This document shows positions 1-48,102 of a DNA stretch of 48,102 nucleotides, in pieces. The position numbers and the translations under genes were made by a program. The number at the start of each line of letters is the position of its first letter. Position 1 is the stretch's first letter. The notes below the pieces were generated by a model. The model saw only the letters and a program-made list of their open reading frames with translations. It ran no database searches and was not told the origin of the DNA. Origin of the DNA: Candidatus Pacearchaeota archaeon (GTDB lineage Archaea > Nanobdellota > Nanobdellia > Pacearchaeales > GW2011-AR1); NCBI GenBank assembly GCA_018304025.1, contig JAGVXA010000007.1, forward strand, positions 1-48,102. The letters are read 5' to 3'.

Positions 1-18
1 CTTCGGCTTTCAGCCGTA

Positions 19-41
19 GAGTCTCCAAGAGACTCTTTTTT
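19..41 (+). terminator. Hairpin plus T-run, intrinsic-type terminator
   Basis: A perfect 7-bp stem (19-25 with 29-35, loop CAA) is followed by six T residues at 36-41. A second small hairpin (CGGCT/AGCCG, 4-16) lies just before it. It would end a transcript entering from left of the window, before the ribosomal protein operon starts. Function is inferred from shape only. Confidence 0.5.
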
Positions 42-118
42 GTGAATTTCATAGGCTGATATAAATCAGCGTTGAGAACTAATTTTCGGATACCACACAG
101 TTCAATCGCACAACAACA

Positions 119-177
119 TTTAAAAACCTAAATTCTCATCTCATTTTAATTAAACCTATGATGTTTAACACGGAGGT
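119..177 (+). promoter_or_regulatory. Promoter and ribosome site of the L7Ae operon
   Basis: A TATA-like TTTAAAAA at 119-126 lies about 55 bp before the ATG at 181, with a second candidate (TTTTAATTAAA) near 144-154. A strong Shine-Dalgarno GGAGGT at 172-177 sits 3 nt before the ATG and fixes the start. Which TATA element is used cannot be told from sequence. Confidence 0.5.
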
Positions 178-180
178 CAA

Positions 181-489
181 ATGGACTTCTACAACACTGT
201 CGAAAAAGCAAAAAAAACCGGAAAAATAGAGAAAGGGACAAATGAAGTCACCAAGGCGATTGAGTTGGGCACAGCCAAGCTCGTCGTCTACGCAGCAGAC
301 GTTCAGCCAAAAGAAATTGTCCAGCATTTGCCGATAATCTGCAGAGAAAAAAACATTCCCTGCCAGGAAGTTGAATCAAAGCAAAAATTAGGGTTGGCAG
401 CAGGAATTCCTGTCAGCACAGCGTCAGTCGCAATAATCGAAGCAGGCGACGCAGCCGGCGACATCGTTCAATTAAATAAGAAGAAATAA
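181..489 (+). CDS. rpl7ae: Ribosomal protein L7Ae (eL8)
   Basis: This is the archaeal kink-turn binding protein of the 50S subunit. In archaea it is also a core part of box C/D and H/ACA RNPs and of RNase P. The 102-residue product is shorter than the usual ~120 residues and starts almost directly at the fold. The family signature KGTNEVTK is at residues 18-25, and the stretch around [16 protein letters not shown] (70-85) matches the conserved C-terminal part. The start is fixed by GGAGGT three bases upstream. It is the first gene of a tight operon with eS28 and eL24, an arrangement conserved in archaea. The Arg that often follows the KGTNEVTK helix is Leu here (IELG). Identity is secure. Confidence 0.97.
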
Positions 490-490
490 A

Positions 491-742
491 ATGAAAGAAG
501 CAATAACAGCAGGCGTCTGTTCAAAATCCGGTATTTTTTCTATAAATGGAAAACTCTGCGATTATTATATCAAACGAACTCATTTTTGCAACGTCGGAGA
601 AGGACTTTGCATGCACGAGGGAATTCCAGACGATTGCGGCATAGTAAAGTCTTACGAACATAAACTTCAAATCGGTCTCGCGCGCCCAAAAACATTTGAA
701 GAAAGATACGGAGAAAATTGGAGAAGAGAGGTAGAAGAATAA
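491..742 (+). CDS. Small Cys-containing protein in r-protein operon
   Basis: I do not recognise a family for this 83-residue protein. It has five cysteines (10, 23, 33, 40, 49) in the first 50 residues and a charged C-terminus ([13 protein letters not shown]), so metal binding is possible but unproven. It starts one base after the L7Ae stop and ends one base before the eS28 start, so it is certainly co-transcribed with both and probably translated by reinitiation. Genes in this slot are not part of the canonical archaeal L7Ae-S28e-L24e order. It could be a lineage-specific ribosome or RNP factor; that is inference from position only. Confidence 0.8.
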
Positions 743-743
743 A

Positions 744-1019
744 ATGGCAAAAGACCAGAGAACAAAAGACAAATCAGCAGAAGGAAGCGGAATCAGAATG
801 TCTTCGCAGGAATCAGTCAACGCTTTAGTCGAGCAATTCATCGGAAGGACAGGCGCAAGAGGCGAAGTCACGCAGGTAAAAGCAAAAATTCTTTCAGGCA
901 GAAATGAAGGGCGCTCGATGCGAAGAAACGTCAAGGGCCCCGTGAAAGTCGGCGATTTAATTACATTGAGAGAAACAGAAATCGAAGCCCGAAGAATAAA
1001 AGGGCGGGACGGGCATTAA
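744..1019 (+). CDS. rps28e: Ribosomal protein eS28
   Basis: This 30S subunit protein has an OB-like fold. The core from about residue 29 ([20 protein letters not shown]) through [19 protein letters not shown] matches eS28 closely. At 91 residues it is about 20 longer than usual because of a charged N-terminal extension ([16 protein letters not shown]...). An internal ATG at 798 would give a normal-length protein. I kept 744 because it follows the previous stop by one base and has a purine-rich AGAGGTAG about 10 nt upstream. It lies inside the L7Ae operon. Confidence 0.95.
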
Positions 1020-1346
1020 ATGGTAAAAATAAAAAAACCCGCACAGCAAAGAGACGAAGTAATAGAATCTGCAAGACAAATCATAGAATATAATCAAATA
1101 GCTAGAAAATATCTTGGAAAGATTATGGAAAATGGACAGCGTTTTTCAACAAACGAACTCGCTCTAGGTTTTATTTCAATTATGTCTGAAGACGGAACGC
1201 GGGGTTATATTATTGTAGACAGTTCAGATGATTATAAAGAAAAAGCAAAAGTAATGTCAATAAGAGTTTTTGAGGATAGAGACATCGTAAGAGAATTCGT
1301 AGATAACGATGCTCATTTAGCAGGATTTTCCTGGAGGAAAATCTAA
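1020..1346 (+). CDS. Unknown 108-residue protein in r-protein operon
   Basis: No family is recognised. It is a soluble alpha/beta-looking protein with a basic N-terminus (MVKIKKPAQQRDEV) and no cysteines. The ATG directly abuts the eS28 stop and its TAA shares one base with the eL24 ATG, so it is translationally coupled on both sides. Its third-position base use is more AT-rich than eS28. Like the gene at 491, it interrupts the conserved eS28-eL24 pair. Confidence 0.8.
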   Translation: MVKIKKPAQQRDEVIESARQIIEYNQIARKYLGKIMENGQRFSTNELALGFISIMSEDGTRGYIIVDSSDDYKEKAKVMSIRVFEDRDIVREFVDNDAHLAGFSWRKI

Positions 1347-1540
1347 TGGTCAAATGCACATTCTGCGGGCACGACGAATCACCGCATACCGGACTTCACC
1401 TCATAACAAATAAAGGCGAAACAAAATATTTCTGCTCAAGAAAATGCAGGGTCAGCGCATTAAAATTAAAAAGAGACAAGCGAAAGTTGAAATGGACAGA
1501 ATCTTTCCGCGAAGCTAGGGAAAAAGCCCGCGCAAAATAA
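1346..1540 (+). CDS. rpl24e: Ribosomal protein eL24
   Basis: This is a zinc-ribbon protein of the large subunit. The 64 residues carry the four-Cys zinc site C4-x2-C7 (CTFCG) and C30-x3-C34 (FCSRKCR), followed by a basic helix, exactly the eL24 pattern and length. The ATG overlaps the previous stop by one base. It is the last gene of the L7Ae operon. The aIF5B gene that often accompanies this cluster in archaea is instead at 40340-42064. Confidence 0.97.
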   Translation: MVKCTFCGHDESPHTGLHLITNKGETKYFCSRKCRVSALKLKRDKRKLKWTESFREAREKARAK

Positions 1541-1563
1541 TTCTTCCAATAAGCCCAGAAAGA

Positions 1564-1571
1564 TTTTTAAA
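1564..1571 (+). promoter_or_regulatory. TATA box, leaderless promoter for 1593 gene
   Basis: TTTTTAAA is centred about 25 bp before the ATG at 1593, the spacing expected for a transcript starting at or next to the start codon. No ribosome site is visible before the ATG. Confidence 0.55.
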
Positions 1572-1592
1572 CGGTTCTTCTATCACAAAAAC

Positions 1593-2345
1593 ATGGGAAA
1601 ATTTGAAAAAATGTTAAGAAAAAATTTAGCAGAAAATCATTGTATAAGAAAAAACGCGCTGGAAATCTTAGCAGGCGGAAAGAAATTAGAATCGATAGAG
1701 GAAAAGATATTTGAAGGATTTGCAGAAATTGGATTCTTTAAGCTATACGCAGACGCTTTTTCAATAGATGAAAAAGGAATTTTAATCTCTGGTCATGGAG
1801 GAGAAGGAAAAACGCAAATCTCAAATTTTTTTCAAAGAGATATACCGGCCAGGTACAAGCGCTTGGGCCAGGACGATGTGTATCTTTTCGCTGACAATGA
1901 GAATGAACCTGCATTGCTTCAGATTCCAGAAGATAAAGGCTCTTCGTTTCAAGATATAATGGAATTAGTTTCAGATGGAGATGAGCAATTCAGCCCATTA
2001 ACTCTTTGGGTTCATTTAACTTCATCATTCAACGAAAACCAAGAGGATGAAAGAGTCGTAATTCCTGAAGCCTCTAAAATAAATGCCCTCCAAGTAATTG
2101 GAAGTGCATATCCTTCTTTAAAGATTGAAAAATTATTAAAAGAAAGGATGACAAATGTTCCTTTTTTTAATATGAGGAAGCCACATGGCTACGAAACAGA
2201 CGAATCCGTCCCAAAAATTACGTTTCCTCGAAGTTATGAAGAATATCAAGAAAATTTAAGAAAACGATATGAAAAAGACGTAACGAGAACTGCAAAAGCT
2301 ATCGAAAGATTGATTGCCGGCAAGACTTCACGATTTTCTTTCTAA
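1593..2345 (+). CDS. P-loop protein resembling HPr kinase/PEPCK fold
   Basis: The 250-residue protein contains SIDEKGILISGHGGEGKTQ at about residues 57-75. GHGGEGKT (67-74) is a GxxGxGKT Walker A loop placed right after a short beta hairpin, as in the HprK/PEPCK-like kinases. A following stretch with LGQDDVYLFAD fits the next strands of that fold loosely. No HPr/PTS gene is visible here, so a regulatory HPr kinase role is unlikely; an unknown small-molecule or protein kinase is more plausible. The family call rests on one motif and its setting. The gene is single, with its own TATA box. Confidence 0.55.
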   Translation: MGKFEKMLRKNLAENHCIRKNALEILAGGKKLESIEEKIFEGFAEIGFFKLYADAFSIDEKGILISGHGGEGKTQISNFFQRDIPARYKRLGQDDVYLFADNENEPALLQIPEDKGSSFQDIMELVSDGDEQFSPLTLWVHLTSSFNENQEDERVVIPEASKINALQVIGSAYPSLKIEKLLKERMTNVPFFNMRKPHGYETDESVPKITFPRSYEEYQENLRKRYEKDVTRTAKAIERLIAGKTSRFSF

Positions 2346-2420
2346 TTTTAAAAAACTTGAAAAATAAATGTCAAAATTCCCTCAAAATTTCATTTTATCG
2401 TCGGTAAAACACCAGAAAGA

Positions 2421-2450
2421 TTTATAAACCAAGATTAATTTTATACCCTA
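2421..2450 (+). promoter_or_regulatory. Promoter region of gyrB
   Basis: TTTATAAAC at 2421-2429 and a second TATA-like TTTTATACC at about 2439-2447 precede the gyrB ATG at 2465. The first would give a short leader of about 15 nt. No clear Shine-Dalgarno is seen. Confidence 0.45.
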
Positions 2451-2464
2451 TACCATCTTCTAAA

Positions 2465-4369
2465 ATGGATAATAAAACACCAAGTAAAGATTCGTACGAC
2501 TCAAAAAGCATCAAAGTTCTTGAAGGACTTGAAGGCGTCAGGCTGAGACCTGCAATGTATATCGGAAGCACAAGCAAGCAGGGGCTCCACCATCTGGTTT
2601 ACGAAGCTGTTGACAATGCAGTTGACGAAGCAATGGCAGGTTTCTGCAAAAATATAGATGTAACGCTAAAAAAAGATGGTTCAGTGGAAGTAAAAGACGA
2701 CGGCCGAGGAATTCCAGTAGATCCACACCCGGTTTACAAAATACCAGCATTAGAAGTAGTCATCACAAAACTTCACGCAGGCGGAAAATTCGACAAGGGC
2801 TCTTACGCAATTTCAGGCGGGCTTCATGGAGTCGGAATTTCAGTAGTCGCAGCCCTTTCAAAAAAATTAAAGGCAGTTGTCAAAAGAGACGGAAAAATTT
2901 ACCAGCAGGAATACACAATCGGAAAAACAGACTACAAATTAAAAGTAACCGGTTCATGCCCGAAGGACGAAACAGGAACCGAAATAACTTTCTATCCAGA
3001 CGAAACAATTTTCTCAACAACTCAGTTTGATTTTTCAATTCTCCAAACTCGATTCAGAGAAATCGCATTTCTGAACAAGGGCGTGAAAATAACATTAAGA
3101 GACGAAGCAACTGAAAAAAAAGAAGTATTCTGCTACGAGGGCGGAGTAATAGAGTTCGTCAAATGGGTAAACAAATCAAAGGAAGTTATCCACACAAAAC
3201 CAATCTACTTCTTAAAAGAAGAATCAGGAATAATCGTGGAATGCGCGATACAATATAACGTCGGTTATCAGGAAAATGTTTTGGGATTTGTAAACACAAT
3301 CAATACAGTTGAGGGCGGAACACACGTCGCAGGATTTCGAACAGCGCTGACAAGAGCTTTAAACGATTACGCAAACAAGAACAAATTAATCAAAGACGAA
3401 AACTTGACAGGCGACGACGTCAGAGAAGGATTGACAGCAGTTATTTCTGTAAAAGTTCCAGAGCCGCAATTCGAGGGGCAGACAAAAACAAAATTAGGAA
3501 ACAGCGAGGTAAAAGGAATCGTTGATTCAGCGTCAATGTCTTCTCTGCAGGAATTTTTGGAAGAAAATCCAGCAATAGCAAGAAAAATAATCACAAAATC
3601 TCTAGAAGCCCAGAGAGCAAGAACAGCAGCAAAGAAAGCAAAAGATTTGATAAGGAGAAAAACAGCTTTCGGCGGAGCAGGACTTCCAGGAAAATTAGCA
3701 GAATGTTCAAAAAGAAAAGCAGAAGACACAGAATTATATATTGTCGAGGGAGATTCTGCCGGAGGTTCAGCAAAACAGGCAAGAAACCGTGACAATCAGG
3801 CAATCCTGCCGCTGCGCGGTAAAATATTAAATGTCGAAAAAGCAAATCCTTCAAAAGCATTATCTTCCGAAGAAATAGCAAATTTAATTACAGCGATAGG
3901 AACAGGAGTCGGAGACCAATACGACCAGGAAAAACTAAGGTATTCAAAAATTATAATCATGACAGATGCAGATGTCGACGGCGCGCACATTTCATGTCTG
4001 ATGATGACTTTCTTTTTCAGGTTCATGCCGGACTTGATTAAAAACGGAAACGTTTATCTCGCAGTCCCGCCGCTGTACAGAATAAGAAAAAGAAAAACAC
4101 ATTACGTCTATTCTGACGACGAATTAAAAAAACTAACCTCCAAACTCGGGGACAAAGTTGATGTTCAAAGATTCAAAGGTTTAGGAGAAATGAACCCTGA
4201 GCAGTTGTGGGAAACTACAATGGATCCAAAAACAAGATTGTTAAAAAGAGTAACAATCGAAGATGCGACAACAGCAGAAGAAACATTTTCTAAATTAATG
4301 GGCGACGACGTCGAGGAAAGAAGGCAGTTCATCGCCGAGCACGCTCACGAAGCGGAGATTGATGTTTAA
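2465..4369 (+). CDS. gyrB: DNA gyrase subunit B
   Basis: This is the ATPase and TOPRIM subunit of the A2B2 enzyme that introduces negative supercoils. The GHKL ATPase motifs are clear: YEAVDNAVDEAMAG near the N-terminus, DDGRGIP, and GGLHGVGISVV. The TOPRIM motifs are EGDSAGG (428-434) and DADVDG (501-506), and the C-terminal GLGEMNPEQLW segment contacts GyrA. The 634 residues match the short GyrB form without the large insertion of E. coli. In archaea gyrase is held to be acquired from bacteria and is common in Euryarchaeota and DPANN. It is followed closely by a small gene and gyrA. Confidence 0.97.
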   Translation: MDNKTPSKDSYDSKSIKVLEGLEGVRLRPAMYIGSTSKQGLHHLVYEAVDNAVDEAMAGFCKNIDVTLKKDGSVEVKDDGRGIPVDPHPVYKIPALEVVITKLHAGGKFDKGSYAISGGLHGVGISVVAALSKKLKAVVKRDGKIYQQEYTIGKTDYKLKVTGSCPKDETGTEITFYPDETIFSTTQFDFSILQTRFREIAFLNKGVKITLRDEATEKKEVFCYEGGVIEFVKWVNKSKEVIHTKPIYFLKEESGIIVECAIQYNVGYQENVLGFVNTINTVEGGTHVAGFRTALTRALNDYANKNKLIKDENLTGDDVREGLTAVISVKVPEPQFEGQTKTKLGNSEVKGIVDSASMSSLQEFLEENPAIARKIITKSLEAQRARTAAKKAKDLIRRKTAFGGAGLPGKLAECSKRKAEDTELYIVEGDSAGGSAKQARNRDNQAILPLRGKILNVEKANPSKALSSEEIANLITAIGTGVGDQYDQEKLRYSKIIIMTDADVDGAHISCLMMTFFFRFMPDLIKNGNVYLAVPPLYRIRKRKTHYVYSDDELKKLTSKLGDKVDVQRFKGLGEMNPEQLWETTMDPKTRLLKRVTIEDATTAEETFSKLMGDDVEERRQFIAEHAHEAEIDV

Positions 4370-4370
4370 A

Positions 4371-4652
4371 ATGGCGCTGAAAGAAGTAACTGACAAAAAA
4401 CTTGAAGAACAACTCGAAGAAGAAGAAGCGATAGCAGAACTCCGAGATAGATTTACAACACTTCAAGTATTTGAAGACGGGGGAGAACGAATACGAGATA
4501 ATGTGAACGGCATGGTGATAGATATTTGCCCATATTGCAAAGTTGGAGATTGTTTTCGTGAGTCAATAGATGCACAAAACTGCCCGTCTGATTACAAAAC
4601 TTGTAGCAAATATTCTTCACTCCAACAAAATAGAACAGGAGAACTAAAATGA
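4371..4652 (+). CDS. Cys-rich small protein between gyrB and gyrA
   Basis: Unknown protein of 93 residues. The N-terminal third is very acidic and helical ([17 protein letters not shown]). The C-terminal half has CPYCKVGDC (Cys 53, 56, 61) plus Cys 71 and 78, a likely zinc or metal site. I chose the ATG at 4371, one base after the gyrB stop; a TTG at 4359 would overlap gyrB. Its last four bases (ATGA) overlap the gyrA start, so translation of gyrA is probably coupled to it. A role tied to gyrase is suggested only by position. Confidence 0.75.
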
Positions 4653-7183
4653 CACCAAAACAAATAGACGAGGACATAGTAGACGAAGAAGCAGAAATCG
4701 AAGAAAGAGAAAGAAGAGTAAAATCCCAGATTGGCTCAGAAGAAGGAGTCGAAGGCGCGGAAATCGTCGAGGAAATGGAAAAGAAATTCATCGACTACGC
4801 AATGTCTGTTATAGTAGACAGAGCACTTCCCTCAATTGAAGACGGATTAAAACCAGTCCACAGAAGAATTCTCTATGCAATGCATTCAATTGGACTGGAC
4901 TCTTCAAAGCCGACAAAAAAATCAGCAGCTGTCGTCGGTGAAGTGCTCGGAAAATATCATCCTCACGGAGACCTTTCTGTTTATAACGCGATGGTAAGAA
5001 TGGCGCAGGAATTTTCTTTAAGATATCCTTTAGTTTACGGGCAGGGAAACTTTGGTTCAATGGACGGCGACTCAGCAGCAGCAATGCGTTATACAGAGGC
5101 AAAATTATCCAAGATATCAAAAGAATTATTGGAAGACATTGAAAAAGAAACAGTGAAAATGAATCCTAATTTTGACAACTCCCAGAAAGAGCCCGAGACT
5201 CTTCCGGCAAAACTACCTAATCTTCTATTGAACGGCGCGACAGGTATTGCCGTCGGTATGGCAACAAATATTCCTCCGCACAACTTGACAGAAGTCTGCG
5301 ACGCAATTATCGCGTACATAAAAAAACCAGATATTACAATAAGCGAATTAACAGAAGTGATTACAGGCCCAGACTTCCCGACAGGCGGAACAATTTCAGG
5401 CTCCGGAATCAAGGAAATGTACGAGACAGGCAAAGGCAAGATAATTATGCGCGCAAAATCAAAAATCGAAGAATCAAAAGGAAAAGAAGCGATCATAATC
5501 ACGGAAATTCCTTACATGGTTAACAAGTCAGAGTTAGTAAAAGACATCGCTAAGCTCGCAACTGAAAAAAAACTTCCCGACGTTTCAGATTTAAGAGACG
5601 AATCTTCCAAGAAAGGAGTCAGAATAGTTATAGAGTTAAGAAAAGGGGCGACTTCAAAATATACTCTAAACAAGCTTTACAAGCTGACAAGACTGCAGAC
5701 TAATTTTGACGCGAATATCCTTGCCCTCGTCGGAAAAAAACCAAAAACTCTGAATCTAAAGCAGGTCTTGGAAGAATACGTAAACTACAGAAAAATAATT
5801 GTGACTAAGCGTTCTAAATTCGAGCTGAAAAAAGCCGAGGACAGGTTAGAAATTGTTCTTGGCTTGCTGATGGCCTTAAAGCAAATTGACGAGATAGTCA
5901 ACTTCATCAAGAAATCCGAGACAGCAAAAGAAGCCCACGAAGGTTTGATGAGCAAATTCAAATTCACAGACCGGCAGTCCAAGGCGATTCTTGAAACAAA
6001 ACTCCAGCAATTAACAAGCATGGAGTCGCAGAAATTAAAAGACGAAGAAAAGAAATTGAGAGAAACAATTCTGGAGCTTAAAAAAATTCTAAGCAGCGTC
6101 GAAGAAATATTGAGAGTTATCCGCGAAGAAGTTGCGCAAATCAAAAAAGATTACGGCGACGAGAGAAGAACAAAAGTTATCAAGAAAGTAGAAGAGTTGT
6201 CTGAAACAGACCTGATAGAAAAGAAAGAGGTTGTGGTAATGAGAACCGACGGCGGCTACATAAAAAGGATGGACATTAAGACTTACAAAGAGCAAAAGCG
6301 CGGCGGCTCCGGCGTCACAGGCACAGGGCTTAAAGACGAAGACTTCGTAAGGCAGTTAATAACTTGTTCAACTCACGACTATTTGCTGTTCTTCACCACA
6401 AGAGGAAGAGTTTACTGGCTAAAGGCAAACGACATTCCAGCAGCAGAAAGGCAGAGCAAGGGAAGAGCAATCGCAAATCTTTTGTCGCTAAGAGACGAAT
6501 CAATCGCAAACGTTCTGGCATTAAAAGATTTCGAGCAGGATTATTTTATGTTCGTGACTAAATTAGGAATCGTCAAAAAATTGCCTCTAAAAGATTTGTC
6601 AAAACCGCGGGCAACAGGAGTAAGAACAATCAATCTTCCTCTCGATAACTCCGACAATTTAATCAACGTGAAAAGAGTTTCAGACAAGCAGGAAGTTTTG
6701 TTAATCACAAAGAAAGGGCAGGCAATAAGATTCAACTCAAACGACGTGCGTTCAATGGGCCGCGCATCTTACGGAGTTAAAGGAATAGATTTGGCGAAAG
6801 GAGACGAAGTCGTTTCAATTGAAGCCCTTCCGTTAGATTTGAAAACAACAATCTTGACAGTAACATCAAAAGGATACGGAAAACGTTCTGAGTTAGACGC
6901 TTACAGAAAAACATCAAGAGCAGGAAAGGGAGTCATCAATTTGAAAGTCACAGACAAAACAGGAACAGTCGTGTCTTCCCGCTCAGTCAGCGACGCAGAT
7001 TCTATAATTATAACGACGATAAAAGGAATGGCTTTGCGCACAACAATGAAACAGCTGAGAGTCATGGGCAGGGCAACTCAAGGCGTAAGAATTGTAAAAT
7101 TAAAAGAAGGCGATAAAATCGCGGATATAGTCAAGATACCAACGAGCGAAGTTCAGATGAATCAGACAGAATTAGAAATCTAA
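4649..7183 (+). CDS. gyrA: DNA gyrase subunit A
   Basis: This is the DNA breakage-rejoining subunit. The catalytic Tyr is Tyr148 in [11 protein letters not shown]. The winged-helix part begins with [20 protein letters not shown]. The C-terminal beta-pinwheel carries a GyrA-box variant QKRGGSG (549-555; canonical QRRGGKG), which favours gyrase over topoisomerase IV. The 844 residues include an acidic N-terminal extension of about 30 residues before the conserved start. The ATG overlaps the preceding stop as ATGA. The 3' end overlaps the convergent gene at 7172 by 12 bp. Confidence 0.97.
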
Positions 7184-8032
7184 AATTAAAGTCCCTTCTG
7201 TCCTAACTCTTTCACAGCATAATCTTTCAATTCCTTCCCAGTCTTCAAATTTAATTTTCTTTGCAAAATCTCCATTCACATCGCCGTCTTGTCCAAATAA
7301 AATATGTTCAACACCGTCCGTGTAAATCACAGCAACATCTCTTGGTTTTTTCTCCCACATTCCCGTTCTAACATAACACATTGCATTTTCTTCACCAGTC
7401 AAAACTCCAAAAGAATATTCTTCAGATGGATTATTTCTAAACTCGCTTCTAATTATTCTTCTTGCTTCAGCATCTTTCCAAGTCAAGCCCTTCAATTTTT
7501 CACTTGCCCAAATATATTTATCTTTTGTAGAAGGCCCGTCGTTTTGAGTTCTATTTTTTAAATTTCCTTTCCAGTCAAACAAAGCAGCGCCAGAATCGCA
7601 GATGTAACCCCAAGAAACTATTTGCGGAAAAGGCTTGGCGATGCAAGCAGCAGTACATCCAGGAAAATCATTTACTAAGTAATCTGGTTTAGGAATATAC
7701 TTCTCTTGCCAGCTTTTTATTTCTTTATTTCCAAACCTAATGCTTTCTCTCATTGTTGCGTTATTCATTACATTATTTCTGCACATCTCTTCTACAAAAT
7801 TGACTGCAAAAATATCAGCAGCAATGGCAGCAGGACTTGGTTTTGGATAATACCGAAGAGCATTTAATGCACTCCTTAAATTTTTTTGAAGAGGCTCTCC
7901 ATTCTTGCAGTCTCTTGTAACGCCGTCAGCAACAGCAAAGACAGTTTCTGCAGAATTAACATGAAAAGAATCTTCATGCGGAAGCCTCAGCAAATCCATC
8001 TTCCAGTTTCTCGCTGTTATTACTTTGCTCAT
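7172..8032 (-). CDS. PP2C-like protein phosphatase
   Basis: The 286-residue protein shows the layout of metal-dependent PPM/PP2C Ser/Thr phosphatases: an acidic pair HED near residues 19-21, [11 protein letters not shown] (31-41), a central strand pair reading [12 protein letters not shown], and [12 protein letters not shown] late in the sequence, where the Asp would bind metal. The divergence is substantial, so substrate and even activity are uncertain. It is a single gene convergent with gyrA, overlapping its end by 12 bp, with a TATA-like TTTTAAATA upstream of the ATG at 8032. Confidence 0.65.
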
Positions 8033-8072
8033 AATAACTCTTGTTAAAACGCGCTATTTAAAATTTACTTAA

Positions 8073-8462
8073 TTACCAGTCATAATAATAATTTCTATAC
8101 GAAGAACCATAATATCCTCTGTTTCCATAACCACCATATCTGTAATTATTATAGTCAGGATATTCTCTCACAGTTTTAACATAATTCGTCGTCGTCTCCC
8201 AACCCCCATAGCCAACATATCTCGAACTTGTTAATTTGTCATAGTCAACGATTTTAGCGTAGCCGCTCCCATAACGCCCTCCGGATTCTCGTTCAGAATG
8301 ATAGCTGTATCTGTCGTAATAGTCATTATAACCTCTGTTATAATAATCTCCGTAACCTCTGTCGTAATAATTGTAAAGAGAACCATGCGCAGAAACTAAG
8401 TAAGACAAAAATAAAAGTAAAAAAATTCCAAGTGCTCCAATCGCAATTTGTTTTCGAATCAT
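8073..8462 (-). CDS. Secreted Tyr/Gly-rich protein
   Basis: The 129-residue product has a signal peptide (hydrophobic core GALGIFLLLFLSYLVSA, then AHG). A low-complexity mature part is rich in Tyr, Gly, Asp and Arg, with short units like YYDRGYGDYY, YYNRGYNDYY and YGGYGNRGYYG. No family is recognised. It is third in a same-strand group: one base separates it from the gene at 8464. Tyr/Gly-rich secreted proteins are often structural or adhesive, but nothing here proves that. Confidence 0.8.
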   Translation of the reverse strand: MIRKQIAIGALGIFLLLFLSYLVSAHGSLYNYYDRGYGDYYNRGYNDYYDRYSYHSERESGGRYGSGYAKIVDYDKLTSSRYVGYGGWETTTNYVKTVREYPDYNNYRYGGYGNRGYYGSSYRNYYYDW

Positions 8463-8463
8463 T

Positions 8464-8808
8464 TTACCACCCAGACATCTTCATATAAGAATTTCCTCTG
8501 TACCCATTATAATGGTTCTGCCTCTGATAAGCCATCTGGTTTGGATAAATCAAATAATCTCCGTAATTCATTGAATCATCACTCTTTCCGTAAACATCAG
8601 CGTAAGTTGTCGTTTGATAAAATTGAATTCTCTCCGCAGGCTTTTTGTAAGAAATCTCAATAATTTCAAGCCTCTCGCCGCAAGTGTAAAATTTAACATC
8701 TTCTCTTGAATTATATCTGTCGTAGCTAATCCGCGCAGAAGCAAATCCAGACATAACTAACAAGAAAAGAATTCCAGCCCCAAACAAAAACAATTTTTTA
8801 TCCATCAA
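8464..8808 (-). CDS. Secreted Tyr-rich protein
   Basis: The 114-residue product has an N-terminal signal peptide (MMDKKLFLFGAGILFLLVMS, then GFASA). The mature part begins RISYDRYNSREDVKFYTCGE and includes a single Cys. The C-terminus is Tyr/Gln/Asn-rich (YPNQMAYQRQNHYNGYRGN). It is less repetitive than its neighbours. It is the middle gene of three likely co-transcribed secreted-protein genes. Confidence 0.8.
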   Translation of the reverse strand: MMDKKLFLFGAGILFLLVMSGFASARISYDRYNSREDVKFYTCGERLEIIEISYKKPAERIQFYQTTTYADVYGKSDDSMNYGDYLIYPNQMAYQRQNHYNGYRGNSYMKMSGW

Positions 8809-8857
8809 TCTCTCAGTCTGAAGAATTATATAAAGATTTAGTTAGTCCGATATAATA

Positions 8858-9364
8858 CTAATATCTCCAGTTAAAATACCCTTTTTCAGAATCATAAACC
8901 GGCGCGTAATAATCATCCCCGTAATCTAAATTATTGTAAGCTGGCTTGTATCTCCAGTTTGTCGAAGTTGCGTCATCCTCTCCATCCCAACCGTACAATT
9001 CTCCCGTCGTGGAATAATAAGTTGCATATTTCCAGTCATTGTATTCTTCAGAAACATCTCTAATCGCTGTCCTCGCTTTCCTTCTGTACTGGCAGTCATC
9101 GTCACAGCCATAATGCCATCTTCCGCCGGAATAATATCTCGAATAATAATTCGGATATCTATAGTTGTACCTCGGATAATCGTAATACCCGTAATCTGAA
9201 TCTTGTCCTATTCGAACATACAAACCATAATCTCTCGGCTCGCAATCTCCGAAGTCATAGCAGTCGTCGTAATAAGTTCTGCGGGTCCAGTAAGCGTCAA
9301 CACTTCCCAAAAGTGAAACTATCAAAATTCCCGCGAATATTCCCAAGATTATTTTTTTCTCCAT
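8858..9364 (-). CDS. Secreted Tyr-rich protein with paired Cys
   Basis: The 168-residue product has a signal peptide (MEKKIILGIFAGILIVSLLG, then SVDA) followed by about 140 residues very rich in Tyr and Asp. Two Cys-containing spots (YDDCYDFGDCEPR and HYGCDDDCQYRR) suggest two disulfides or a metal site. Short RYYSGGR and YYDYPRYNYRYP units resemble the other two proteins. It is first in the three-gene group, with a TATA-like TTTAAAAATG upstream. The three probably arose by duplication and diverged. Confidence 0.8.
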   Translation of the reverse strand: MEKKIILGIFAGILIVSLLGSVDAYWTRRTYYDDCYDFGDCEPRDYGLYVRIGQDSDYGYYDYPRYNYRYPNYYSRYYSGGRWHYGCDDDCQYRRKARTAIRDVSEEYNDWKYATYYSTTGELYGWDGEDDATSTNWRYKPAYNNLDYGDDYYAPVYDSEKGYFNWRY

Positions 9365-9417
9365 GAAAAACCCACACCTGAAACATTTTTAAACCTATCT
9401 AACAAATCTACATTAGG

Positions 9418-9449
9418 CCCTAATTCGAAACTGAAATTTCGAAGTAGGG
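9418..9449 (+). repeat. Long imperfect hairpin upstream of tRNA-Asp
   Basis: CCCTAATTCGAAA (9418-9430) pairs with TTTCGAAGTAGGG (9437-9449) with one mismatch and a 6-base loop. It also repeats the first bases of the tRNA (GCCCTAATTCG at 9417-9427 against GCCCTAATCG at 9470-9479), as if a piece of tRNA 5' end had been copied here. Function unknown. Confidence 0.5.
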
Positions 9450-9469
9450 TGAATGAGCGTAGCGAATGA

Positions 9470-9540
9470 GCCCTAATCGTATAGTGGTTAGTACATGTCC
9501 CTGTCGCGGACAAGGCCCGAGTTCGATTCTCGGTTGGGGC
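9470..9540 (+). tRNA. tRNA-Asp (GTC)
   Basis: The acceptor stem GCCCTAA pairs with TTGGGGC at the 3' end (one T-G pair). The anticodon stem TGTCC/GGACA encloses loop CTGTCGC with anticodon GTC at 9503-9505. The T arm is CCGAG TTCGATT CTCGG. No intron and no encoded CCA. The 3' end is the insertion site of the mobile element that follows; its last 12 bases including GT recur at 21182. Confidence 0.96.
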
Positions 9541-9542
9541 GT
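9531..9542 (+). other. Left attachment site (tRNA 3' end core)
   Basis: CGGTTGGGGCGT covers the last ten bases of tRNA-Asp plus GT. The identical 12-mer occurs at 21182-21193, and shorter versions at 22160 and 22670. Use of a tRNA 3' end by a tyrosine recombinase is well known; assignment here is from repeat matching. Confidence 0.6.
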
Positions 9543-9607
9543 CCTTAGTTTCTTAGAACGTACGGACTTCGAGGTTTAATAGGTATCGACGCTGTCTAAG
9601 AATAAAG

Positions 9608-10813
9608 ATGGACATACACAACTACAAAAAAAGACTGGCGAGAACATTAGAGAATATAAAAAACTCTAAGATTTCAGCAAATAATAAGAAAGTTATTTTT
9701 AAGTTTCATGATAATTGTTTTACCGAAGGATTAAGCGTTTGTAAAATAGAAAGATATCTTTACGACTTGCAGAGATTTGCAGGCATGTTAAAAAAAGATT
9801 TGTTGAAGTCAAATAAGGACGATATAAAACAAGTTGTAGCGCAGATTGAAAAGAAAGAATGGAGCCCGCACTCTAAACATACTTTCAAGGTAATGATTAG
9901 AAAATTCTATAAGAGCATAGAAGGGCCGGAAGAAAAAGGAGTTTATCCGGAAAGAATCAGGTGGCTTCATTCTAATGTTAAGTACAGCAGTCTAAAACTT
10001 CCCGGCGAATTAATCACAGAGGACGATGTTCAAAAGATGATAACTTCTACTAATAATCTTAGAGATAGAGCACTTGTTGCTATCTTGTTTGAATCTGGCT
10101 GCAGAATAGGGGAGATAGGTAATTTGAAAATTAAGGATATTACTTTTGATGAATATGGAATGAAAATTAATGTTTCTGGAAAGACCGGAGGGAGAAGAGT
10201 AAGATTAGTCAATTCTGTTCCCTACTTGCAGGCGTGGATTAACATTCATCCTGAAAATCAAAATCCCGATAGTTACATATGGATAGGCAGAGATACCCGC
10301 GAGCTCTTGAATTATGCAACCTTCGCTTATATTCCCAAACATATGGCGGAGCTTGCAGGAATAAAAAAAAGAATACATCCGCATTTATTTAGGCACAGCA
10401 GAGCCACTGTCTTAGCTAAACATCTTACAGAAGCGCAGATGAAAGATTATCTCGGCTGGACTCAGTCTTCTAAAATGGCTGGAGTTTATGTTCACATGTC
10501 TGGGAGAGATACTGATGATGCAATTTTAAAATTAAACGGCGTTAAGATTGACGAAGATAAAAAAGAAGAATTGAAACTCAAACCGAAACCCTGTTTGAGA
10601 TGCAAAACAATTAATGAAGCGACAAATAAGTTTTGTAAATTGTGCGGCTTAATTTTAAATCAAGAAGAAGCTGATAGAATTATTAGCGATGATTTGAAAC
10701 GCAAGAATATCGACGGAGTTATGGAGAGAATTGTCGATGATCCTGATTTTCGTCGTCTTCTGGCGGAAAAATTAAACGGGAAGGTTTACCTTCCTCACGA
10801 TTCGCAATGTTAG
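9608..10813 (+). CDS. Tyrosine recombinase (integrase) with zinc ribbon
   Basis: Phage/Xer-type site-specific recombinase of 401 residues. An N-terminal SAM-like core-binding domain (about 1-125) is followed by the catalytic domain: Arg166 (SGCRIGE), Lys192 (GKTGG), HLFRH with His259 and Arg262, Trp284 (LGW) and the nucleophile Tyr294 (AGVYVHMS). The C-terminus adds a zinc ribbon, Cys329-x2-Cys332 and Cys343-x2-Cys346, a feature of many archaeal integrases. It directly follows tRNA-Asp, and the gene is intact, not split by integration as in SSV1-type viruses. A TATA-like TTTAATAGG lies about 30 bp before the ATG. Confidence 0.93.
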   Translation: MDIHNYKKRLARTLENIKNSKISANNKKVIFKFHDNCFTEGLSVCKIERYLYDLQRFAGMLKKDLLKSNKDDIKQVVAQIEKKEWSPHSKHTFKVMIRKFYKSIEGPEEKGVYPERIRWLHSNVKYSSLKLPGELITEDDVQKMITSTNNLRDRALVAILFESGCRIGEIGNLKIKDITFDEYGMKINVSGKTGGRRVRLVNSVPYLQAWINIHPENQNPDSYIWIGRDTRELLNYATFAYIPKHMAELAGIKKRIHPHLFRHSRATVLAKHLTEAQMKDYLGWTQSSKMAGVYVHMSGRDTDDAILKLNGVKIDEDKKEELKLKPKPCLRCKTINEATNKFCKLCGLILNQEEADRIISDDLKRKNIDGVMERIVDDPDFRRLLAEKLNGKVYLPHDSQC

Positions 10814-11045
10814 CCAGCATTCTACCAAAGCGAGTATCCAATAACGGAACAAACAGTGCCTTCTTTTTCTCATGTTTTAATGCATACTTTTTGTTTTGTC
10901 TCATTCTGTCTTGTTTGTGTTTTCTTTCAACGCGACAATTTGGACAAAGTGTTGCAGTATTTCTGTAGGCAGCATATTTTTTTTTGCAATCTTTATTTTC
11001 ACAGATTTTCATAAATCTAGCATTTCTAGGATTCATTGGCCCCAT
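10719..11045 (-). CDS. Small zinc-finger protein, antisense to int end
   Basis: About 108 residues from the ATG at 11045. CENKDCKKKYAAYRNTATLC and PNCR give four cysteines in a C-x4-C...C-x2-C zinc site, followed by a Lys/Arg-rich helix (ERKHKQDRMRQNKKYALKH) typical of nucleic-acid binding. The last 95 bp overlap the integrase 3' end on the other strand. The start is chosen because a TATA-like TTTTATAAA lies about 26 bp upstream. It could regulate the element; no family is recognised. Confidence 0.65.
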   Translation of the reverse strand: MGPMNPRNARFMKICENKDCKKKYAAYRNTATLCPNCRVERKHKQDRMRQNKKYALKHEKKKALFVPLLDTRFGRMLANIANREEGKPSRLIFPPEDDENQDHRQFSP

Positions 11046-11124
11046 TATCAATCTAAGCACTCTTTTTTTATAAAACTATCTTTTACCATTCTCGAAGCTA
11101 AACCTAATTTACTGACGATTACAT

Positions 11125-11143
11125 AACTTCGAGACTCGAAGTT
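11125..11143. promoter_or_regulatory. 19-bp palindrome, possible operator
   Basis: AACTTCGAG-A-CTCGAAGTT is a perfect palindrome with a one-base centre. It lies in the divergent intergenic region between the zinc-finger gene (minus, starting 11045) and the rep operon (plus, starting 11193), where a dimeric repressor would bind. A related half site ACTTCGAGG lies just before the integrase (about 9566-9575). Confidence 0.5.
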
Positions 11144-11192
11144 AAGAAGCTATCGCAGATTATTTTTAAGCAAAAGATAATTAATTATTGGT

Positions 11193-11309
11193 ATGGAGTT
11201 AAATTCTACTTGGGTTGATAAAATTGATGAAATGTTGAAAGAAATAAAAGAGAGCGAAAGGGCGAAACCGCCCCTTCAGGAGCCAAATGAAAAAGGAAAT
11301 TCTAACTAA
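11193..11309 (+). CDS. 38-residue ORF at head of rep operon
   Basis: Short charged protein (begins MELNSTWVDKIDEMLKEIKE, ends NEKGNSN). A TATA-like TATTTTTAA lies about 30 bp upstream of its ATG, so it is probably the first codon region of the transcript. It overlaps the next gene by 23 bp and contains that gene's ribosome site (AGGAG). It may be a small helical protein or a leader ORF for coupling; function unknown. Confidence 0.5.
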   Translation: MELNSTWVDKIDEMLKEIKESERAKPPLQEPNEKGNSN

Positions 11310-11520
11310 TAAGTCTCGATTTGGCCTTTACAATCTGGCCTTAGAGAGAATAGACGAGTGCCAAACATCAACGGGGGGAATAGCTAGTTTTCCGGATGTC
11401 TTTGAAAAAATTTGTCGTTCATTCTCGATAAAGAAAAAAGAAGCGTGGGAGCTTCTTTTTATGCTTCGTGATTTTGGCATGATTGAAATTGTGCCATTCA
11501 AGGGAGTGATTGTAAAATGA
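11287..11520 (+). CDS. Winged-helix-like small protein
   Basis: Product of 77 residues, apparently a single helix-turn-helix/winged domain: helices around IASFPDVFEKICRSFSIKKK and EAWELLFMLRDFGMIEI, then a short strand. Overlaps the RepA-like gene by four bases (ATGA), with CAGGAG upstream. Inferred DNA-binding partner or regulator for the replication gene. Confidence 0.65.
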   Translation: MKKEILTNKSRFGLYNLALERIDECQTSTGGIASFPDVFEKICRSFSIKKKEAWELLFMLRDFGMIEIVPFKGVIVK

Positions 11521-12860
11521 TTGCTGTTCTTGAAAACGAAGTCGAAGAGTTAATTAAAGAATATCCTGGAGCAGAAAAGGTAATTAGACGAGAAATTGAA
11601 GGGTGGCAGAGGTATTATATTACATCTCCTTTTCAGGAAAAAGAAAAAAAGATCTTCCTTCAATGCATCAAAAAACTTGTCACGTTTATCAATCAAGATT
11701 ACAAAGAAGATAAGGAGATTAAGGAAACAAAAAAGAAGAAAAGGGATTTAGATATAGTTTATGACTCTGAGTTAAATAGTTTGGAGATTAATCAAGTCGA
11801 ATGGATCATCGAGGGAATTATCCCTGAAAAATCAATTAGTTTTTTAGCTGGGAAGAGGGGAGTTTTCAAAAGTTTTATCTCTTTACTGATTAGCTATTGC
11901 GTTAGTAACGGCTTGGCTGTTTTTAATAAGTTTCCTTCTAAAAAATCAAAAATTTTATATTTGGACGAAGAAAATGGCCTCCCGCTAATCAAAGGAAGAG
12001 CAGACAAAATAAAAAACGGTCTAGACATTCAAAATAATTCTGATGTAGCCTACTCTTCTTTTGCTGGACTTAAGTTTGATTCTCCTTCTTCGATGACTGC
12101 TCTTGAGAAAGTCATACAGGAATTTAAGCCTAAGATTGTAATTGTTGATAGCTATAGAAGATTTGTAGGATTTGATGAAAACGACGCGGGAAAAGTTTCA
12201 AGTTTGTTTACGGACATTCTAAGGCCACTATCGGAAAAATATGGTGTAAGTTGGATTTTAGTTCATCATCTAAGAAAAGGGATGGCTGGGAGAAATCCCA
12301 TTGACGATATGGACGAGATACGAGGAAGTTCTGATTTGGCAAACTATGCCGATACGATTTTAATTGTACAAAGAAACAGGGGAGCAGAGAATAACTTTAT
12401 CCTTAAACAAGCAAAGTGCAGATATAAACAAGAGATGGCTCCTAAGGCAATAAACATTGATTGGGGAGAGGATATCTTGACAATGGACTGTGTAGGAGAT
12501 GCAGAAGAGAATATCTATGCAGTTGAAGTATGCGCTAACATGATAATGAAATGGGCTGCAGAAACTGAGAAGACATCCTTTAATAGAATGGAGGCTTTAG
12601 ATGCTATGAAATCGCAGAAACAATCTAAGCCGACAGTTGAGAGAGCTTTAAGGATGTTGTTAGACAATCAAAAACTAATAAAACCAAAAAGGGGAATCTA
12701 CGAGCTTAATCCGGATTACAAGAAAGAAGAAAAGAAAGCATCAGAGCCTCAAAAACCTCTTGATGCTTTTGAAGCTAAAGAAGATAAGACATCAGAAGCA
12801 TCTAATTATAATATAGAGGTTATCAAGATTGATGGAACGGATTTTGTAAAAGTAACATAA
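11517..12860 (+). CDS. RepA-like RecA-fold ATPase (AAA_25 type)
   Basis: Product of 447 residues. The ATPase core runs about 97-330: a divergent Walker A AGKRGVFKSF (111-120, Lys118-Ser119), LYLDEEN (147-153) and Walker B IVIVDS (207-212), then LVHHLRKGMAG and a sensor-like region RGSSDLANYADTILIV. This matches hexameric RepA/DnaB-like helicases found in plasmids and phages. The C-terminal 100 residues look like a winged helix (SFNRMEALDAMKSQKQSKPT) with a charged tail. It is probably the element's replication helicase. The phenylalanine in GVFKS replaces the usual Gly, as in some phage AAA_25 proteins. Confidence 0.8.
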   Translation: MIAVLENEVEELIKEYPGAEKVIRREIEGWQRYYITSPFQEKEKKIFLQCIKKLVTFINQDYKEDKEIKETKKKKRDLDIVYDSELNSLEINQVEWIIEGIIPEKSISFLAGKRGVFKSFISLLISYCVSNGLAVFNKFPSKKSKILYLDEENGLPLIKGRADKIKNGLDIQNNSDVAYSSFAGLKFDSPSSMTALEKVIQEFKPKIVIVDSYRRFVGFDENDAGKVSSLFTDILRPLSEKYGVSWILVHHLRKGMAGRNPIDDMDEIRGSSDLANYADTILIVQRNRGAENNFILKQAKCRYKQEMAPKAINIDWGEDILTMDCVGDAEENIYAVEVCANMIMKWAAETEKTSFNRMEALDAMKSQKQSKPTVERALRMLLDNQKLIKPKRGIYELNPDYKKEEKKASEPQKPLDAFEAKEDKTSEASNYNIEVIKIDGTDFVKVT

Positions 12861-12871
12861 AAGAAGACCTT

Positions 12872-12912
12872 TACTTTCGACTCTGTTTTGCCTTGCAAAA
12901 CAGAGGAAAGTA
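12872..12912 (+). other. Long hairpin after the RepA-like gene
   Basis: CTCTGTTTTGC (12881-12891) and GCAAAACAGAG (12895-12905) form a perfect 11-bp stem with a CTT loop. The stem continues after a 2-base bulge with TACTTTC (12872-12878) and GAAAGTA (12906-12912), 18 bp in all. No T-run follows, so it is less like a terminator and more like a structured RNA or replication element. Confidence 0.6.
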
Positions 12913-12941
12913 GAGCATTTAAACCTCGTCTATCGCCTTAA

Positions 12942-13266
12942 ATTGCGTGAGTTTGGCGATAGCCTCGCTTACAGCAACGCAAACCGCAAAACCTCACGTG
13001 CAGTAGCATTCGCACAATATCATTGTGCAAACTTTTGCTTGCGCAAAAGCGTGGCTTTTGCTTTCAATATCCAAAAGAAATGCTTTGAGTTCTTCGCCCA
13101 AGACTGTCTTGGGCAAACTTTTGGATATTGAATTTGCGTAAACGCCGCCGAATACTCGGCGGAGTTGCTGCTGTAAGAATTGAGCGGAGAAATTGAACAA
13201 AGAATGGAACGAAGCGGAATGAGTGCGTGAAATTTCGTAGCGGGGAGTGTTATCTTGCGTGAGTTT
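12942..13266. other. Highly structured non-coding block between direct repeats
   Basis: Nested inverted repeats fill this block: 13012-13028 (7-bp stem), 13032-13049 (7 bp, loop TTGC), 13064-13131 (14-bp outer stem TCAATATCCAAAAG/CTTTTGGATATTGA enclosing GCCCAAGA/TCTTGGGC at 13096-13114), and 13145-13162 (CCGCCGA/TCGGCGG). The 12-mer TTGCGTGAGTTT stands at both edges (12942-12953 and 13255-13266). Open frames crossing it look like by-products of the palindromes. Candidates are a replication origin, a structured RNA, or a small non-autonomous insertion with a 12-bp target duplication. Confidence 0.55.
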
Positions 13267-13287
13267 ATGTTTATTTTTTTAAACAAC

Positions 13288-13311
13288 CCTCTAACTCCCT
13301 TTAGAAGGGAG
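13288..13311. repeat. REP-like palindrome, copy 1
   Basis: CCCTCTAA followed by CTCCCTT-TAGA-AGGGAG is a head plus hairpin of the same style as the element at 13397-13433, 86 bp downstream. GAAAGC/GCTTTC (13322-13336) and CCGAGA/TCTCGG (13343-13365) hairpins lie between them. Confidence 0.45.
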
Positions 13312-13396
13312 GATATTTTAGGAAAGCTACGCTTTCTTATCACCGAGACAACTGCGTTTTCTCGGAACTCTTTCCTTGTTAGCTTAATCGGTGCCA

Positions 13397-13433
13397 CCCT
13401 CACCCCTAACCCCTCTCCCTCGAGGGAGAGGGG
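13397..13433. repeat. REP-like element with 24-bp perfect palindrome
   Basis: A C-rich head (CCCTCACCCCTAA) precedes a perfect 24-bp palindrome at 13410-13433 built on CTCGAG. The overall shape, C-rich head plus CTCTCCC/GGGAGAG stem, is like REP-type repeats widespread in bacterial genomes. Finding it in an archaeal element is unusual; identity with any named family would need a search. Confidence 0.5.
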
Positions 13434-13442
13434 AATTAGAAG

Positions 13443-13619
13443 TTATCTCTTGTTGAAGCCCGCAAAAATAATCGCTAGAACTAAACAGATTCCAATTAAT
13501 CCGCCGAGTACCCAGCCAAAAACGCTACTGAATGCGCCAATTATTTGTGCTGCAGCTCCAGTAACAAGCAATATGATTGCCATCACTATTGCTATTACTA
13601 TTCCTTGTGTATTTGACAT
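13443..13619 (-). CDS. 58-residue membrane protein with two TM segments
   Basis: The small hydrophobic protein has two predicted membrane segments (about 7-30, IVIAIVMAIILLVTGAAAQI, and 35-54, FGWVLGGLIGICLVLAIIFA) and ends NKR. A perfect GGAGG lies 7 nt before the ATG (13625-13630 region), which makes this a real gene. It is the only gene on the minus strand in this part of the element. Small two-TM proteins of this type occur in archaeal plasmids and viruses; function unknown. Confidence 0.75.
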   Translation of the reverse strand: MSNTQGIVIAIVMAIILLVTGAAAQIIGAFSSVFGWVLGGLIGICLVLAIIFAGFNKR

Positions 13620-13673
13620 TTTGTTGCCTCCATTTTTATTTTTCTCTTTTTTTTACAGGAAGGCTAGAATTGT

Positions 13674-13699
13674 AAGAAGTCTTCCTAACTTCTTTTTTT
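13674..13699 (+). terminator. Hairpin with T-run
   Basis: AAGAAGT (13674-13680) pairs with ACTTCTT (13688-13694), loop CTTCCTA, followed by TTTTT (13695-13699). It would end plus-strand transcripts from the rep operon before the defence operon. Confidence 0.45.
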
Positions 13700-13951
13700 C
13701 ATGATTTCCAATCTTAATCTTGTTATATACATATTATTGCAGTTGATTATCTCGTCGTATTTATTACAAACTACGACAGTTATAGAACAATTAAATAGAT
13801 TATTTGCGCAATTTAGAGAAATAAATAAATAAATAACCGTGGAGTCGAGAAAAATTTTTTCATAAAATTATTTTAATTATAGGTTAATAGATAAGCCATA
13901 CCTTAAATAAAAATTCGTTTAATATCCTATAAGGAAACATATACCAAAAGG

Positions 13952-13959
13952 TTTAAATA
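13952..13959 (+). promoter_or_regulatory. TATA box of the defence operon
   Basis: TTTAAATA is centred about 25 bp before the ATG at 13981, which predicts a transcript beginning at that ATG. Confidence 0.55.
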
Positions 13960-13980
13960 GTTAACATAGAAAGTTATAGC

Positions 13981-14052
13981 ATGAAAACAATAAGTAGAAA
14001 TATAATATCTTGTCCGTTGTATTATAGAATCGTCGTTGGAGGCGCTGATTAA
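13981..14052 (+). CDS. Possible 23-residue leader peptide
   Basis: This ORF begins MKTISRNIISCPLYY and ends VVGGAD. Its ATG lies where transcription should start, 25 bp after a TATA box. Its last codons contain GGAGG (14038-14042), and its stop is one base before the ATG of the zinc-ribbon gene at 14054. Translating this ORF would bring ribosomes to that start, so it could control expression of the whole restriction-like operon. There is no direct evidence that it is translated. Confidence 0.45.
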   Translation: MKTISRNIISCPLYYRIVVGGAD

Positions 14053-14053
14053 C

Positions 14054-15034
14054 ATGTCTCTTTTTTCTTCTAGTGAAAATCGAGTAAAGTGTGGAAAATG
14101 CGGAACAGAATTTGATTTAAATAAAAATCAAGATAGCTGCCCTCTTTGTGGATTTGGCCGTTCTCAGCCAATCGATATTCTTTCTAACAAAGAATTTCAA
14201 CAGGAAGAATCCAGCCACGAGAAAGATTTATTATCAATACCTCCACAGCTCAAACTCTCTAAAGGAAATATAAACGCTGGTGGCGGGCGTAATAAGATAG
14301 GGTCATGGGGAATGTTTAATGACTATTTCTCAGGAAAATTTCTACTCAGAATAAATGCCAACCTTATGCATGAAAAGAAAGTTGAATTTGTTTCGTTGCA
14401 TGAACTAATCGAAAACGCTAAAGTAATAATCTCTAAGCGCGGTCTAAAAAAAATGAAAGGATTTCCTAACGACATTAAAACCGAGTCTTCAGTTAACAGG
14501 CTAGTCAACCATTTTTTAGTTGAGTTCTACAATATGGGATTATTTGATGTACAATCAAAAAGTCCAATAAAAAAGAAGAGCATCTGGAATGAATCTTGGG
14601 AAAATATTCTAGTCAGACCAACAAGCGAGGGACTTGAGTTCGCAAAATTAAAAAACAAAATATTCGACGAGAAGGCAGCGCCTATAAAAGACAACCAAAT
14701 TTTAACGAACGAAGAAAGACAATGGCTTATCAATTATTTAAAGAATATAGAGAAATATAATTTCAAAGAGTATAGTTTGCTAAAAGAAATCGCTTCGTTT
14801 ATCCAAAAAGGCAATAATGGAAATAACGATTTGCGGGAATGGTTCAAGAAGAATCCAATATTTGTGTCTTATGTTAAAGAATGGAGTTCAAAGTCTGACG
14901 ACGACAAGGAATTTGAAAAACAGTTGTCAAATCTTTCACAAACATACGGCAGCGGAAAGATATCTCTTTTGCGGGAGCTGGGCGTTATAAGCAATAAAAG
15001 AAACGATTATAAGGTGATAGGGGAATTGAAATGA
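14054..15034 (+). CDS. Zinc-ribbon protein, first gene of defence operon
   Basis: Product of 326 residues. The N-terminus is a zinc ribbon, CGKCGTEFD...CPLCGFG (two Cys pairs within residues 13-33), followed by a linker and a helical, probably winged-helix region (KTESSVNRLVNHFLVEFYNM and TSEGLEFAKLKNK). No catalytic motif is recognised. The start is ATG 14054, with GGAGG 11 nt upstream; a TTG at 14036 is less likely. The gene ends in an ATGA overlap with the 66-residue gene. It could be a DNA-recognition or adaptor subunit for the GHKL ATPase downstream; this is inferred from operon position. Confidence 0.7.
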   Translation: MSLFSSSENRVKCGKCGTEFDLNKNQDSCPLCGFGRSQPIDILSNKEFQQEESSHEKDLLSIPPQLKLSKGNINAGGGRNKIGSWGMFNDYFSGKFLLRINANLMHEKKVEFVSLHELIENAKVIISKRGLKKMKGFPNDIKTESSVNRLVNHFLVEFYNMGLFDVQSKSPIKKKSIWNESWENILVRPTSEGLEFAKLKNKIFDEKAAPIKDNQILTNEERQWLINYLKNIEKYNFKEYSLLKEIASFIQKGNNGNNDLREWFKKNPIFVSYVKEWSSKSDDDKEFEKQLSNLSQTYGSGKISLLRELGVISNKRNDYKVIGELK

Positions 15035-15231
15035 AAACCTTAAAACTCCAAAAAGAAAAAATCTCTGTTAATAGAGAATTAATAAAAAAATTTGGAGAAG
15101 CAGTGTACTTCTGCCCCGAAGTTGAATCAGTGAATATTGAAATTAAATTCAAGGATGGCAGCAATATTGGGTTTAATCGAGAAGAAATGGAAGATAGATT
15201 TCATAAAATCGTCGAGGAGGATGAAGAATGA
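15031..15231 (+). CDS. 66-residue protein of defence operon
   Basis: Small acidic protein (ends KIVEEDEE) with a beta-looking middle (VESVNIEIKFKDGSNIGFN). No family recognised. It overlaps the genes on both sides by four bases, so it is translationally coupled between the zinc-ribbon protein and the GHKL ATPase. Fixed stoichiometry or a small chaperone/inhibitor role are guesses. Confidence 0.65.
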   Translation: MKTLKLQKEKISVNRELIKKFGEAVYFCPEVESVNIEIKFKDGSNIGFNREEMEDRFHKIVEEDEE

Positions 15232-17693
15232 ATGAAGAATCAATAAACGAAGATTATGTAACAACGCCACAGAATGATAGAGAACAAATAAACCAAATTG
15301 CTAGAGAGTATGAGGGCGAACCTGCTAAAGGCTTAGCTCATGGGTTGCAAAAAGACGCAATACAAAATGGAATTGGAGCCAGAATCTCGGAGAACGAAAT
15401 AGATTCTTATAAAAATTGGTCTTTCCATTTCAAACTTTTTAAAATAGGAGATAAATATGCGCTATCATTTTGGGATGCGGGGACAACTGGTCTCACAGGA
15501 AGTATACTCTCAGTGGGGGAAATATCTCGTTGGTCAGCTGAAAGCAAGCTGAAAGCCAACCAACGTCTTAGTAGATTCCTAACAAGATTTGATTCAGGTG
15601 GCAACTCCGGACCAGGAAGTTTTGGTAGAGGCAAATTAATTTTTCATGCTGCATCGAATGATTCGGCAATACTTTGTGATACCTTAAGATATGATGATAA
15701 AAAATATTTGGCATTTGAAAGAAAATTAAGAGGCCATGCCTTAACGCAAAGTCAAATGCCCTTCGAGGGAAAAGAGGCATTAGAACTTATAGTTCGTGTT
15801 ACACAGGAGGCTCTAGAACCCCTTAAAGTTCCAGGAACGAGGATTACAATTCTTGATTTAAGAGAGGAAATTACAAACGCAATTAAAAATTCGTTTGATG
15901 AGGATCATCCAGAAGTTATGAATGATTTTTCTCAATCTTTTGCAAAAATGATTGAAGAAACTTGGTGGGAGATTTTAGATAAGTTCAACGCTAAAATATA
16001 TATTGAGTTTGACGGAAAAACAAAGCAGGTAACATTAGGTGAACCATTAAAGTCTATAGCATGTATGGACGATAAAAAAAATGGCTGGAAAGTATACAGA
16101 AAAACACACGTTCCAGTGGTCGTTCAAGATACTACGTATTACATTAAAGAGATCAAGCTTATCCTTTCTCCAACCCCCCTGGATGAGAATATAAGAAGTA
16201 TTTGGGTGCAAAGGAAGAAGATGAAAATAGGCGACGTTAAGGGCGCGATGCCCCACCATACTATCTTTAAGCAAGTTGCAGGTTATGTCCTTTTGGAAAA
16301 AGAACTTGAAGATGAGATAGAAAAAAGCGAGAATCCAACCCATTATAGTTTTAATTTTCATCATCGCGCCCCAAATCAAATAAAGCAAACAATCAATAAC
16401 CACTTGCAGCAGTTTCAAGAAGCTCTTGGTATTAGAACAGTTAGTGATGAAAAGCAAGCTCAGCAGGACATGCAGGAAATAATGAAAGAGATCAATCCAT
16501 TAGCTCAAAAACTTGGTCTTGTAACTGGATTATTCCAAGGTCCAGAGCAGGATAAAGTCGAGCTAATTATAAAATCTTTCAAATTACCCCAGATTAATTC
16601 AAAACGAGTAGATTTTGAAGATAAAATTGGTCCAATAATCTACAAAATAAAAAATAATACTAATAGAAAACAAAAATTAGAATTTTTCTTGGCATTAGAG
16701 CAAAAAAAGAAAAAGGACCTTGTTCAAGAAGTTCATAATCAAACTATTACTTTAGAAGCTCATTCGTATGAGGAGATAGAATGCAAAGCATTCAAAATAG
16801 AAAATGATGAATTTGAGAGCCCAAGTTCGATAAAGATTATAGCAAAAGTCAACCAAAAAGATTCTGGAGAAAAATTATGTCAGGCATCTAGAACCTTATG
16901 GCTGGGCATGGAAGAACCGCCAACCACTAAAGAATTGTTTACTTTAGTCGCATACAAACCACTTTTTCCACGCGGGAAATCCACACGAGTTGAACTCAAT
17001 GAAGCAATAAATAATATGCGATTTAAAATTTCAAATAAAACCCCTGTTGATGTCAAGATTAATTTTGATCTTTTAGCAAAAAAATCAAGTGATCAAACCA
17101 TTATCAAAGAAATTAGATCTGAAAAAGACATTTTGCTTCAGGCTATGAGCGATTTTGAAATTGGAGTGGGGGCTTTACAAATAGTTGGTGAAAAGTTTAA
17201 GGCTGTAAATGATAGTCCGGCTAATCCTCAAGAAAGAAAATGCGAGATATATTTCAGTGCTAGACTTGCAGAAAATGTCCCTCAATTGAATAAGATCAAA
17301 TCAGAGTACCTCGGCAAGAAAAAAATAGAATTTTTTGTTGGCATAGACCCGGAAGGAGAATCTATTTTTAAAGAGACACTTTTTGAACCTGATCCTTTAG
17401 ATGGTAAACGTGCAAGGTATACTGGAGATAGAGCTACCGGATTCACACTTAGAATAAACAGTGACCATCCATCATATAATTTTGCGATTATTCAGACAAC
17501 CGAAGTAAAAAAGGAATACTTTAAAGAACAAATGTTGCAGCAAGCTTATGCATTGGCTGTAGCTGAAGGAGAATTTTCAGGACTCAGTGAAGAATTTCAG
17601 CAAATTTTAATAAGCGAAGACCTTGCTCCTGCAGATGCATTTCTGAAGATTCAAGAGTTAGTTGGTAAAGCATATATCGAGATGGGGGAATAA
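15228..17693 (+). CDS. GHKL ATPase (MutL/MORC/Hsp90-like) of R-M type module
   Basis: Product of 821 residues. The first ~200 residues carry the GHKL ATP-binding motifs: N-box GLQKDAIQN (Asp43, Asn47), WDAGTTGLTG (82-91) for the DxGxG loop, and the lid SGGNSGPGSFGRGK (123-136). A transducer-like region follows (about 200-400), and the C-terminal half is beta-rich with repeated strand-loop units. The absence of HisKA, TOPRIM or MutL endonuclease motifs, and the neighbours, place it with the MutL/MORC-like ATPases found in restriction-modification loci. It likely dimerises on ATP and clamps DNA to direct the Vsr-like nuclease. The ATPase fold is firm; the role is inferred. Confidence 0.82.
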   Translation: MNEESINEDYVTTPQNDREQINQIAREYEGEPAKGLAHGLQKDAIQNGIGARISENEIDSYKNWSFHFKLFKIGDKYALSFWDAGTTGLTGSILSVGEISRWSAESKLKANQRLSRFLTRFDSGGNSGPGSFGRGKLIFHAASNDSAILCDTLRYDDKKYLAFERKLRGHALTQSQMPFEGKEALELIVRVTQEALEPLKVPGTRITILDLREEITNAIKNSFDEDHPEVMNDFSQSFAKMIEETWWEILDKFNAKIYIEFDGKTKQVTLGEPLKSIACMDDKKNGWKVYRKTHVPVVVQDTTYYIKEIKLILSPTPLDENIRSIWVQRKKMKIGDVKGAMPHHTIFKQVAGYVLLEKELEDEIEKSENPTHYSFNFHHRAPNQIKQTINNHLQQFQEALGIRTVSDEKQAQQDMQEIMKEINPLAQKLGLVTGLFQGPEQDKVELIIKSFKLPQINSKRVDFEDKIGPIIYKIKNNTNRKQKLEFFLALEQKKKKDLVQEVHNQTITLEAHSYEEIECKAFKIENDEFESPSSIKIIAKVNQKDSGEKLCQASRTLWLGMEEPPTTKELFTLVAYKPLFPRGKSTRVELNEAINNMRFKISNKTPVDVKINFDLLAKKSSDQTIIKEIRSEKDILLQAMSDFEIGVGALQIVGEKFKAVNDSPANPQERKCEIYFSARLAENVPQLNKIKSEYLGKKKIEFFVGIDPEGESIFKETLFEPDPLDGKRARYTGDRATGFTLRINSDHPSYNFAIIQTTEVKKEYFKEQMLQQAYALAVAEGEFSGLSEEFQQILISEDLAPADAFLKIQELVGKAYIEMGE

Positions 17694-17694
17694 A

Positions 17695-18456
17695 ATGGCA
17701 ATTGTAGTGGAAATAAGCAAAAAAGGGACTCCCGTATTTAAATCAGCCAAGGGCTTTGATATTTCATCCGAAGAAATAGAAAAAGCAACAGTGTTGGACG
17801 AACTAGTAAAAAAAGAAATAATTCAGCTTAGCGGGAGATTAAAGAATTCTAAAGAAAAAAATCTTTCTTCTATGAAAGATAAATCCCCAACGTATTGGGA
17901 ATTTGGTTCAGTTATAAGGAAGATCTACGAGTCTAAGGTTGATCCTTCTGAAAAAACATTATTCTGGAAAACTATAGAATTACGCGCACCGAAAGAACTT
18001 TTAGCCAAAAACCGCGGGCCAAATCGCATTCACGTCGAATATTGTTTCAGACTTGCAGGGTATCCAAAAAAAGAAGCTTCCAAAATGAAATGGAGCGAAT
18101 GGGTTTATGTATTTGATAGTCCTGCGATAAATCGAGAAACGCGTTTTGATAAGTGGTTTAAACTAAAAATGCAAGATGAATCCGAACTCCTAAAGCGGAA
18201 AAATGTCCGTCTATTTGTCCAATGCTTAAATACTATGCTTGGTGGAGCTGAAACGGCAGATTTAAGTGATGATGAGCTTTATCGTTGCTATAATGCTGCT
18301 TGGGAAGTATCAAAAAGAATCATAGAAAAGAATATGGATAAAAATAAAATAAAAGAAAATTTGGAAAATCTTATGAAGAACAGGAATGATGTTGGAGAAT
18401 TAATCATGGAATCAATATCCGTAAAAGACTTTGTAAAAAGAACAGTTAAAAATTAG
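17695..18456 (+). CDS. Unknown 253-residue protein between GHKL and Vsr genes
   Basis: No family is recognised. It is mostly helical and basic, with one conserved-looking stretch containing KSPTYWEFGSVIRKIYESK and another around NRIHVEYCFRLAGYPKK. The start is ATG 17695, one base after the GHKL stop and preceded by a GGGGGAAT ribosome site; the longer frame from 17662 would overlap the ATPase gene. Its place between an ATPase and an endonuclease suggests a recognition or regulatory subunit. A divergent nuclease cannot be excluded. Confidence 0.7.
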   Translation: MAIVVEISKKGTPVFKSAKGFDISSEEIEKATVLDELVKKEIIQLSGRLKNSKEKNLSSMKDKSPTYWEFGSVIRKIYESKVDPSEKTLFWKTIELRAPKELLAKNRGPNRIHVEYCFRLAGYPKKEASKMKWSEWVYVFDSPAINRETRFDKWFKLKMQDESELLKRKNVRLFVQCLNTMLGGAETADLSDDELYRCYNAAWEVSKRIIEKNMDKNKIKENLENLMKNRNDVGELIMESISVKDFVKRTVKN

Positions 18457-18458
18457 CC

Positions 18459-18806
18459 ATGGACAACCTCACCCAAAATCAAAGAAGCTTTTGTATGTCA
18501 AAGATAAGAAGCAAGAACACAAAGCCCGAAAGATTTTTTAAGAAAAAATTCAAGGGATTTGCTTATCATCCTAAAAATCTTTTTGGAAATCCAGACTTCA
18601 TAAACTATAAAAAGAAAGTTATTGTTTTTGTTGATGGCTGCTTCTGGCACAAATGCCCTTATCATTTTGTAGAACCAAAAGCAAATAAAAAATATTGGTT
18701 GCCAAAAATAGAAAAAAATGTTTCAAGAGATAAGGAAATTACTTTAGCATATAAGAATTCCGGTTGGAAAGTTGTAAGATTCTGGGAGCACCAATTAGTT
18801 TTATAA
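18459..18806 (+). CDS. vsr: Vsr-fold endonuclease
   Basis: Very-short-patch-repair family endonuclease of 115 residues. The signature IRSKNTKPE (16-24), GNPDF with catalytic Asp46, VDGCFWHKCP (58-67) and PKIEKNVSRD (82-91) are all present. The zinc ligand Cys in the usual C-terminal WECAL is replaced by His (WEHQL, 109-113), which may still bind zinc. The classical enzyme nicks at T:G mismatches made by deamination of 5-methylcytosine. Here it is the last gene of the GHKL operon and convergent (6-bp overlap) with a cytosine methyltransferase, so it may be the cleaving subunit of a restriction system. Confidence 0.9.
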   Translation: MDNLTQNQRSFCMSKIRSKNTKPERFFKKKFKGFAYHPKNLFGNPDFINYKKKVIVFVDGCFWHKCPYHFVEPKANKKYWLPKIEKNVSRDKEITLAYKNSGWKVVRFWEHQLVL

Positions 18807-19745
18807 AACTCTTTTTATCTCTTTTGCTATTCGTTTTACAACTGGTACAGTCACGCTGTTTCCAGCTTGATGATAAAGCCAGTTGTCTGAGATATCCGGC
18901 AATTTAAAACTTTTAGGAAATCCTTGCAATAAAAAACACTCGCGCGGAGTAAGTTTCCTTATACCTCTTCCATTCTTTATTATGGGAACATTGTGACCCC
19001 CAAGGCCCATATTCGCGGTTAATGTCGGAACAACTCCTTTTTTGTTTGATCGTACATATCTTCTTCTCCATTGATAAGTAGTATTTTCTGAATTTACATC
19101 TTTTTTTATCCTCTCAAACAAAGGTTTATTGTTATAATAATATTTATCTTCTGCTTCAGCAGCAGTGAAGTTTTTAAAAGATTTTTTTAACGGAATTTCT
19201 TTTGGAAACTTGAAAGCTTCTGCCTTTTTCTCGTCTAAAAATCCAACAATAAATATTCTTTCTCGATGTTGTGGAATATTCCCGTGAGTCATACTGTTTA
19301 GAACTTCAGTTTTTATGTAATAACCAAGGCTTGTCAGTACCTCCTCAATAATCTTAAAGGTGTTTCCGTCGTCATGACTTTTTAAATTTTTAACATTCTC
19401 CAGAAAAACTATTTGAGGTTTCTTCTCTTTTAAAATTTTCACTATTCTAAAAAAAAGTTTGCCACGCCCCTTTGTATCGCTATATCCTTTGCGATAACCT
19501 GCAATGCTGAATGGTTGACAGGGAAACCCGGCTGTGAGCACATCAAAGTTTGGTAAACTTTTTATTTCTAAGTTCAGGATATTTTCAGGACTTAGTTTGA
19601 CATCCTCAAAATTCAGATCGTAGGTGCTCTTGCAACTTTTATCAAAGTCATTCGCAAACACTGTTTTGAACCCTGCTTTTTCAAAACCAAGTCTTATCCC
19701 ACCTACGCCCGCAAATAAATCTGCAACTTTCCACTCTTTTAACAT
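18801..19745 (-). CDS. C5-cytosine DNA methyltransferase (Dcm family)
   Basis: Product of 314 residues with the full order of C5-MTase motifs: I DLFAGVGGIRLGF (9-21), IV GFPCQPFS with catalytic Cys76, VI ENV (116-118), VIII QHRERIFIVG, and X QAGNSVTVP near the end. The target-recognition region (roughly 190-260) is short, so the site is probably short. A RBS-like GAGGT and a TATA-like TTTATAAAT lie upstream of the ATG. The gene faces the Vsr gene and follows a winged-helix gene on the same strand. It is the presumed protective methylase of the module. Confidence 0.95.
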   Translation of the reverse strand: MLKEWKVADLFAGVGGIRLGFEKAGFKTVFANDFDKSCKSTYDLNFEDVKLSPENILNLEIKSLPNFDVLTAGFPCQPFSIAGYRKGYSDTKGRGKLFFRIVKILKEKKPQIVFLENVKNLKSHDDGNTFKIIEEVLTSLGYYIKTEVLNSMTHGNIPQHRERIFIVGFLDEKKAEAFKFPKEIPLKKSFKNFTAAEAEDKYYYNNKPLFERIKKDVNSENTTYQWRRRYVRSNKKGVVPTLTANMGLGGHNVPIIKNGRGIRKLTPRECFLLQGFPKSFKLPDISDNWLYHQAGNSVTVPVVKRIAKEIKRVL

Positions 19746-19821
19746 TTTTTACCTCTTTAGATTTATAAAAGGATTCTCGAGCATATAAATTTTTCTATGG
19801 ATTTTTATGAATGAAAGCAGA

Positions 19822-20052
19822 TTAGCTTCGAGAAAAATCTTTAAGCAGCGAAAACAATCTCTCCCTCTTATTTGTCTTCTTGCCTTCGCGTTCTTTTACT
19901 AAATTAATCTTCTTCATAAAATCTAAAGCCTTAATTGTCGTTTCCCATTGCGACTCTACTTCTTCGGAAATTCTTTTAACAGACATTTCTTTTTCTTTTC
20001 TTAGAACTTTAAGAATATCTTCAATCACCTCAAGAATATTTCTTCTTCCCAT
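19822..20052 (-). CDS. Winged-helix transcription regulator
   Basis: Product of 76 residues consisting of one wHTH domain: NILEVIEDILKVLRKEKEMS, then VKRISEEVESQWETTIKALD (turn and recognition helix) and a basic wing EREGKKTNKRERLF. It lies upstream of the methyltransferase on the same strand, with a 76-bp gap that holds the methylase promoter. A controller of methylase or operon timing is plausible, like C proteins of R-M systems, though the fold differs. Confidence 0.75.
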   Translation of the reverse strand: MGRRNILEVIEDILKVLRKEKEMSVKRISEEVESQWETTIKALDFMKKINLVKEREGKKTNKRERLFSLLKDFSRS

Positions 20053-20111
20053 CTGTATAAAAACACAGATAGTTTTTTATAGCAAATCTGTGTAATTATA
20101 GGTATAGCAAG

Positions 20112-20294
20112 ATGGCAAAATATTGCACTAAATGCAAAAAAAGCATAGACGAAAAGAGAGATAAATTCTGTATGCTTATTTCAAAGAATAAAGGAAAGAT
20201 TATAGAATTCGAATGCTTTCATTACGAATGCTGGAAGAGTTTCTTTGCTAAATCTGTTATGGTAAAAGTTAATGAGATATTTAACAAAAAATAA
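20112..20294 (+). CDS. 60-residue zinc-finger protein
   Basis: Begins MAKYCTKCKKSIDEKRDKFC and has Cys/His residues continuing ECFHYECW, consistent with one zinc site (C-x2-C...C-x-H-x3-C). The rest is a short basic helix. TATA-like sequence lies upstream near 20075. Function unknown; small zinc proteins of this sort are common in archaeal plasmids. Confidence 0.7.
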   Translation: MAKYCTKCKKSIDEKRDKFCMLISKNKGKIIEFECFHYECWKSFFAKSVMVKVNEIFNKK

Positions 20295-20345
20295 TTCAAC
20301 ACGAATTACCACAAATTTAATAAAGTTTAGTTATGCTTCTCAAAC

Positions 20346-21083
20346 ATGATAAATATCAAGTATAATTATCCCCACACTTTTTTTCTGTCGGTAGCAATAG
20401 TTACTTTTATCTTTGGGTTTTATCCGTTTTATATTACTAACCTTGATTTTCATATCTTAACGCGGACAAAAATAGTGACACACGCGATAAGTCTACTCAT
20501 TTCAGTTTATTGTTTCTATCTTGGGTTTGCGTTATGGAATTACAGGGAAGAGCAACGCGAAGAAACAGCAAATATCGCAAAGAAAAGGATGATACAGGAA
20601 ATAGAACTTAGGGAATTAGAGCTGTATGAAAGAAGAGCCCAGAACGTAATCAGAGATTTAAACAAAGAAATATCCAATATAAAAGAATCAAAAGAAAAAA
20701 CAAAGAAAGACATAGATTCAGAAATAATAAAAAAAACTATCGAATTAAAAAGACTAAAAAACGAGAGTGCCAAAAAGCAAATAGAGATAGAAGAAAAAAC
20801 AAAAAAGATTTACGAGCTTCAAAAAGATGAGTTGTCTAAATTGCCTTCAAATTATGTGTTGAATCCTTTTACAACTTCCCTCCCATCGAGCGGAGCTATT
20901 CTCTCTACCGATTCGTCATTCGCTCTTGCTCCAGGATCAAAAGTTTTCACGAATAGCTACATCCCTCTTCCACTCGCAAGCGAACCTAGGCAGTATATTG
21001 TTACCTGCAAAAAATGCGGTAAAAACTACCGTTCTGATTCGTATAAGGGCGGCGACTATGTTTGTTACAATTGTCGTAAATGA
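20346..21083 (+). CDS. Membrane protein with coiled coil and zinc ribbon
   Basis: Product of 245 residues in three parts. Two membrane segments lie near the N-terminus (about 9-32 and 44-64). A long charged coiled coil follows (about 68-165, rich in Lys/Glu with heptad-like ELELYERRAQNVIRDLNKEI). A linker then leads to a C-terminal zinc ribbon with CKKCGKNY...CYNCRK. Topology suggests the coiled coil and ribbon face the cytoplasm. Could tether DNA or a complex to the membrane; no family recognised. Confidence 0.75.
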   Translation: MINIKYNYPHTFFLSVAIVTFIFGFYPFYITNLDFHILTRTKIVTHAISLLISVYCFYLGFALWNYREEQREETANIAKKRMIQEIELRELELYERRAQNVIRDLNKEISNIKESKEKTKKDIDSEIIKKTIELKRLKNESAKKQIEIEEKTKKIYELQKDELSKLPSNYVLNPFTTSLPSSGAILSTDSSFALAPGSKVFTNSYIPLPLASEPRQYIVTCKKCGKNYRSDSYKGGDYVCYNCRK

Positions 21084-21181
21084 GCGAAAAATATAAATAC
21101 CGTCGTGAATTCAGAATAACATCAAAATAAAAGATTAAGACAGTTTCGATATTCAAGGCGTTCTAAGATAGACTGCCCTTA

Positions 21182-21193
21182 CGGTTGGGGCGT
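21182..21193 (+). other. Internal att-like copy of tRNA-Asp end
   Basis: CGGTTGGGGCGT is identical to 9531-9542 across the tRNA 3' end. The bases after it differ. It is the best-matching right end for the segment carrying the integrase and defence module (about 11.7 kb). Confidence 0.55.
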
Positions 21194-21195
21194 TA

Positions 21196-21279
21196 ATCTA
21201 AGATATTCCCTAGTGAATAAATCATCTAAGATATTCCCTAGTGAATAAATCATCTAAGATATTCCCTAGTGAATAAATC
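21196..21279 (+). repeat. 28-bp tandem repeat, three perfect copies
   Basis: Three identical head-to-tail units of 28 bp begin at 21196, 21224 and 21252, each starting ATCTAAGATATTCCCTAGTG. They follow the att-like site at 21182 directly and end about 30 bp before the ATG at 21309, so they sit in the promoter region of that gene. They look like iterons or multiple protein-binding sites. No spacers, so not CRISPR. Confidence 0.85.
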
Positions 21280-21308
21280 TTTAAATATATAAAATTCATA
21301 CACACTTT

Positions 21309-22064
21309 ATGACGATTGAAAGTATCACTGGAAAAGATCTTGGAGAAGTTCTTCAAACAATCAATCCTAATAGTATGTCCCACTCCGATGAGATCGTTGC
21401 ACAGAGTTTAGTTGATGCCTCAATGGCCGGGAATAGTTTTATTACAGCAGATTATGCATTATGGACAAAGGGAACTGAAGAAGATGGGAGGTTTTATGAG
21501 GGCAGCGCATTATGTTTTTTAGCAAGAAGAGAAGGTAATCCGTTGCTTATGCTTCCAAACGGATTTGAGTTTAATCCATTTACTATAAGAGGGATAAAAA
21601 AAGCCCCCGGGACTATATGCTTTGAATCCAGTTGTTTGCATGGGTTTGATGATGATGGTGAAGTATTAAGAACGGTTTATATACCGGAAGGTTGGAGAAA
21701 AAAGCTAAATCCAATTGAACTCATGATTGCTCAAAGAGCCTTTGGAAATATGGTTTTGGAAGATGATGGAGACAGCACTTATTTTGATACTTCTTGGGAG
21801 GGTGGCGACGAAAACGGATATGGCCAAACAGCAAGAAGGACAAGAAATAACGTGCCGAGCCCGTTTGAAGAATTTTTAAATCGGCTTGCTCCCTCACCCC
21901 ATCTTAAGATATTAACGTATACCCCTGATTATATCGAAGGAAAATTAGATGAAAAAGGTTCATTTGGAACATTCTGTAGCCTGATCCTTAGGGAACACGA
22001 GGCAGTATTTAGCGTTATACCTTCAACTGGCGGACATTATGTTAGGGCAGAAAAGAGAGGATAA
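21309..22064 (+). CDS. Unknown 251-residue protein
   Basis: No family recognised. Soluble, acidic, with four Cys including CFESSCLHGFDDDGE and a segment FNPFTIRGIKKAPGTICFES. A TATA-like TTTAAATATA lies about 25 bp before the ATG, immediately after the 28-bp repeats. It occupies the second att-bounded segment (21194-22168) alone, so may be cargo or a remnant. Confidence 0.7.
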   Translation: MTIESITGKDLGEVLQTINPNSMSHSDEIVAQSLVDASMAGNSFITADYALWTKGTEEDGRFYEGSALCFLARREGNPLLMLPNGFEFNPFTIRGIKKAPGTICFESSCLHGFDDDGEVLRTVYIPEGWRKKLNPIELMIAQRAFGNMVLEDDGDSTYFDTSWEGGDENGYGQTARRTRNNVPSPFEEFLNRLAPSPHLKILTYTPDYIEGKLDEKGSFGTFCSLILREHEAVFSVIPSTGGHYVRAEKRG

Positions 22065-22159
22065 ATTATTCTTTTAGGTTATTGATTTTTTCACGAAGTG
22101 AAATCCAAAAATAGTTTTGAAAGCCAGCTGAAAAATTTTTCTAAAATTTTTCGCTTCGT

Positions 22160-22168
22160 GGTTGGGGC
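22160..22168 (+). other. Internal att-like remnant
   Basis: GGTTGGGGC matches the last nine tRNA bases. It is preceded by a 10-bp hairpin (GAAAAATTTT/AAAATTTTTC). Weaker than the 21182 copy. Confidence 0.4.
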
Positions 22169-22215
22169 ATCTTTATCATACAAATCTTTAAAAAAAAGAC
22201 TAACATAAAAATTTC

Positions 22216-22596
22216 ATGACAGAATTTGGATATCCGCCGACATATGGTGAAGTTAAGGAAGCTGAATTAAAACAGGGTAGAAGTAAAATATCGAAAGCTT
22301 CAGAAAAAGGCACATTAGTCTCTTTGTTAGGTTCTTTTGTGTCGCTCGCATGTTCATCAGCAACTATGTTTTATCCTTACATTTCGACTGGAAAAGAGCC
22401 AGAGAATTATAACTATGTAATAGCTGGAGCATTAATCGGTTTTGGAGGAGTAATAATTTCAAATATATTGGGTGAGAACGTGACAGATAAAAGATTAAAG
22501 AAATTGGAAGAAGAAGATTCTATTGTTAAAAGAGTAAGGGATGCAGAAAGAAAAGTTTATACCGGACCAATCCATATAAATCACGATATTTATTAA
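22216..22596 (+). CDS. Small membrane protein, two TM segments
   Basis: Product of 126 residues with two hydrophobic stretches (about 33-55 and 68-88) between a charged N-terminus and a charged C-terminal helix (NVTDKRLKKLEEEDSIVKRV). No family recognised. It lies alone between att-like copies at 22160 and 22670. Confidence 0.7.
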   Translation: MTEFGYPPTYGEVKEAELKQGRSKISKASEKGTLVSLLGSFVSLACSSATMFYPYISTGKEPENYNYVIAGALIGFGGVIISNILGENVTDKRLKKLEEEDSIVKRVRDAERKVYTGPIHINHDIY

Positions 22597-22669
22597 ATAG
22601 CAATCCTGCGTAATTATAAGAATAGTTTTTTGATCCGTACAACTTTTTCTCTAAAAAAGTCGTACTCGT

Positions 22670-22680
22670 GGTTGGGGCGT
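22670..22680 (+). other. Probable outer right attachment site
   Basis: GGTTGGGGCGT, 11 bases matching tRNA-Asp 3' end, is followed by TTCCT (tRNA: CCTTA). A hairpin (GTACAACTTTTT/AAAAAAGTCGTAC, one mismatch) precedes it. Genes to its right look like host genes. Confidence 0.5.
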
Positions 22681-22734
22681 TCCTCCCAAATTTCCAAAAC
22701 TAAAATTTAAATACTCCCTCTTTCTTAATGGACC

Positions 22735-22896
22735 ATGGCATCAACACCTCCCGGCGCAAGAAAAAGAAAATTAGAATGCATGATAGACCAGGCAACATAC
22801 GACGATTTCGCAAAAGCGTGCAGCAGAAAAGGTTTTGCCCCGCAGGTAATTCTCGAGCAGGCAATGAGAAAATTCAGTCAAACCGGACAGGTTTAA
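22735..22896 (+). CDS. 53-residue protein, ribbon-helix-helix-like
   Basis: Reads MASTPPGARKRKLECMIDQA then YDDFAKACSRKGFAPQVILE and ends FSQTGQV. A basic strand followed by two helices fits a ribbon-helix-helix DNA-binding domain. TTTAAATA (22706-22713) is 25 bp before this ATG, favouring it over the ATG at 22728 in another frame. Its codon use resembles the host genes. Confidence 0.6.
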   Translation: MASTPPGARKRKLECMIDQATYDDFAKACSRKGFAPQVILEQAMRKFSQTGQV

Positions 22897-22941
22897 TCCG
22901 TCGAATCATCCATTAAACTAAACAATTCTCCCCCCAAAAAA

Positions 22942-23100
22942 ATGAAAACAAAAAAATGCGCAGACTGTCAGAAAGAATTTGAAATCAATCCAAGAGCAAG
23001 ATTCCCGAGAAAATACTGCGACAAATGCAGCAAGAAAAGAAAAGAAGACTGGGAAAAAATCCATGAAGTAAAATTCGAGGACTGCGAAGACGAAGATTAA
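22942..23100 (+). CDS. 52-residue zinc-ribbon protein
   Basis: Begins MKTKKCADCQKEFEINPRAR and continues with KYCDKCSKKRKE, giving two CxxC pairs (Cys 6, 9, 26, 29) and an acidic tail. Typical treble-clef or ribbon spacing for a small nucleic-acid-binding protein. Lies 45 bp after the RHH-like gene. Confidence 0.7.
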   Translation: MKTKKCADCQKEFEINPRARFPRKYCDKCSKKRKEDWEKIHEVKFEDCEDED

Positions 23101-23153
23101 TCAGTTCTGTTTCTTCTAAATATCTACTAAATTTCATTAACCCCAAACCCCGC

Positions 23154-23194
23154 AGGATTTTATCATCTTAATTACTCTCCTCCCCAAATAATTC
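23154..23194. repeat. Member of dispersed intergenic repeat family
   Basis: AGGATTTTATCATCTTAATT, then ACTCTCCTCCCCAAATAATT. A degenerate form of the same block occurs at 25035-25064, 38262-38289, 38346-38427, 46884-46920 and 46951-46980, always between genes. The interval 23101-23322 holds nothing else except the promoter of the next gene. Confidence 0.5.
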
Positions 23195-23322
23195 ACAGCC
23201 CCTCGTCAAAAACCCGCAGCCGAACAGGATTCCTTTTATAATAACTAATCCCCTCTCCAAAAATAATTCTTCCCTTTCCAAATCTCCAAAAACTTTATAA
23301 TCCCCAAAACCAATAAAATAAA

Positions 23323-23463
23323 ATGCCGGAAGAAAACAACTCATGCATTTTTCCAAAATGCCCTCAATGCGGAAAAGGTTACTTGCTGCCTTTCTCGTAC
23401 AAAGAAGACGTCTTCGAAAAATGGAAATGCTCCGAATGCGAGCACGTAATAAACAAAAGATAA
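23323..23463 (+). CDS. 46-residue zinc-ribbon protein
   Basis: Contains CPQCGKGYLLPFSYKED and CSECEHVINKR, so two CxxC pairs about 20 residues apart, plus Cys8. TTTATAATC about 26 bp upstream gives a leaderless start. It ends one base before the cyclophilin ATG, so the two are co-expressed. Confidence 0.7.
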   Translation: MPEENNSCIFPKCPQCGKGYLLPFSYKEDVFEKWKCSECEHVINKR

Positions 23464-23464
23464 A

Positions 23465-24055
23465 ATGAAAAAACAAACCGCAATCTTTTTAATAGCAGTC
23501 GCAATTATAATCCTTCTAATAGTCTTGCCAAGAATAGAAATAAATAATCTCTCAATTACAAATATCATAATAGATAAAATACAAATGACACCAACCACAA
23601 AAATCCTCTTAGAAACAAACCACGGAAACATAGTCATAGAATTATACGACGACATGCCAATCACAACAGGCAATTTCAAAAATTTAGTAGAACAAGGAAC
23701 CTACGACGGAGTAATTTTCCACAGAATAATTGACGGATTCATGATACAAGGCGGCGACCCGACAGGAACAGGCTACGGCGATTCATCAATTCCAAATATC
23801 AAAGACGAATTCACTCACAAAGGTGGAAACAAAAACAACAGGGGAACAATCTCAATGGCGAACGCAGGCCCAAATACCGGAAGCTCGCAATTCTTCATAA
23901 ACTTGGTAAACAACAATTTCTTGGACACAAAACATCCTGCATTCGGCAAAGTCATTGAAGGCATGGACGTCGTCGATGAAATCGCAAAAGTTGAAACAAA
24001 CGCGCAGGATCGCCCCCTCAAAGACGTTGTTATAATAAAAGCAACAATCCAATAA
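23465..24055 (+). CDS. Membrane-anchored cyclophilin-type PPIase
   Basis: Peptidyl-prolyl cis-trans isomerase. The first ~22 residues form a membrane anchor (AIFLIAVAIIILLIVL), then a short linker and the cyclophilin domain from about residue 44. Conserved parts are FHRIIDGFMIQGGDPTGTG, MANAGPNTGSSQFFI and HPAFGKVIEGMDVVD. The catalytic Arg (FHR) is kept; the cyclosporin-site Trp is His (TKHPAFG), as in many prokaryotic forms. It probably acts on extracytoplasmic proteins. Co-transcribed with the small zinc protein before it. Confidence 0.95.
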   Translation: MKKQTAIFLIAVAIIILLIVLPRIEINNLSITNIIIDKIQMTPTTKILLETNHGNIVIELYDDMPITTGNFKNLVEQGTYDGVIFHRIIDGFMIQGGDPTGTGYGDSSIPNIKDEFTHKGGNKNNRGTISMANAGPNTGSSQFFINLVNNNFLDTKHPAFGKVIEGMDVVDEIAKVETNAQDRPLKDVVIIKATIQ

Positions 24056-24094
24056 TTCTTATCTTTTCTTGCTAAAAACTCCCCAACCCAACAA

Positions 24095-24165
24095 TTTAAA
24101 TACCCACTTTCTCCAATATTTATGTTAAGTAAAAGCTTAGCGAAGATAAATGATTCAGGAGGAAG
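24095..24165 (+). promoter_or_regulatory. Promoter and leader of RRM gene
   Basis: TTTAAATA at 24095-24102 predicts transcription from about 24122, where an in-frame ATG lies. AGGAGG at 24157-24162 precedes a second ATG at 24167. The intervening 45 nt is either a 5' leader or a 15-residue extension. Confidence 0.5.
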
Positions 24166-24166
24166 A

Positions 24167-24421
24167 ATGAAAGTATATGTAGGAAATTTGCCTTACAAAG
24201 TAACTGACAAAGATCTTAAAGAGATGTTTTCAGAATACGGCGAAGTGACAGAAGCTGTAGTTATAACCGACAAGTACTCAGGCCGATCAAAAGGATTCGG
24301 ATTTGTAACTTTCGAAAATGACGAAGAAGCTAATCAGGCAATTGAAGCAATGAATGGCAAGGACATTGAAGGTAGAGAACTTAAAGTGAACGAAGCCAGA
24401 CCAATGAAATCAAGAGAATAA
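24167..24421 (+). CDS. RRM-type RNA-binding protein
   Basis: Single RNA recognition motif of 84 residues with RNP2 VYVGNL (3-8) and RNP1 KGFGFVTF (42-49). It resembles the small RRM proteins of cyanobacteria and DPANN archaea, thought to be RNA chaperones. I chose ATG 24167 because it follows AGGAGG and puts RNP2 at the usual N-terminal place; the upstream ATG at 24122 would add 15 residues. Monocistronic. Confidence 0.95.
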   Translation: MKVYVGNLPYKVTDKDLKEMFSEYGEVTEAVVITDKYSGRSKGFGFVTFENDEEANQAIEAMNGKDIEGRELKVNEARPMKSRE

Positions 24422-24515
24422 ATTTATTTATTACTTAAGATTTTAATTTATTTTTTAATTTTTTCTTTACAATTTTTAATTTTTTCTTTAAATGAGTAAT
24501 TTGAAATTACCTGTG

Positions 24516-24914
24516 CTATTCAGAAAGCTCTGTAACTCTTCTTCTTGCTGATTCGTCTAGAATTATACCCTTTGGTCCAACAAAGACCGAATAGACATCC
24601 CCATTAAGCGCATCGTTTGTTCCATCTTGCTGAGGCATATGTGCCGTGATACAATAAATTGCATCTTCAGGAGCTAAGTCTCTTTGATGGTCTACAAGTG
24701 CTATTACAATTCCCGGATTTCTAGGAGAGTCAACTGTTACAGTAGGGCGATTTAAGGAATATAAATTCACTTCTAAAGAGCCGTCATATAATCTTGCTTT
24801 TGCACTCCCTTTATCTGTTGCTATAGCGACTTTAGTATCTTTTAAATTAACACCTAATTCTGATGCTAACTGCACAATAAGTGCTAAGCCTTTAACATTT
24901 TGTTTTTTTGCCAT
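24516..24914 (-). CDS. Unknown 132-residue protein
   Basis: No family recognised. Soluble, mixed alpha/beta, with a possible beta-sandwich pattern (KVAIATDKGSAKARLYDGS and VTVDSPRNPGIVIALVDHQ). No Cys clusters or known motif apart from one Cys (YCITAHM). Monocistronic on the minus strand. Confidence 0.65.
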   Translation of the reverse strand: MAKKQNVKGLALIVQLASELGVNLKDTKVAIATDKGSAKARLYDGSLEVNLYSLNRPTVTVDSPRNPGIVIALVDHQRDLAPEDAIYCITAHMPQQDGTNDALNGDVYSVFVGPKGIILDESARRRVTELSE

Positions 24915-25034
24915 ACTCTTTATGGATAAATCCTATTTTTAAATATTCTTATGCTTTAATAACCTTAAGATAATAAGAATGCCCTGCAGAGCATTAAATT
25001 CACAACCCGCCATTAGTAAAACTCGCAATTTATC

Positions 25035-25064
25035 GAGGATTCTTTCCAAATAATTACTCTCCCC
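25035..25064. repeat. Dispersed intergenic repeat, second copy
   Basis: GAGGATTCTTTCCAAATAAT then TACTCTCCCC resembles the block at 23154-23194 with parts rearranged. It lies between the genes at 24516 and 25074; nothing else is seen there. Confidence 0.4.
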
Positions 25065-25073
25065 AACAAAAAT

Positions 25074-25709
25074 TCACTTAAACCAATGCTTATTCAAATT
25101 AATAAAATTCTTCTCCCAATTTTCTATAAATCTAAACCCTCCCCGAAGATAAAAATACCCAATAAGAGAAACGATTAAAGCCCCGATAGAATCAACAATC
25201 AAATCCCACATCGTGTCAACTATTCCTGTTTCCTGCATGTGCATTCCGAAAATTTGGTCCAGCCCGAATTCAAAAATTTCCCAAATCGCGCCGGCAGATA
25301 AAGCAAAACAAAAAGCAAAAATAGCAATAAATCCCAAGCCCATCTTAATTCTTACTTTCTCTTCATTGTTCAAAATCCAAACCAAAGTAAATCCAATTAA
25401 AGCGATAATCAATCCGGAAATCGTATGCAAAAGCCCGTCCCACCACCAAAATCTGGTATAGAAGCTGTTAATCTCTCCAAGATACAGCGACGCAAAAATA
25501 AATGCCATAATCAAAAGTTCAAACTCGCTCGGATAATCAATTTTCGACGTCTTTTCAATAATGCCCGGCAGACTTATCAAAATTAAAGTAAGTATAGAAT
25601 AAAACAAAATATTCCATTCCCCAAAATAAATCGATTGCCCAATTGCAAAAATCAAAAGCAGCCTGAACGCATGCGCCATCCAGAATTTTACGCTATCAAT
25701 CCTCTTCAT
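25074..25709 (-). CDS. DUF2238/YjdF-like membrane protein
   Basis: Product of 211 residues with six or more membrane segments. Family marks are WWWDGLLHTISG in the middle and GAIWEIFEFGLDQIFG, then DTMWDLIVDSIGAL, which match the DUF2238 inner-membrane family. The acidic and aromatic residues within the membrane suggest a transport or enzymatic site but the function is unknown. Monocistronic. Confidence 0.75.
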   Translation of the reverse strand: MKRIDSVKFWMAHAFRLLLIFAIGQSIYFGEWNILFYSILTLILISLPGIIEKTSKIDYPSEFELLIMAFIFASLYLGEINSFYTRFWWWDGLLHTISGLIIALIGFTLVWILNNEEKVRIKMGLGFIAIFAFCFALSAGAIWEIFEFGLDQIFGMHMQETGIVDTMWDLIVDSIGALIVSLIGYFYLRGGFRFIENWEKNFINLNKHWFK

Positions 25710-25815
25710 AAAATAGCGAGGTAAAAATGATTTATAAATTTACTCAATTCCCCCTAATCAAAACCCCAACCCCACCGAACCCCCTTCCCAAATAATTAAT
25801 CCTCCCGAATACAAA

Positions 25816-26241
25816 TTACCCCTTAATAATCTCCCCAACTCTCCCAAGTATTTTTTCCTTCTGCTCTGAATTAAGCTGCTCATCCAAAGAAGGATAAAAA
25901 TTCTCATCCTCAAACTTTGCGTGGCTTCTGAGCATAGAAATAACTTTGTCAACATTTTCCCGGCGCAAATTCTTCTCCGCTTTTTCAACAAGTTTCATAA
26001 TCTCTTCGTGTTCTCTCAGTATCCGGTCAACGCTTGAAACCTCCCAGCTGCTCGCAGGAACATAAAGACTGAACACAGCGTTCTCCTCGATAAAAAAGTG
26101 CTTCTGGATATTCCATTTGATTTCATTTAATTTTTCTTTAATAGAACTGCCCCCCTCGCCGATGTGGTTCTCAAATTTCTTCAGCATCGATTCCATTTTC
26201 TTATGCTCTGCGAGCATCGCTTCCTGAATCAGTTTTTCCAT
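25816..26241 (-). CDS. Hemerythrin-like HHE protein
   Basis: Four-helix HHE cation-binding domain of 141 residues. Candidate iron ligands are His in AEHKKME, HFFIEENAVF, REHEEIM and LRSHAKFEDENFYP. Such proteins bind a di-iron centre and act in oxygen or nitric oxide sensing or iron storage. I chose ATG 26241 rather than an upstream TTG because a TATA-like TTTATACTA lies about 25 bp before it. Confidence 0.8.
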   Translation of the reverse strand: MEKLIQEAMLAEHKKMESMLKKFENHIGEGGSSIKEKLNEIKWNIQKHFFIEENAVFSLYVPASSWEVSSVDRILREHEEIMKLVEKAEKNLRRENVDKVISMLRSHAKFEDENFYPSLDEQLNSEQKEKILGRVGEIIKG

Positions 26242-26314
26242 CAAGTAAAGTGAGATACCTAGTATAAATTCTCTTCGGTTGCGAGAATAGTCCAATTATA
26301 TAGTCTCAGATTTA

Positions 26315-26659
26315 TCAAATATTTAAATGTAAAATCGACCAATTTTTATTTCTTAATGCATGCTCTGGATTATACGTGCCTTTTTTTGCCCACATAAGAC
26401 TCATGTTATCTTCTCCACTACCGCTGCTCTCTAATAAATAATCAGAATTTACAAAATATAATATGTCTGGAATTGGGCTCTGGTCGACTCTCACGCAAGT
26501 TAAATCAGGAACCATTAATCTTCTATCCCGGATAATAAAAAAATACTCTGGTCCATGAAAAAGATTATCTGCACTCGTTCCGTCATGTTGCCTTAAGTAT
26601 TCTTCTAAATTCCCCCTAATTTCAGGAGAATAAGGCCTAAAAAAATCTTTGAAATTCAT
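26315..26659 (-). CDS. Unknown 114-residue protein
   Basis: No family recognised. Begins MNFKDFFRPYSPEIRGNLEE and holds FFIIRDRRLMVPDLTCVRVD. The ATG at 26659 is preferred to an upstream TTG since TTTATAAAA lies about 26 bp before it. Monocistronic. Confidence 0.6.
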   Translation of the reverse strand: MNFKDFFRPYSPEIRGNLEEYLRQHDGTSADNLFHGPEYFFIIRDRRLMVPDLTCVRVDQSPIPDILYFVNSDYLLESSGSGEDNMSLMWAKKGTYNPEHALRNKNWSILHLNI

Positions 26660-26772
26660 ATGCAGATAAAAATGTGGTTTTTTATAAATTTTTATCTCCA
26701 ATTATAGAAAAAATAATTTCTATTTCCAAAATCAAACAATTTATAAAATCCCTTTCCTAAATAAATAAAAAG

Positions 26773-27828
26773 ATGGAAATAAAAATCTTGCTAAAACCAA
26801 AGGACTTCAAGCCCAGCTATAAAAGTTGGGAAATTGAAGGAATCCTGAACCCTGGCGCAATTCGCCTTCCAAACAAAAAAATTCTTCTGATGGTTAGAGT
26901 TGCAGAATCTTTTCCGAAACTCAAGGAGCAAAATTTTTGTCCGATAATCGTCACAAAAAAAGAATATGACAAAGAAAAAGATAAATCTCTAAAAGGAGTC
27001 ATCGGAAAAAACAAAAATTATTTTGTTTCAGATTCTTGCAAATTGCCGACGATTTCGCATTTCCGGAAAGTAATTCTTTCTAAAGACGGGTTGAAAGTAG
27101 AAAAGAAAAGTCAAGTTCAAGACTTTTCCCCCGCCCCCGAAACCAGCGAATACGGAGTCGAGGATCCCAGAATAGTTAGAATTGGCGGGAAGTATCTGAT
27201 GACTTATGTTTCTGTGTCAGAAGCAAGCGGCGTTTCTGCAACTCTGGCAATTTCAAGTGATTTAAAAAACTGGGAAAGGAGGGGAATAATCTTTCAAGAG
27301 CAGAATAAAGACGTTGTAATCTTCCCGGAAAAAATAAACGGAAAATTTGTCGCCTTGAATCGCCCCGAAAGCAACATAATCAGCAAAGCAGACATTTGGA
27401 TTTCATACTCTAAAGATTTAATTTATTGGGGAAGGGAAAAAAACATTTTAAGAACTCGCGAATATTCTTGGGAAGAAGCAAGAAACGGCGCAGGCCCCCC
27501 GCCGATAAAAACAAAAAAAGGATGGCTTGTGATTTATCACGGCGTTAGGCTCGTAGACAATAATTCAGTTTACAGCGCCGGCGCAGTTCTTCTGGATTTG
27601 AAAAACCCTGAAAAAATCCTGGCCCGCTCTCCAGCCAACAAGCCGCTGTATTCCCCGGAAAATATATTTGAAAAACAAGGATTCATGAATAACGTCACTT
27701 TCCCAACTGGCCTTGTCGAAGACCTAAACAAAAAAGACGTCTTGATTTACAGCGGCGGAGCCGACACCATAACTACAGTAAGAAAAATCTCTCTGGAGAA
27801 AATTTTCAAGTCGCTGGAATATTACTAA
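26773..27828 (+). CDS. GH130-family glycoside phosphorylase/hydrolase
   Basis: Five-bladed beta-propeller protein of 351 residues. Family marks include LNPGAIRL, the VEDPRIVRIGGKYLMTYVS block with a conserved Asp, DVVIFPEKINGKFVALNRPE, GAGPPPIKTKKGWLVIYHGV and FPTGLVEDL near the end. GH130 enzymes cleave beta-mannosides, mostly by phosphorolysis to mannose-1-phosphate. Nearby are an alpha/alpha-toroid protein (28308) and a ManC-like cupin (30350), consistent with mannose metabolism. TATA-like TTTATAAAA lies upstream. Exact substrate is not predictable. Confidence 0.88.
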   Translation: MEIKILLKPKDFKPSYKSWEIEGILNPGAIRLPNKKILLMVRVAESFPKLKEQNFCPIIVTKKEYDKEKDKSLKGVIGKNKNYFVSDSCKLPTISHFRKVILSKDGLKVEKKSQVQDFSPAPETSEYGVEDPRIVRIGGKYLMTYVSVSEASGVSATLAISSDLKNWERRGIIFQEQNKDVVIFPEKINGKFVALNRPESNIISKADIWISYSKDLIYWGREKNILRTREYSWEEARNGAGPPPIKTKKGWLVIYHGVRLVDNNSVYSAGAVLLDLKNPEKILARSPANKPLYSPENIFEKQGFMNNVTFPTGLVEDLNKKDVLIYSGGADTITTVRKISLEKIFKSLEYY

Positions 27829-28171
27829 TTGACCAGGGACTCTGAAGCCCGCCGACATAAACTTTGGGGCCGCCATATTGGTCAGAAGTTATATCAATAA
27901 CTAATTCATCCAATAAAAGAAATGTATGGTTGTTCTCCCCGTATTTTCCCATTGCAATTTTACCGTCGGGAAAAATCTTTTTCAAATAAACCGTAGCTAA
28001 ACCGCAATTTAAGCGCGGAAACATTTCTCTGGCATGCGCCATAAAAGAATCGATATCATCGAGAGGATTATATTGCCGGTATAATAATTTTAGCTCAGAT
28101 TCGTCAATCGCTCCAGCTTCAAAATCTGCTCTAACTCTGCAGGCGATTTCTCTAGTCTTCATTAAATCCAT
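27806..28171 (-). CDS. Small protein with possible Cys-His-Asp site
   Basis: Product of 121 residues. PRLNCGLATVYLKK followed by NNHTFLLLDELVIDITSDQY resembles papain-like or NlpC-type cysteine protease cores (Cys at a helix start, His then Asp on following strands). This is a pattern resemblance, not a firm family match. Its 3' end overlaps the convergent GH130 gene by 23 bp. Confidence 0.55.
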   Translation of the reverse strand: MDLMKTREIACRVRADFEAGAIDESELKLLYRQYNPLDDIDSFMAHAREMFPRLNCGLATVYLKKIFPDGKIAMGKYGENNHTFLLLDELVIDITSDQYGGPKVYVGGLQSPWSISNIPAT

Positions 28172-28278
28172 AACTCCAGTAAAATTTAAACAAATATAAA
28201 TCTAATGTTCAAAAATAACTAATATTTTAATTTGTCTTCCAGTTAATTATTTCTGCAAAATCTTCTTCCCAGCAAACA

Positions 28279-28287
28279 ATTATAAAT
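28279..28287 (+). promoter_or_regulatory. TATA box, leaderless promoter for 28308 gene
   Basis: ATTATAAAT lies about 25 bp before the ATG at 28308; no ribosome site is visible. Confidence 0.5.
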
Positions 28288-28307
28288 CTCAAGCCCTAAA
28301 TTAAAGC

Positions 28308-29348
28308 ATGAACACAATTAATCTAACCCACATCCTAAAAATGACTGACAGCGTCGGAATCTTCCAGCACGCAAACCGCAAAGAGCCGAATTTAGAAGAA
28401 GGCTACACAACTTGCGACAATTCAAGATGTTTAATCCTTTCAACAGCATTAGAAAACTCCCACCAAACAAAAAATCTCTCAAATACTTATCTCTCTTTTT
28501 TAGAAAAAGCATTCAATCCACACAATAAAAGGTTCAGAAATTTTCTAACCAGCGCAGGAGTGTGGATTAGCGGCGAAGAAAAGAAAAACGATTCAGGTTC
28601 AGAAGACAGCCACGGCAGGGCGCTTTGGGGATTGGGATTTGCAATCGCAAAAACAAGCGACGAAGCCATAAAAGCAAGAGCCCAAAAACTTTTTGACAGC
28701 GCCGTCGAGCCAATAATTTCTTTTACGTCGCCAAGAGCCTGGGCGTATTCTATCCGCGGAATAGACTATTATTTAGAAGCGTATCCAGATTCAAAACAGC
28801 CGCTCGCCGCAGCTGAAAACTTAGCTGATAAATTATTAATTTTTTATAATGAAAATAATTCAAAAAGCTGGATTTGGTTTGAAGATATTCTTTCTTACGC
28901 TAACGGGGCTTTGCCGCAAGCACTATTAATCACAGGGCGCAGGTTAGAAAGACACGACATGATAGAAGCAGGATTAAAATCACTGGAATGGCTGGACACT
29001 GTTCAAACCGACGATAAAACCAAGCATTTTGTTCCAATCGGGTGCAAGGGATTTTGGGAGAAAGGAAAAGAAAAAGCAAGATATGACCAGCAGCCAATCG
29101 AAGCGCACGAAATGATTTTAGCATGCAAGGAAGCTTACAGAATTACTCAGAATAAACTCTGGAAAGAAAGAGCAGCAAAATCATTGAATTGGTACCTGGG
29201 AGAAAATGATTTGAAATTAAAATTATACGACGCTGAAACAGGCGCATGCTACGACGGGCTGGGGCACGAAACAGTGAACAATAATCAAGGCGCAGAATCC
29301 ACAATTTCCGCGCTCCTTTCTTTAATCGAGGCGAATCAATTTTTATAG
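28308..29348 (+). CDS. Alpha/alpha-toroid protein (six-hairpin glycosidase-like)
   Basis: The 346 residues are built of repeated helical hairpins, with RALWGLGFAIAKTSD, FTSPRAWAYSIRGIDYYLEA and ANGALPQALLITGRRL among the repeats. This is the pattern of (alpha/alpha)6-barrel carbohydrate enzymes. A conserved region YDQQPIEAHEMILACKEAY could contribute an active-site Glu. Similar proteins occur next to GH130 and glycosyltransferase genes in archaea and bacteria. Substrate unknown. Confidence 0.7.
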   Translation: MNTINLTHILKMTDSVGIFQHANRKEPNLEEGYTTCDNSRCLILSTALENSHQTKNLSNTYLSFLEKAFNPHNKRFRNFLTSAGVWISGEEKKNDSGSEDSHGRALWGLGFAIAKTSDEAIKARAQKLFDSAVEPIISFTSPRAWAYSIRGIDYYLEAYPDSKQPLAAAENLADKLLIFYNENNSKSWIWFEDILSYANGALPQALLITGRRLERHDMIEAGLKSLEWLDTVQTDDKTKHFVPIGCKGFWEKGKEKARYDQQPIEAHEMILACKEAYRITQNKLWKERAAKSLNWYLGENDLKLKLYDAETGACYDGLGHETVNNNQGAESTISALLSLIEANQFL

Positions 29349-29391
29349 AGAGATTTTTAAACATGAAAATTTATAATTAAACGAGGTGAAA

Positions 29392-30345
29392 ATGATAATC
29401 ACAAATTTAATATTTTTCTTAGCATCCTTGCTGGTGTTGATAAAATTCGCGGGGCACGCGATTAAATATTCTTCTCATCTTGCAAAAATTCTTAGATTCC
29501 CGGAGTTTATCGTAAGTTTTTTTATTATTGCTTTAATCTCTGTTCTTCCGGAAGCAACTGTCTCGATTATGTCTTCTTTTAACGGGGAGCCCGAGTTGGG
29601 ACTTGGAACTTTGTTGGGCTCAAACATAGTAGACCTAACTTTGGTTTTCGGGATAGTGGCTTTTTTTGCTTCAAAGGGAATAAAAGTTAAAAGTAAAATA
29701 TTGGGCGACAATTTTTTCTATCTTATTATCCTTTTATTTCCGCTAATCTTAGGTTTCGATGGAAGATTCTCTAGACTGGATGGTTTAATATTGGTATTAT
29801 TGGGCTCATTGTTTTTTGTTAAAATTTATAAAGATAACCGGCGGTTTCATAAAACAGTTCATCACAGAAAAAAACAGCCCTTTCTTAAAATTTTATTCTT
29901 TTTGATATTAAGTTTTGTGATTATTTTGCTAAGCGCATTTCTCACTGTAAAATTTGCGGTAAATTTTGCCCACGACGCAAAATTACCTGCAATATTAATA
30001 GGAATAACTATCTTGGCCATGGGAACCTGCCTCCCCGAATTAATCTTTTCAATTAGAGCAGTAAGAAAAAATCACGACAGTCTCGCTTTAGGAGACATAA
30101 TGGGAACAGTAATTACCGATGCGTCGATAATCTTAGGATTAATCGCGTTAATTTCCCCGTTTGACTGCAATTCTTATAATCTCTATATAACCGGTACCGC
30201 AATGTTCTTGGCAGGACTTCTCACAACTATTTTCATGAAATCTGAAAAGTCCATCAACAAAAAAGAAGGCGTGTTACTGATACTATTTTATCTCTTGTTT
30301 GTAGTTATAGCGTTTTACATAAATAATCTATTCGGGATTAAATAA
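29392..30345 (+). CDS. Na+/Ca2+ antiporter family (CaCA, YrbG-like)
   Basis: Integral membrane protein of 317 residues with ten or so TM segments. The two inverted alpha-repeats of the family are visible: ISVLPEATVSIMSSFNGEPE with GSNIVDLT, and GTCLPELIFSIRAVRKN with GDIMGTVITDAS. The acidic residues there form the ion site. GAGGTG 3-4 nt upstream supports ATG 29392; a GTG at 29386 is less likely. Probably exports Ca2+ in exchange for Na+. Confidence 0.9.
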   Translation: MIITNLIFFLASLLVLIKFAGHAIKYSSHLAKILRFPEFIVSFFIIALISVLPEATVSIMSSFNGEPELGLGTLLGSNIVDLTLVFGIVAFFASKGIKVKSKILGDNFFYLIILLFPLILGFDGRFSRLDGLILVLLGSLFFVKIYKDNRRFHKTVHHRKKQPFLKILFFLILSFVIILLSAFLTVKFAVNFAHDAKLPAILIGITILAMGTCLPELIFSIRAVRKNHDSLALGDIMGTVITDASIILGLIALISPFDCNSYNLYITGTAMFLAGLLTTIFMKSEKSINKKEGVLLILFYLLFVVIAFYINNLFGIK

Positions 30346-30349
30346 AAAA

Positions 30350-30703
30350 TTATTTTTTTCTGCCGTAGTCGTCCTCAACTCTGGCAATATCATCTTTGTC
30401 AAATTTCCCAAAAGAAATCTCTAAAATTTTTCCTTCTTTATTCAGCCCCTCTAGTCTATGCTCCATCTTTCTCTTGATTCTAAACTCATCACCTTTTTTC
30501 GCGTTTATTTTTTTGCGTCCAATCCAAACTTTGCAAGGTTCTAAAACTCTCCAGAACTCGTCCCTATGAGAATGATACTGCAAGCTCGTTCTCGCATGCG
30601 GTTTAACATTTAGAATTTTAACACTGCACATTGAATTCAAAACAAATTCTTCCTCTTTTCCCCACGGCTTCTTTATCACCTTTTTCATTATCTCTGTAAA
30701 CAT
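30350..30703 (-). CDS. Cupin resembling ManC C-terminal isomerase domain
   Basis: One-domain cupin of 117 residues. KKPWGKEEEFV, YHSHRDEFWRVLEP and HRLEG form the pattern of the phosphomannose isomerase domain at the C-terminus of type II ManC enzymes. It may interconvert fructose-6-phosphate and mannose-6-phosphate, though one-domain forms are often of unknown activity. AGGGAGAT 4 nt before the ATG fixes the start. Eleven bases separate it from the upstream Sfm1-like gene, so both share a transcript. Confidence 0.78.
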   Translation of the reverse strand: MFTEIMKKVIKKPWGKEEEFVLNSMCSVKILNVKPHARTSLQYHSHRDEFWRVLEPCKVWIGRKKINAKKGDEFRIKRKMEHRLEGLNKEGKILEISFGKFDKDDIARVEDDYGRKK

Positions 30704-30713
30704 ATCTCCCTTA

Positions 30714-31277
30714 TTAATGTTTCTTCAAATACTTAATTAACTCTTTCGAAATAATCGGCTTTCCGTCCCTTAACGGATATTTATACGGCAGGCTTGTTGA
30801 TTCAATTTTATTAATTTTAACTTTAATCTCGTCGGCAAATTCAATATCTTCCAATTTCCTGCCTTTGCAAATCTCGCTAACAACAAAAACCGCGCTGTCT
30901 GTGCTAAACTGGCTTTTTCCGATATTTCTAATTTCAGCATTTTTCATAAACCTTGTCAGCTCTTCCTCTGTTCTTTTCCGGGGCGGATTATCCCCAAGAA
31001 TTCCCCCAAATATAAAATAATTAAATTTCGAAGCATCTGCCGGTAAAAGTTTTTCGCCGCTTTCCATATCTAATAAACAAGCATTTTCAAGTTTCATCTC
31101 TTTGACAGATTCGCTAAAAACTTTTCCAAACTTCTTAACCTTGGCAAAATCTTTCAGTGGAACATTCGTGAACCATAAATTCCCTGCGCCGACAATCTTA
31201 GAAATATTTTTGTATTCAATAACGCACCATTCCCACATCTTCGGCTCCAGATGTTCAATTATAAAAATTGGTTTCAT
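30714..31277 (-). CDS. SPOUT methyltransferase, Sfm1/DUF431 family
   Basis: Product of 187 residues. The family block GGILGDNPPRKRT and the following IGKSQFSTDSAVFV and KYPLRDGKPIIS identify it as the SPOUT-fold DUF431 family. Its yeast member Sfm1 methylates an arginine of ribosomal protein uS3; the archaeal substrate is not known to me. The ATG at 31277 is chosen over an upstream TTG because a TATA-like TTTTTAAGG lies about 27 bp before it. Operon with the cupin gene. Confidence 0.82.
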   Translation of the reverse strand: MKPIFIIEHLEPKMWEWCVIEYKNISKIVGAGNLWFTNVPLKDFAKVKKFGKVFSESVKEMKLENACLLDMESGEKLLPADASKFNYFIFGGILGDNPPRKRTEEELTRFMKNAEIRNIGKSQFSTDSAVFVVSEICKGRKLEDIEFADEIKVKINKIESTSLPYKYPLRDGKPIISKELIKYLKKH

Positions 31278-31357
31278 CAAAGACAAAATAAAACGTACCT
31301 TAAAAATTTATTCTCTGGAACAATAATAATTAAATAACCAATTTCTAACTTTCTTCT

Positions 31358-31693
31358 ATGGCAATCCCGATATTAACAAGAGAACTGGGCATAGGACGAG
31401 TTTATGCTTCAACATCAAATGGCGAGGAACTTAATGCTCCAGTAATAAGATATCTAACTGGACCGACTGTCTTAGTTTATGATAAGTTTGAAACAAGAAA
31501 GCAAGCAGTAGAAATCAAAGCAGAAAACTTAAGAAAAAAAGGTAATGGTCTTGAAAAAATAAATGCCTGTGTTGTAGACTTTGAAGAAAAAAGGCAGCTT
31601 ATCCCTTACCCTTTATGGGCAGTACCTCTGGAATATGTCGAGATTGATCCAATTTTAGCAGAAACAATTATCAAAGCGCAAAATCCAAAATAA
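31358..31693 (+). CDS. Unknown 111-residue protein
   Basis: No family recognised. Mixed alpha/beta, begins MAIPILTRELGIGRVYASTS. A TATA-like TTAAATAA lies about 27 bp upstream. Convergent with the next gene, 12 bp apart. Confidence 0.6.
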   Translation: MAIPILTRELGIGRVYASTSNGEELNAPVIRYLTGPTVLVYDKFETRKQAVEIKAENLRKKGNGLEKINACVVDFEEKRQLIPYPLWAVPLEYVEIDPILAETIIKAQNPK

Positions 31694-31705
31694 TTATTTC
31701 CATCC

Positions 31706-32059
31706 TTAAAATCCTCTTCTATCTTGCTCTGTTCGAGCTCTTGTCTGAAGTTCATCCAACTCCTTAAGCATTTGTTCAATATCGCTCGGAAGTTCAACAA
31801 CCTCTCTAAGATCGTCAACAAACTCAACTTCACAGTGATTATCATTATATCCTCTAAATACAAATCTTGCTCCCTGTTCTAAAATTCCTTGTTCTCTAAA
31901 TAAATCATACTTTCCTTCCAATAAAAGATTATTCTTTGGATGATCGTATCTCACACCTTGGTCTGTATTAAATCTGCATTCAATTGGAACAACTAAAATA
32001 CTATCTTCAACTGGCTCCCAAACATATCCTTCAATTTCAAAAGCAATTTTTTTATCCAT
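31706..32059 (-). CDS. Unknown 117-residue protein
   Basis: No family recognised. A beta-rich N-terminal part (IAFEIEGYVWEPVEDSILVV) is followed by an acidic helix LPSDIEQMLKELDELQTRAR at the C-terminus that could form a coiled coil. Monocistronic or read from the helicase-nuclease transcript, 39 bp upstream. Confidence 0.6.
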   Translation of the reverse strand: MDKKIAFEIEGYVWEPVEDSILVVPIECRFNTDQGVRYDHPKNNLLLEGKYDLFREQGILEQGARFVFRGYNDNHCEVEFVDDLREVVELPSDIEQMLKELDELQTRARTEQDRRGF

Positions 32060-32098
32060 TAAATATTTTTCAATTCTGACTTTTTAATTATTTCTATC

Positions 32099-35053
32099 TT
32101 ATAACCCGTGAACCCACTCGTTGCAAAACTCACAATTCTTCTCAACCGAACAAGCCTTGAATCCTTTTTCATAAGCCTCCAAAACCTTCCGCGCAGTTGA
32201 AACTAATTCCTCTTTAATCTCGTGAATATTAAAGCTCATTCTCCCCGAGCCAACCTCAACAGCATTCCCATCGTCAGATAATTTAAATTCCAAAGGTTTC
32301 TCATGACGAAGCATCTCGAGAGTTATTCGCCGAACAGGTCCAAATGAAGAAGCAGCCAAAGCATAATATCCCAGCTGCCAATTTCTCTCCCGAACCCCAA
32401 CAACACTCTTCCCTGTCTTGTAATCAATAATTTCAATTCCGTCGTCGTTAAAATCAATTCTGTCAGCAAATCCTATAAATTTAATGCCGTCAATCTCCAT
32501 TTTTAATTTCTGCTCTGTCATGGACTTATCAGAATATTTCGTCTTGTTCCTCTCAAAAAAAACTTTAATCAAATACTCCGCCTCATCCAGTTCAATATTC
32601 TCCCATCCTTCCATTCTGCTTAATTCAAGAGCAAAATCAACAAACTCTTTCAAAGAACGAAAATTATTCTTGACTCCAATTTCCAAAACAGAATGCACAA
32701 AAGAGCCAAGACGCATCGCCTCCCAGTAAATCGTTTTGTCCTCCGGCATATTATACACATACTTGTACTCGAATCTTTTTTGGCATTCATTAAACGTAAG
32801 TAAAGAACTCGGAGAAAAAACTTCCTTTCTCTCAGATTTATTTTCATTAAGAAAAATTCCTTCGAAATTCAAGCGCGATAAAACATCAAAACTAACAGCG
32901 GGCTTTATTTTAGTTTCCGGCACAAAATATTTTTCGTCAGAATCAATTTTAAAATCAATGTCGGGATTGCCTTGATATTTTATCTCATGCAAAAACTTGG
33001 AGGCAAATGACTTTTTATCCCTATAATCAGAAGCGTAAGTCAAAACCAATCTCGATTTTGCCCTCGTGAAAGCAACATAGCAAAGCCTGCGCTCTTCAAA
33101 CAGCAAATGCTTCCGCTCGTATTCATATAAATAATAATCCATGTCATTTTTAGTCAAGCCAAGATTAACAAATTCCGGCGACAAGCACAGAGGAATCAAA
33201 AAATTATTCTGAATTCTGTCTATCGGAAATCTTTTTTCAGCCATGTTCGTAACAATCACTGTCTTGTATTCCAGCCCTTTAGTCGCATGCAATGTCATCA
33301 GTCTTACTCCTCTGTCTTCAATTCGCGCAGCCTCAATTTCAATCCCCAAATTCTTCAGGATTCCAAGATGAGCAAGAAAAATTTCCAAATCAGCGTCGTG
33401 CAAAGAAGAATGCTTGACAGCCAGCTCATAAAACTTATTCAGGTTCATCATGCTTTCTCTCTGTTCCCTGCTTTCTAATTTGCTGGCAAATCCCGAATAA
33501 TTAAACACGTCTTTAACCAGTTCGCCCAGAGTTTTAGAAAGAGAAGGAATCATCAGCTTGATTCTTTCAGTCAGCATTTTTGCGTAAATCCTTCCTTCAT
33601 CGCTCAGCCCGATTTTATCAAGTTCATTCAGCAAAAGTGCAGAAATATTTTCGCTCTCGAAGTTATCTTTTAGAAATCTCCCGACTTTAATCAAATCTTT
33701 TTCGCTGAAGTTCTGCTGGTAAACCAAATCCCACCATGCCTCTTCCCCGCCGCGTTTTCGAAATTTCAGGTTATTCAAAATAGTAAGATAATCAACAACC
33801 GCCTTGACTGATTTTTGCTTTAACAGCGACGCTTTGGAAACAGCGCAATATTCAATTCCATTAAATTCCAGCGCCTGTTTTATAATGCGTCCGTAATTGT
33901 GGTTCCTGTACAAAACGCAAATTTCTTCCGCCCCAACCCCTTTGCTCGTCTCTTCTTTTATAATCTCTACAACTTTCCGCGCCTCCTCCCGCGCATTTTT
34001 CAATTCATAAACTTCAACTTTTCCCCCCTCGCGGTTATTAAAACTTTTTACTTGGAAGCATTCTTTCTCATCAGTGTAATTATTGCAGATTAATTTATGC
34101 GCTGTTCGCAGAATCCTGTCCGACGACCTGAATGATTTGTCCAGATTAAAAATTTCGCTGTTACCGACGTTAAAATATTTCTTGAACTCGTCAAAGTTTT
34201 TATTATACGCTCCCCGAAACCTGTAGATGGACTGATTCATGTCTCCAACAACCATTATATTTTTCTTCCTCGCGAGGCATTTCAAAAAATCCAGCTGTAT
34301 TTTATTCGTGTCCTGAAATTCGTCTACAATGACATAATCGTAATTTTCGCTAATTTCCGGAAATCTCTCCAGCAAAACCAGAGCATTATTATTCAAGTCA
34401 GAATAGTCCTGGTAATTTCTGATTTTTTTAAGTTTTTCATAAGCCCGCCAGTATTTCACAAATTTTCTCAGCTGAACCAAATCGCTAATCTCTTTAATCT
34501 CCTGATTCAAAAGACTTTTTTTCCCAGCGTCTCCATGAAGATACAAAGTTTGCAGTTCAAATTGCAAAGTTTCCAGTCTTTTCTCCAAATCAATTTCATT
34601 AAATCTTTCCATTTCTCTAGCCAAATAATTTTCCACTTCTTCAATTTTAATGCCTAAATCTTTCGCCTGCCCAATTGAGCCGACATATCGCGAGCAATTG
34701 CCTATAGGAACTTTCAAATTTGTATGCAGAACAACTTTTGCTTCGTCAGGGTCTAGAATATTAAAATTTTTATTCAGTCCTATCTTGTCTCCGAATTCCC
34801 TAAGCAAGTCAGCGCTGAAGCCGTGAAAAGTCCTGATAATTACTTTATCGCCGTTTTTCTCAAGAGAATGTTGCACCCTCGCCAATAAAGAATTCGCAGC
34901 TTCGTTGGAAAAAGTAATGCAAACTATTTTATCCGGCGCATATATCCCATTAGAAACCAAATAATTTACCTTCTCGACAATCGTATGCGTCTTTCCTGTC
35001 CCAGCTCCAGCGAGAACAACACACGCCCCAATTGATTTTTCAATCACGCCCAT
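32099..35053 (-). CDS. UvrD/RecB-like helicase fused to PD-(D/E)XK nuclease
   Basis: SF1A helicase-nuclease of 984 residues. Helicase motifs: Walker A LAGAGTGKTHT (about 14-24), ITFSNEAA, VDEFQDTNK, VGDMNQSIYRFRGA, DKSFRSS, LMTLHATKGLEYK and YVAFTRAKSRL. The C-terminal nuclease has GFADRIDF and EIIDYKTGKS (metal Asp and Lys) and QLGYYALA. One Cys before it (FNECQKRFEYKY) plus the tail C-x5-C-x2-C (CSVEKNCEFC) suggest a 4Fe-4S cluster as in AddB and Dna2. The Q motif normally before Walker A is missing; an in-frame stop at 35069-35071 rules out a longer start. Likely a break-processing enzyme. Confidence 0.9.
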   Translation of the reverse strand: MGVIEKSIGACVVLAGAGTGKTHTIVEKVNYLVSNGIYAPDKIVCITFSNEAANSLLARVQHSLEKNGDKVIIRTFHGFSADLLREFGDKIGLNKNFNILDPDEAKVVLHTNLKVPIGNCSRYVGSIGQAKDLGIKIEEVENYLAREMERFNEIDLEKRLETLQFELQTLYLHGDAGKKSLLNQEIKEISDLVQLRKFVKYWRAYEKLKKIRNYQDYSDLNNNALVLLERFPEISENYDYVIVDEFQDTNKIQLDFLKCLARKKNIMVVGDMNQSIYRFRGAYNKNFDEFKKYFNVGNSEIFNLDKSFRSSDRILRTAHKLICNNYTDEKECFQVKSFNNREGGKVEVYELKNAREEARKVVEIIKEETSKGVGAEEICVLYRNHNYGRIIKQALEFNGIEYCAVSKASLLKQKSVKAVVDYLTILNNLKFRKRGGEEAWWDLVYQQNFSEKDLIKVGRFLKDNFESENISALLLNELDKIGLSDEGRIYAKMLTERIKLMIPSLSKTLGELVKDVFNYSGFASKLESREQRESMMNLNKFYELAVKHSSLHDADLEIFLAHLGILKNLGIEIEAARIEDRGVRLMTLHATKGLEYKTVIVTNMAEKRFPIDRIQNNFLIPLCLSPEFVNLGLTKNDMDYYLYEYERKHLLFEERRLCYVAFTRAKSRLVLTYASDYRDKKSFASKFLHEIKYQGNPDIDFKIDSDEKYFVPETKIKPAVSFDVLSRLNFEGIFLNENKSERKEVFSPSSLLTFNECQKRFEYKYVYNMPEDKTIYWEAMRLGSFVHSVLEIGVKNNFRSLKEFVDFALELSRMEGWENIELDEAEYLIKVFFERNKTKYSDKSMTEQKLKMEIDGIKFIGFADRIDFNDDGIEIIDYKTGKSVVGVRERNWQLGYYALAASSFGPVRRITLEMLRHEKPLEFKLSDDGNAVEVGSGRMSFNIHEIKEELVSTARKVLEAYEKGFKACSVEKNCEFCNEWVHGL

Positions 35054-35111
35054 CAAAACAAACAAAATTCAAACATTAAAAACATTTAGATAAAAAAAGA
35101 AAAAGAAAAAA

Positions 35112-35501
35112 TTACATTAAAAGCTCTTTGCCTGTCCAGATAATCAAAACCAGCCAGATAAGCGCATAAAGCCAGTGTTCTTTCCAGAAACTTTTGCTCG
35201 CCATTCGCGCCCTGTATTTCTTAAGAAGAAATTCAACTTCCGAAGCCAGCCCAACCATTGCTAGTAGTGCCATGAAAACAGCCGCAGCAACTATCTGTAC
35301 AATCGTCATTTCTGTCAGTAAAAAGAAAAGTACAACCACAGCTAAAACCAAACCAACAAGCCTCATCATGCTCGCATTCGCCCAGATTTTCTTTGTCAGT
35401 TTTATCCACGCAGAAGGACTCACTATCAGCACGATCATTTTTACCAGCGCAAAGATTATAAAAATCAACGCAATAACTTCTACCGGTGTATAGTTTACCA
35501 T
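35112..35501 (-). CDS. Membrane protein with about four TM segments
   Basis: Product of 129 residues, starts MVNYTPVEVIALIFIIFALV. Four hydrophobic stretches are visible, the last ending IWTGKELLM. GGAGGT 3 nt before ATG 35501 fixes the start. No family recognised. The next gene upstream on this strand is another membrane protein. Confidence 0.75.
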   Translation of the reverse strand: MVNYTPVEVIALIFIIFALVKMIVLIVSPSAWIKLTKKIWANASMMRLVGLVLAVVVLFFLLTEMTIVQIVAAAVFMALLAMVGLASEVEFLLKKYRARMASKSFWKEHWLYALIWLVLIIWTGKELLM

Positions 35502-35563
35502 TTTACCTCCTTTTCCTTTTTCTTTCAATTATTTAACACTGTCTTAGTTTAAAAAACTATTCT

Positions 35564-36010
35564 TTATTTCCTGTCAGACCAAGCCGCAAGCCCGATCGCA
35601 ATCAAATACAAAATCCATCCAACTTGAGGAATAATTATTCCAAGACTAAACCACCCGGGGTATTTTCTTTTCTCAAAAATTCTCCACAAAGAAATTATCC
35701 CCAAAACAGCAAGAGCTAGCCATCCTAATATCGGTATCAGAATTAAAAAGATAAAAGCCCAGTGAAATCCTCCGAGCTGCAAAATCATTGCAATATTCGC
35801 GATAGGAATCCACGAAAGCCAGGCGCGTTTGTATTTCATCTTCCGCGCAATTCTAACCCACGCCAAAGAATGATAAATGTACAACCCAACAAAAACAATC
35901 AGGGCAATCATTATTCCAATCGCAATCAAACTCCCGATAACTCCCATCCCCATCACTGCCCAGACAGGACTCAAGGTATTTTCGCACGTTGAAAATATTT
36001 CGCTCACCAT
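35564..36010 (-). CDS. Membrane protein, DUF5684-like
   Basis: Product of 148 residues with four TM segments. RAWLSWIPIANIAMILQLGG and the later ILGWLALAVLGI with WRIFEKRKYPGWF fit small membrane proteins of the DUF5684 kind. The first segment contains a single Cys (STCENT). Function unknown. Followed by the 35112 gene. Confidence 0.65.
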   Translation of the reverse strand: MVSEIFSTCENTLSPVWAVMGMGVIGSLIAIGIMIALIVFVGLYIYHSLAWVRIARKMKYKRAWLSWIPIANIAMILQLGGFHWAFIFLILIPILGWLALAVLGIISLWRIFEKRKYPGWFSLGIIIPQVGWILYLIAIGLAAWSDRK

Positions 36011-36053
36011 TTATCTAATAAATAAAAATAGTTTATAAAACTATCTTTCAAAA

Positions 36054-37238
36054 TCAGCAAACAACCCCATACCCAACCAATCGCCAATGCCCCTTAACAT
36101 TCCTCGCAATTCCCAAATTATCCTCGGAAAAAACAATCGCAGGAACTTTTAATGAAACTTCCAATTCAGAATCAGTAATATGAACAACATTCCCGCCAAC
36201 CACAGAAGTATTAATCGAAAGCATCAGCGTCTCTCCTTTCTTAATTTCCTCAACTTTCAAATGCCCTCCTGTTCCAAAAACTTCTGGAAATAATTTATAT
36301 TTTAATTTCATATTTGAAACAGCTTTGGGCAGCCCATTAACAGTAGAAGCCAGATTACCGCTCAATGCGTCAGCTTTTCCCAACGCCATGTCCAAGCCAG
36401 TTTCAATTGCAGCAGAACCGCCGGGAGTCAATTCAGAAACATTTTCAGAACCAACAAACAATCCTTTTATTCTGGTTTTAATCGGAAAAAATTTCACGCC
36501 GACGTCATCTTTCTCCCTTCTTCCAGGCTTAATTTCAATCTCATCTCCAACATTTAATCTCCCCCTTTTCAAACTCCCGCCAAGAACAGCGCCTTTCAAA
36601 TCTTTAGGCAAAGAACCCGGACGATTAATGTCAAAACTTCGCGCAATAACAAAAACAGGCGCGGACTTCAAATCTCTTTCTCCGACTTTTATCTCGCAAA
36701 TCGCCCGCAAAACCTCGTCAATATTAATTCCCTGCTGCGCTGAAACCGGAATAATTTCAACTTTTTCGTATTCCTTCCCCAAAAATTTTCTGATAGAATC
36801 ATAGCTCGCCCGCGCTGTTTTCTCGTCGACTAAATCAATTTTGTTCTGGACAACAATCAAGTTCTCAACTTTCTTCGCTTTCAACGCCATCAAATGCTCG
36901 CTTGTCTGCGGCTTGATTCCTTCATTAGCAGCAATCACTAAAATTGCAGCGTCGACTAAAGCAGCCCCCGAAAGCATCGTCGCCATCAGCATCTCGTGCC
37001 CCGGCGCGTCAATAAAAGAAACATGCCGGACTTTCTCGCCTTTCCTGGAAATATTATACCCTTCCTTGCTGTCAAAATAAATAATAATATCAGCGTATCC
37101 TAGCTTAATTGTAATCCCCCTTTTCAATTCCTCACTATGAGTATCAGTCCACTTCCCGCTGAGTTTTTGCAGCAAAGTTGTCTTGCCGTGGTCAATGTGT
37201 CCGAATATTCCTATGTTTATTGTTTCTAATTCTGCCAT
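36054..37238 (-). CDS. eif2g: Translation initiation factor aIF2, gamma subunit
   Basis: GTPase that carries Met-tRNAi to the small subunit. Product of 394 residues: G1 GHIDHGKT (13-20), G3 DAPGH (77-81), G4 NKID (132-135), then two beta-barrel domains with RPGSLPKDLKGAVLGGSL and WRLVGYGVV at the end. The zinc knuckle with four Cys that sits between G2 and G3 in other aIF2-gamma proteins is absent: residues 50-72 have no cysteine. Last in a run of three genes with eS6 and an unknown gene. Confidence 0.95.
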   Translation of the reverse strand: MAELETINIGIFGHIDHGKTTLLQKLSGKWTDTHSEELKRGITIKLGYADIIIYFDSKEGYNISRKGEKVRHVSFIDAPGHEMLMATMLSGAALVDAAILVIAANEGIKPQTSEHLMALKAKKVENLIVVQNKIDLVDEKTARASYDSIRKFLGKEYEKVEIIPVSAQQGINIDEVLRAICEIKVGERDLKSAPVFVIARSFDINRPGSLPKDLKGAVLGGSLKRGRLNVGDEIEIKPGRREKDDVGVKFFPIKTRIKGLFVGSENVSELTPGGSAAIETGLDMALGKADALSGNLASTVNGLPKAVSNMKLKYKLFPEVFGTGGHLKVEEIKKGETLMLSINTSVVGGNVVHITDSELEVSLKVPAIVFSEDNLGIARNVKGHWRLVGYGVVC

Positions 37239-37275
37239 AAAAAATTAAGACAAATTGCTTTTTTAAATGTGATTG

Positions 37276-37653
37276 TTATCTTCTGGAATTACTCGGCGCG
37301 CCATAAAGTTGCGGGGCTTCTTCAAGATATCTTCGCTGCGCTGCCGGAAAAGAATCTCTCTGTTCCTCTGAAAGCTGGGCAAAAATTGCTCTCTGGCACG
37401 CATGATAATCTCCCTTTCTCAGAAAAAATTTATTTCCTTTTCCAATAAGCCTGATATTTTCATATTCGGTAAAAGCCTTGCATCTTGTAAATAATTCCGC
37501 TGCGTCCATATGTCTTTTGAAATAACACGCAAGTCTTTCAAACGGTATCAGTCCTTCTTCTTTCGGCTGGAAAAAACCTCTGTCATCTGTTGGAAACTTT
37601 ATTCTTCTCGTGCTGTAGAACTCTCTCCTTAGGTGATGTCTTAGTCCTCTCAT
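37276..37653 (-). CDS. Unknown 125-residue basic protein in eS6 operon
   Basis: No family recognised. Basic and helical (starts MRGLRHHLRREFYSTRRIKF; three Cys). Overlaps the eS6 stop by four bases (ATGA), so translation is coupled to eS6; aIF2-gamma follows after 37 bp. Possibly ribosome-associated by context. Confidence 0.7.
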   Translation of the reverse strand: MRGLRHHLRREFYSTRRIKFPTDDRGFFQPKEEGLIPFERLACYFKRHMDAAELFTRCKAFTEYENIRLIGKGNKFFLRKGDYHACQRAIFAQLSEEQRDSFPAAQRRYLEEAPQLYGAPSNSRR

Positions 37654-38096
37654 GATTCTTTTGCAGCAGGAACAGCTTCAACCGGCGTTTCTTTAGCCTT
37701 CGGCTGATTCTGCTCAGGAAAAATCTCTTCCAATTTTTTAGAACCCTCTTTCAAAACTTTTAAATTAACTTGCGCGATTGCTTCAGAAATTGTCCTGCCC
37801 CTAATGCTTTTTTTCTTGCGAATTCCTCGAGGTAATTTTCCGTTTTTAGAACGAGTAGTAAAACCCCACCCTTTTGTAAAAAGTTTTTTGTTCAATCCAG
37901 TTCCCTCAACTCCGGAAAACATCGGGAAACCCGCAATGTCGCTTCCGCCGGTAATTTTTAATTCATAATCTTTTAGTTCAGGTTTCAAGACTCCCCCGTC
38001 AATCTTGTCGCCTATTGATTTCCCCGACAAAACATCTCCTTCTACTTCTAGCTTCCACGCCCTTCCGTTGTGCGACATATTAAGTTTGAACACCAT
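37650..38096 (-). CDS. rps6e: Ribosomal protein eS6
   Basis: 30S subunit protein. The conserved block runs from WKLEVEGDVLSGKSIGDKID through GGSDIAGFPM, RGIRKKKSIRGRTISEAIAQ. The C-terminal tail is rich in Lys, Pro and Ala. I chose ATG 38096 (148 residues), which begins MVFKLNMSHNGRAWKLEVEG as normal eS6 does, with AAAGGT just upstream and a TATA-like TTTTTAAA about 28 bp before. The longer frame from 38225 would add 43 residues unlike any eS6. Confidence 0.93.
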   Translation of the reverse strand: MVFKLNMSHNGRAWKLEVEGDVLSGKSIGDKIDGGVLKPELKDYELKITGGSDIAGFPMFSGVEGTGLNKKLFTKGWGFTTRSKNGKLPRGIRKKKSIRGRTISEAIAQVNLKVLKEGSKKLEEIFPEQNQPKAKETPVEAVPAAKES

Positions 38097-38234
38097 ATTA
38101 CCTTTTGAAAAAGATGGTTTAAAAATATTGCCATTAAACAAATTATTGAAAAAACCGAAAGAACTTGCCGAATTATCAAAATTCTCGGAAATTTCTCTAT
38201 CAACTAAACAAAAACTATTTTGCATAAATTTCTA

Positions 38235-38263
38235 GGAAATTAGCCGAAGGCTAATTTCTCGAT
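38235..38263. repeat. 29-bp hairpin repeat, copy 1
   Basis: GGAAATTAGCC-GAA-GGCTAATTTC followed by TCGAT. The stem GAAATTAGCC/GGCTAATTTC is a perfect 10 bp. An identical 29-mer lies at 38319-38347, and a partial copy (TAATTTCTCGAT) near 38378-38388. Confidence 0.8.
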
Positions 38264-38318
38264 TCTACCGATATAATTATCCCCCTCTAAAAAGCTCTCT
38301 TGTTATCACAAAGTTCTC

Positions 38319-38347
38319 GGAAATTAGCCGAAGGCTAATTTCTCGAT
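38319..38347. repeat. 29-bp hairpin repeat, copy 2
   Basis: Identical to 38235-38263, 84 bp away. The whole 38097-38494 interval has no gene: it holds the eS6 promoter, these hairpins, several copies of the dispersed repeat block and the promoter of the next gene (TTAAATAC near 38467). Confidence 0.8.
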
Positions 38348-38494
38348 ATTATCACACTAATTATTTTCCCCTAAATAATTTCTCGATTCTATCACCCCAA
38401 CTATCTCCATAAAGATTCTGTCCAAATAATCACCTCCCCAAAATTAATTTCTCAAACACGCAACTCTTAAATACAATCCCTTACTAATAATAAA

Positions 38495-40198
38495 ATGAAA
38501 AAAGAGCTGGTAATCACGCTTCTCTTAATATCAATCCCCTTAGCCCTAGCAATAGACTTATCTCCATTATTAGACCTCTCCCCCTTCGACGCAAGCGTTA
38601 AACTCCAAACAAGTTTCCCCCCAGAAATAAACATATCTTCAGAAGTATTTGTCTGCGAAGATAACTTTCTCTCAAAAATATTTCAGATAACAGACAGAGA
38701 AAACGATTACATCACAGAAATCCGTCTGACAAATCCATTAAATCCTCGCGGCTCAAGCCATCCTTTTTTCGTCTCGCCCCAAGCAGGCCAAGCCCCGATA
38801 AACGACGCAGAATTATATTCTTCCATCTCGCTGGCAGAAGAATACGTTGGAGTTCACAAGAGAACAATCAGCGCATTAGACGCGTCCTCTTCATTGGCAG
38901 CAAAAGACATCGATATAACAGTAATTGAAAAAAACGACGCGTCGCAAGTCTCCCAAATTCCTGTCCAAACAGTTTATCTTTACGGCTGCCAGTTATCAAA
39001 AAATCCCTGCTTCTTCTATTACAAAGTTCAGGCAGTAGATGAAGAAGACGGCAATCAGGATTCAGAAAATTTAACTTTCAAAATTTCCTTCAATACCGCC
39101 CCGCTTTTCAACATAAGCAAAAAAGGAGTAATGGATTATGTTCCAGAATTATCCGATGTTGGAAATTATTTGATAACTATCAACACAACAGACAGAGGAA
39201 TTCCGTCTCCCCATCCGAGAATTCAAGAATTTTGCAGGCAAAACGGCGCTCCGATAACAAACAGCACAAAATTCCAGTTGACAATTTCTAATCAAAGCAC
39301 GCCGCCGAATATAACTTCTTATTATCCCAATTCATCAAAATTCTCCCATCCCGGAGATAAATCAATTTATTTCAACGTCTCGGAATACGACGCAGAAGGA
39401 ACACTGCCAGACACATATTGGTATATAGACAATTCTCTAAAAGAATTAGACACGTTAAATCTGACAGATGAATTCACTTACACTTTCGGCTGCGGTGTTT
39501 CAGGAGAGCACACGGCAAAAGTAATAACAACAGACGGGATATTTAATGTTTCAGTTCAATGGAATATTACGATAAATTTAGTCGCGTGCTCTGCACCTCC
39601 CCCAAGCAGCAGCGGTGGCGGTGGCGGCGGAGCAAGAAAACCCTGCGTTGAAAAATGGGCGTGCGAATCCTGGAAAAATTGCCAAAATGTAGAGCAGGCA
39701 TTTATTCTTCAGTTGATAGACAAAGAATTGCAGGAAGAAACAAGAAACAAATGCAGAATTAATAATTGGACAGACGAAATCTGCGGGATTCAGCCCCGTA
39801 ACTGCTTTGATGTGAACAAATGCAATACAGTCCTGAACAGGCCAGTTCAAATTCAAGAATGCTATTTCACAACAAATCCAAACTGCACCGACAAAATAAA
39901 AAACTGTCACGACGGAAGCTGCGAATTGTTAGTTGACTGCGGCGGCCCCTGCGAGCCCTGCCCAACTTGCACCGACGGGATACAAAACCAGGGAGAAGCA
40001 GACATTGACTGCGGCGGCCCCTGCCCAACTGCCTGTGCTGTGGAAAGACCCTTTCTAAAAAAAACAACAATCCTTTATTTAGTCGTGGCAATTATTTTAA
40101 TCGCAATAGCGATAATAACAAGAAAATTGATAATCTTAATCAAGAAAAATCGGGAACTTAAGGAAAAAACCAGTCGCGGAAAATTTTCTTTATCTTAA
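38495..40198 (+). CDS. Secreted, membrane-anchored cell-surface protein
   Basis: Product of 567 residues. A signal peptide (ELVITLLLISIPLALA) comes first, then about 350 residues of beta-sandwich, cadherin/Ig-like modules (KAQVDEEDGNQD-type Asp/Glu motifs appear as KVQAVDEEDGNQDSENLTF). A Pro/Ser/Gly linker (PPPSSSGGGGGGARK) leads to a Cys-rich part (EKWACESWKNC; DCGGPCEPC and DCGGPCPTAC), and a C-terminal TM helix (YLVVAIILIAIAII) precedes a basic tail. Typical architecture of an archaeal surface protein; binding partner unknown. Confidence 0.85.
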   Translation: MKKELVITLLLISIPLALAIDLSPLLDLSPFDASVKLQTSFPPEINISSEVFVCEDNFLSKIFQITDRENDYITEIRLTNPLNPRGSSHPFFVSPQAGQAPINDAELYSSISLAEEYVGVHKRTISALDASSSLAAKDIDITVIEKNDASQVSQIPVQTVYLYGCQLSKNPCFFYYKVQAVDEEDGNQDSENLTFKISFNTAPLFNISKKGVMDYVPELSDVGNYLITINTTDRGIPSPHPRIQEFCRQNGAPITNSTKFQLTISNQSTPPNITSYYPNSSKFSHPGDKSIYFNVSEYDAEGTLPDTYWYIDNSLKELDTLNLTDEFTYTFGCGVSGEHTAKVITTDGIFNVSVQWNITINLVACSAPPPSSSGGGGGGARKPCVEKWACESWKNCQNVEQAFILQLIDKELQEETRNKCRINNWTDEICGIQPRNCFDVNKCNTVLNRPVQIQECYFTTNPNCTDKIKNCHDGSCELLVDCGGPCEPCPTCTDGIQNQGEADIDCGGPCPTACAVERPFLKKTTILYLVVAIILIAIAIITRKLIILIKKNRELKEKTSRGKFSLS

Positions 40199-40230
40199 TT
40201 TCTCGTCACTAAGCGCCTCAAGCGCCCCAG

Positions 40231-40330
40231 CCCTCGGCCGACTGTACTCAGGCGGTCGACTACTCCCCTCGGCCGACTGTACTCAGGCGGTCGACTACTC
40301 CCCTCGGCCGACGCAGCTGCGGCGGTCGTA
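40231..40330. repeat. GC-rich 35-bp tandem repeat
   Basis: Two perfect 35-bp units (40231-40265, 40266-40300), each starting CCCTCGGCCGACTGTACTCA, are followed by a third diverged unit from 40301. The block is far richer in GC than the surrounding genome. It lies between the 3' ends of two convergent genes. Confidence 0.85.
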
Positions 40331-40331
40331 T

Positions 40332-40349
40332 GGGCGCCTTTAGGCGCCC
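40332..40349. terminator. GC-rich hairpin over the aIF5B stop codon
   Basis: GGGCGCC (40332-40338) and GGCGCCC (40343-40349) form a perfect 7-bp stem with a TTTA loop; the aIF5B stop codon is in the loop. With the GC-rich repeats beside it, it may end transcription from either side. Confidence 0.4.
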
Positions 40350-42064
40350 CAACCCTCATTCTTCCTCCGCTTAATCTCCGCAATCCCCTGCAAAACCCTC
40401 TTCTCCGATTCAGATAACAACGCCCTATTTTCTTTAAACCTCTTAAACTCCTTAGCCCCCATATCCGAATACAAAAATTTCTTATCCGCCAAACGCCTTT
40501 CAAAATTCACGCCCGGCAGAGAAATAGCAACTTCCTGCCCTTCAGTTGCAGAATCAATATTTTCTTTCTCATGCTGAATTTCCTTGACTCTAGAAACTCT
40601 CTCGTCATTCTCGTCAATTACAAAACTTCCTTTCGCAAGTTTCCCGCCAACAACCCTAACCCCGAAAATCGCAGGATTTGAATTTCTAAAAACATATCTC
40701 GATAAAATTTCCAGTTTGAAAACAGGCGCCAAGCCCATTAGTTTTTCTCTTTCAATTTCAGCCTGCCGAGCAGAGCGCCACTCCTGCAAATCTTCAATTA
40801 ATTTGTAAACAACCTCTCCTGTAAAAATCTTCACGCCCCCAACATCCAAGTCCTCCTCTAATCCAACATTAAATCCTAAAATCACAGCGTCCAATTCATT
40901 TATGCCCAAGTTAGCTTTAGCACCGACAACATCTGTTTTTCCAATAGCGCCGATTCCAGCTTTCACGACGTCAACATTCCCCTGTTTCAATAAGGTCAGT
41001 AATGCCTCCAAGCTCCCCAAAGAATCCGCCTTGACAATAATTCCTTTGTTCTCAAGATTAATCGTCCCCTCAATTTCTTTTTCAAATTCCTGCGAAATCT
41101 CCGCCAGATTATTCTCCAATTTTTGGAAAGGCATTCCGGAAACAATTCCTTCCTTCGCAGTCAAATGCAGCCGAACTCCCGTCGCAGCCGAAACTTCCTT
41201 GACATTTTTATATTTGAAACTCAAAGGCAAAATTTCTTCCAGCGCCCGGATTTTAGAAACAATCACCTGCCCAGTCAAGGAAGCAATAACAATCTCGTCT
41301 CCTTCTTTCAAAATTCCGTCGTACAAAATCGCCTCAATCGATTCAAGCCCCTTTTCTTTTTTAACTTCTAAAATAACTCCCTTAGCAATTTCAGAAACTT
41401 TCAATCTCTCTTTCAAGAACTTCTGAGAAAGCCCGCAAAGAACCATAAGCAATTCAGGAATTCCTTCCTTAGTCCTCGCCGAGCACGGAACAATCGCGAT
41501 TTTTTTAGTAAAATCTTTTATGTCATAATACAAGTCAGATTCAAAGCCGTGCTCTGACAAGGCGCCCTGAAAAATCAACAGAGATTCTTCAAATTCCTGC
41601 TTGACATTAATCGCCTGTGACTCAATTGATTCTTTCAATCCGTCGTATGAGCGCCACCCCGAAATCGTATCAATCTTGTTAAATGCGACGAGAAAAGGAG
41701 TTTTGTTTTCTCTTAAAATTTTCAAAACTTCAGCTGTCTGCGGCTTGATTCCTTCCTTCGCTGAAACAACCAGAATAGCCAAATCAGCCAATGAACCTCC
41801 GCGTTTCCGCAGATTAGTAAACGCAGCATGCCCTGGCGTGTCAATAAATAAAAATCCCGGAATCTCTAATCCGACGCCAGACTTCTCAATCAACGGGCAC
41901 GCTTTCTTTATTTGCGAAAGAGGAAACTTTGTAAAAGAAATCTTCTGCGTGATTCCTCCCGCCTCGCCTTTTTGCACACAGCTCCCTCTAAAACAATCAA
42001 GTATCGACGTTTTTCCGTGGTCAACGTGTCCTGCTACAGTCACAATCGGCTGGCGTATTTTCAT
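40340..42064 (-). CDS. infB: Translation initiation factor aIF5B
   Basis: GTPase for ribosomal subunit joining. Product of 574 residues: G1 GHVDHGKT (12-19), IDTPGHAAFTNLRKRGG, NKIDT, then the domain II-IV chain including KADSLGSLEALL and IFGVRVVGGKL. The C-terminal helix FLYSDMGAKEFKRF is intact. I chose ATG 42064 (MKIRQPIVTVAGHVDHGKTS) because a TATA-like TTTTTAACC is about 27 bp before it; the upstream in-frame codons look unrelated to the family. Confidence 0.95.
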   Translation of the reverse strand: MKIRQPIVTVAGHVDHGKTSILDCFRGSCVQKGEAGGITQKISFTKFPLSQIKKACPLIEKSGVGLEIPGFLFIDTPGHAAFTNLRKRGGSLADLAILVVSAKEGIKPQTAEVLKILRENKTPFLVAFNKIDTISGWRSYDGLKESIESQAINVKQEFEESLLIFQGALSEHGFESDLYYDIKDFTKKIAIVPCSARTKEGIPELLMVLCGLSQKFLKERLKVSEIAKGVILEVKKEKGLESIEAILYDGILKEGDEIVIASLTGQVIVSKIRALEEILPLSFKYKNVKEVSAATGVRLHLTAKEGIVSGMPFQKLENNLAEISQEFEKEIEGTINLENKGIIVKADSLGSLEALLTLLKQGNVDVVKAGIGAIGKTDVVGAKANLGINELDAVILGFNVGLEEDLDVGGVKIFTGEVVYKLIEDLQEWRSARQAEIEREKLMGLAPVFKLEILSRYVFRNSNPAIFGVRVVGGKLAKGSFVIDENDERVSRVKEIQHEKENIDSATEGQEVAISLPGVNFERRLADKKFLYSDMGAKEFKRFKENRALLSESEKRVLQGIAEIKRRKNEGWGA

Positions 42065-42193
42065 AGATAAAGAATTCCGAGGAAGGTTAAAAACTTTTGC
42101 TTGAGAAAAGTTATTATATCTTAAACCTCCAGAATTAGTTTTAATGTATTGCACTACAGCAATATTTATTAATCAAGAAAAAAGATAATTGCA

Positions 42194-42607
42194 ATGAGAA
42201 AACTATACGACTGGTTTGCTGGAATTCTTGTAGCGTCGGGGACAGCAGTCGGATTAGTTTATTTTTTGGAAGAAGCAGACAAATCAAACAAAGAAAGAAC
42301 CGCGAGCAGTATTTTCCAGCAGGGCCTGCAATTCAAGGTTGAAGAAGTAGCAGACCAAGACGCCGATGGAAAATTAAACGTTAATGAAATGGCATCTGTT
42401 TATGAAACCCTGGGAGAAGATCCTGCAGAAAAATTGCGCGGGGGATTTCATTTATTCGCCAAAGAAAGCCAGAGATACCTTAAAGCCAAAGGCCAGTTTG
42501 ATCCTCAAACAGATTCTGATTATAAGATAGGCCAAAAGCATCCGTTCTTTCTAAAAGCAGAAAAAGAAGGAAAGCCAGTTTATTATCCTCCTGCAAAAGG
42601 CATTTGA
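42194..42607 (+). CDS. Membrane-anchored EF-hand protein
   Basis: Product of 137 residues. A hydrophobic N-terminal segment (FAGILVASGTAVGLVYFL) anchors or exports it. DQDADGKLNVNE (54-65) is a perfect 12-residue EF-hand calcium loop with Asp at 1, 3, 5 and Glu at 12. Only one loop is seen, which is unusual for EF-hand proteins but normal for single-loop extracellular calcium sites. Monocistronic. Confidence 0.75.
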   Translation: MRKLYDWFAGILVASGTAVGLVYFLEEADKSNKERTASSIFQQGLQFKVEEVADQDADGKLNVNEMASVYETLGEDPAEKLRGGFHLFAKESQRYLKAKGQFDPQTDSDYKIGQKHPFFLKAEKEGKPVYYPPAKGI

Positions 42608-42719
42608 ATTACAGTGTAAACCAATTATCCTCTAGAAAATTCAAAAAATTAACTGCCTTATTTTCATATATACACTCAATTGTAATTATATTTAAATCTG
42701 ATGCAAACTAAAATTCTTA

Positions 42720-43238
42720 ATGGTCAAAAAAAGTGAAACAAAAACAGATCTGCAGGTTGTTCAAGTTTTAGGTGCGATGGAAAGTTATCTTAGAAACGCA
42801 GACCATAATTTTCATGTTTCCTTGTCTCTGGGTTATTGCAATAATTGCAGAGCCATAAGTTCTGTTGGAGGAAGTTATACTATTTTTGAAGGAAACGATT
42901 GCAATGGCTCCCACTATGGAATTGTGAATTCCCCTGAAAAATGCACAAGTTGCCATACAGGTAATTTCGTTAAAGTTTCTAATTACGATGCATCGGAATT
43001 AAGAAAAATTTACGGCGGGAAAACTCCTGAAATTATTCTCGACGGAATAGACGCTGGATTAAATCGAATGAATTTTCCCGGGCTGTATAACGAACAGCTT
43101 CCGGCAGTTGCTCAGAAATGGAAAGGATTAAGCAAACAAGAAAAACTAAAGCAAATTAATCAATTATTGAGACTCCAAGAAAAACGAGCAGCTGCAAAAA
43201 GAAAAGTCGATAATCTTGAGAAAGTTTTAACTGGTTAA
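42720..43238 (+). CDS. Unknown protein with zinc-finger-like Cys pairs
   Basis: Product of 172 residues. YCNNCRAISSVGG and KCTSCHTGNF give two CxxC pairs about 35 residues apart, probably one zinc site. A helical basic C-terminus (RLQEKRAAAKRKVDNLEKV) follows. TATTTAAAT is about 27 bp before the ATG. No family recognised. Confidence 0.65.
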   Translation: MVKKSETKTDLQVVQVLGAMESYLRNADHNFHVSLSLGYCNNCRAISSVGGSYTIFEGNDCNGSHYGIVNSPEKCTSCHTGNFVKVSNYDASELRKIYGGKTPEIILDGIDAGLNRMNFPGLYNEQLPAVAQKWKGLSKQEKLKQINQLLRLQEKRAAAKRKVDNLEKVLTG

Positions 43239-43290
43239 ACAATAACTCATTTAGCATAATTTTTATAAACCCTTTAACACAAAAATTTTT

Positions 43291-43674
43291 ATGGCGAAAC
43301 AAGCAAAAGAAAAACCCGAAGACACTAGCCAGAGAAATTCTTACGCAGGCAAAATCGCGAAAATAAAAGAAAAATTAGTTGTAATCTTTGAACCTCCTGT
43401 GAAATTCATGTTCAGACAAGAAGGAAAAACAATGCCGGTAACAATTAGGTATCTCCCGTATTCACTCGTCGCATCCGCAGAGCATTACAATTCACAAGCT
43501 AAAGAAGGAGCAGAAGTGGGCGTGTCTTTAACGACTTTAACTGCAGTATCAAAAAGAAAATATGATGAGAGAAAAAGATACGCCGCGAGATTAGAAGAAG
43601 GTTACGAAAGTAGAAAAGATGATGTGATTAATTTCGCTGATTTAGAGTCAATAGCAGAACATGAGGAAGACTAA
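43291..43674 (+). CDS. Unknown 127-residue protein
   Basis: No family recognised. Basic N-terminus, then EPPVKFMFRQEGKTMPVTIR and a charged helical C-terminus ending SIAEHEED. TTTTTATAAA about 27 bp upstream gives a leaderless start. Convergent with the PC4-like gene, 2 bp apart. Confidence 0.65.
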   Translation: MAKQAKEKPEDTSQRNSYAGKIAKIKEKLVVIFEPPVKFMFRQEGKTMPVTIRYLPYSLVASAEHYNSQAKEGAEVGVSLTTLTAVSKRKYDERKRYAARLEEGYESRKDDVINFADLESIAEHEED

Positions 43675-43676
43675 GA

Positions 43677-44021
43677 CTACATTTCTTTTTCTTCAATCTC
43701 GTCAATAATATTATCACCATCTTTTTCAACTTGTTCTTTTTGCCCGGTTTTTTTGCTGGTTTTCTGCCCGGAAGTTTTGCTCGGAGCCGCCTGCTCGCCG
43801 ATTGCAGCATCCAAATCTTTTTCATCTATAGAATTTATCGCCTCTTTGAACATCTTGAATTTATCAGCCGGAATCCTCGTTCCAGCTTTGGTAAAACCAG
43901 TATATCTCTCGCTTTTTACAAACTCCCGAATCGTCAGCCCCCGCTTCCCGCCAAAATCGTCAATCCGAATTACAATATCTGTGTCAGGATTTTTCCCAAT
44001 TCTGTCAATATCTTTCTCCAT
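43677..44021 (-). CDS. PC4-like single-stranded DNA-binding protein
   Basis: The first ~65 of 114 residues match the PC4/p15 coactivator fold: DIVIRIDDFGGKRGLTIREF then YTGFTKAGTRIPADKFKMFK, with the conserved RGLTIREF and KAGTRIP elements. The rest is a Lys/Glu/Gln-rich tail. PC4-type proteins bind single-stranded or melted DNA and act in transcription and repair. A TATA-like TTTATATAAG lies about 25 bp before the ATG. Confidence 0.75.
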   Translation of the reverse strand: MEKDIDRIGKNPDTDIVIRIDDFGGKRGLTIREFVKSERYTGFTKAGTRIPADKFKMFKEAINSIDEKDLDAAIGEQAAPSKTSGQKTSKKTGQKEQVEKDGDNIIDEIEEKEM

Positions 44022-44119
44022 ATTTCCCCCAACCCTATTTCTTATATAAAGGTTAGTGTTCTCTAAAGAGTTGTAATAAAAAATAGATGGGGAATAATGT
44101 ATTTAGGAATATAGATTTG

Positions 44120-44386
44120 CTAAATTTCTACCATCATCTGTTCAATATAAAACTCAAGTTTATCTAATTTATCTCGATACCTATAAAAATTTCTAAAGCC
44201 CATAATTCCATTTTCTCCAGCATATTCTAATAACTCGCAAGAGTCTGCAAAATAACCAATTGCCCAGGAATTGTTCATAGACGCATAAATCTTAGCTATT
44301 AAATAATTCAATCTCACTTTTCTCTCCGTAGTTTTTGCGTCGTCAAGGCAGTCTTCTAACTCTCTAATTATTTTATCTCTGTCCAC
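44120..44386 (-). CDS. Unknown 88-residue helical protein
   Basis: Begins at GTG (VDRDKIIRELEDCLDDAKTT) and runs as three or four helices; TPR-like pattern weakly suggested by LNYLIAKIYASMNNSWAIGY. No family recognised and the start is uncertain. Confidence 0.5.
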   Translation of the reverse strand: MDRDKIIRELEDCLDDAKTTERKVRLNYLIAKIYASMNNSWAIGYFADSCELLEYAGENGIMGFRNFYRYRDKLDKLEFYIEQMMVEI

Positions 44387-44459
44387 TTTTTTGTAAAGAG
44401 AATGAGATTTATATTTATTTGTATAAAATTATTTAATCTTTTAACATTTTTGGCTCAAA

Positions 44460-44468
44460 TTTATATAA
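44460..44468 (+). promoter_or_regulatory. TATA box of dus-cysS operon
   Basis: TTTATATAA is centred about 25 bp before the ATG at 44489, which decides that start over the longer frame from 44402. Confidence 0.6.
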
Positions 44469-44488
44469 CTATCTTTTTTAATAATCCA

Positions 44489-45430
44489 ATGAAACCCCTG
44501 AAAATAAAAAACCTCCTCTTGAAAAATCCCCTAATCCTCGCCCCAATGTTGGAGATTACCAATTTACCTTACAGAATTCTCTGCAGAAAAGCTGGTGCGT
44601 CTTTAGCCTACACAGAAATGATTTACACAAACCAACTTCTCCATGAAAATAAAAAAATGCTCTCCCGTAAAAAAGAAGACTCCCCTCTAGGAATTCAAAT
44701 CACAGGCTCTTCCGTCGAAGAATTCAAAAAAATCCTCCCATTTCTAAAAAATTACGATTTAATCGACGTAAACTGCGGCTGCCCAGCAACAAAAATCATC
44801 GGAACAAAAGCCGGCGCCTACCTATTAAGAGAACCAAAGAAAATAGCAGAAATAATAAAAATTCTAAAAACAACTGGAAAACCCGTAACAGCAAAAATAA
44901 GATTAGGATTTAACAAAAACAACGCAGTAGAAATTGCAAAAGCAATTGAAAAAGCAGGCGCAGACGCAATAACAGTTCACGCCAGAAAATCAAACTCCCC
45001 TTACTCTGTCCCAGCTGACTGGAACGAAATAAAAAAAATAAAAGCAGTTCTTAAAATTCCAGTAATAGGAAATGGAGATATTTTCACACCGCAAGACGCT
45101 AAAAAAATGCTGGAAATCTGCGACGGTGCAATGATTGGCAGGGCTGCAATCGGCGACCCTCTGATTTTCAAAAGAAGTCTAGAATATCTCGAAAAAAGAA
45201 AAACAACAATCCCGCAATTCGAAGAAAATCTAAAGCAATTTCAAGATTACCTAAAACTCTGCAAAAAATACGAAGTAATAAATCTTCAGCAAATCAAGCA
45301 ATTAGGCTCTCATTTCATAAAAGGTTTCAAAGGGGCATCAAAGAAAAGAGACGAATTCATGAAACTAAAATCCTTGAAAGATATTGAAGAGTTTGTTCAG
45401 AAACTATTAAATATAAACTTTCCCAAATAA
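44489..45430 (+). CDS. dus: tRNA-dihydrouridine synthase
   Basis: FMN enzyme that reduces uridine in the tRNA D-loop. Product of 313 residues: NPLILAPMLEITNLPYRIL at the start, the catalytic block NCGCPATK (Asn95, Cys98 as proton donor), KIRLGFN and then HARKSN for substrate and phosphate binding, and NGDIFTPQDA with GRAAIGDP near the C-terminus. The start is ATG 44489, supported by the TATA box. Four bases separate it from cysS, so both form an operon. Confidence 0.93.
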   Translation: MKPLKIKNLLLKNPLILAPMLEITNLPYRILCRKAGASLAYTEMIYTNQLLHENKKMLSRKKEDSPLGIQITGSSVEEFKKILPFLKNYDLIDVNCGCPATKIIGTKAGAYLLREPKKIAEIIKILKTTGKPVTAKIRLGFNKNNAVEIAKAIEKAGADAITVHARKSNSPYSVPADWNEIKKIKAVLKIPVIGNGDIFTPQDAKKMLEICDGAMIGRAAIGDPLIFKRSLEYLEKRKTTIPQFEENLKQFQDYLKLCKKYEVINLQQIKQLGSHFIKGFKGASKKRDEFMKLKSLKDIEEFVQKLLNINFPK

Positions 45431-45434
45431 TATA

Positions 45435-46826
45435 ATGGCTCCCCTAAAAATCTATAACACATTAACAAGAGAAAAAGAAATTTTCAAACCTATTTCTGAA
45501 AGAGAAGTAAAAATGTATTCTTGCGGTCCGACAGTCTACTGGTTCGCTCACGTAGGAAACATGCGCGCGTACATTTTCGAGGACATTCTAAAAAGAGTTT
45601 TGCTCTACAACAATTTCAAAGTCAAGAACATAATTAACATAACAGACGTCGGGCACCTGACATCAGACGCAGACCAAGGCGAAGACAAAATAGAAAAAGA
45701 AGCAGAAAAAGAAAACAAGACAGCAAAACAAATCTCAGAATTTTATTTCGAAGCATTCAAAAAAGATTTCCTGAAATTAAATCTTCTTGAGCCGGCAAAA
45801 TGGACAAGAGCAACAGAGCACATAAAGGAGCAGATAGAATTAATAAAAAAATTAGGAAAAAAAGGATACACATACCAAACTTCCGACGGTATTTACTATA
45901 ATTCTGCCAAATTCAAAAACTACGGAAAATTAGCAAGATTAAATATCAAAGAATTAAAAGCTGGAAAGAGAATTGCTTTAGGCGAAAAGAAAAACAAGAC
46001 AGATTTTGCATTGTGGAAATTCTCCCCCGAACCCGGAAAAAGACAGCAGGAATGGGAGTCTCCCTGGGGCGTTGGATTTCCCGGATGGCACATCGAATGT
46101 TCTGCAATGTCAATGAAATATCTTGGAGAAACATTAGACATTCATACTGGCGGCGAAGACCACATCCCAATCCATCACACAAATGAAATCGCACAGTCAG
46201 AAGCAGCGACAGGCAAAAAATTCGTAAATTACTGGATGCACGTGGCTTTTCTCACGAACAAAGGAGCCAAAGTTTCAAAATCAAAAGGCGGACTTTTTAC
46301 AATATCAGAACTTGAAGAAAACAACTACGACGCATTAGCTTATCGCTATCTTGTTCTGCAAACCCATTACAGAAAACAATTAAGTTTTTCTTTGGAAAAC
46401 TTAGACGCTGCGCAAAACGCATACAATCGCCTGAAAAGAAAAATCATAGAATTAAAAAAAGAAGAGCACAAAGGAAATGATTTAACAAAAGAATACGAGT
46501 CAAAATTTCTAGAGGCAATCAACGACGATCTTAATATGTCAAAAGCTCTTGATGTTTTCTGGGCAGTTTTAGACGATTTTGATTTTGCTCCCCAGAAAAA
46601 ATTAAAACTGCTGGAAAAATTCGATAAAGTTCTGGGACTAAATATAAAAGAAATGAAAGAAGAAAAATTATCTATCCCAAAAGAAATTCAGGATTTAATT
46701 AAAGAAAGAGAAAAATTAAGGCAGCAAAAAAAATTCGCAGAAGCCGACATAATCCGTATGCAAATTAAAGAAAAAGGTTATTTAATCGACGACAAATCAG
46801 AGGGTCCTGTTATTTCTAAGATTTAA
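45435..46826 (+). CDS. cysS: Cysteinyl-tRNA synthetase
   Basis: Class I synthetase of 463 residues, normal length. Zinc Cys30 in [13 protein letters not shown]-variant HVGN (39-42), GWHIECSAM for the second zinc ligand, [11 protein letters not shown], and KMSKS-variant KVSKS (279-283). The C-terminal DALR-like helical domain ends at EGPVISKI. Charges tRNA-Cys. Starts four bases after dus. Confidence 0.97.
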
Positions 46827-46842
46827 TTCTTAATCCCTTCCC

Positions 46843-46980
46843 TAAATTTAATCTCCTCCAATCAACAAACAGAAACACCTTTCAGGATTTTACCAATATA
46901 ATTATTCTCTCCCAAATTTAATAGTCTCTAATCAAAAATCAGAAACACCCAATATTATTTTACCAAACTAATTATTATTT
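46843..46980. repeat. Two degenerate direct copies of intergenic repeat
   Basis: About 68-bp unit: CCTAAATTTAATCTCCTCCA, then a variable stretch with CAGAAACACC and AGGATTTTACCA-type sequence (46884-46920), then a second copy from 46911 to 46977 with CCCAAATTTAATAGTCTCTA. It lies in the cysS-to-46968 interval, which otherwise holds nothing. Confidence 0.55.
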
Positions 46981-47102
46981 TGCCATCTTTTCTTCGCATT
47001 CGACAAAGCTTCGTCTATAGAAATTGTTTCTTCTTCATTTATTAATGAGTCTTCTATCTTTTCTTTCAATTCTTCAGGCAAATTAATTTTTTTAATTTCC
47101 AT
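46968..47102 (-). CDS. 44-residue protein downstream of GTPase gene
   Basis: Reads MEIKKINLPEELKEKIEDSL then INEEETISIDEALSNAKKRW and ends QNNN. Acidic, helical, resembling small antitoxin-like or ribbon-helix-helix-like proteins with an INLPEEL start, but that is only a resemblance. Its ATG is 13 bp after the GTPase stop, so probably in that operon. Confidence 0.55.
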   Translation of the reverse strand: MEIKKINLPEELKEKIEDSLINEEETISIDEALSNAKKRWQNNN

Positions 47103-47115
47103 TTTCAAAAAAATC

Positions 47116-47958
47116 TCACTCCCCCCGAATTTTCCCTTCCTGCCAATCCTTCAAAATTTTCCGGGCAACTCTATCTCTATCCGCAATTCCGCCCTTCTTC
47201 AAAAAATTCCATTTTTTCCCGAGAATTTCAAGTAACTCATCAGCATCTCCCCGCGAATCAACTCCGTAAAAATTATCAAAAATATTTTCGTGTGTTTTCA
47301 TTATTTCATTAACAACTAAATCCGGATATTTGACTTTCTCGTAATCCTTGACACCCGTTTCAATATGCTTTTTTACAACATTCGCCGCCAAAGAATTTTC
47401 TTCTCCAGAAAAAATAACTCCTGGCGTGTCTAAGAGCATTATGTCTTTGCTGAATCTTATTTTTTGTATTGCCTTTGTAAATCCTGCATTCGACGAAGTT
47501 CCTGCCCGCTTTCCGCCGGACAAAACATTGATTACAGAGCTTTTACCAGTATTCGGATAGCCAATAACTCCAATCTTCGCCTTGTCAAATTCAGACCTTT
47601 TCGCTTCAATGCTAATAATCTCCCGAAGTCTCGCCCGCCCGATTTTATTCTTAACGGAAAAAAGAACATACGGCTTTATCGACGACAAATCATAATTTTT
47701 CTTCAAATTCTTTATATCAATCAAATCCACTTTATTCAGAACAAAAATAATTTTCTTCCCCGCTTTTTTCACTTCTTCCTCAAGTTCTTTGTTTCTTGTT
47801 TTGTCAATAAATCTTGCGTCAATAATCTCAAGAAGAATATCAGAAATTCTGATAACTTCTCGGGCTTGCGCTGGAAACGCAACTTTGTGCTCGTTGGTAT
47901 TTGCCGGCTTCCTGCTCTTCCGCGTCATCTTCGCTGAAAAACTATATTTTACTCTCAT
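47116..47958 (-). CDS. Circularly permuted GTPase (YlqF/RbgA/Nog2-like)
   Basis: Product of 280 residues with the G-motif order of circularly permuted ribosome-assembly GTPases: G4 NKVD (75-78) comes before G1 GYPNTGKS (133-140) and G3 DTPG (177-180). Residues 45-50 (EIIDAR) and the later VNEIMKTHENIFDNFY tail fit the HSR1-related family. Bacterial and eukaryotic relatives act in large-subunit maturation. The gene heads a short minus-strand operon with the 44-residue gene. Confidence 0.9.
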   Translation of the reverse strand: MRVKYSFSAKMTRKSRKPANTNEHKVAFPAQAREVIRISDILLEIIDARFIDKTRNKELEEEVKKAGKKIIFVLNKVDLIDIKNLKKNYDLSSIKPYVLFSVKNKIGRARLREIISIEAKRSEFDKAKIGVIGYPNTGKSSVINVLSGGKRAGTSSNAGFTKAIQKIRFSKDIMLLDTPGVIFSGEENSLAANVVKKHIETGVKDYEKVKYPDLVVNEIMKTHENIFDNFYGVDSRGDADELLEILGKKWNFLKKGGIADRDRVARKILKDWQEGKIRGE

Positions 47959-48102
47959 GGAAATAAATAGCCAGGTTAGTTTTTATATCTGCTCTTTTTG
48001 AATTTGTAGTGTCCGCTATTAATGTCCTCTCGATTATTTGAGTTGCTCATTGTTTTTATTTCTTTCTCTGTTTTTCTAGGAAAGCTTGAGAGGGAGTTCT
48101 AA
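47959..48102. other. Right-end intergenic sequence
   Basis: Holds the promoter of the GTPase gene. A 26-codon hydrophobic ORF (48022-48102) ends exactly at the window edge; no ribosome site, so not called. Nothing else seen. Confidence 0.4.

Follow-up and report, generated by a model that had tools for sequence, protein, structure and literature searches.

A putative mobile restriction-modification-like island centred on a GHKL ATPase in a tRNA-Asp-integrated element of a Candidatus Pacearchaeota genome

What does a GHKL ATPase do in a gene run that ends at a Vsr endonuclease and a C5-cytosine DNA methyltransferase (C5-MTase), and which product of such an island would disable foreign DNA? We addressed this question in a 48,102-nt window, the whole stretch of Candidatus Pacearchaeota DNA that was analysed (contig JAGVXA010000007.1, positions 1 to 48,102). 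Our reading, held at a probability of roughly 0.6, is that the island is a mobile restriction-modification (R-M)-like defence system on an element integrated at tRNA-Asp, in which a predicted ATP-dependent GHKL complex acts on DNA without self-methylation. Its targets are probably viruses or plasmids, and its type is loosely known. The features are listed in Table 1.

Table 1. Positions of the island genes and of the surrounding element in the window.
Feature	Position	Strand	Remarks
tRNA-Asp(GTC), presumed integration target	9470-9541	+	ARAGORN
Putative attL core CGGTTGGGGCGT, tRNA 3' end	9531-9542	+	identical repeat at 21182-21193
Tyrosine integrase with C-terminal zinc ribbon, 401 aa	9608-10813	+	PF00589, E = 2.7e-23
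Element-borne RepA-like ATPase (AAA_25), 447 aa	11517-12860	+	PF13481, E = 9.8e-27; putative replication role
TATA-like box TTTAAATA	13952-13959	+	~25 nt upstream of leader ATG; putative function, read from sequence
Leader ORF MKTISRNIISCPLYYRIVVGGAD, 23 aa	13981-14052	+	putative leaderless start of operon
ZnR, zinc-ribbon/winged-helix-like, 326 aa	14054-15034	+	CxxC...CxxC; homologues in other loci
66-aa ORF	15031-15231	+	no family match
GHKL ATPase, 821 aa	15228-17693	+	invariant GHKL motifs in 6 homologues
All-helical partner, 253 aa	17695-18456	+	AlphaFold model; co-occurs with GHKL
Vsr endonuclease, 115 aa	18459-18806	+	TIGR00632 above cut-off
C5-MTase, 314 aa, intact, all hallmark motifs	18801-19745	-	PF00145
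Winged-helix protein, 76 aa, possible regulator	19822-20052	-	PF14947, E = 1e-4, under family cut-off
Putative attR core	21182-21193	+	repeat of tRNA-Asp 3' end 9531-9542

The ZnR, 66-aa, GHKL, 253-aa and Vsr genes formed a close-packed plus-strand run, which the C5-MTase gene met tail to tail. From ZnR to Vsr the successive junctions were a 4-nt overlap, a second 4-nt overlap, a 1-nt gap and a 2-nt gap, and the Vsr and C5-MTase genes overlapped by 6 nt; given such spacing, the coupling of the island genes is real. All six ORFs were thus found as the first-pass annotation had drawn them, five coupled genes converging on a C5-MTase, and so was the 23-codon leader ORF that it had proposed. The distance from TTTAAATA to the ATG is probably that of a leaderless archaeal start, and a scan for bacterial promoters and terminators gave no excess. 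An alternative TTG start at 14036 would extend ZnR to 332 aa. The 66-aa ORF matched no family in Pfam, NCBIfam or PADLOC and had no counterpart in the homologous loci compared.

The island appears to be cargo of a putative 11.65-kb mobile element integrated at tRNA-Asp. The integrase gene adjoins the tRNA gene, whose 3' end is duplicated, as in an integrated element; with up to one mismatch allowed, 0.04 such matches were expected in the shuffled window. A relative of the integrase with 44% identity was found in one genome of the same genus, and the gene at the right flank was not conserved across the genus in the sister genomes searched for an empty integration site. The mobile, DPANN-like setting suggested earlier agrees with the integrase, RepA-like ATPase and tRNA-Asp 3'-end repeat that flank the island and with homologous loci of the same phylum, titled Nanoarchaeota and Woesearchaeota.

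Every residue of the GHKL motifs (D43/N47, D83-x-G85 and G128-x-G130...G133) was unchanged across six homologues, which come from several phyla, and the motifs, which had been read directly from the sequence, are therefore not a chance pattern; the N-box carries Asp (D43) where Glu is usual. The protein matched no model in Pfam (none above cut-off), NCBIfam or PADLOC. Its predicted layout comprised a GHKL domain with an S5-like transducer (residues ~10-400), two beta-sandwich stretches and a helical C-terminus, and the C-terminal part was Ig-like and without any model. A single ExxxH motif per protein (E368-x3-H372) was invariant in 6/6 homologues and arose in 2.7% of column shuffles, and the MORC signature of the S5 domain (GhXhhpXXRhl) matched none of the six. 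Searches of PDB sequences with the protein and its profile returned chance matches only, and the profile did not align with the gyrase B of the window. A hidden PD-(D/E)XK nuclease was considered for the GHKL protein and rejected, since neither a conserved motif nor a match to DUF4263 or PADLOC was found.

The 253-aa protein was modelled as all-helical (AlphaFold pLDDT 79.5); a fold search against PDB and viral libraries gave nothing below E = 0.2, and the protein had no Pfam match above cut-off and no NCBIfam or PADLOC model. Two candidate assignments were rejected: HEPN RNase/DUF3644, where R107-x5-H113, of the RX4-6H type, is invariant yet HEPN was absent among the fold matches and DUF3644 matched just one of five members, below cut-off; and YhcG/DUF1016-N, hinted at by a YWxxG...WSEW pattern, with a profile probability of 0.1%. 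YhcG relatives also turned up in the search. The ZnR product, which we infer to bind DNA, had homologues with 47-49% identity in two archaeal loci, one with 24% identity and no zinc ribbon in WOR-3, and one with 35% identity beside a different GHKL protein.

The GHKL/253-aa core was found in five other loci, from Nanoarchaeota, Woesearchaeota, WOR-3 and Nitrospirae and, in decayed form, Nitrospinota; related loci number only six, all in MAGs. Full-length GHKL occurred in 3 of the 371 archaeal genomes sampled and the 253-aa family in 3 of 318, the same three genomes. The two genes were adjacent wherever the GHKL gene was intact and also at the split Nitrospirae locus. This rare distribution, scattered over archaea and bacteria, together with the integrase-bearing element, fits a mobile defence module; searches of plasmids, phages and viral contigs with the GHKL and 253-aa proteins found no relatives. 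A C5-MTase gene adjoined the core in 6/6 loci, and a V gene (Vsr or Mig) accompanied it in 5/5 loci holding both core genes. Far from most relatives lacking Vsr and Dcm, Dcm was kept in every related neighbourhood. The GHKL-motif protein of locus L055 was examined as a further homologue; it has the motifs in order and no detectable sequence relation to the GHKL protein of the window, and was therefore treated as a different family.

The identity and motifs of Vsr were borne out by TIGR00632 (117.7 bits; cut-off 97.85), PF03852 (E = 6.9e-20) and E. coli Vsr (1CW0, E = 3.7e-14), with the catalytic Asp (D46), the C61-F-W-H64 motif and C66 invariant. The C5-MTase matched PF00145 over its full length (E = 6.5e-86), with PCQ and ENV motifs, and M.HhaI (1SVU, E = 5.6e-58). 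Compared with its counterparts at the other loci, which showed 46-78% identity to one another's reference, it was only ~30% identical, so that a tight match between core and MTase recognition site is not obvious.

The exchange of V genes bears most directly on which product disables DNA. The first-pass annotation held that the GHKL complex recognises DNA without 5mC and that Vsr cuts it. Vsr is indeed the sole recognisable nuclease in the island, and its gene runs in the direction of the GHKL operon, 2 nt past the 253-aa gene; Caulobacter VsrA triggers the SOS response when ScmA is absent, so Vsr-like proteins can harm cells without cognate 5mC (PMC12907096), and MutL, itself a GHKL protein, binds and stimulates Vsr (PMC6116569). 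However, the WOR-3 and Nitrospirae loci have, in place of Vsr, an HhH-GPD glycosylase (49% identical between the two) that most resembles Mig, a T:G mismatch enzyme, its best PDB match being the G-T mismatch repair enzyme 1KEA (E = 1.2e-45), ahead of MutY. In addition, a ZnR homologue paired with a different GHKL-motif protein and an N6/N4 MTase has no Vsr at its locus, and at locus L008 Vsr and Dcm are encoded on one strand and the core on the other. Because a Mig-like glycosylase replaces Vsr and the N6/N4-MTase locus lacks it, we regard Vsr as the V (repair) gene, presumably following 5mC as expected of a gene that repairs 5mC deamination. Vsr as cutter is thus probably wrong, and we consider that model unlikely.

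A role outside defence was also weighed, in which the set would maintain the genome and GHKL would act as a MutL-like matchmaker for a V enzyme (Vsr or Mig) repairing 5mC deamination at MTase sites. The constant company of V gene and C5-MTase and the direct stimulation of Vsr by MutL are consistent with it. Two unrelated V enzymes around one unchanged core are hard to reconcile with a specific matchmaker, and a ZnR protein is also found with a GHKL-motif protein and an N6/N4 MTase, a setting that yields no 5mC; we judge this reading very improbable.

In the preferred R-M-like reading, the C5-MTase would mark self DNA, as its family suggests, and Vsr would repair T:G mismatches from 5mC deamination, as its family and the Mig-like substitution suggest, and would be dispensable for the disabling step. 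The ATP-dependent complex may consist of a paraMORC-like dimerising GHKL clamp, the helical 253-aa protein as its obligate partner and the DNA-binding ZnR/winged-helix protein; it would engage DNA without the self mark and either block or destroy such DNA. Three routes to disabling are conceivable: a nuclease concealed in the 253-aa protein or in the C-terminal region of GHKL, one recruited from another source, or clamping without cleavage.

Clamping as such is possible because the core has no recognised nuclease: an ATP-driven GHKL clamp on unmethylated DNA would compact or silence it as eukaryotic MORCs do, leaving foreign DNA blocked and uncut. No conserved nuclease motif was found in the GHKL, 253-aa or ZnR families, nor any recognised restriction nuclease near the core in the WOR-3 and N6/N4-MTase loci. 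Foldseek placed the GHKL model, a poor one (pLDDT 47), closest to Hsp90/HtpG (E ~1e-6) and to the ATPase modules of MORC3 and MORC4 (E ~1e-5). Against this, nuclease-like genes lie beside the core at two loci (a NOV_C gene at L015; a 569-aa protein with a DxD...QLKWQ-type motif at L009), and the 253-aa fold, matching none known, could be a new nuclease. We hold clamping without a nuclease to be rather doubtful.

If the island were a nuclease-free immune system, which is likewise rather doubtful, ZnR and the 253-aa protein would guide a MORC-like GHKL ATPase as it clamps and compacts DNA not carrying the self methyl mark. Prokaryotes would then have an equivalent of MORC-mediated silencing in which MTase type, V gene and even GHKL family could be swapped around one DNA-binding subunit. 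Predictions of prokaryotic MORC relatives within R-M neighbourhoods go back to 2008, and our literature search found no experimental study beyond the nuclease-fused paraMORC3 VcSduA. With two or three core genes plus an MTase and no recognised nuclease, so compact a set could test cutting versus clamping by such ATPases, the issue that also underlies MORC silencing in eukaryotes. Two exchanges found in nature, of Vsr for Mig and of a C5 MTase for an N6/N4 MTase with no Vsr alongside, supply a simple line of reasoning by which repair genes can be told from effectors in other systems linked to Dcm and Vsr.

Compared with known systems, the E. coli Dcm-Vsr and MTase-Mig pairs likewise join a C5-MTase to a T:G-removing V gene, and both V types adjoin the GHKL core in different hosts; to our knowledge, these pairs have no linked GHKL/ZnR/253-aa core. 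VcSduA (GHKL-nuclease paraMORC3, Shedu type I-D), a proven anti-phage protein whose ATPase is required, shares the GHKL ATPase but has its own C-terminal PD-(D/E)XK nuclease, which is not conserved in the GHKL protein of the window (PMC12137116). The paraMORC-related HEF_HK/Response_reg_2 loci (Bellieny-Rabelo 2021, PMC8011034) resemble the island in a GHKL gene with an adjacent partner gene, a C5-MTase and often a downstream Vsr, whereas here the GHKL and 253-aa proteins have no Pfam match above cut-off and the partner is all-helical. Closest are the MORC/paraMORC neighbourhoods with GHKL, Dcm and Vsr described by Iyer, Abhiman and Aravind in 2008, who placed GHKL proteins in R-M systems (PMC2292703). 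Shared with them are a patchy occurrence in mobile loci that also hold cytosine MTases and Vsr nucleases, a predicted N-terminal GHKL and S5-like module with a C-terminal extension (paraMORC families 1-5 and prokaryotic MORCs) and, going by the described motif, the ExxxH that paraMORC2 strongly conserves towards the C-terminal end of S5. Unlike MORC, the GHKL protein of the window has no MORC signature motif. An SFII helicase is present in ~70% of MORC loci (PMC2292703), and none lies among or next to the module genes of the window, L008, L009 or L012. Other differences are the ZnR and 253-aa partner families and the Ig-like C-terminal part, all without a model, and a core housed in DPANN archaea and candidate bacterial phyla. 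The coupling of GHKL and R-M genes is therefore an established theme, as the first-pass annotation held; its term "undescribed" fails for the theme, known since 2008, and applies to this particular core with both of its partner families, which appear to be without a model. Having no Pfam, NCBIfam or PADLOC model, the recurrent core of a GHKL protein and a ~255-aa helical protein, with or without a ZnR/winged-helix protein, is what is new.

The first-pass annotation had placed six genes in this island, and comparison with the window showed that all six positions match exactly, with operon-like packing (table). Family and structure matches identified Vsr and the C5-cytosine DNA methyltransferase (MTase, Dcm) unambiguously, while the GHKL, 253-aa, 66-aa and zinc-ribbon (ZnR) proteins had no match above cut-off in Pfam, NCBIfam or PADLOC. 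The 66-aa ORF was private to the window, with no counterpart in related loci. A 23-codon leader ORF starts at 13981, with a TATA-like box ~25 nt before it; this spacing fits a putative leaderless archaeal transcript with the leader as first ORF.

Features of the window and of related loci
Location	Feature	Position	Strand	Remark
Window	gyrB + gyrA	2465-7183		adjacent
Window	tRNA-Asp	9470-9541
Window	tyrosine integrase with zinc ribbon	9608-10813		3' of tRNA-Asp
Window	RepA-like ATPase	11517-12860		3' of integrase
Window	ZnR	14054-15034	+
Window	66-aa ORF	15031-15231	+
Window	GHKL	15228-17693	+
Window	253 aa	17695-18456	+
Window	Vsr	18459-18806	+
Window	C5-MTase	19745-18801	-	intact; 6-nt tail overlap with Vsr
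Window	candidate second unit	21182-22680
Window	exact second copy of CGGTTGGGGCGT	21182-21193
Window	ATCTAAGATATTCCCTAGTGAATAAATC	21196-21290		28-nt unit, three tandem copies
Window	TGGTTGGGGCGT	22669-22680		one mismatch
G008:C95	tRNA-Asp and 43-nt copy pair	2202-2244 and 5335-5406
L009	569-aa protein	8416-10125
L015	NOV_C protein	5956-6726
G421:C38, C46	GHKL halves (L014, L020)	42631-44196, 54127-55092
L055 (G111:C10:18000-36000)	ZnR homologue, 737-aa protein, N6/N4 methyltransferase	5022-9329

The sequence CGGTTGGGGCGT, comprising the last 11 nt of tRNA-Asp and one base, recurs exactly beyond the island (chance expectation for att-like repeat matches, 0.04). Because tRNA-Asp, an integrase and a RepA-like ATPase accompany this recurring tRNA 3' end, the island is probably carried by an integrated element of 11.65 kb. 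The third att-like copy, TGGTTGGGGCGT, hints at another small unit stacked next to the element, with two ORFs, one of 251 aa that lacks conservation within the genus and one of 126 aa; ATCTAAGATATTCCCTAGTGAATAAATC lies directly 3' of the putative attR. In a same-genus genome, tRNA-Asp and a 43-nt partial 3' copy lie ~3.1 kb apart, another sign of a tRNA-Asp integration hotspot. DNA gyrase genes lie upstream of the tRNA-Asp site.

Searching 371 genomes of the same phylum yielded two full GHKL homologues (58-59% identity; Nanoarchaeota JAGLMD010000111 and Woesearchaeota JAAOYA010000008), and the 253-aa family occurred in exactly the GHKL-holding genomes among the archaeal genomes sampled. A scan of ~85,000 genomes added relatives from WOR-3 (45%), Nitrospirae (51%, split) and Nitrospinota (55%, truncated), the family being rare in these three bacterial phyla (1/147, 1/246 and 1/77 genomes). 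Locus L008 carries ZnR, GHKL and 259 aa, followed on the opposite strand by Vsr and Dcm; L009 (Woesearchaeota) reads Dcm, Vsr, a 569-aa protein, 259 aa, GHKL and ZnR; and L012 (WOR-3) reads HhH-GPD, Dcm, 90 aa, ZnR-like, GHKL and 274 aa. In one Nitrospirae genome, the GHKL N-terminal half lies downstream of an addB-like gene, and another contig carries the C-terminal half, 261 aa, HhH-GPD, Dcm, Fic and an addA-like gene, which reads as a single island between addB and addA, split by rearrangement/population inversion or an assembly fault. The decayed Nitrospinota locus L015 retains a truncated GHKL, a NOV_C nuclease domain and Dcm. From these neighbourhoods, the core consists of GHKL and the 253-aa family, ZnR being usual and a C5-MTase always present. 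The L009 569-aa protein, family unassigned, lies between Vsr and the core and has a nuclease-like DxD...LFQLKWQ motif; the L015 NOV_C protein (PF13020) adjoins Dcm and is a possible alternative nuclease partner.

A ZnR-family search revealed a fourth archaeal genome, G111, without the window's GHKL family. In its locus L055, the ZnR homologue (35% identity, E=1e-67) has a 4-nt overlap with the gene for a 737-aa protein bearing the GHKL motifs ERITN, DRGIG and GQYGQG, and this gene is convergent with that of an N6/N4 methyltransferase (PF01555, E=5.5e-21). A D5-type primase lies nearby and, as in the window, so does a zinc-ribbon tyrosine integrase. No recognised nuclease was found in L055, and the 737-aa protein had no defence-library match. 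L055 is a putative minimal sister system.

Vsr had been proposed as the cutter, a question on which the gene swaps in related loci are more telling than the window. An HhH-GPD protein occupies its place in the WOR-3 and Nitrospirae loci (copies 49% identical); among solved structures, the WOR-3 copy comes closest to 1KEA, the G-T mismatch enzyme Mig (E=1.2e-45), with MutY behind. Vsr and Mig-type enzymes share the job of removing T from T:G pairs after 5mC deamination. Vsr is also absent from L055, beside an N6/N4 methyltransferase. Since a repair gene, and not a cutter, is expected with 5mC and absent without it, the pattern points to a repair role; the case is good but not closed, the N6/N4 example being one locus.

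The GHKL model was poor (pLDDT 47), its best fold matches including Hsp90/HtpG, MORC3/MORC4 ATPase modules and Ig-like sandwiches. A single ExxxH, described for paraMORC2 (PMC2292703), was invariant in 6/6 homologues, all without the MORC signature motif; the protein is best called a paraMORC2-like GHKL protein, a candidate member of that family. The 253-aa protein is predicted all-helical (pLDDT 79.5), with no match in a fold search of PDB and viral models, and its family's invariant stretch, RxxxRxHxxYCFRL...WSEWV, had no known counterpart. No conserved nuclease motif was found in the core.

Given this fold and motif evidence, the proposal by Iyer et al. (PMC2292703) that such GHKL proteins loop the DNA that separates recognition from cleavage sites, and the ATPase requirement of the GHKL-nuclease VcSduA for anti-phage activity (PMC12137116), the best explanation, at roughly 60% probability, is an ATP-dependent GHKL complex that would engage DNA without a self mark, with methylation, repair, DNA sensing and restriction as predicted activities. 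What the data show directly is the gene content, its conservation, the swaps and the signs of mobility. The window MTase complicates this picture: it was ~30% identical to the MTases from the other loci, all of which belong to a single group (46-78% identity to the L008 copy), and 54% identical to bacterial phage MTases. It may be that the precise methylated motif does not matter to the core, or else that the exchangeable parts determine specificity, and the answer is informative whichever holds.

The recurrent GHKL/253-aa/ZnR core was absent from the defence library searched and, with its V-gene (Vsr or Mig-like) and MTase swaps, from the literature searched. GHKL, Dcm and Vsr loci are already known (PMC2292703, PMC8011034), as are HEPN-fused paraMORCs in R-M loci (PMC3710099). 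ExxxH is common to paraMORC2 and the GHKL protein here, whereas the signature of the MORC family is missing.
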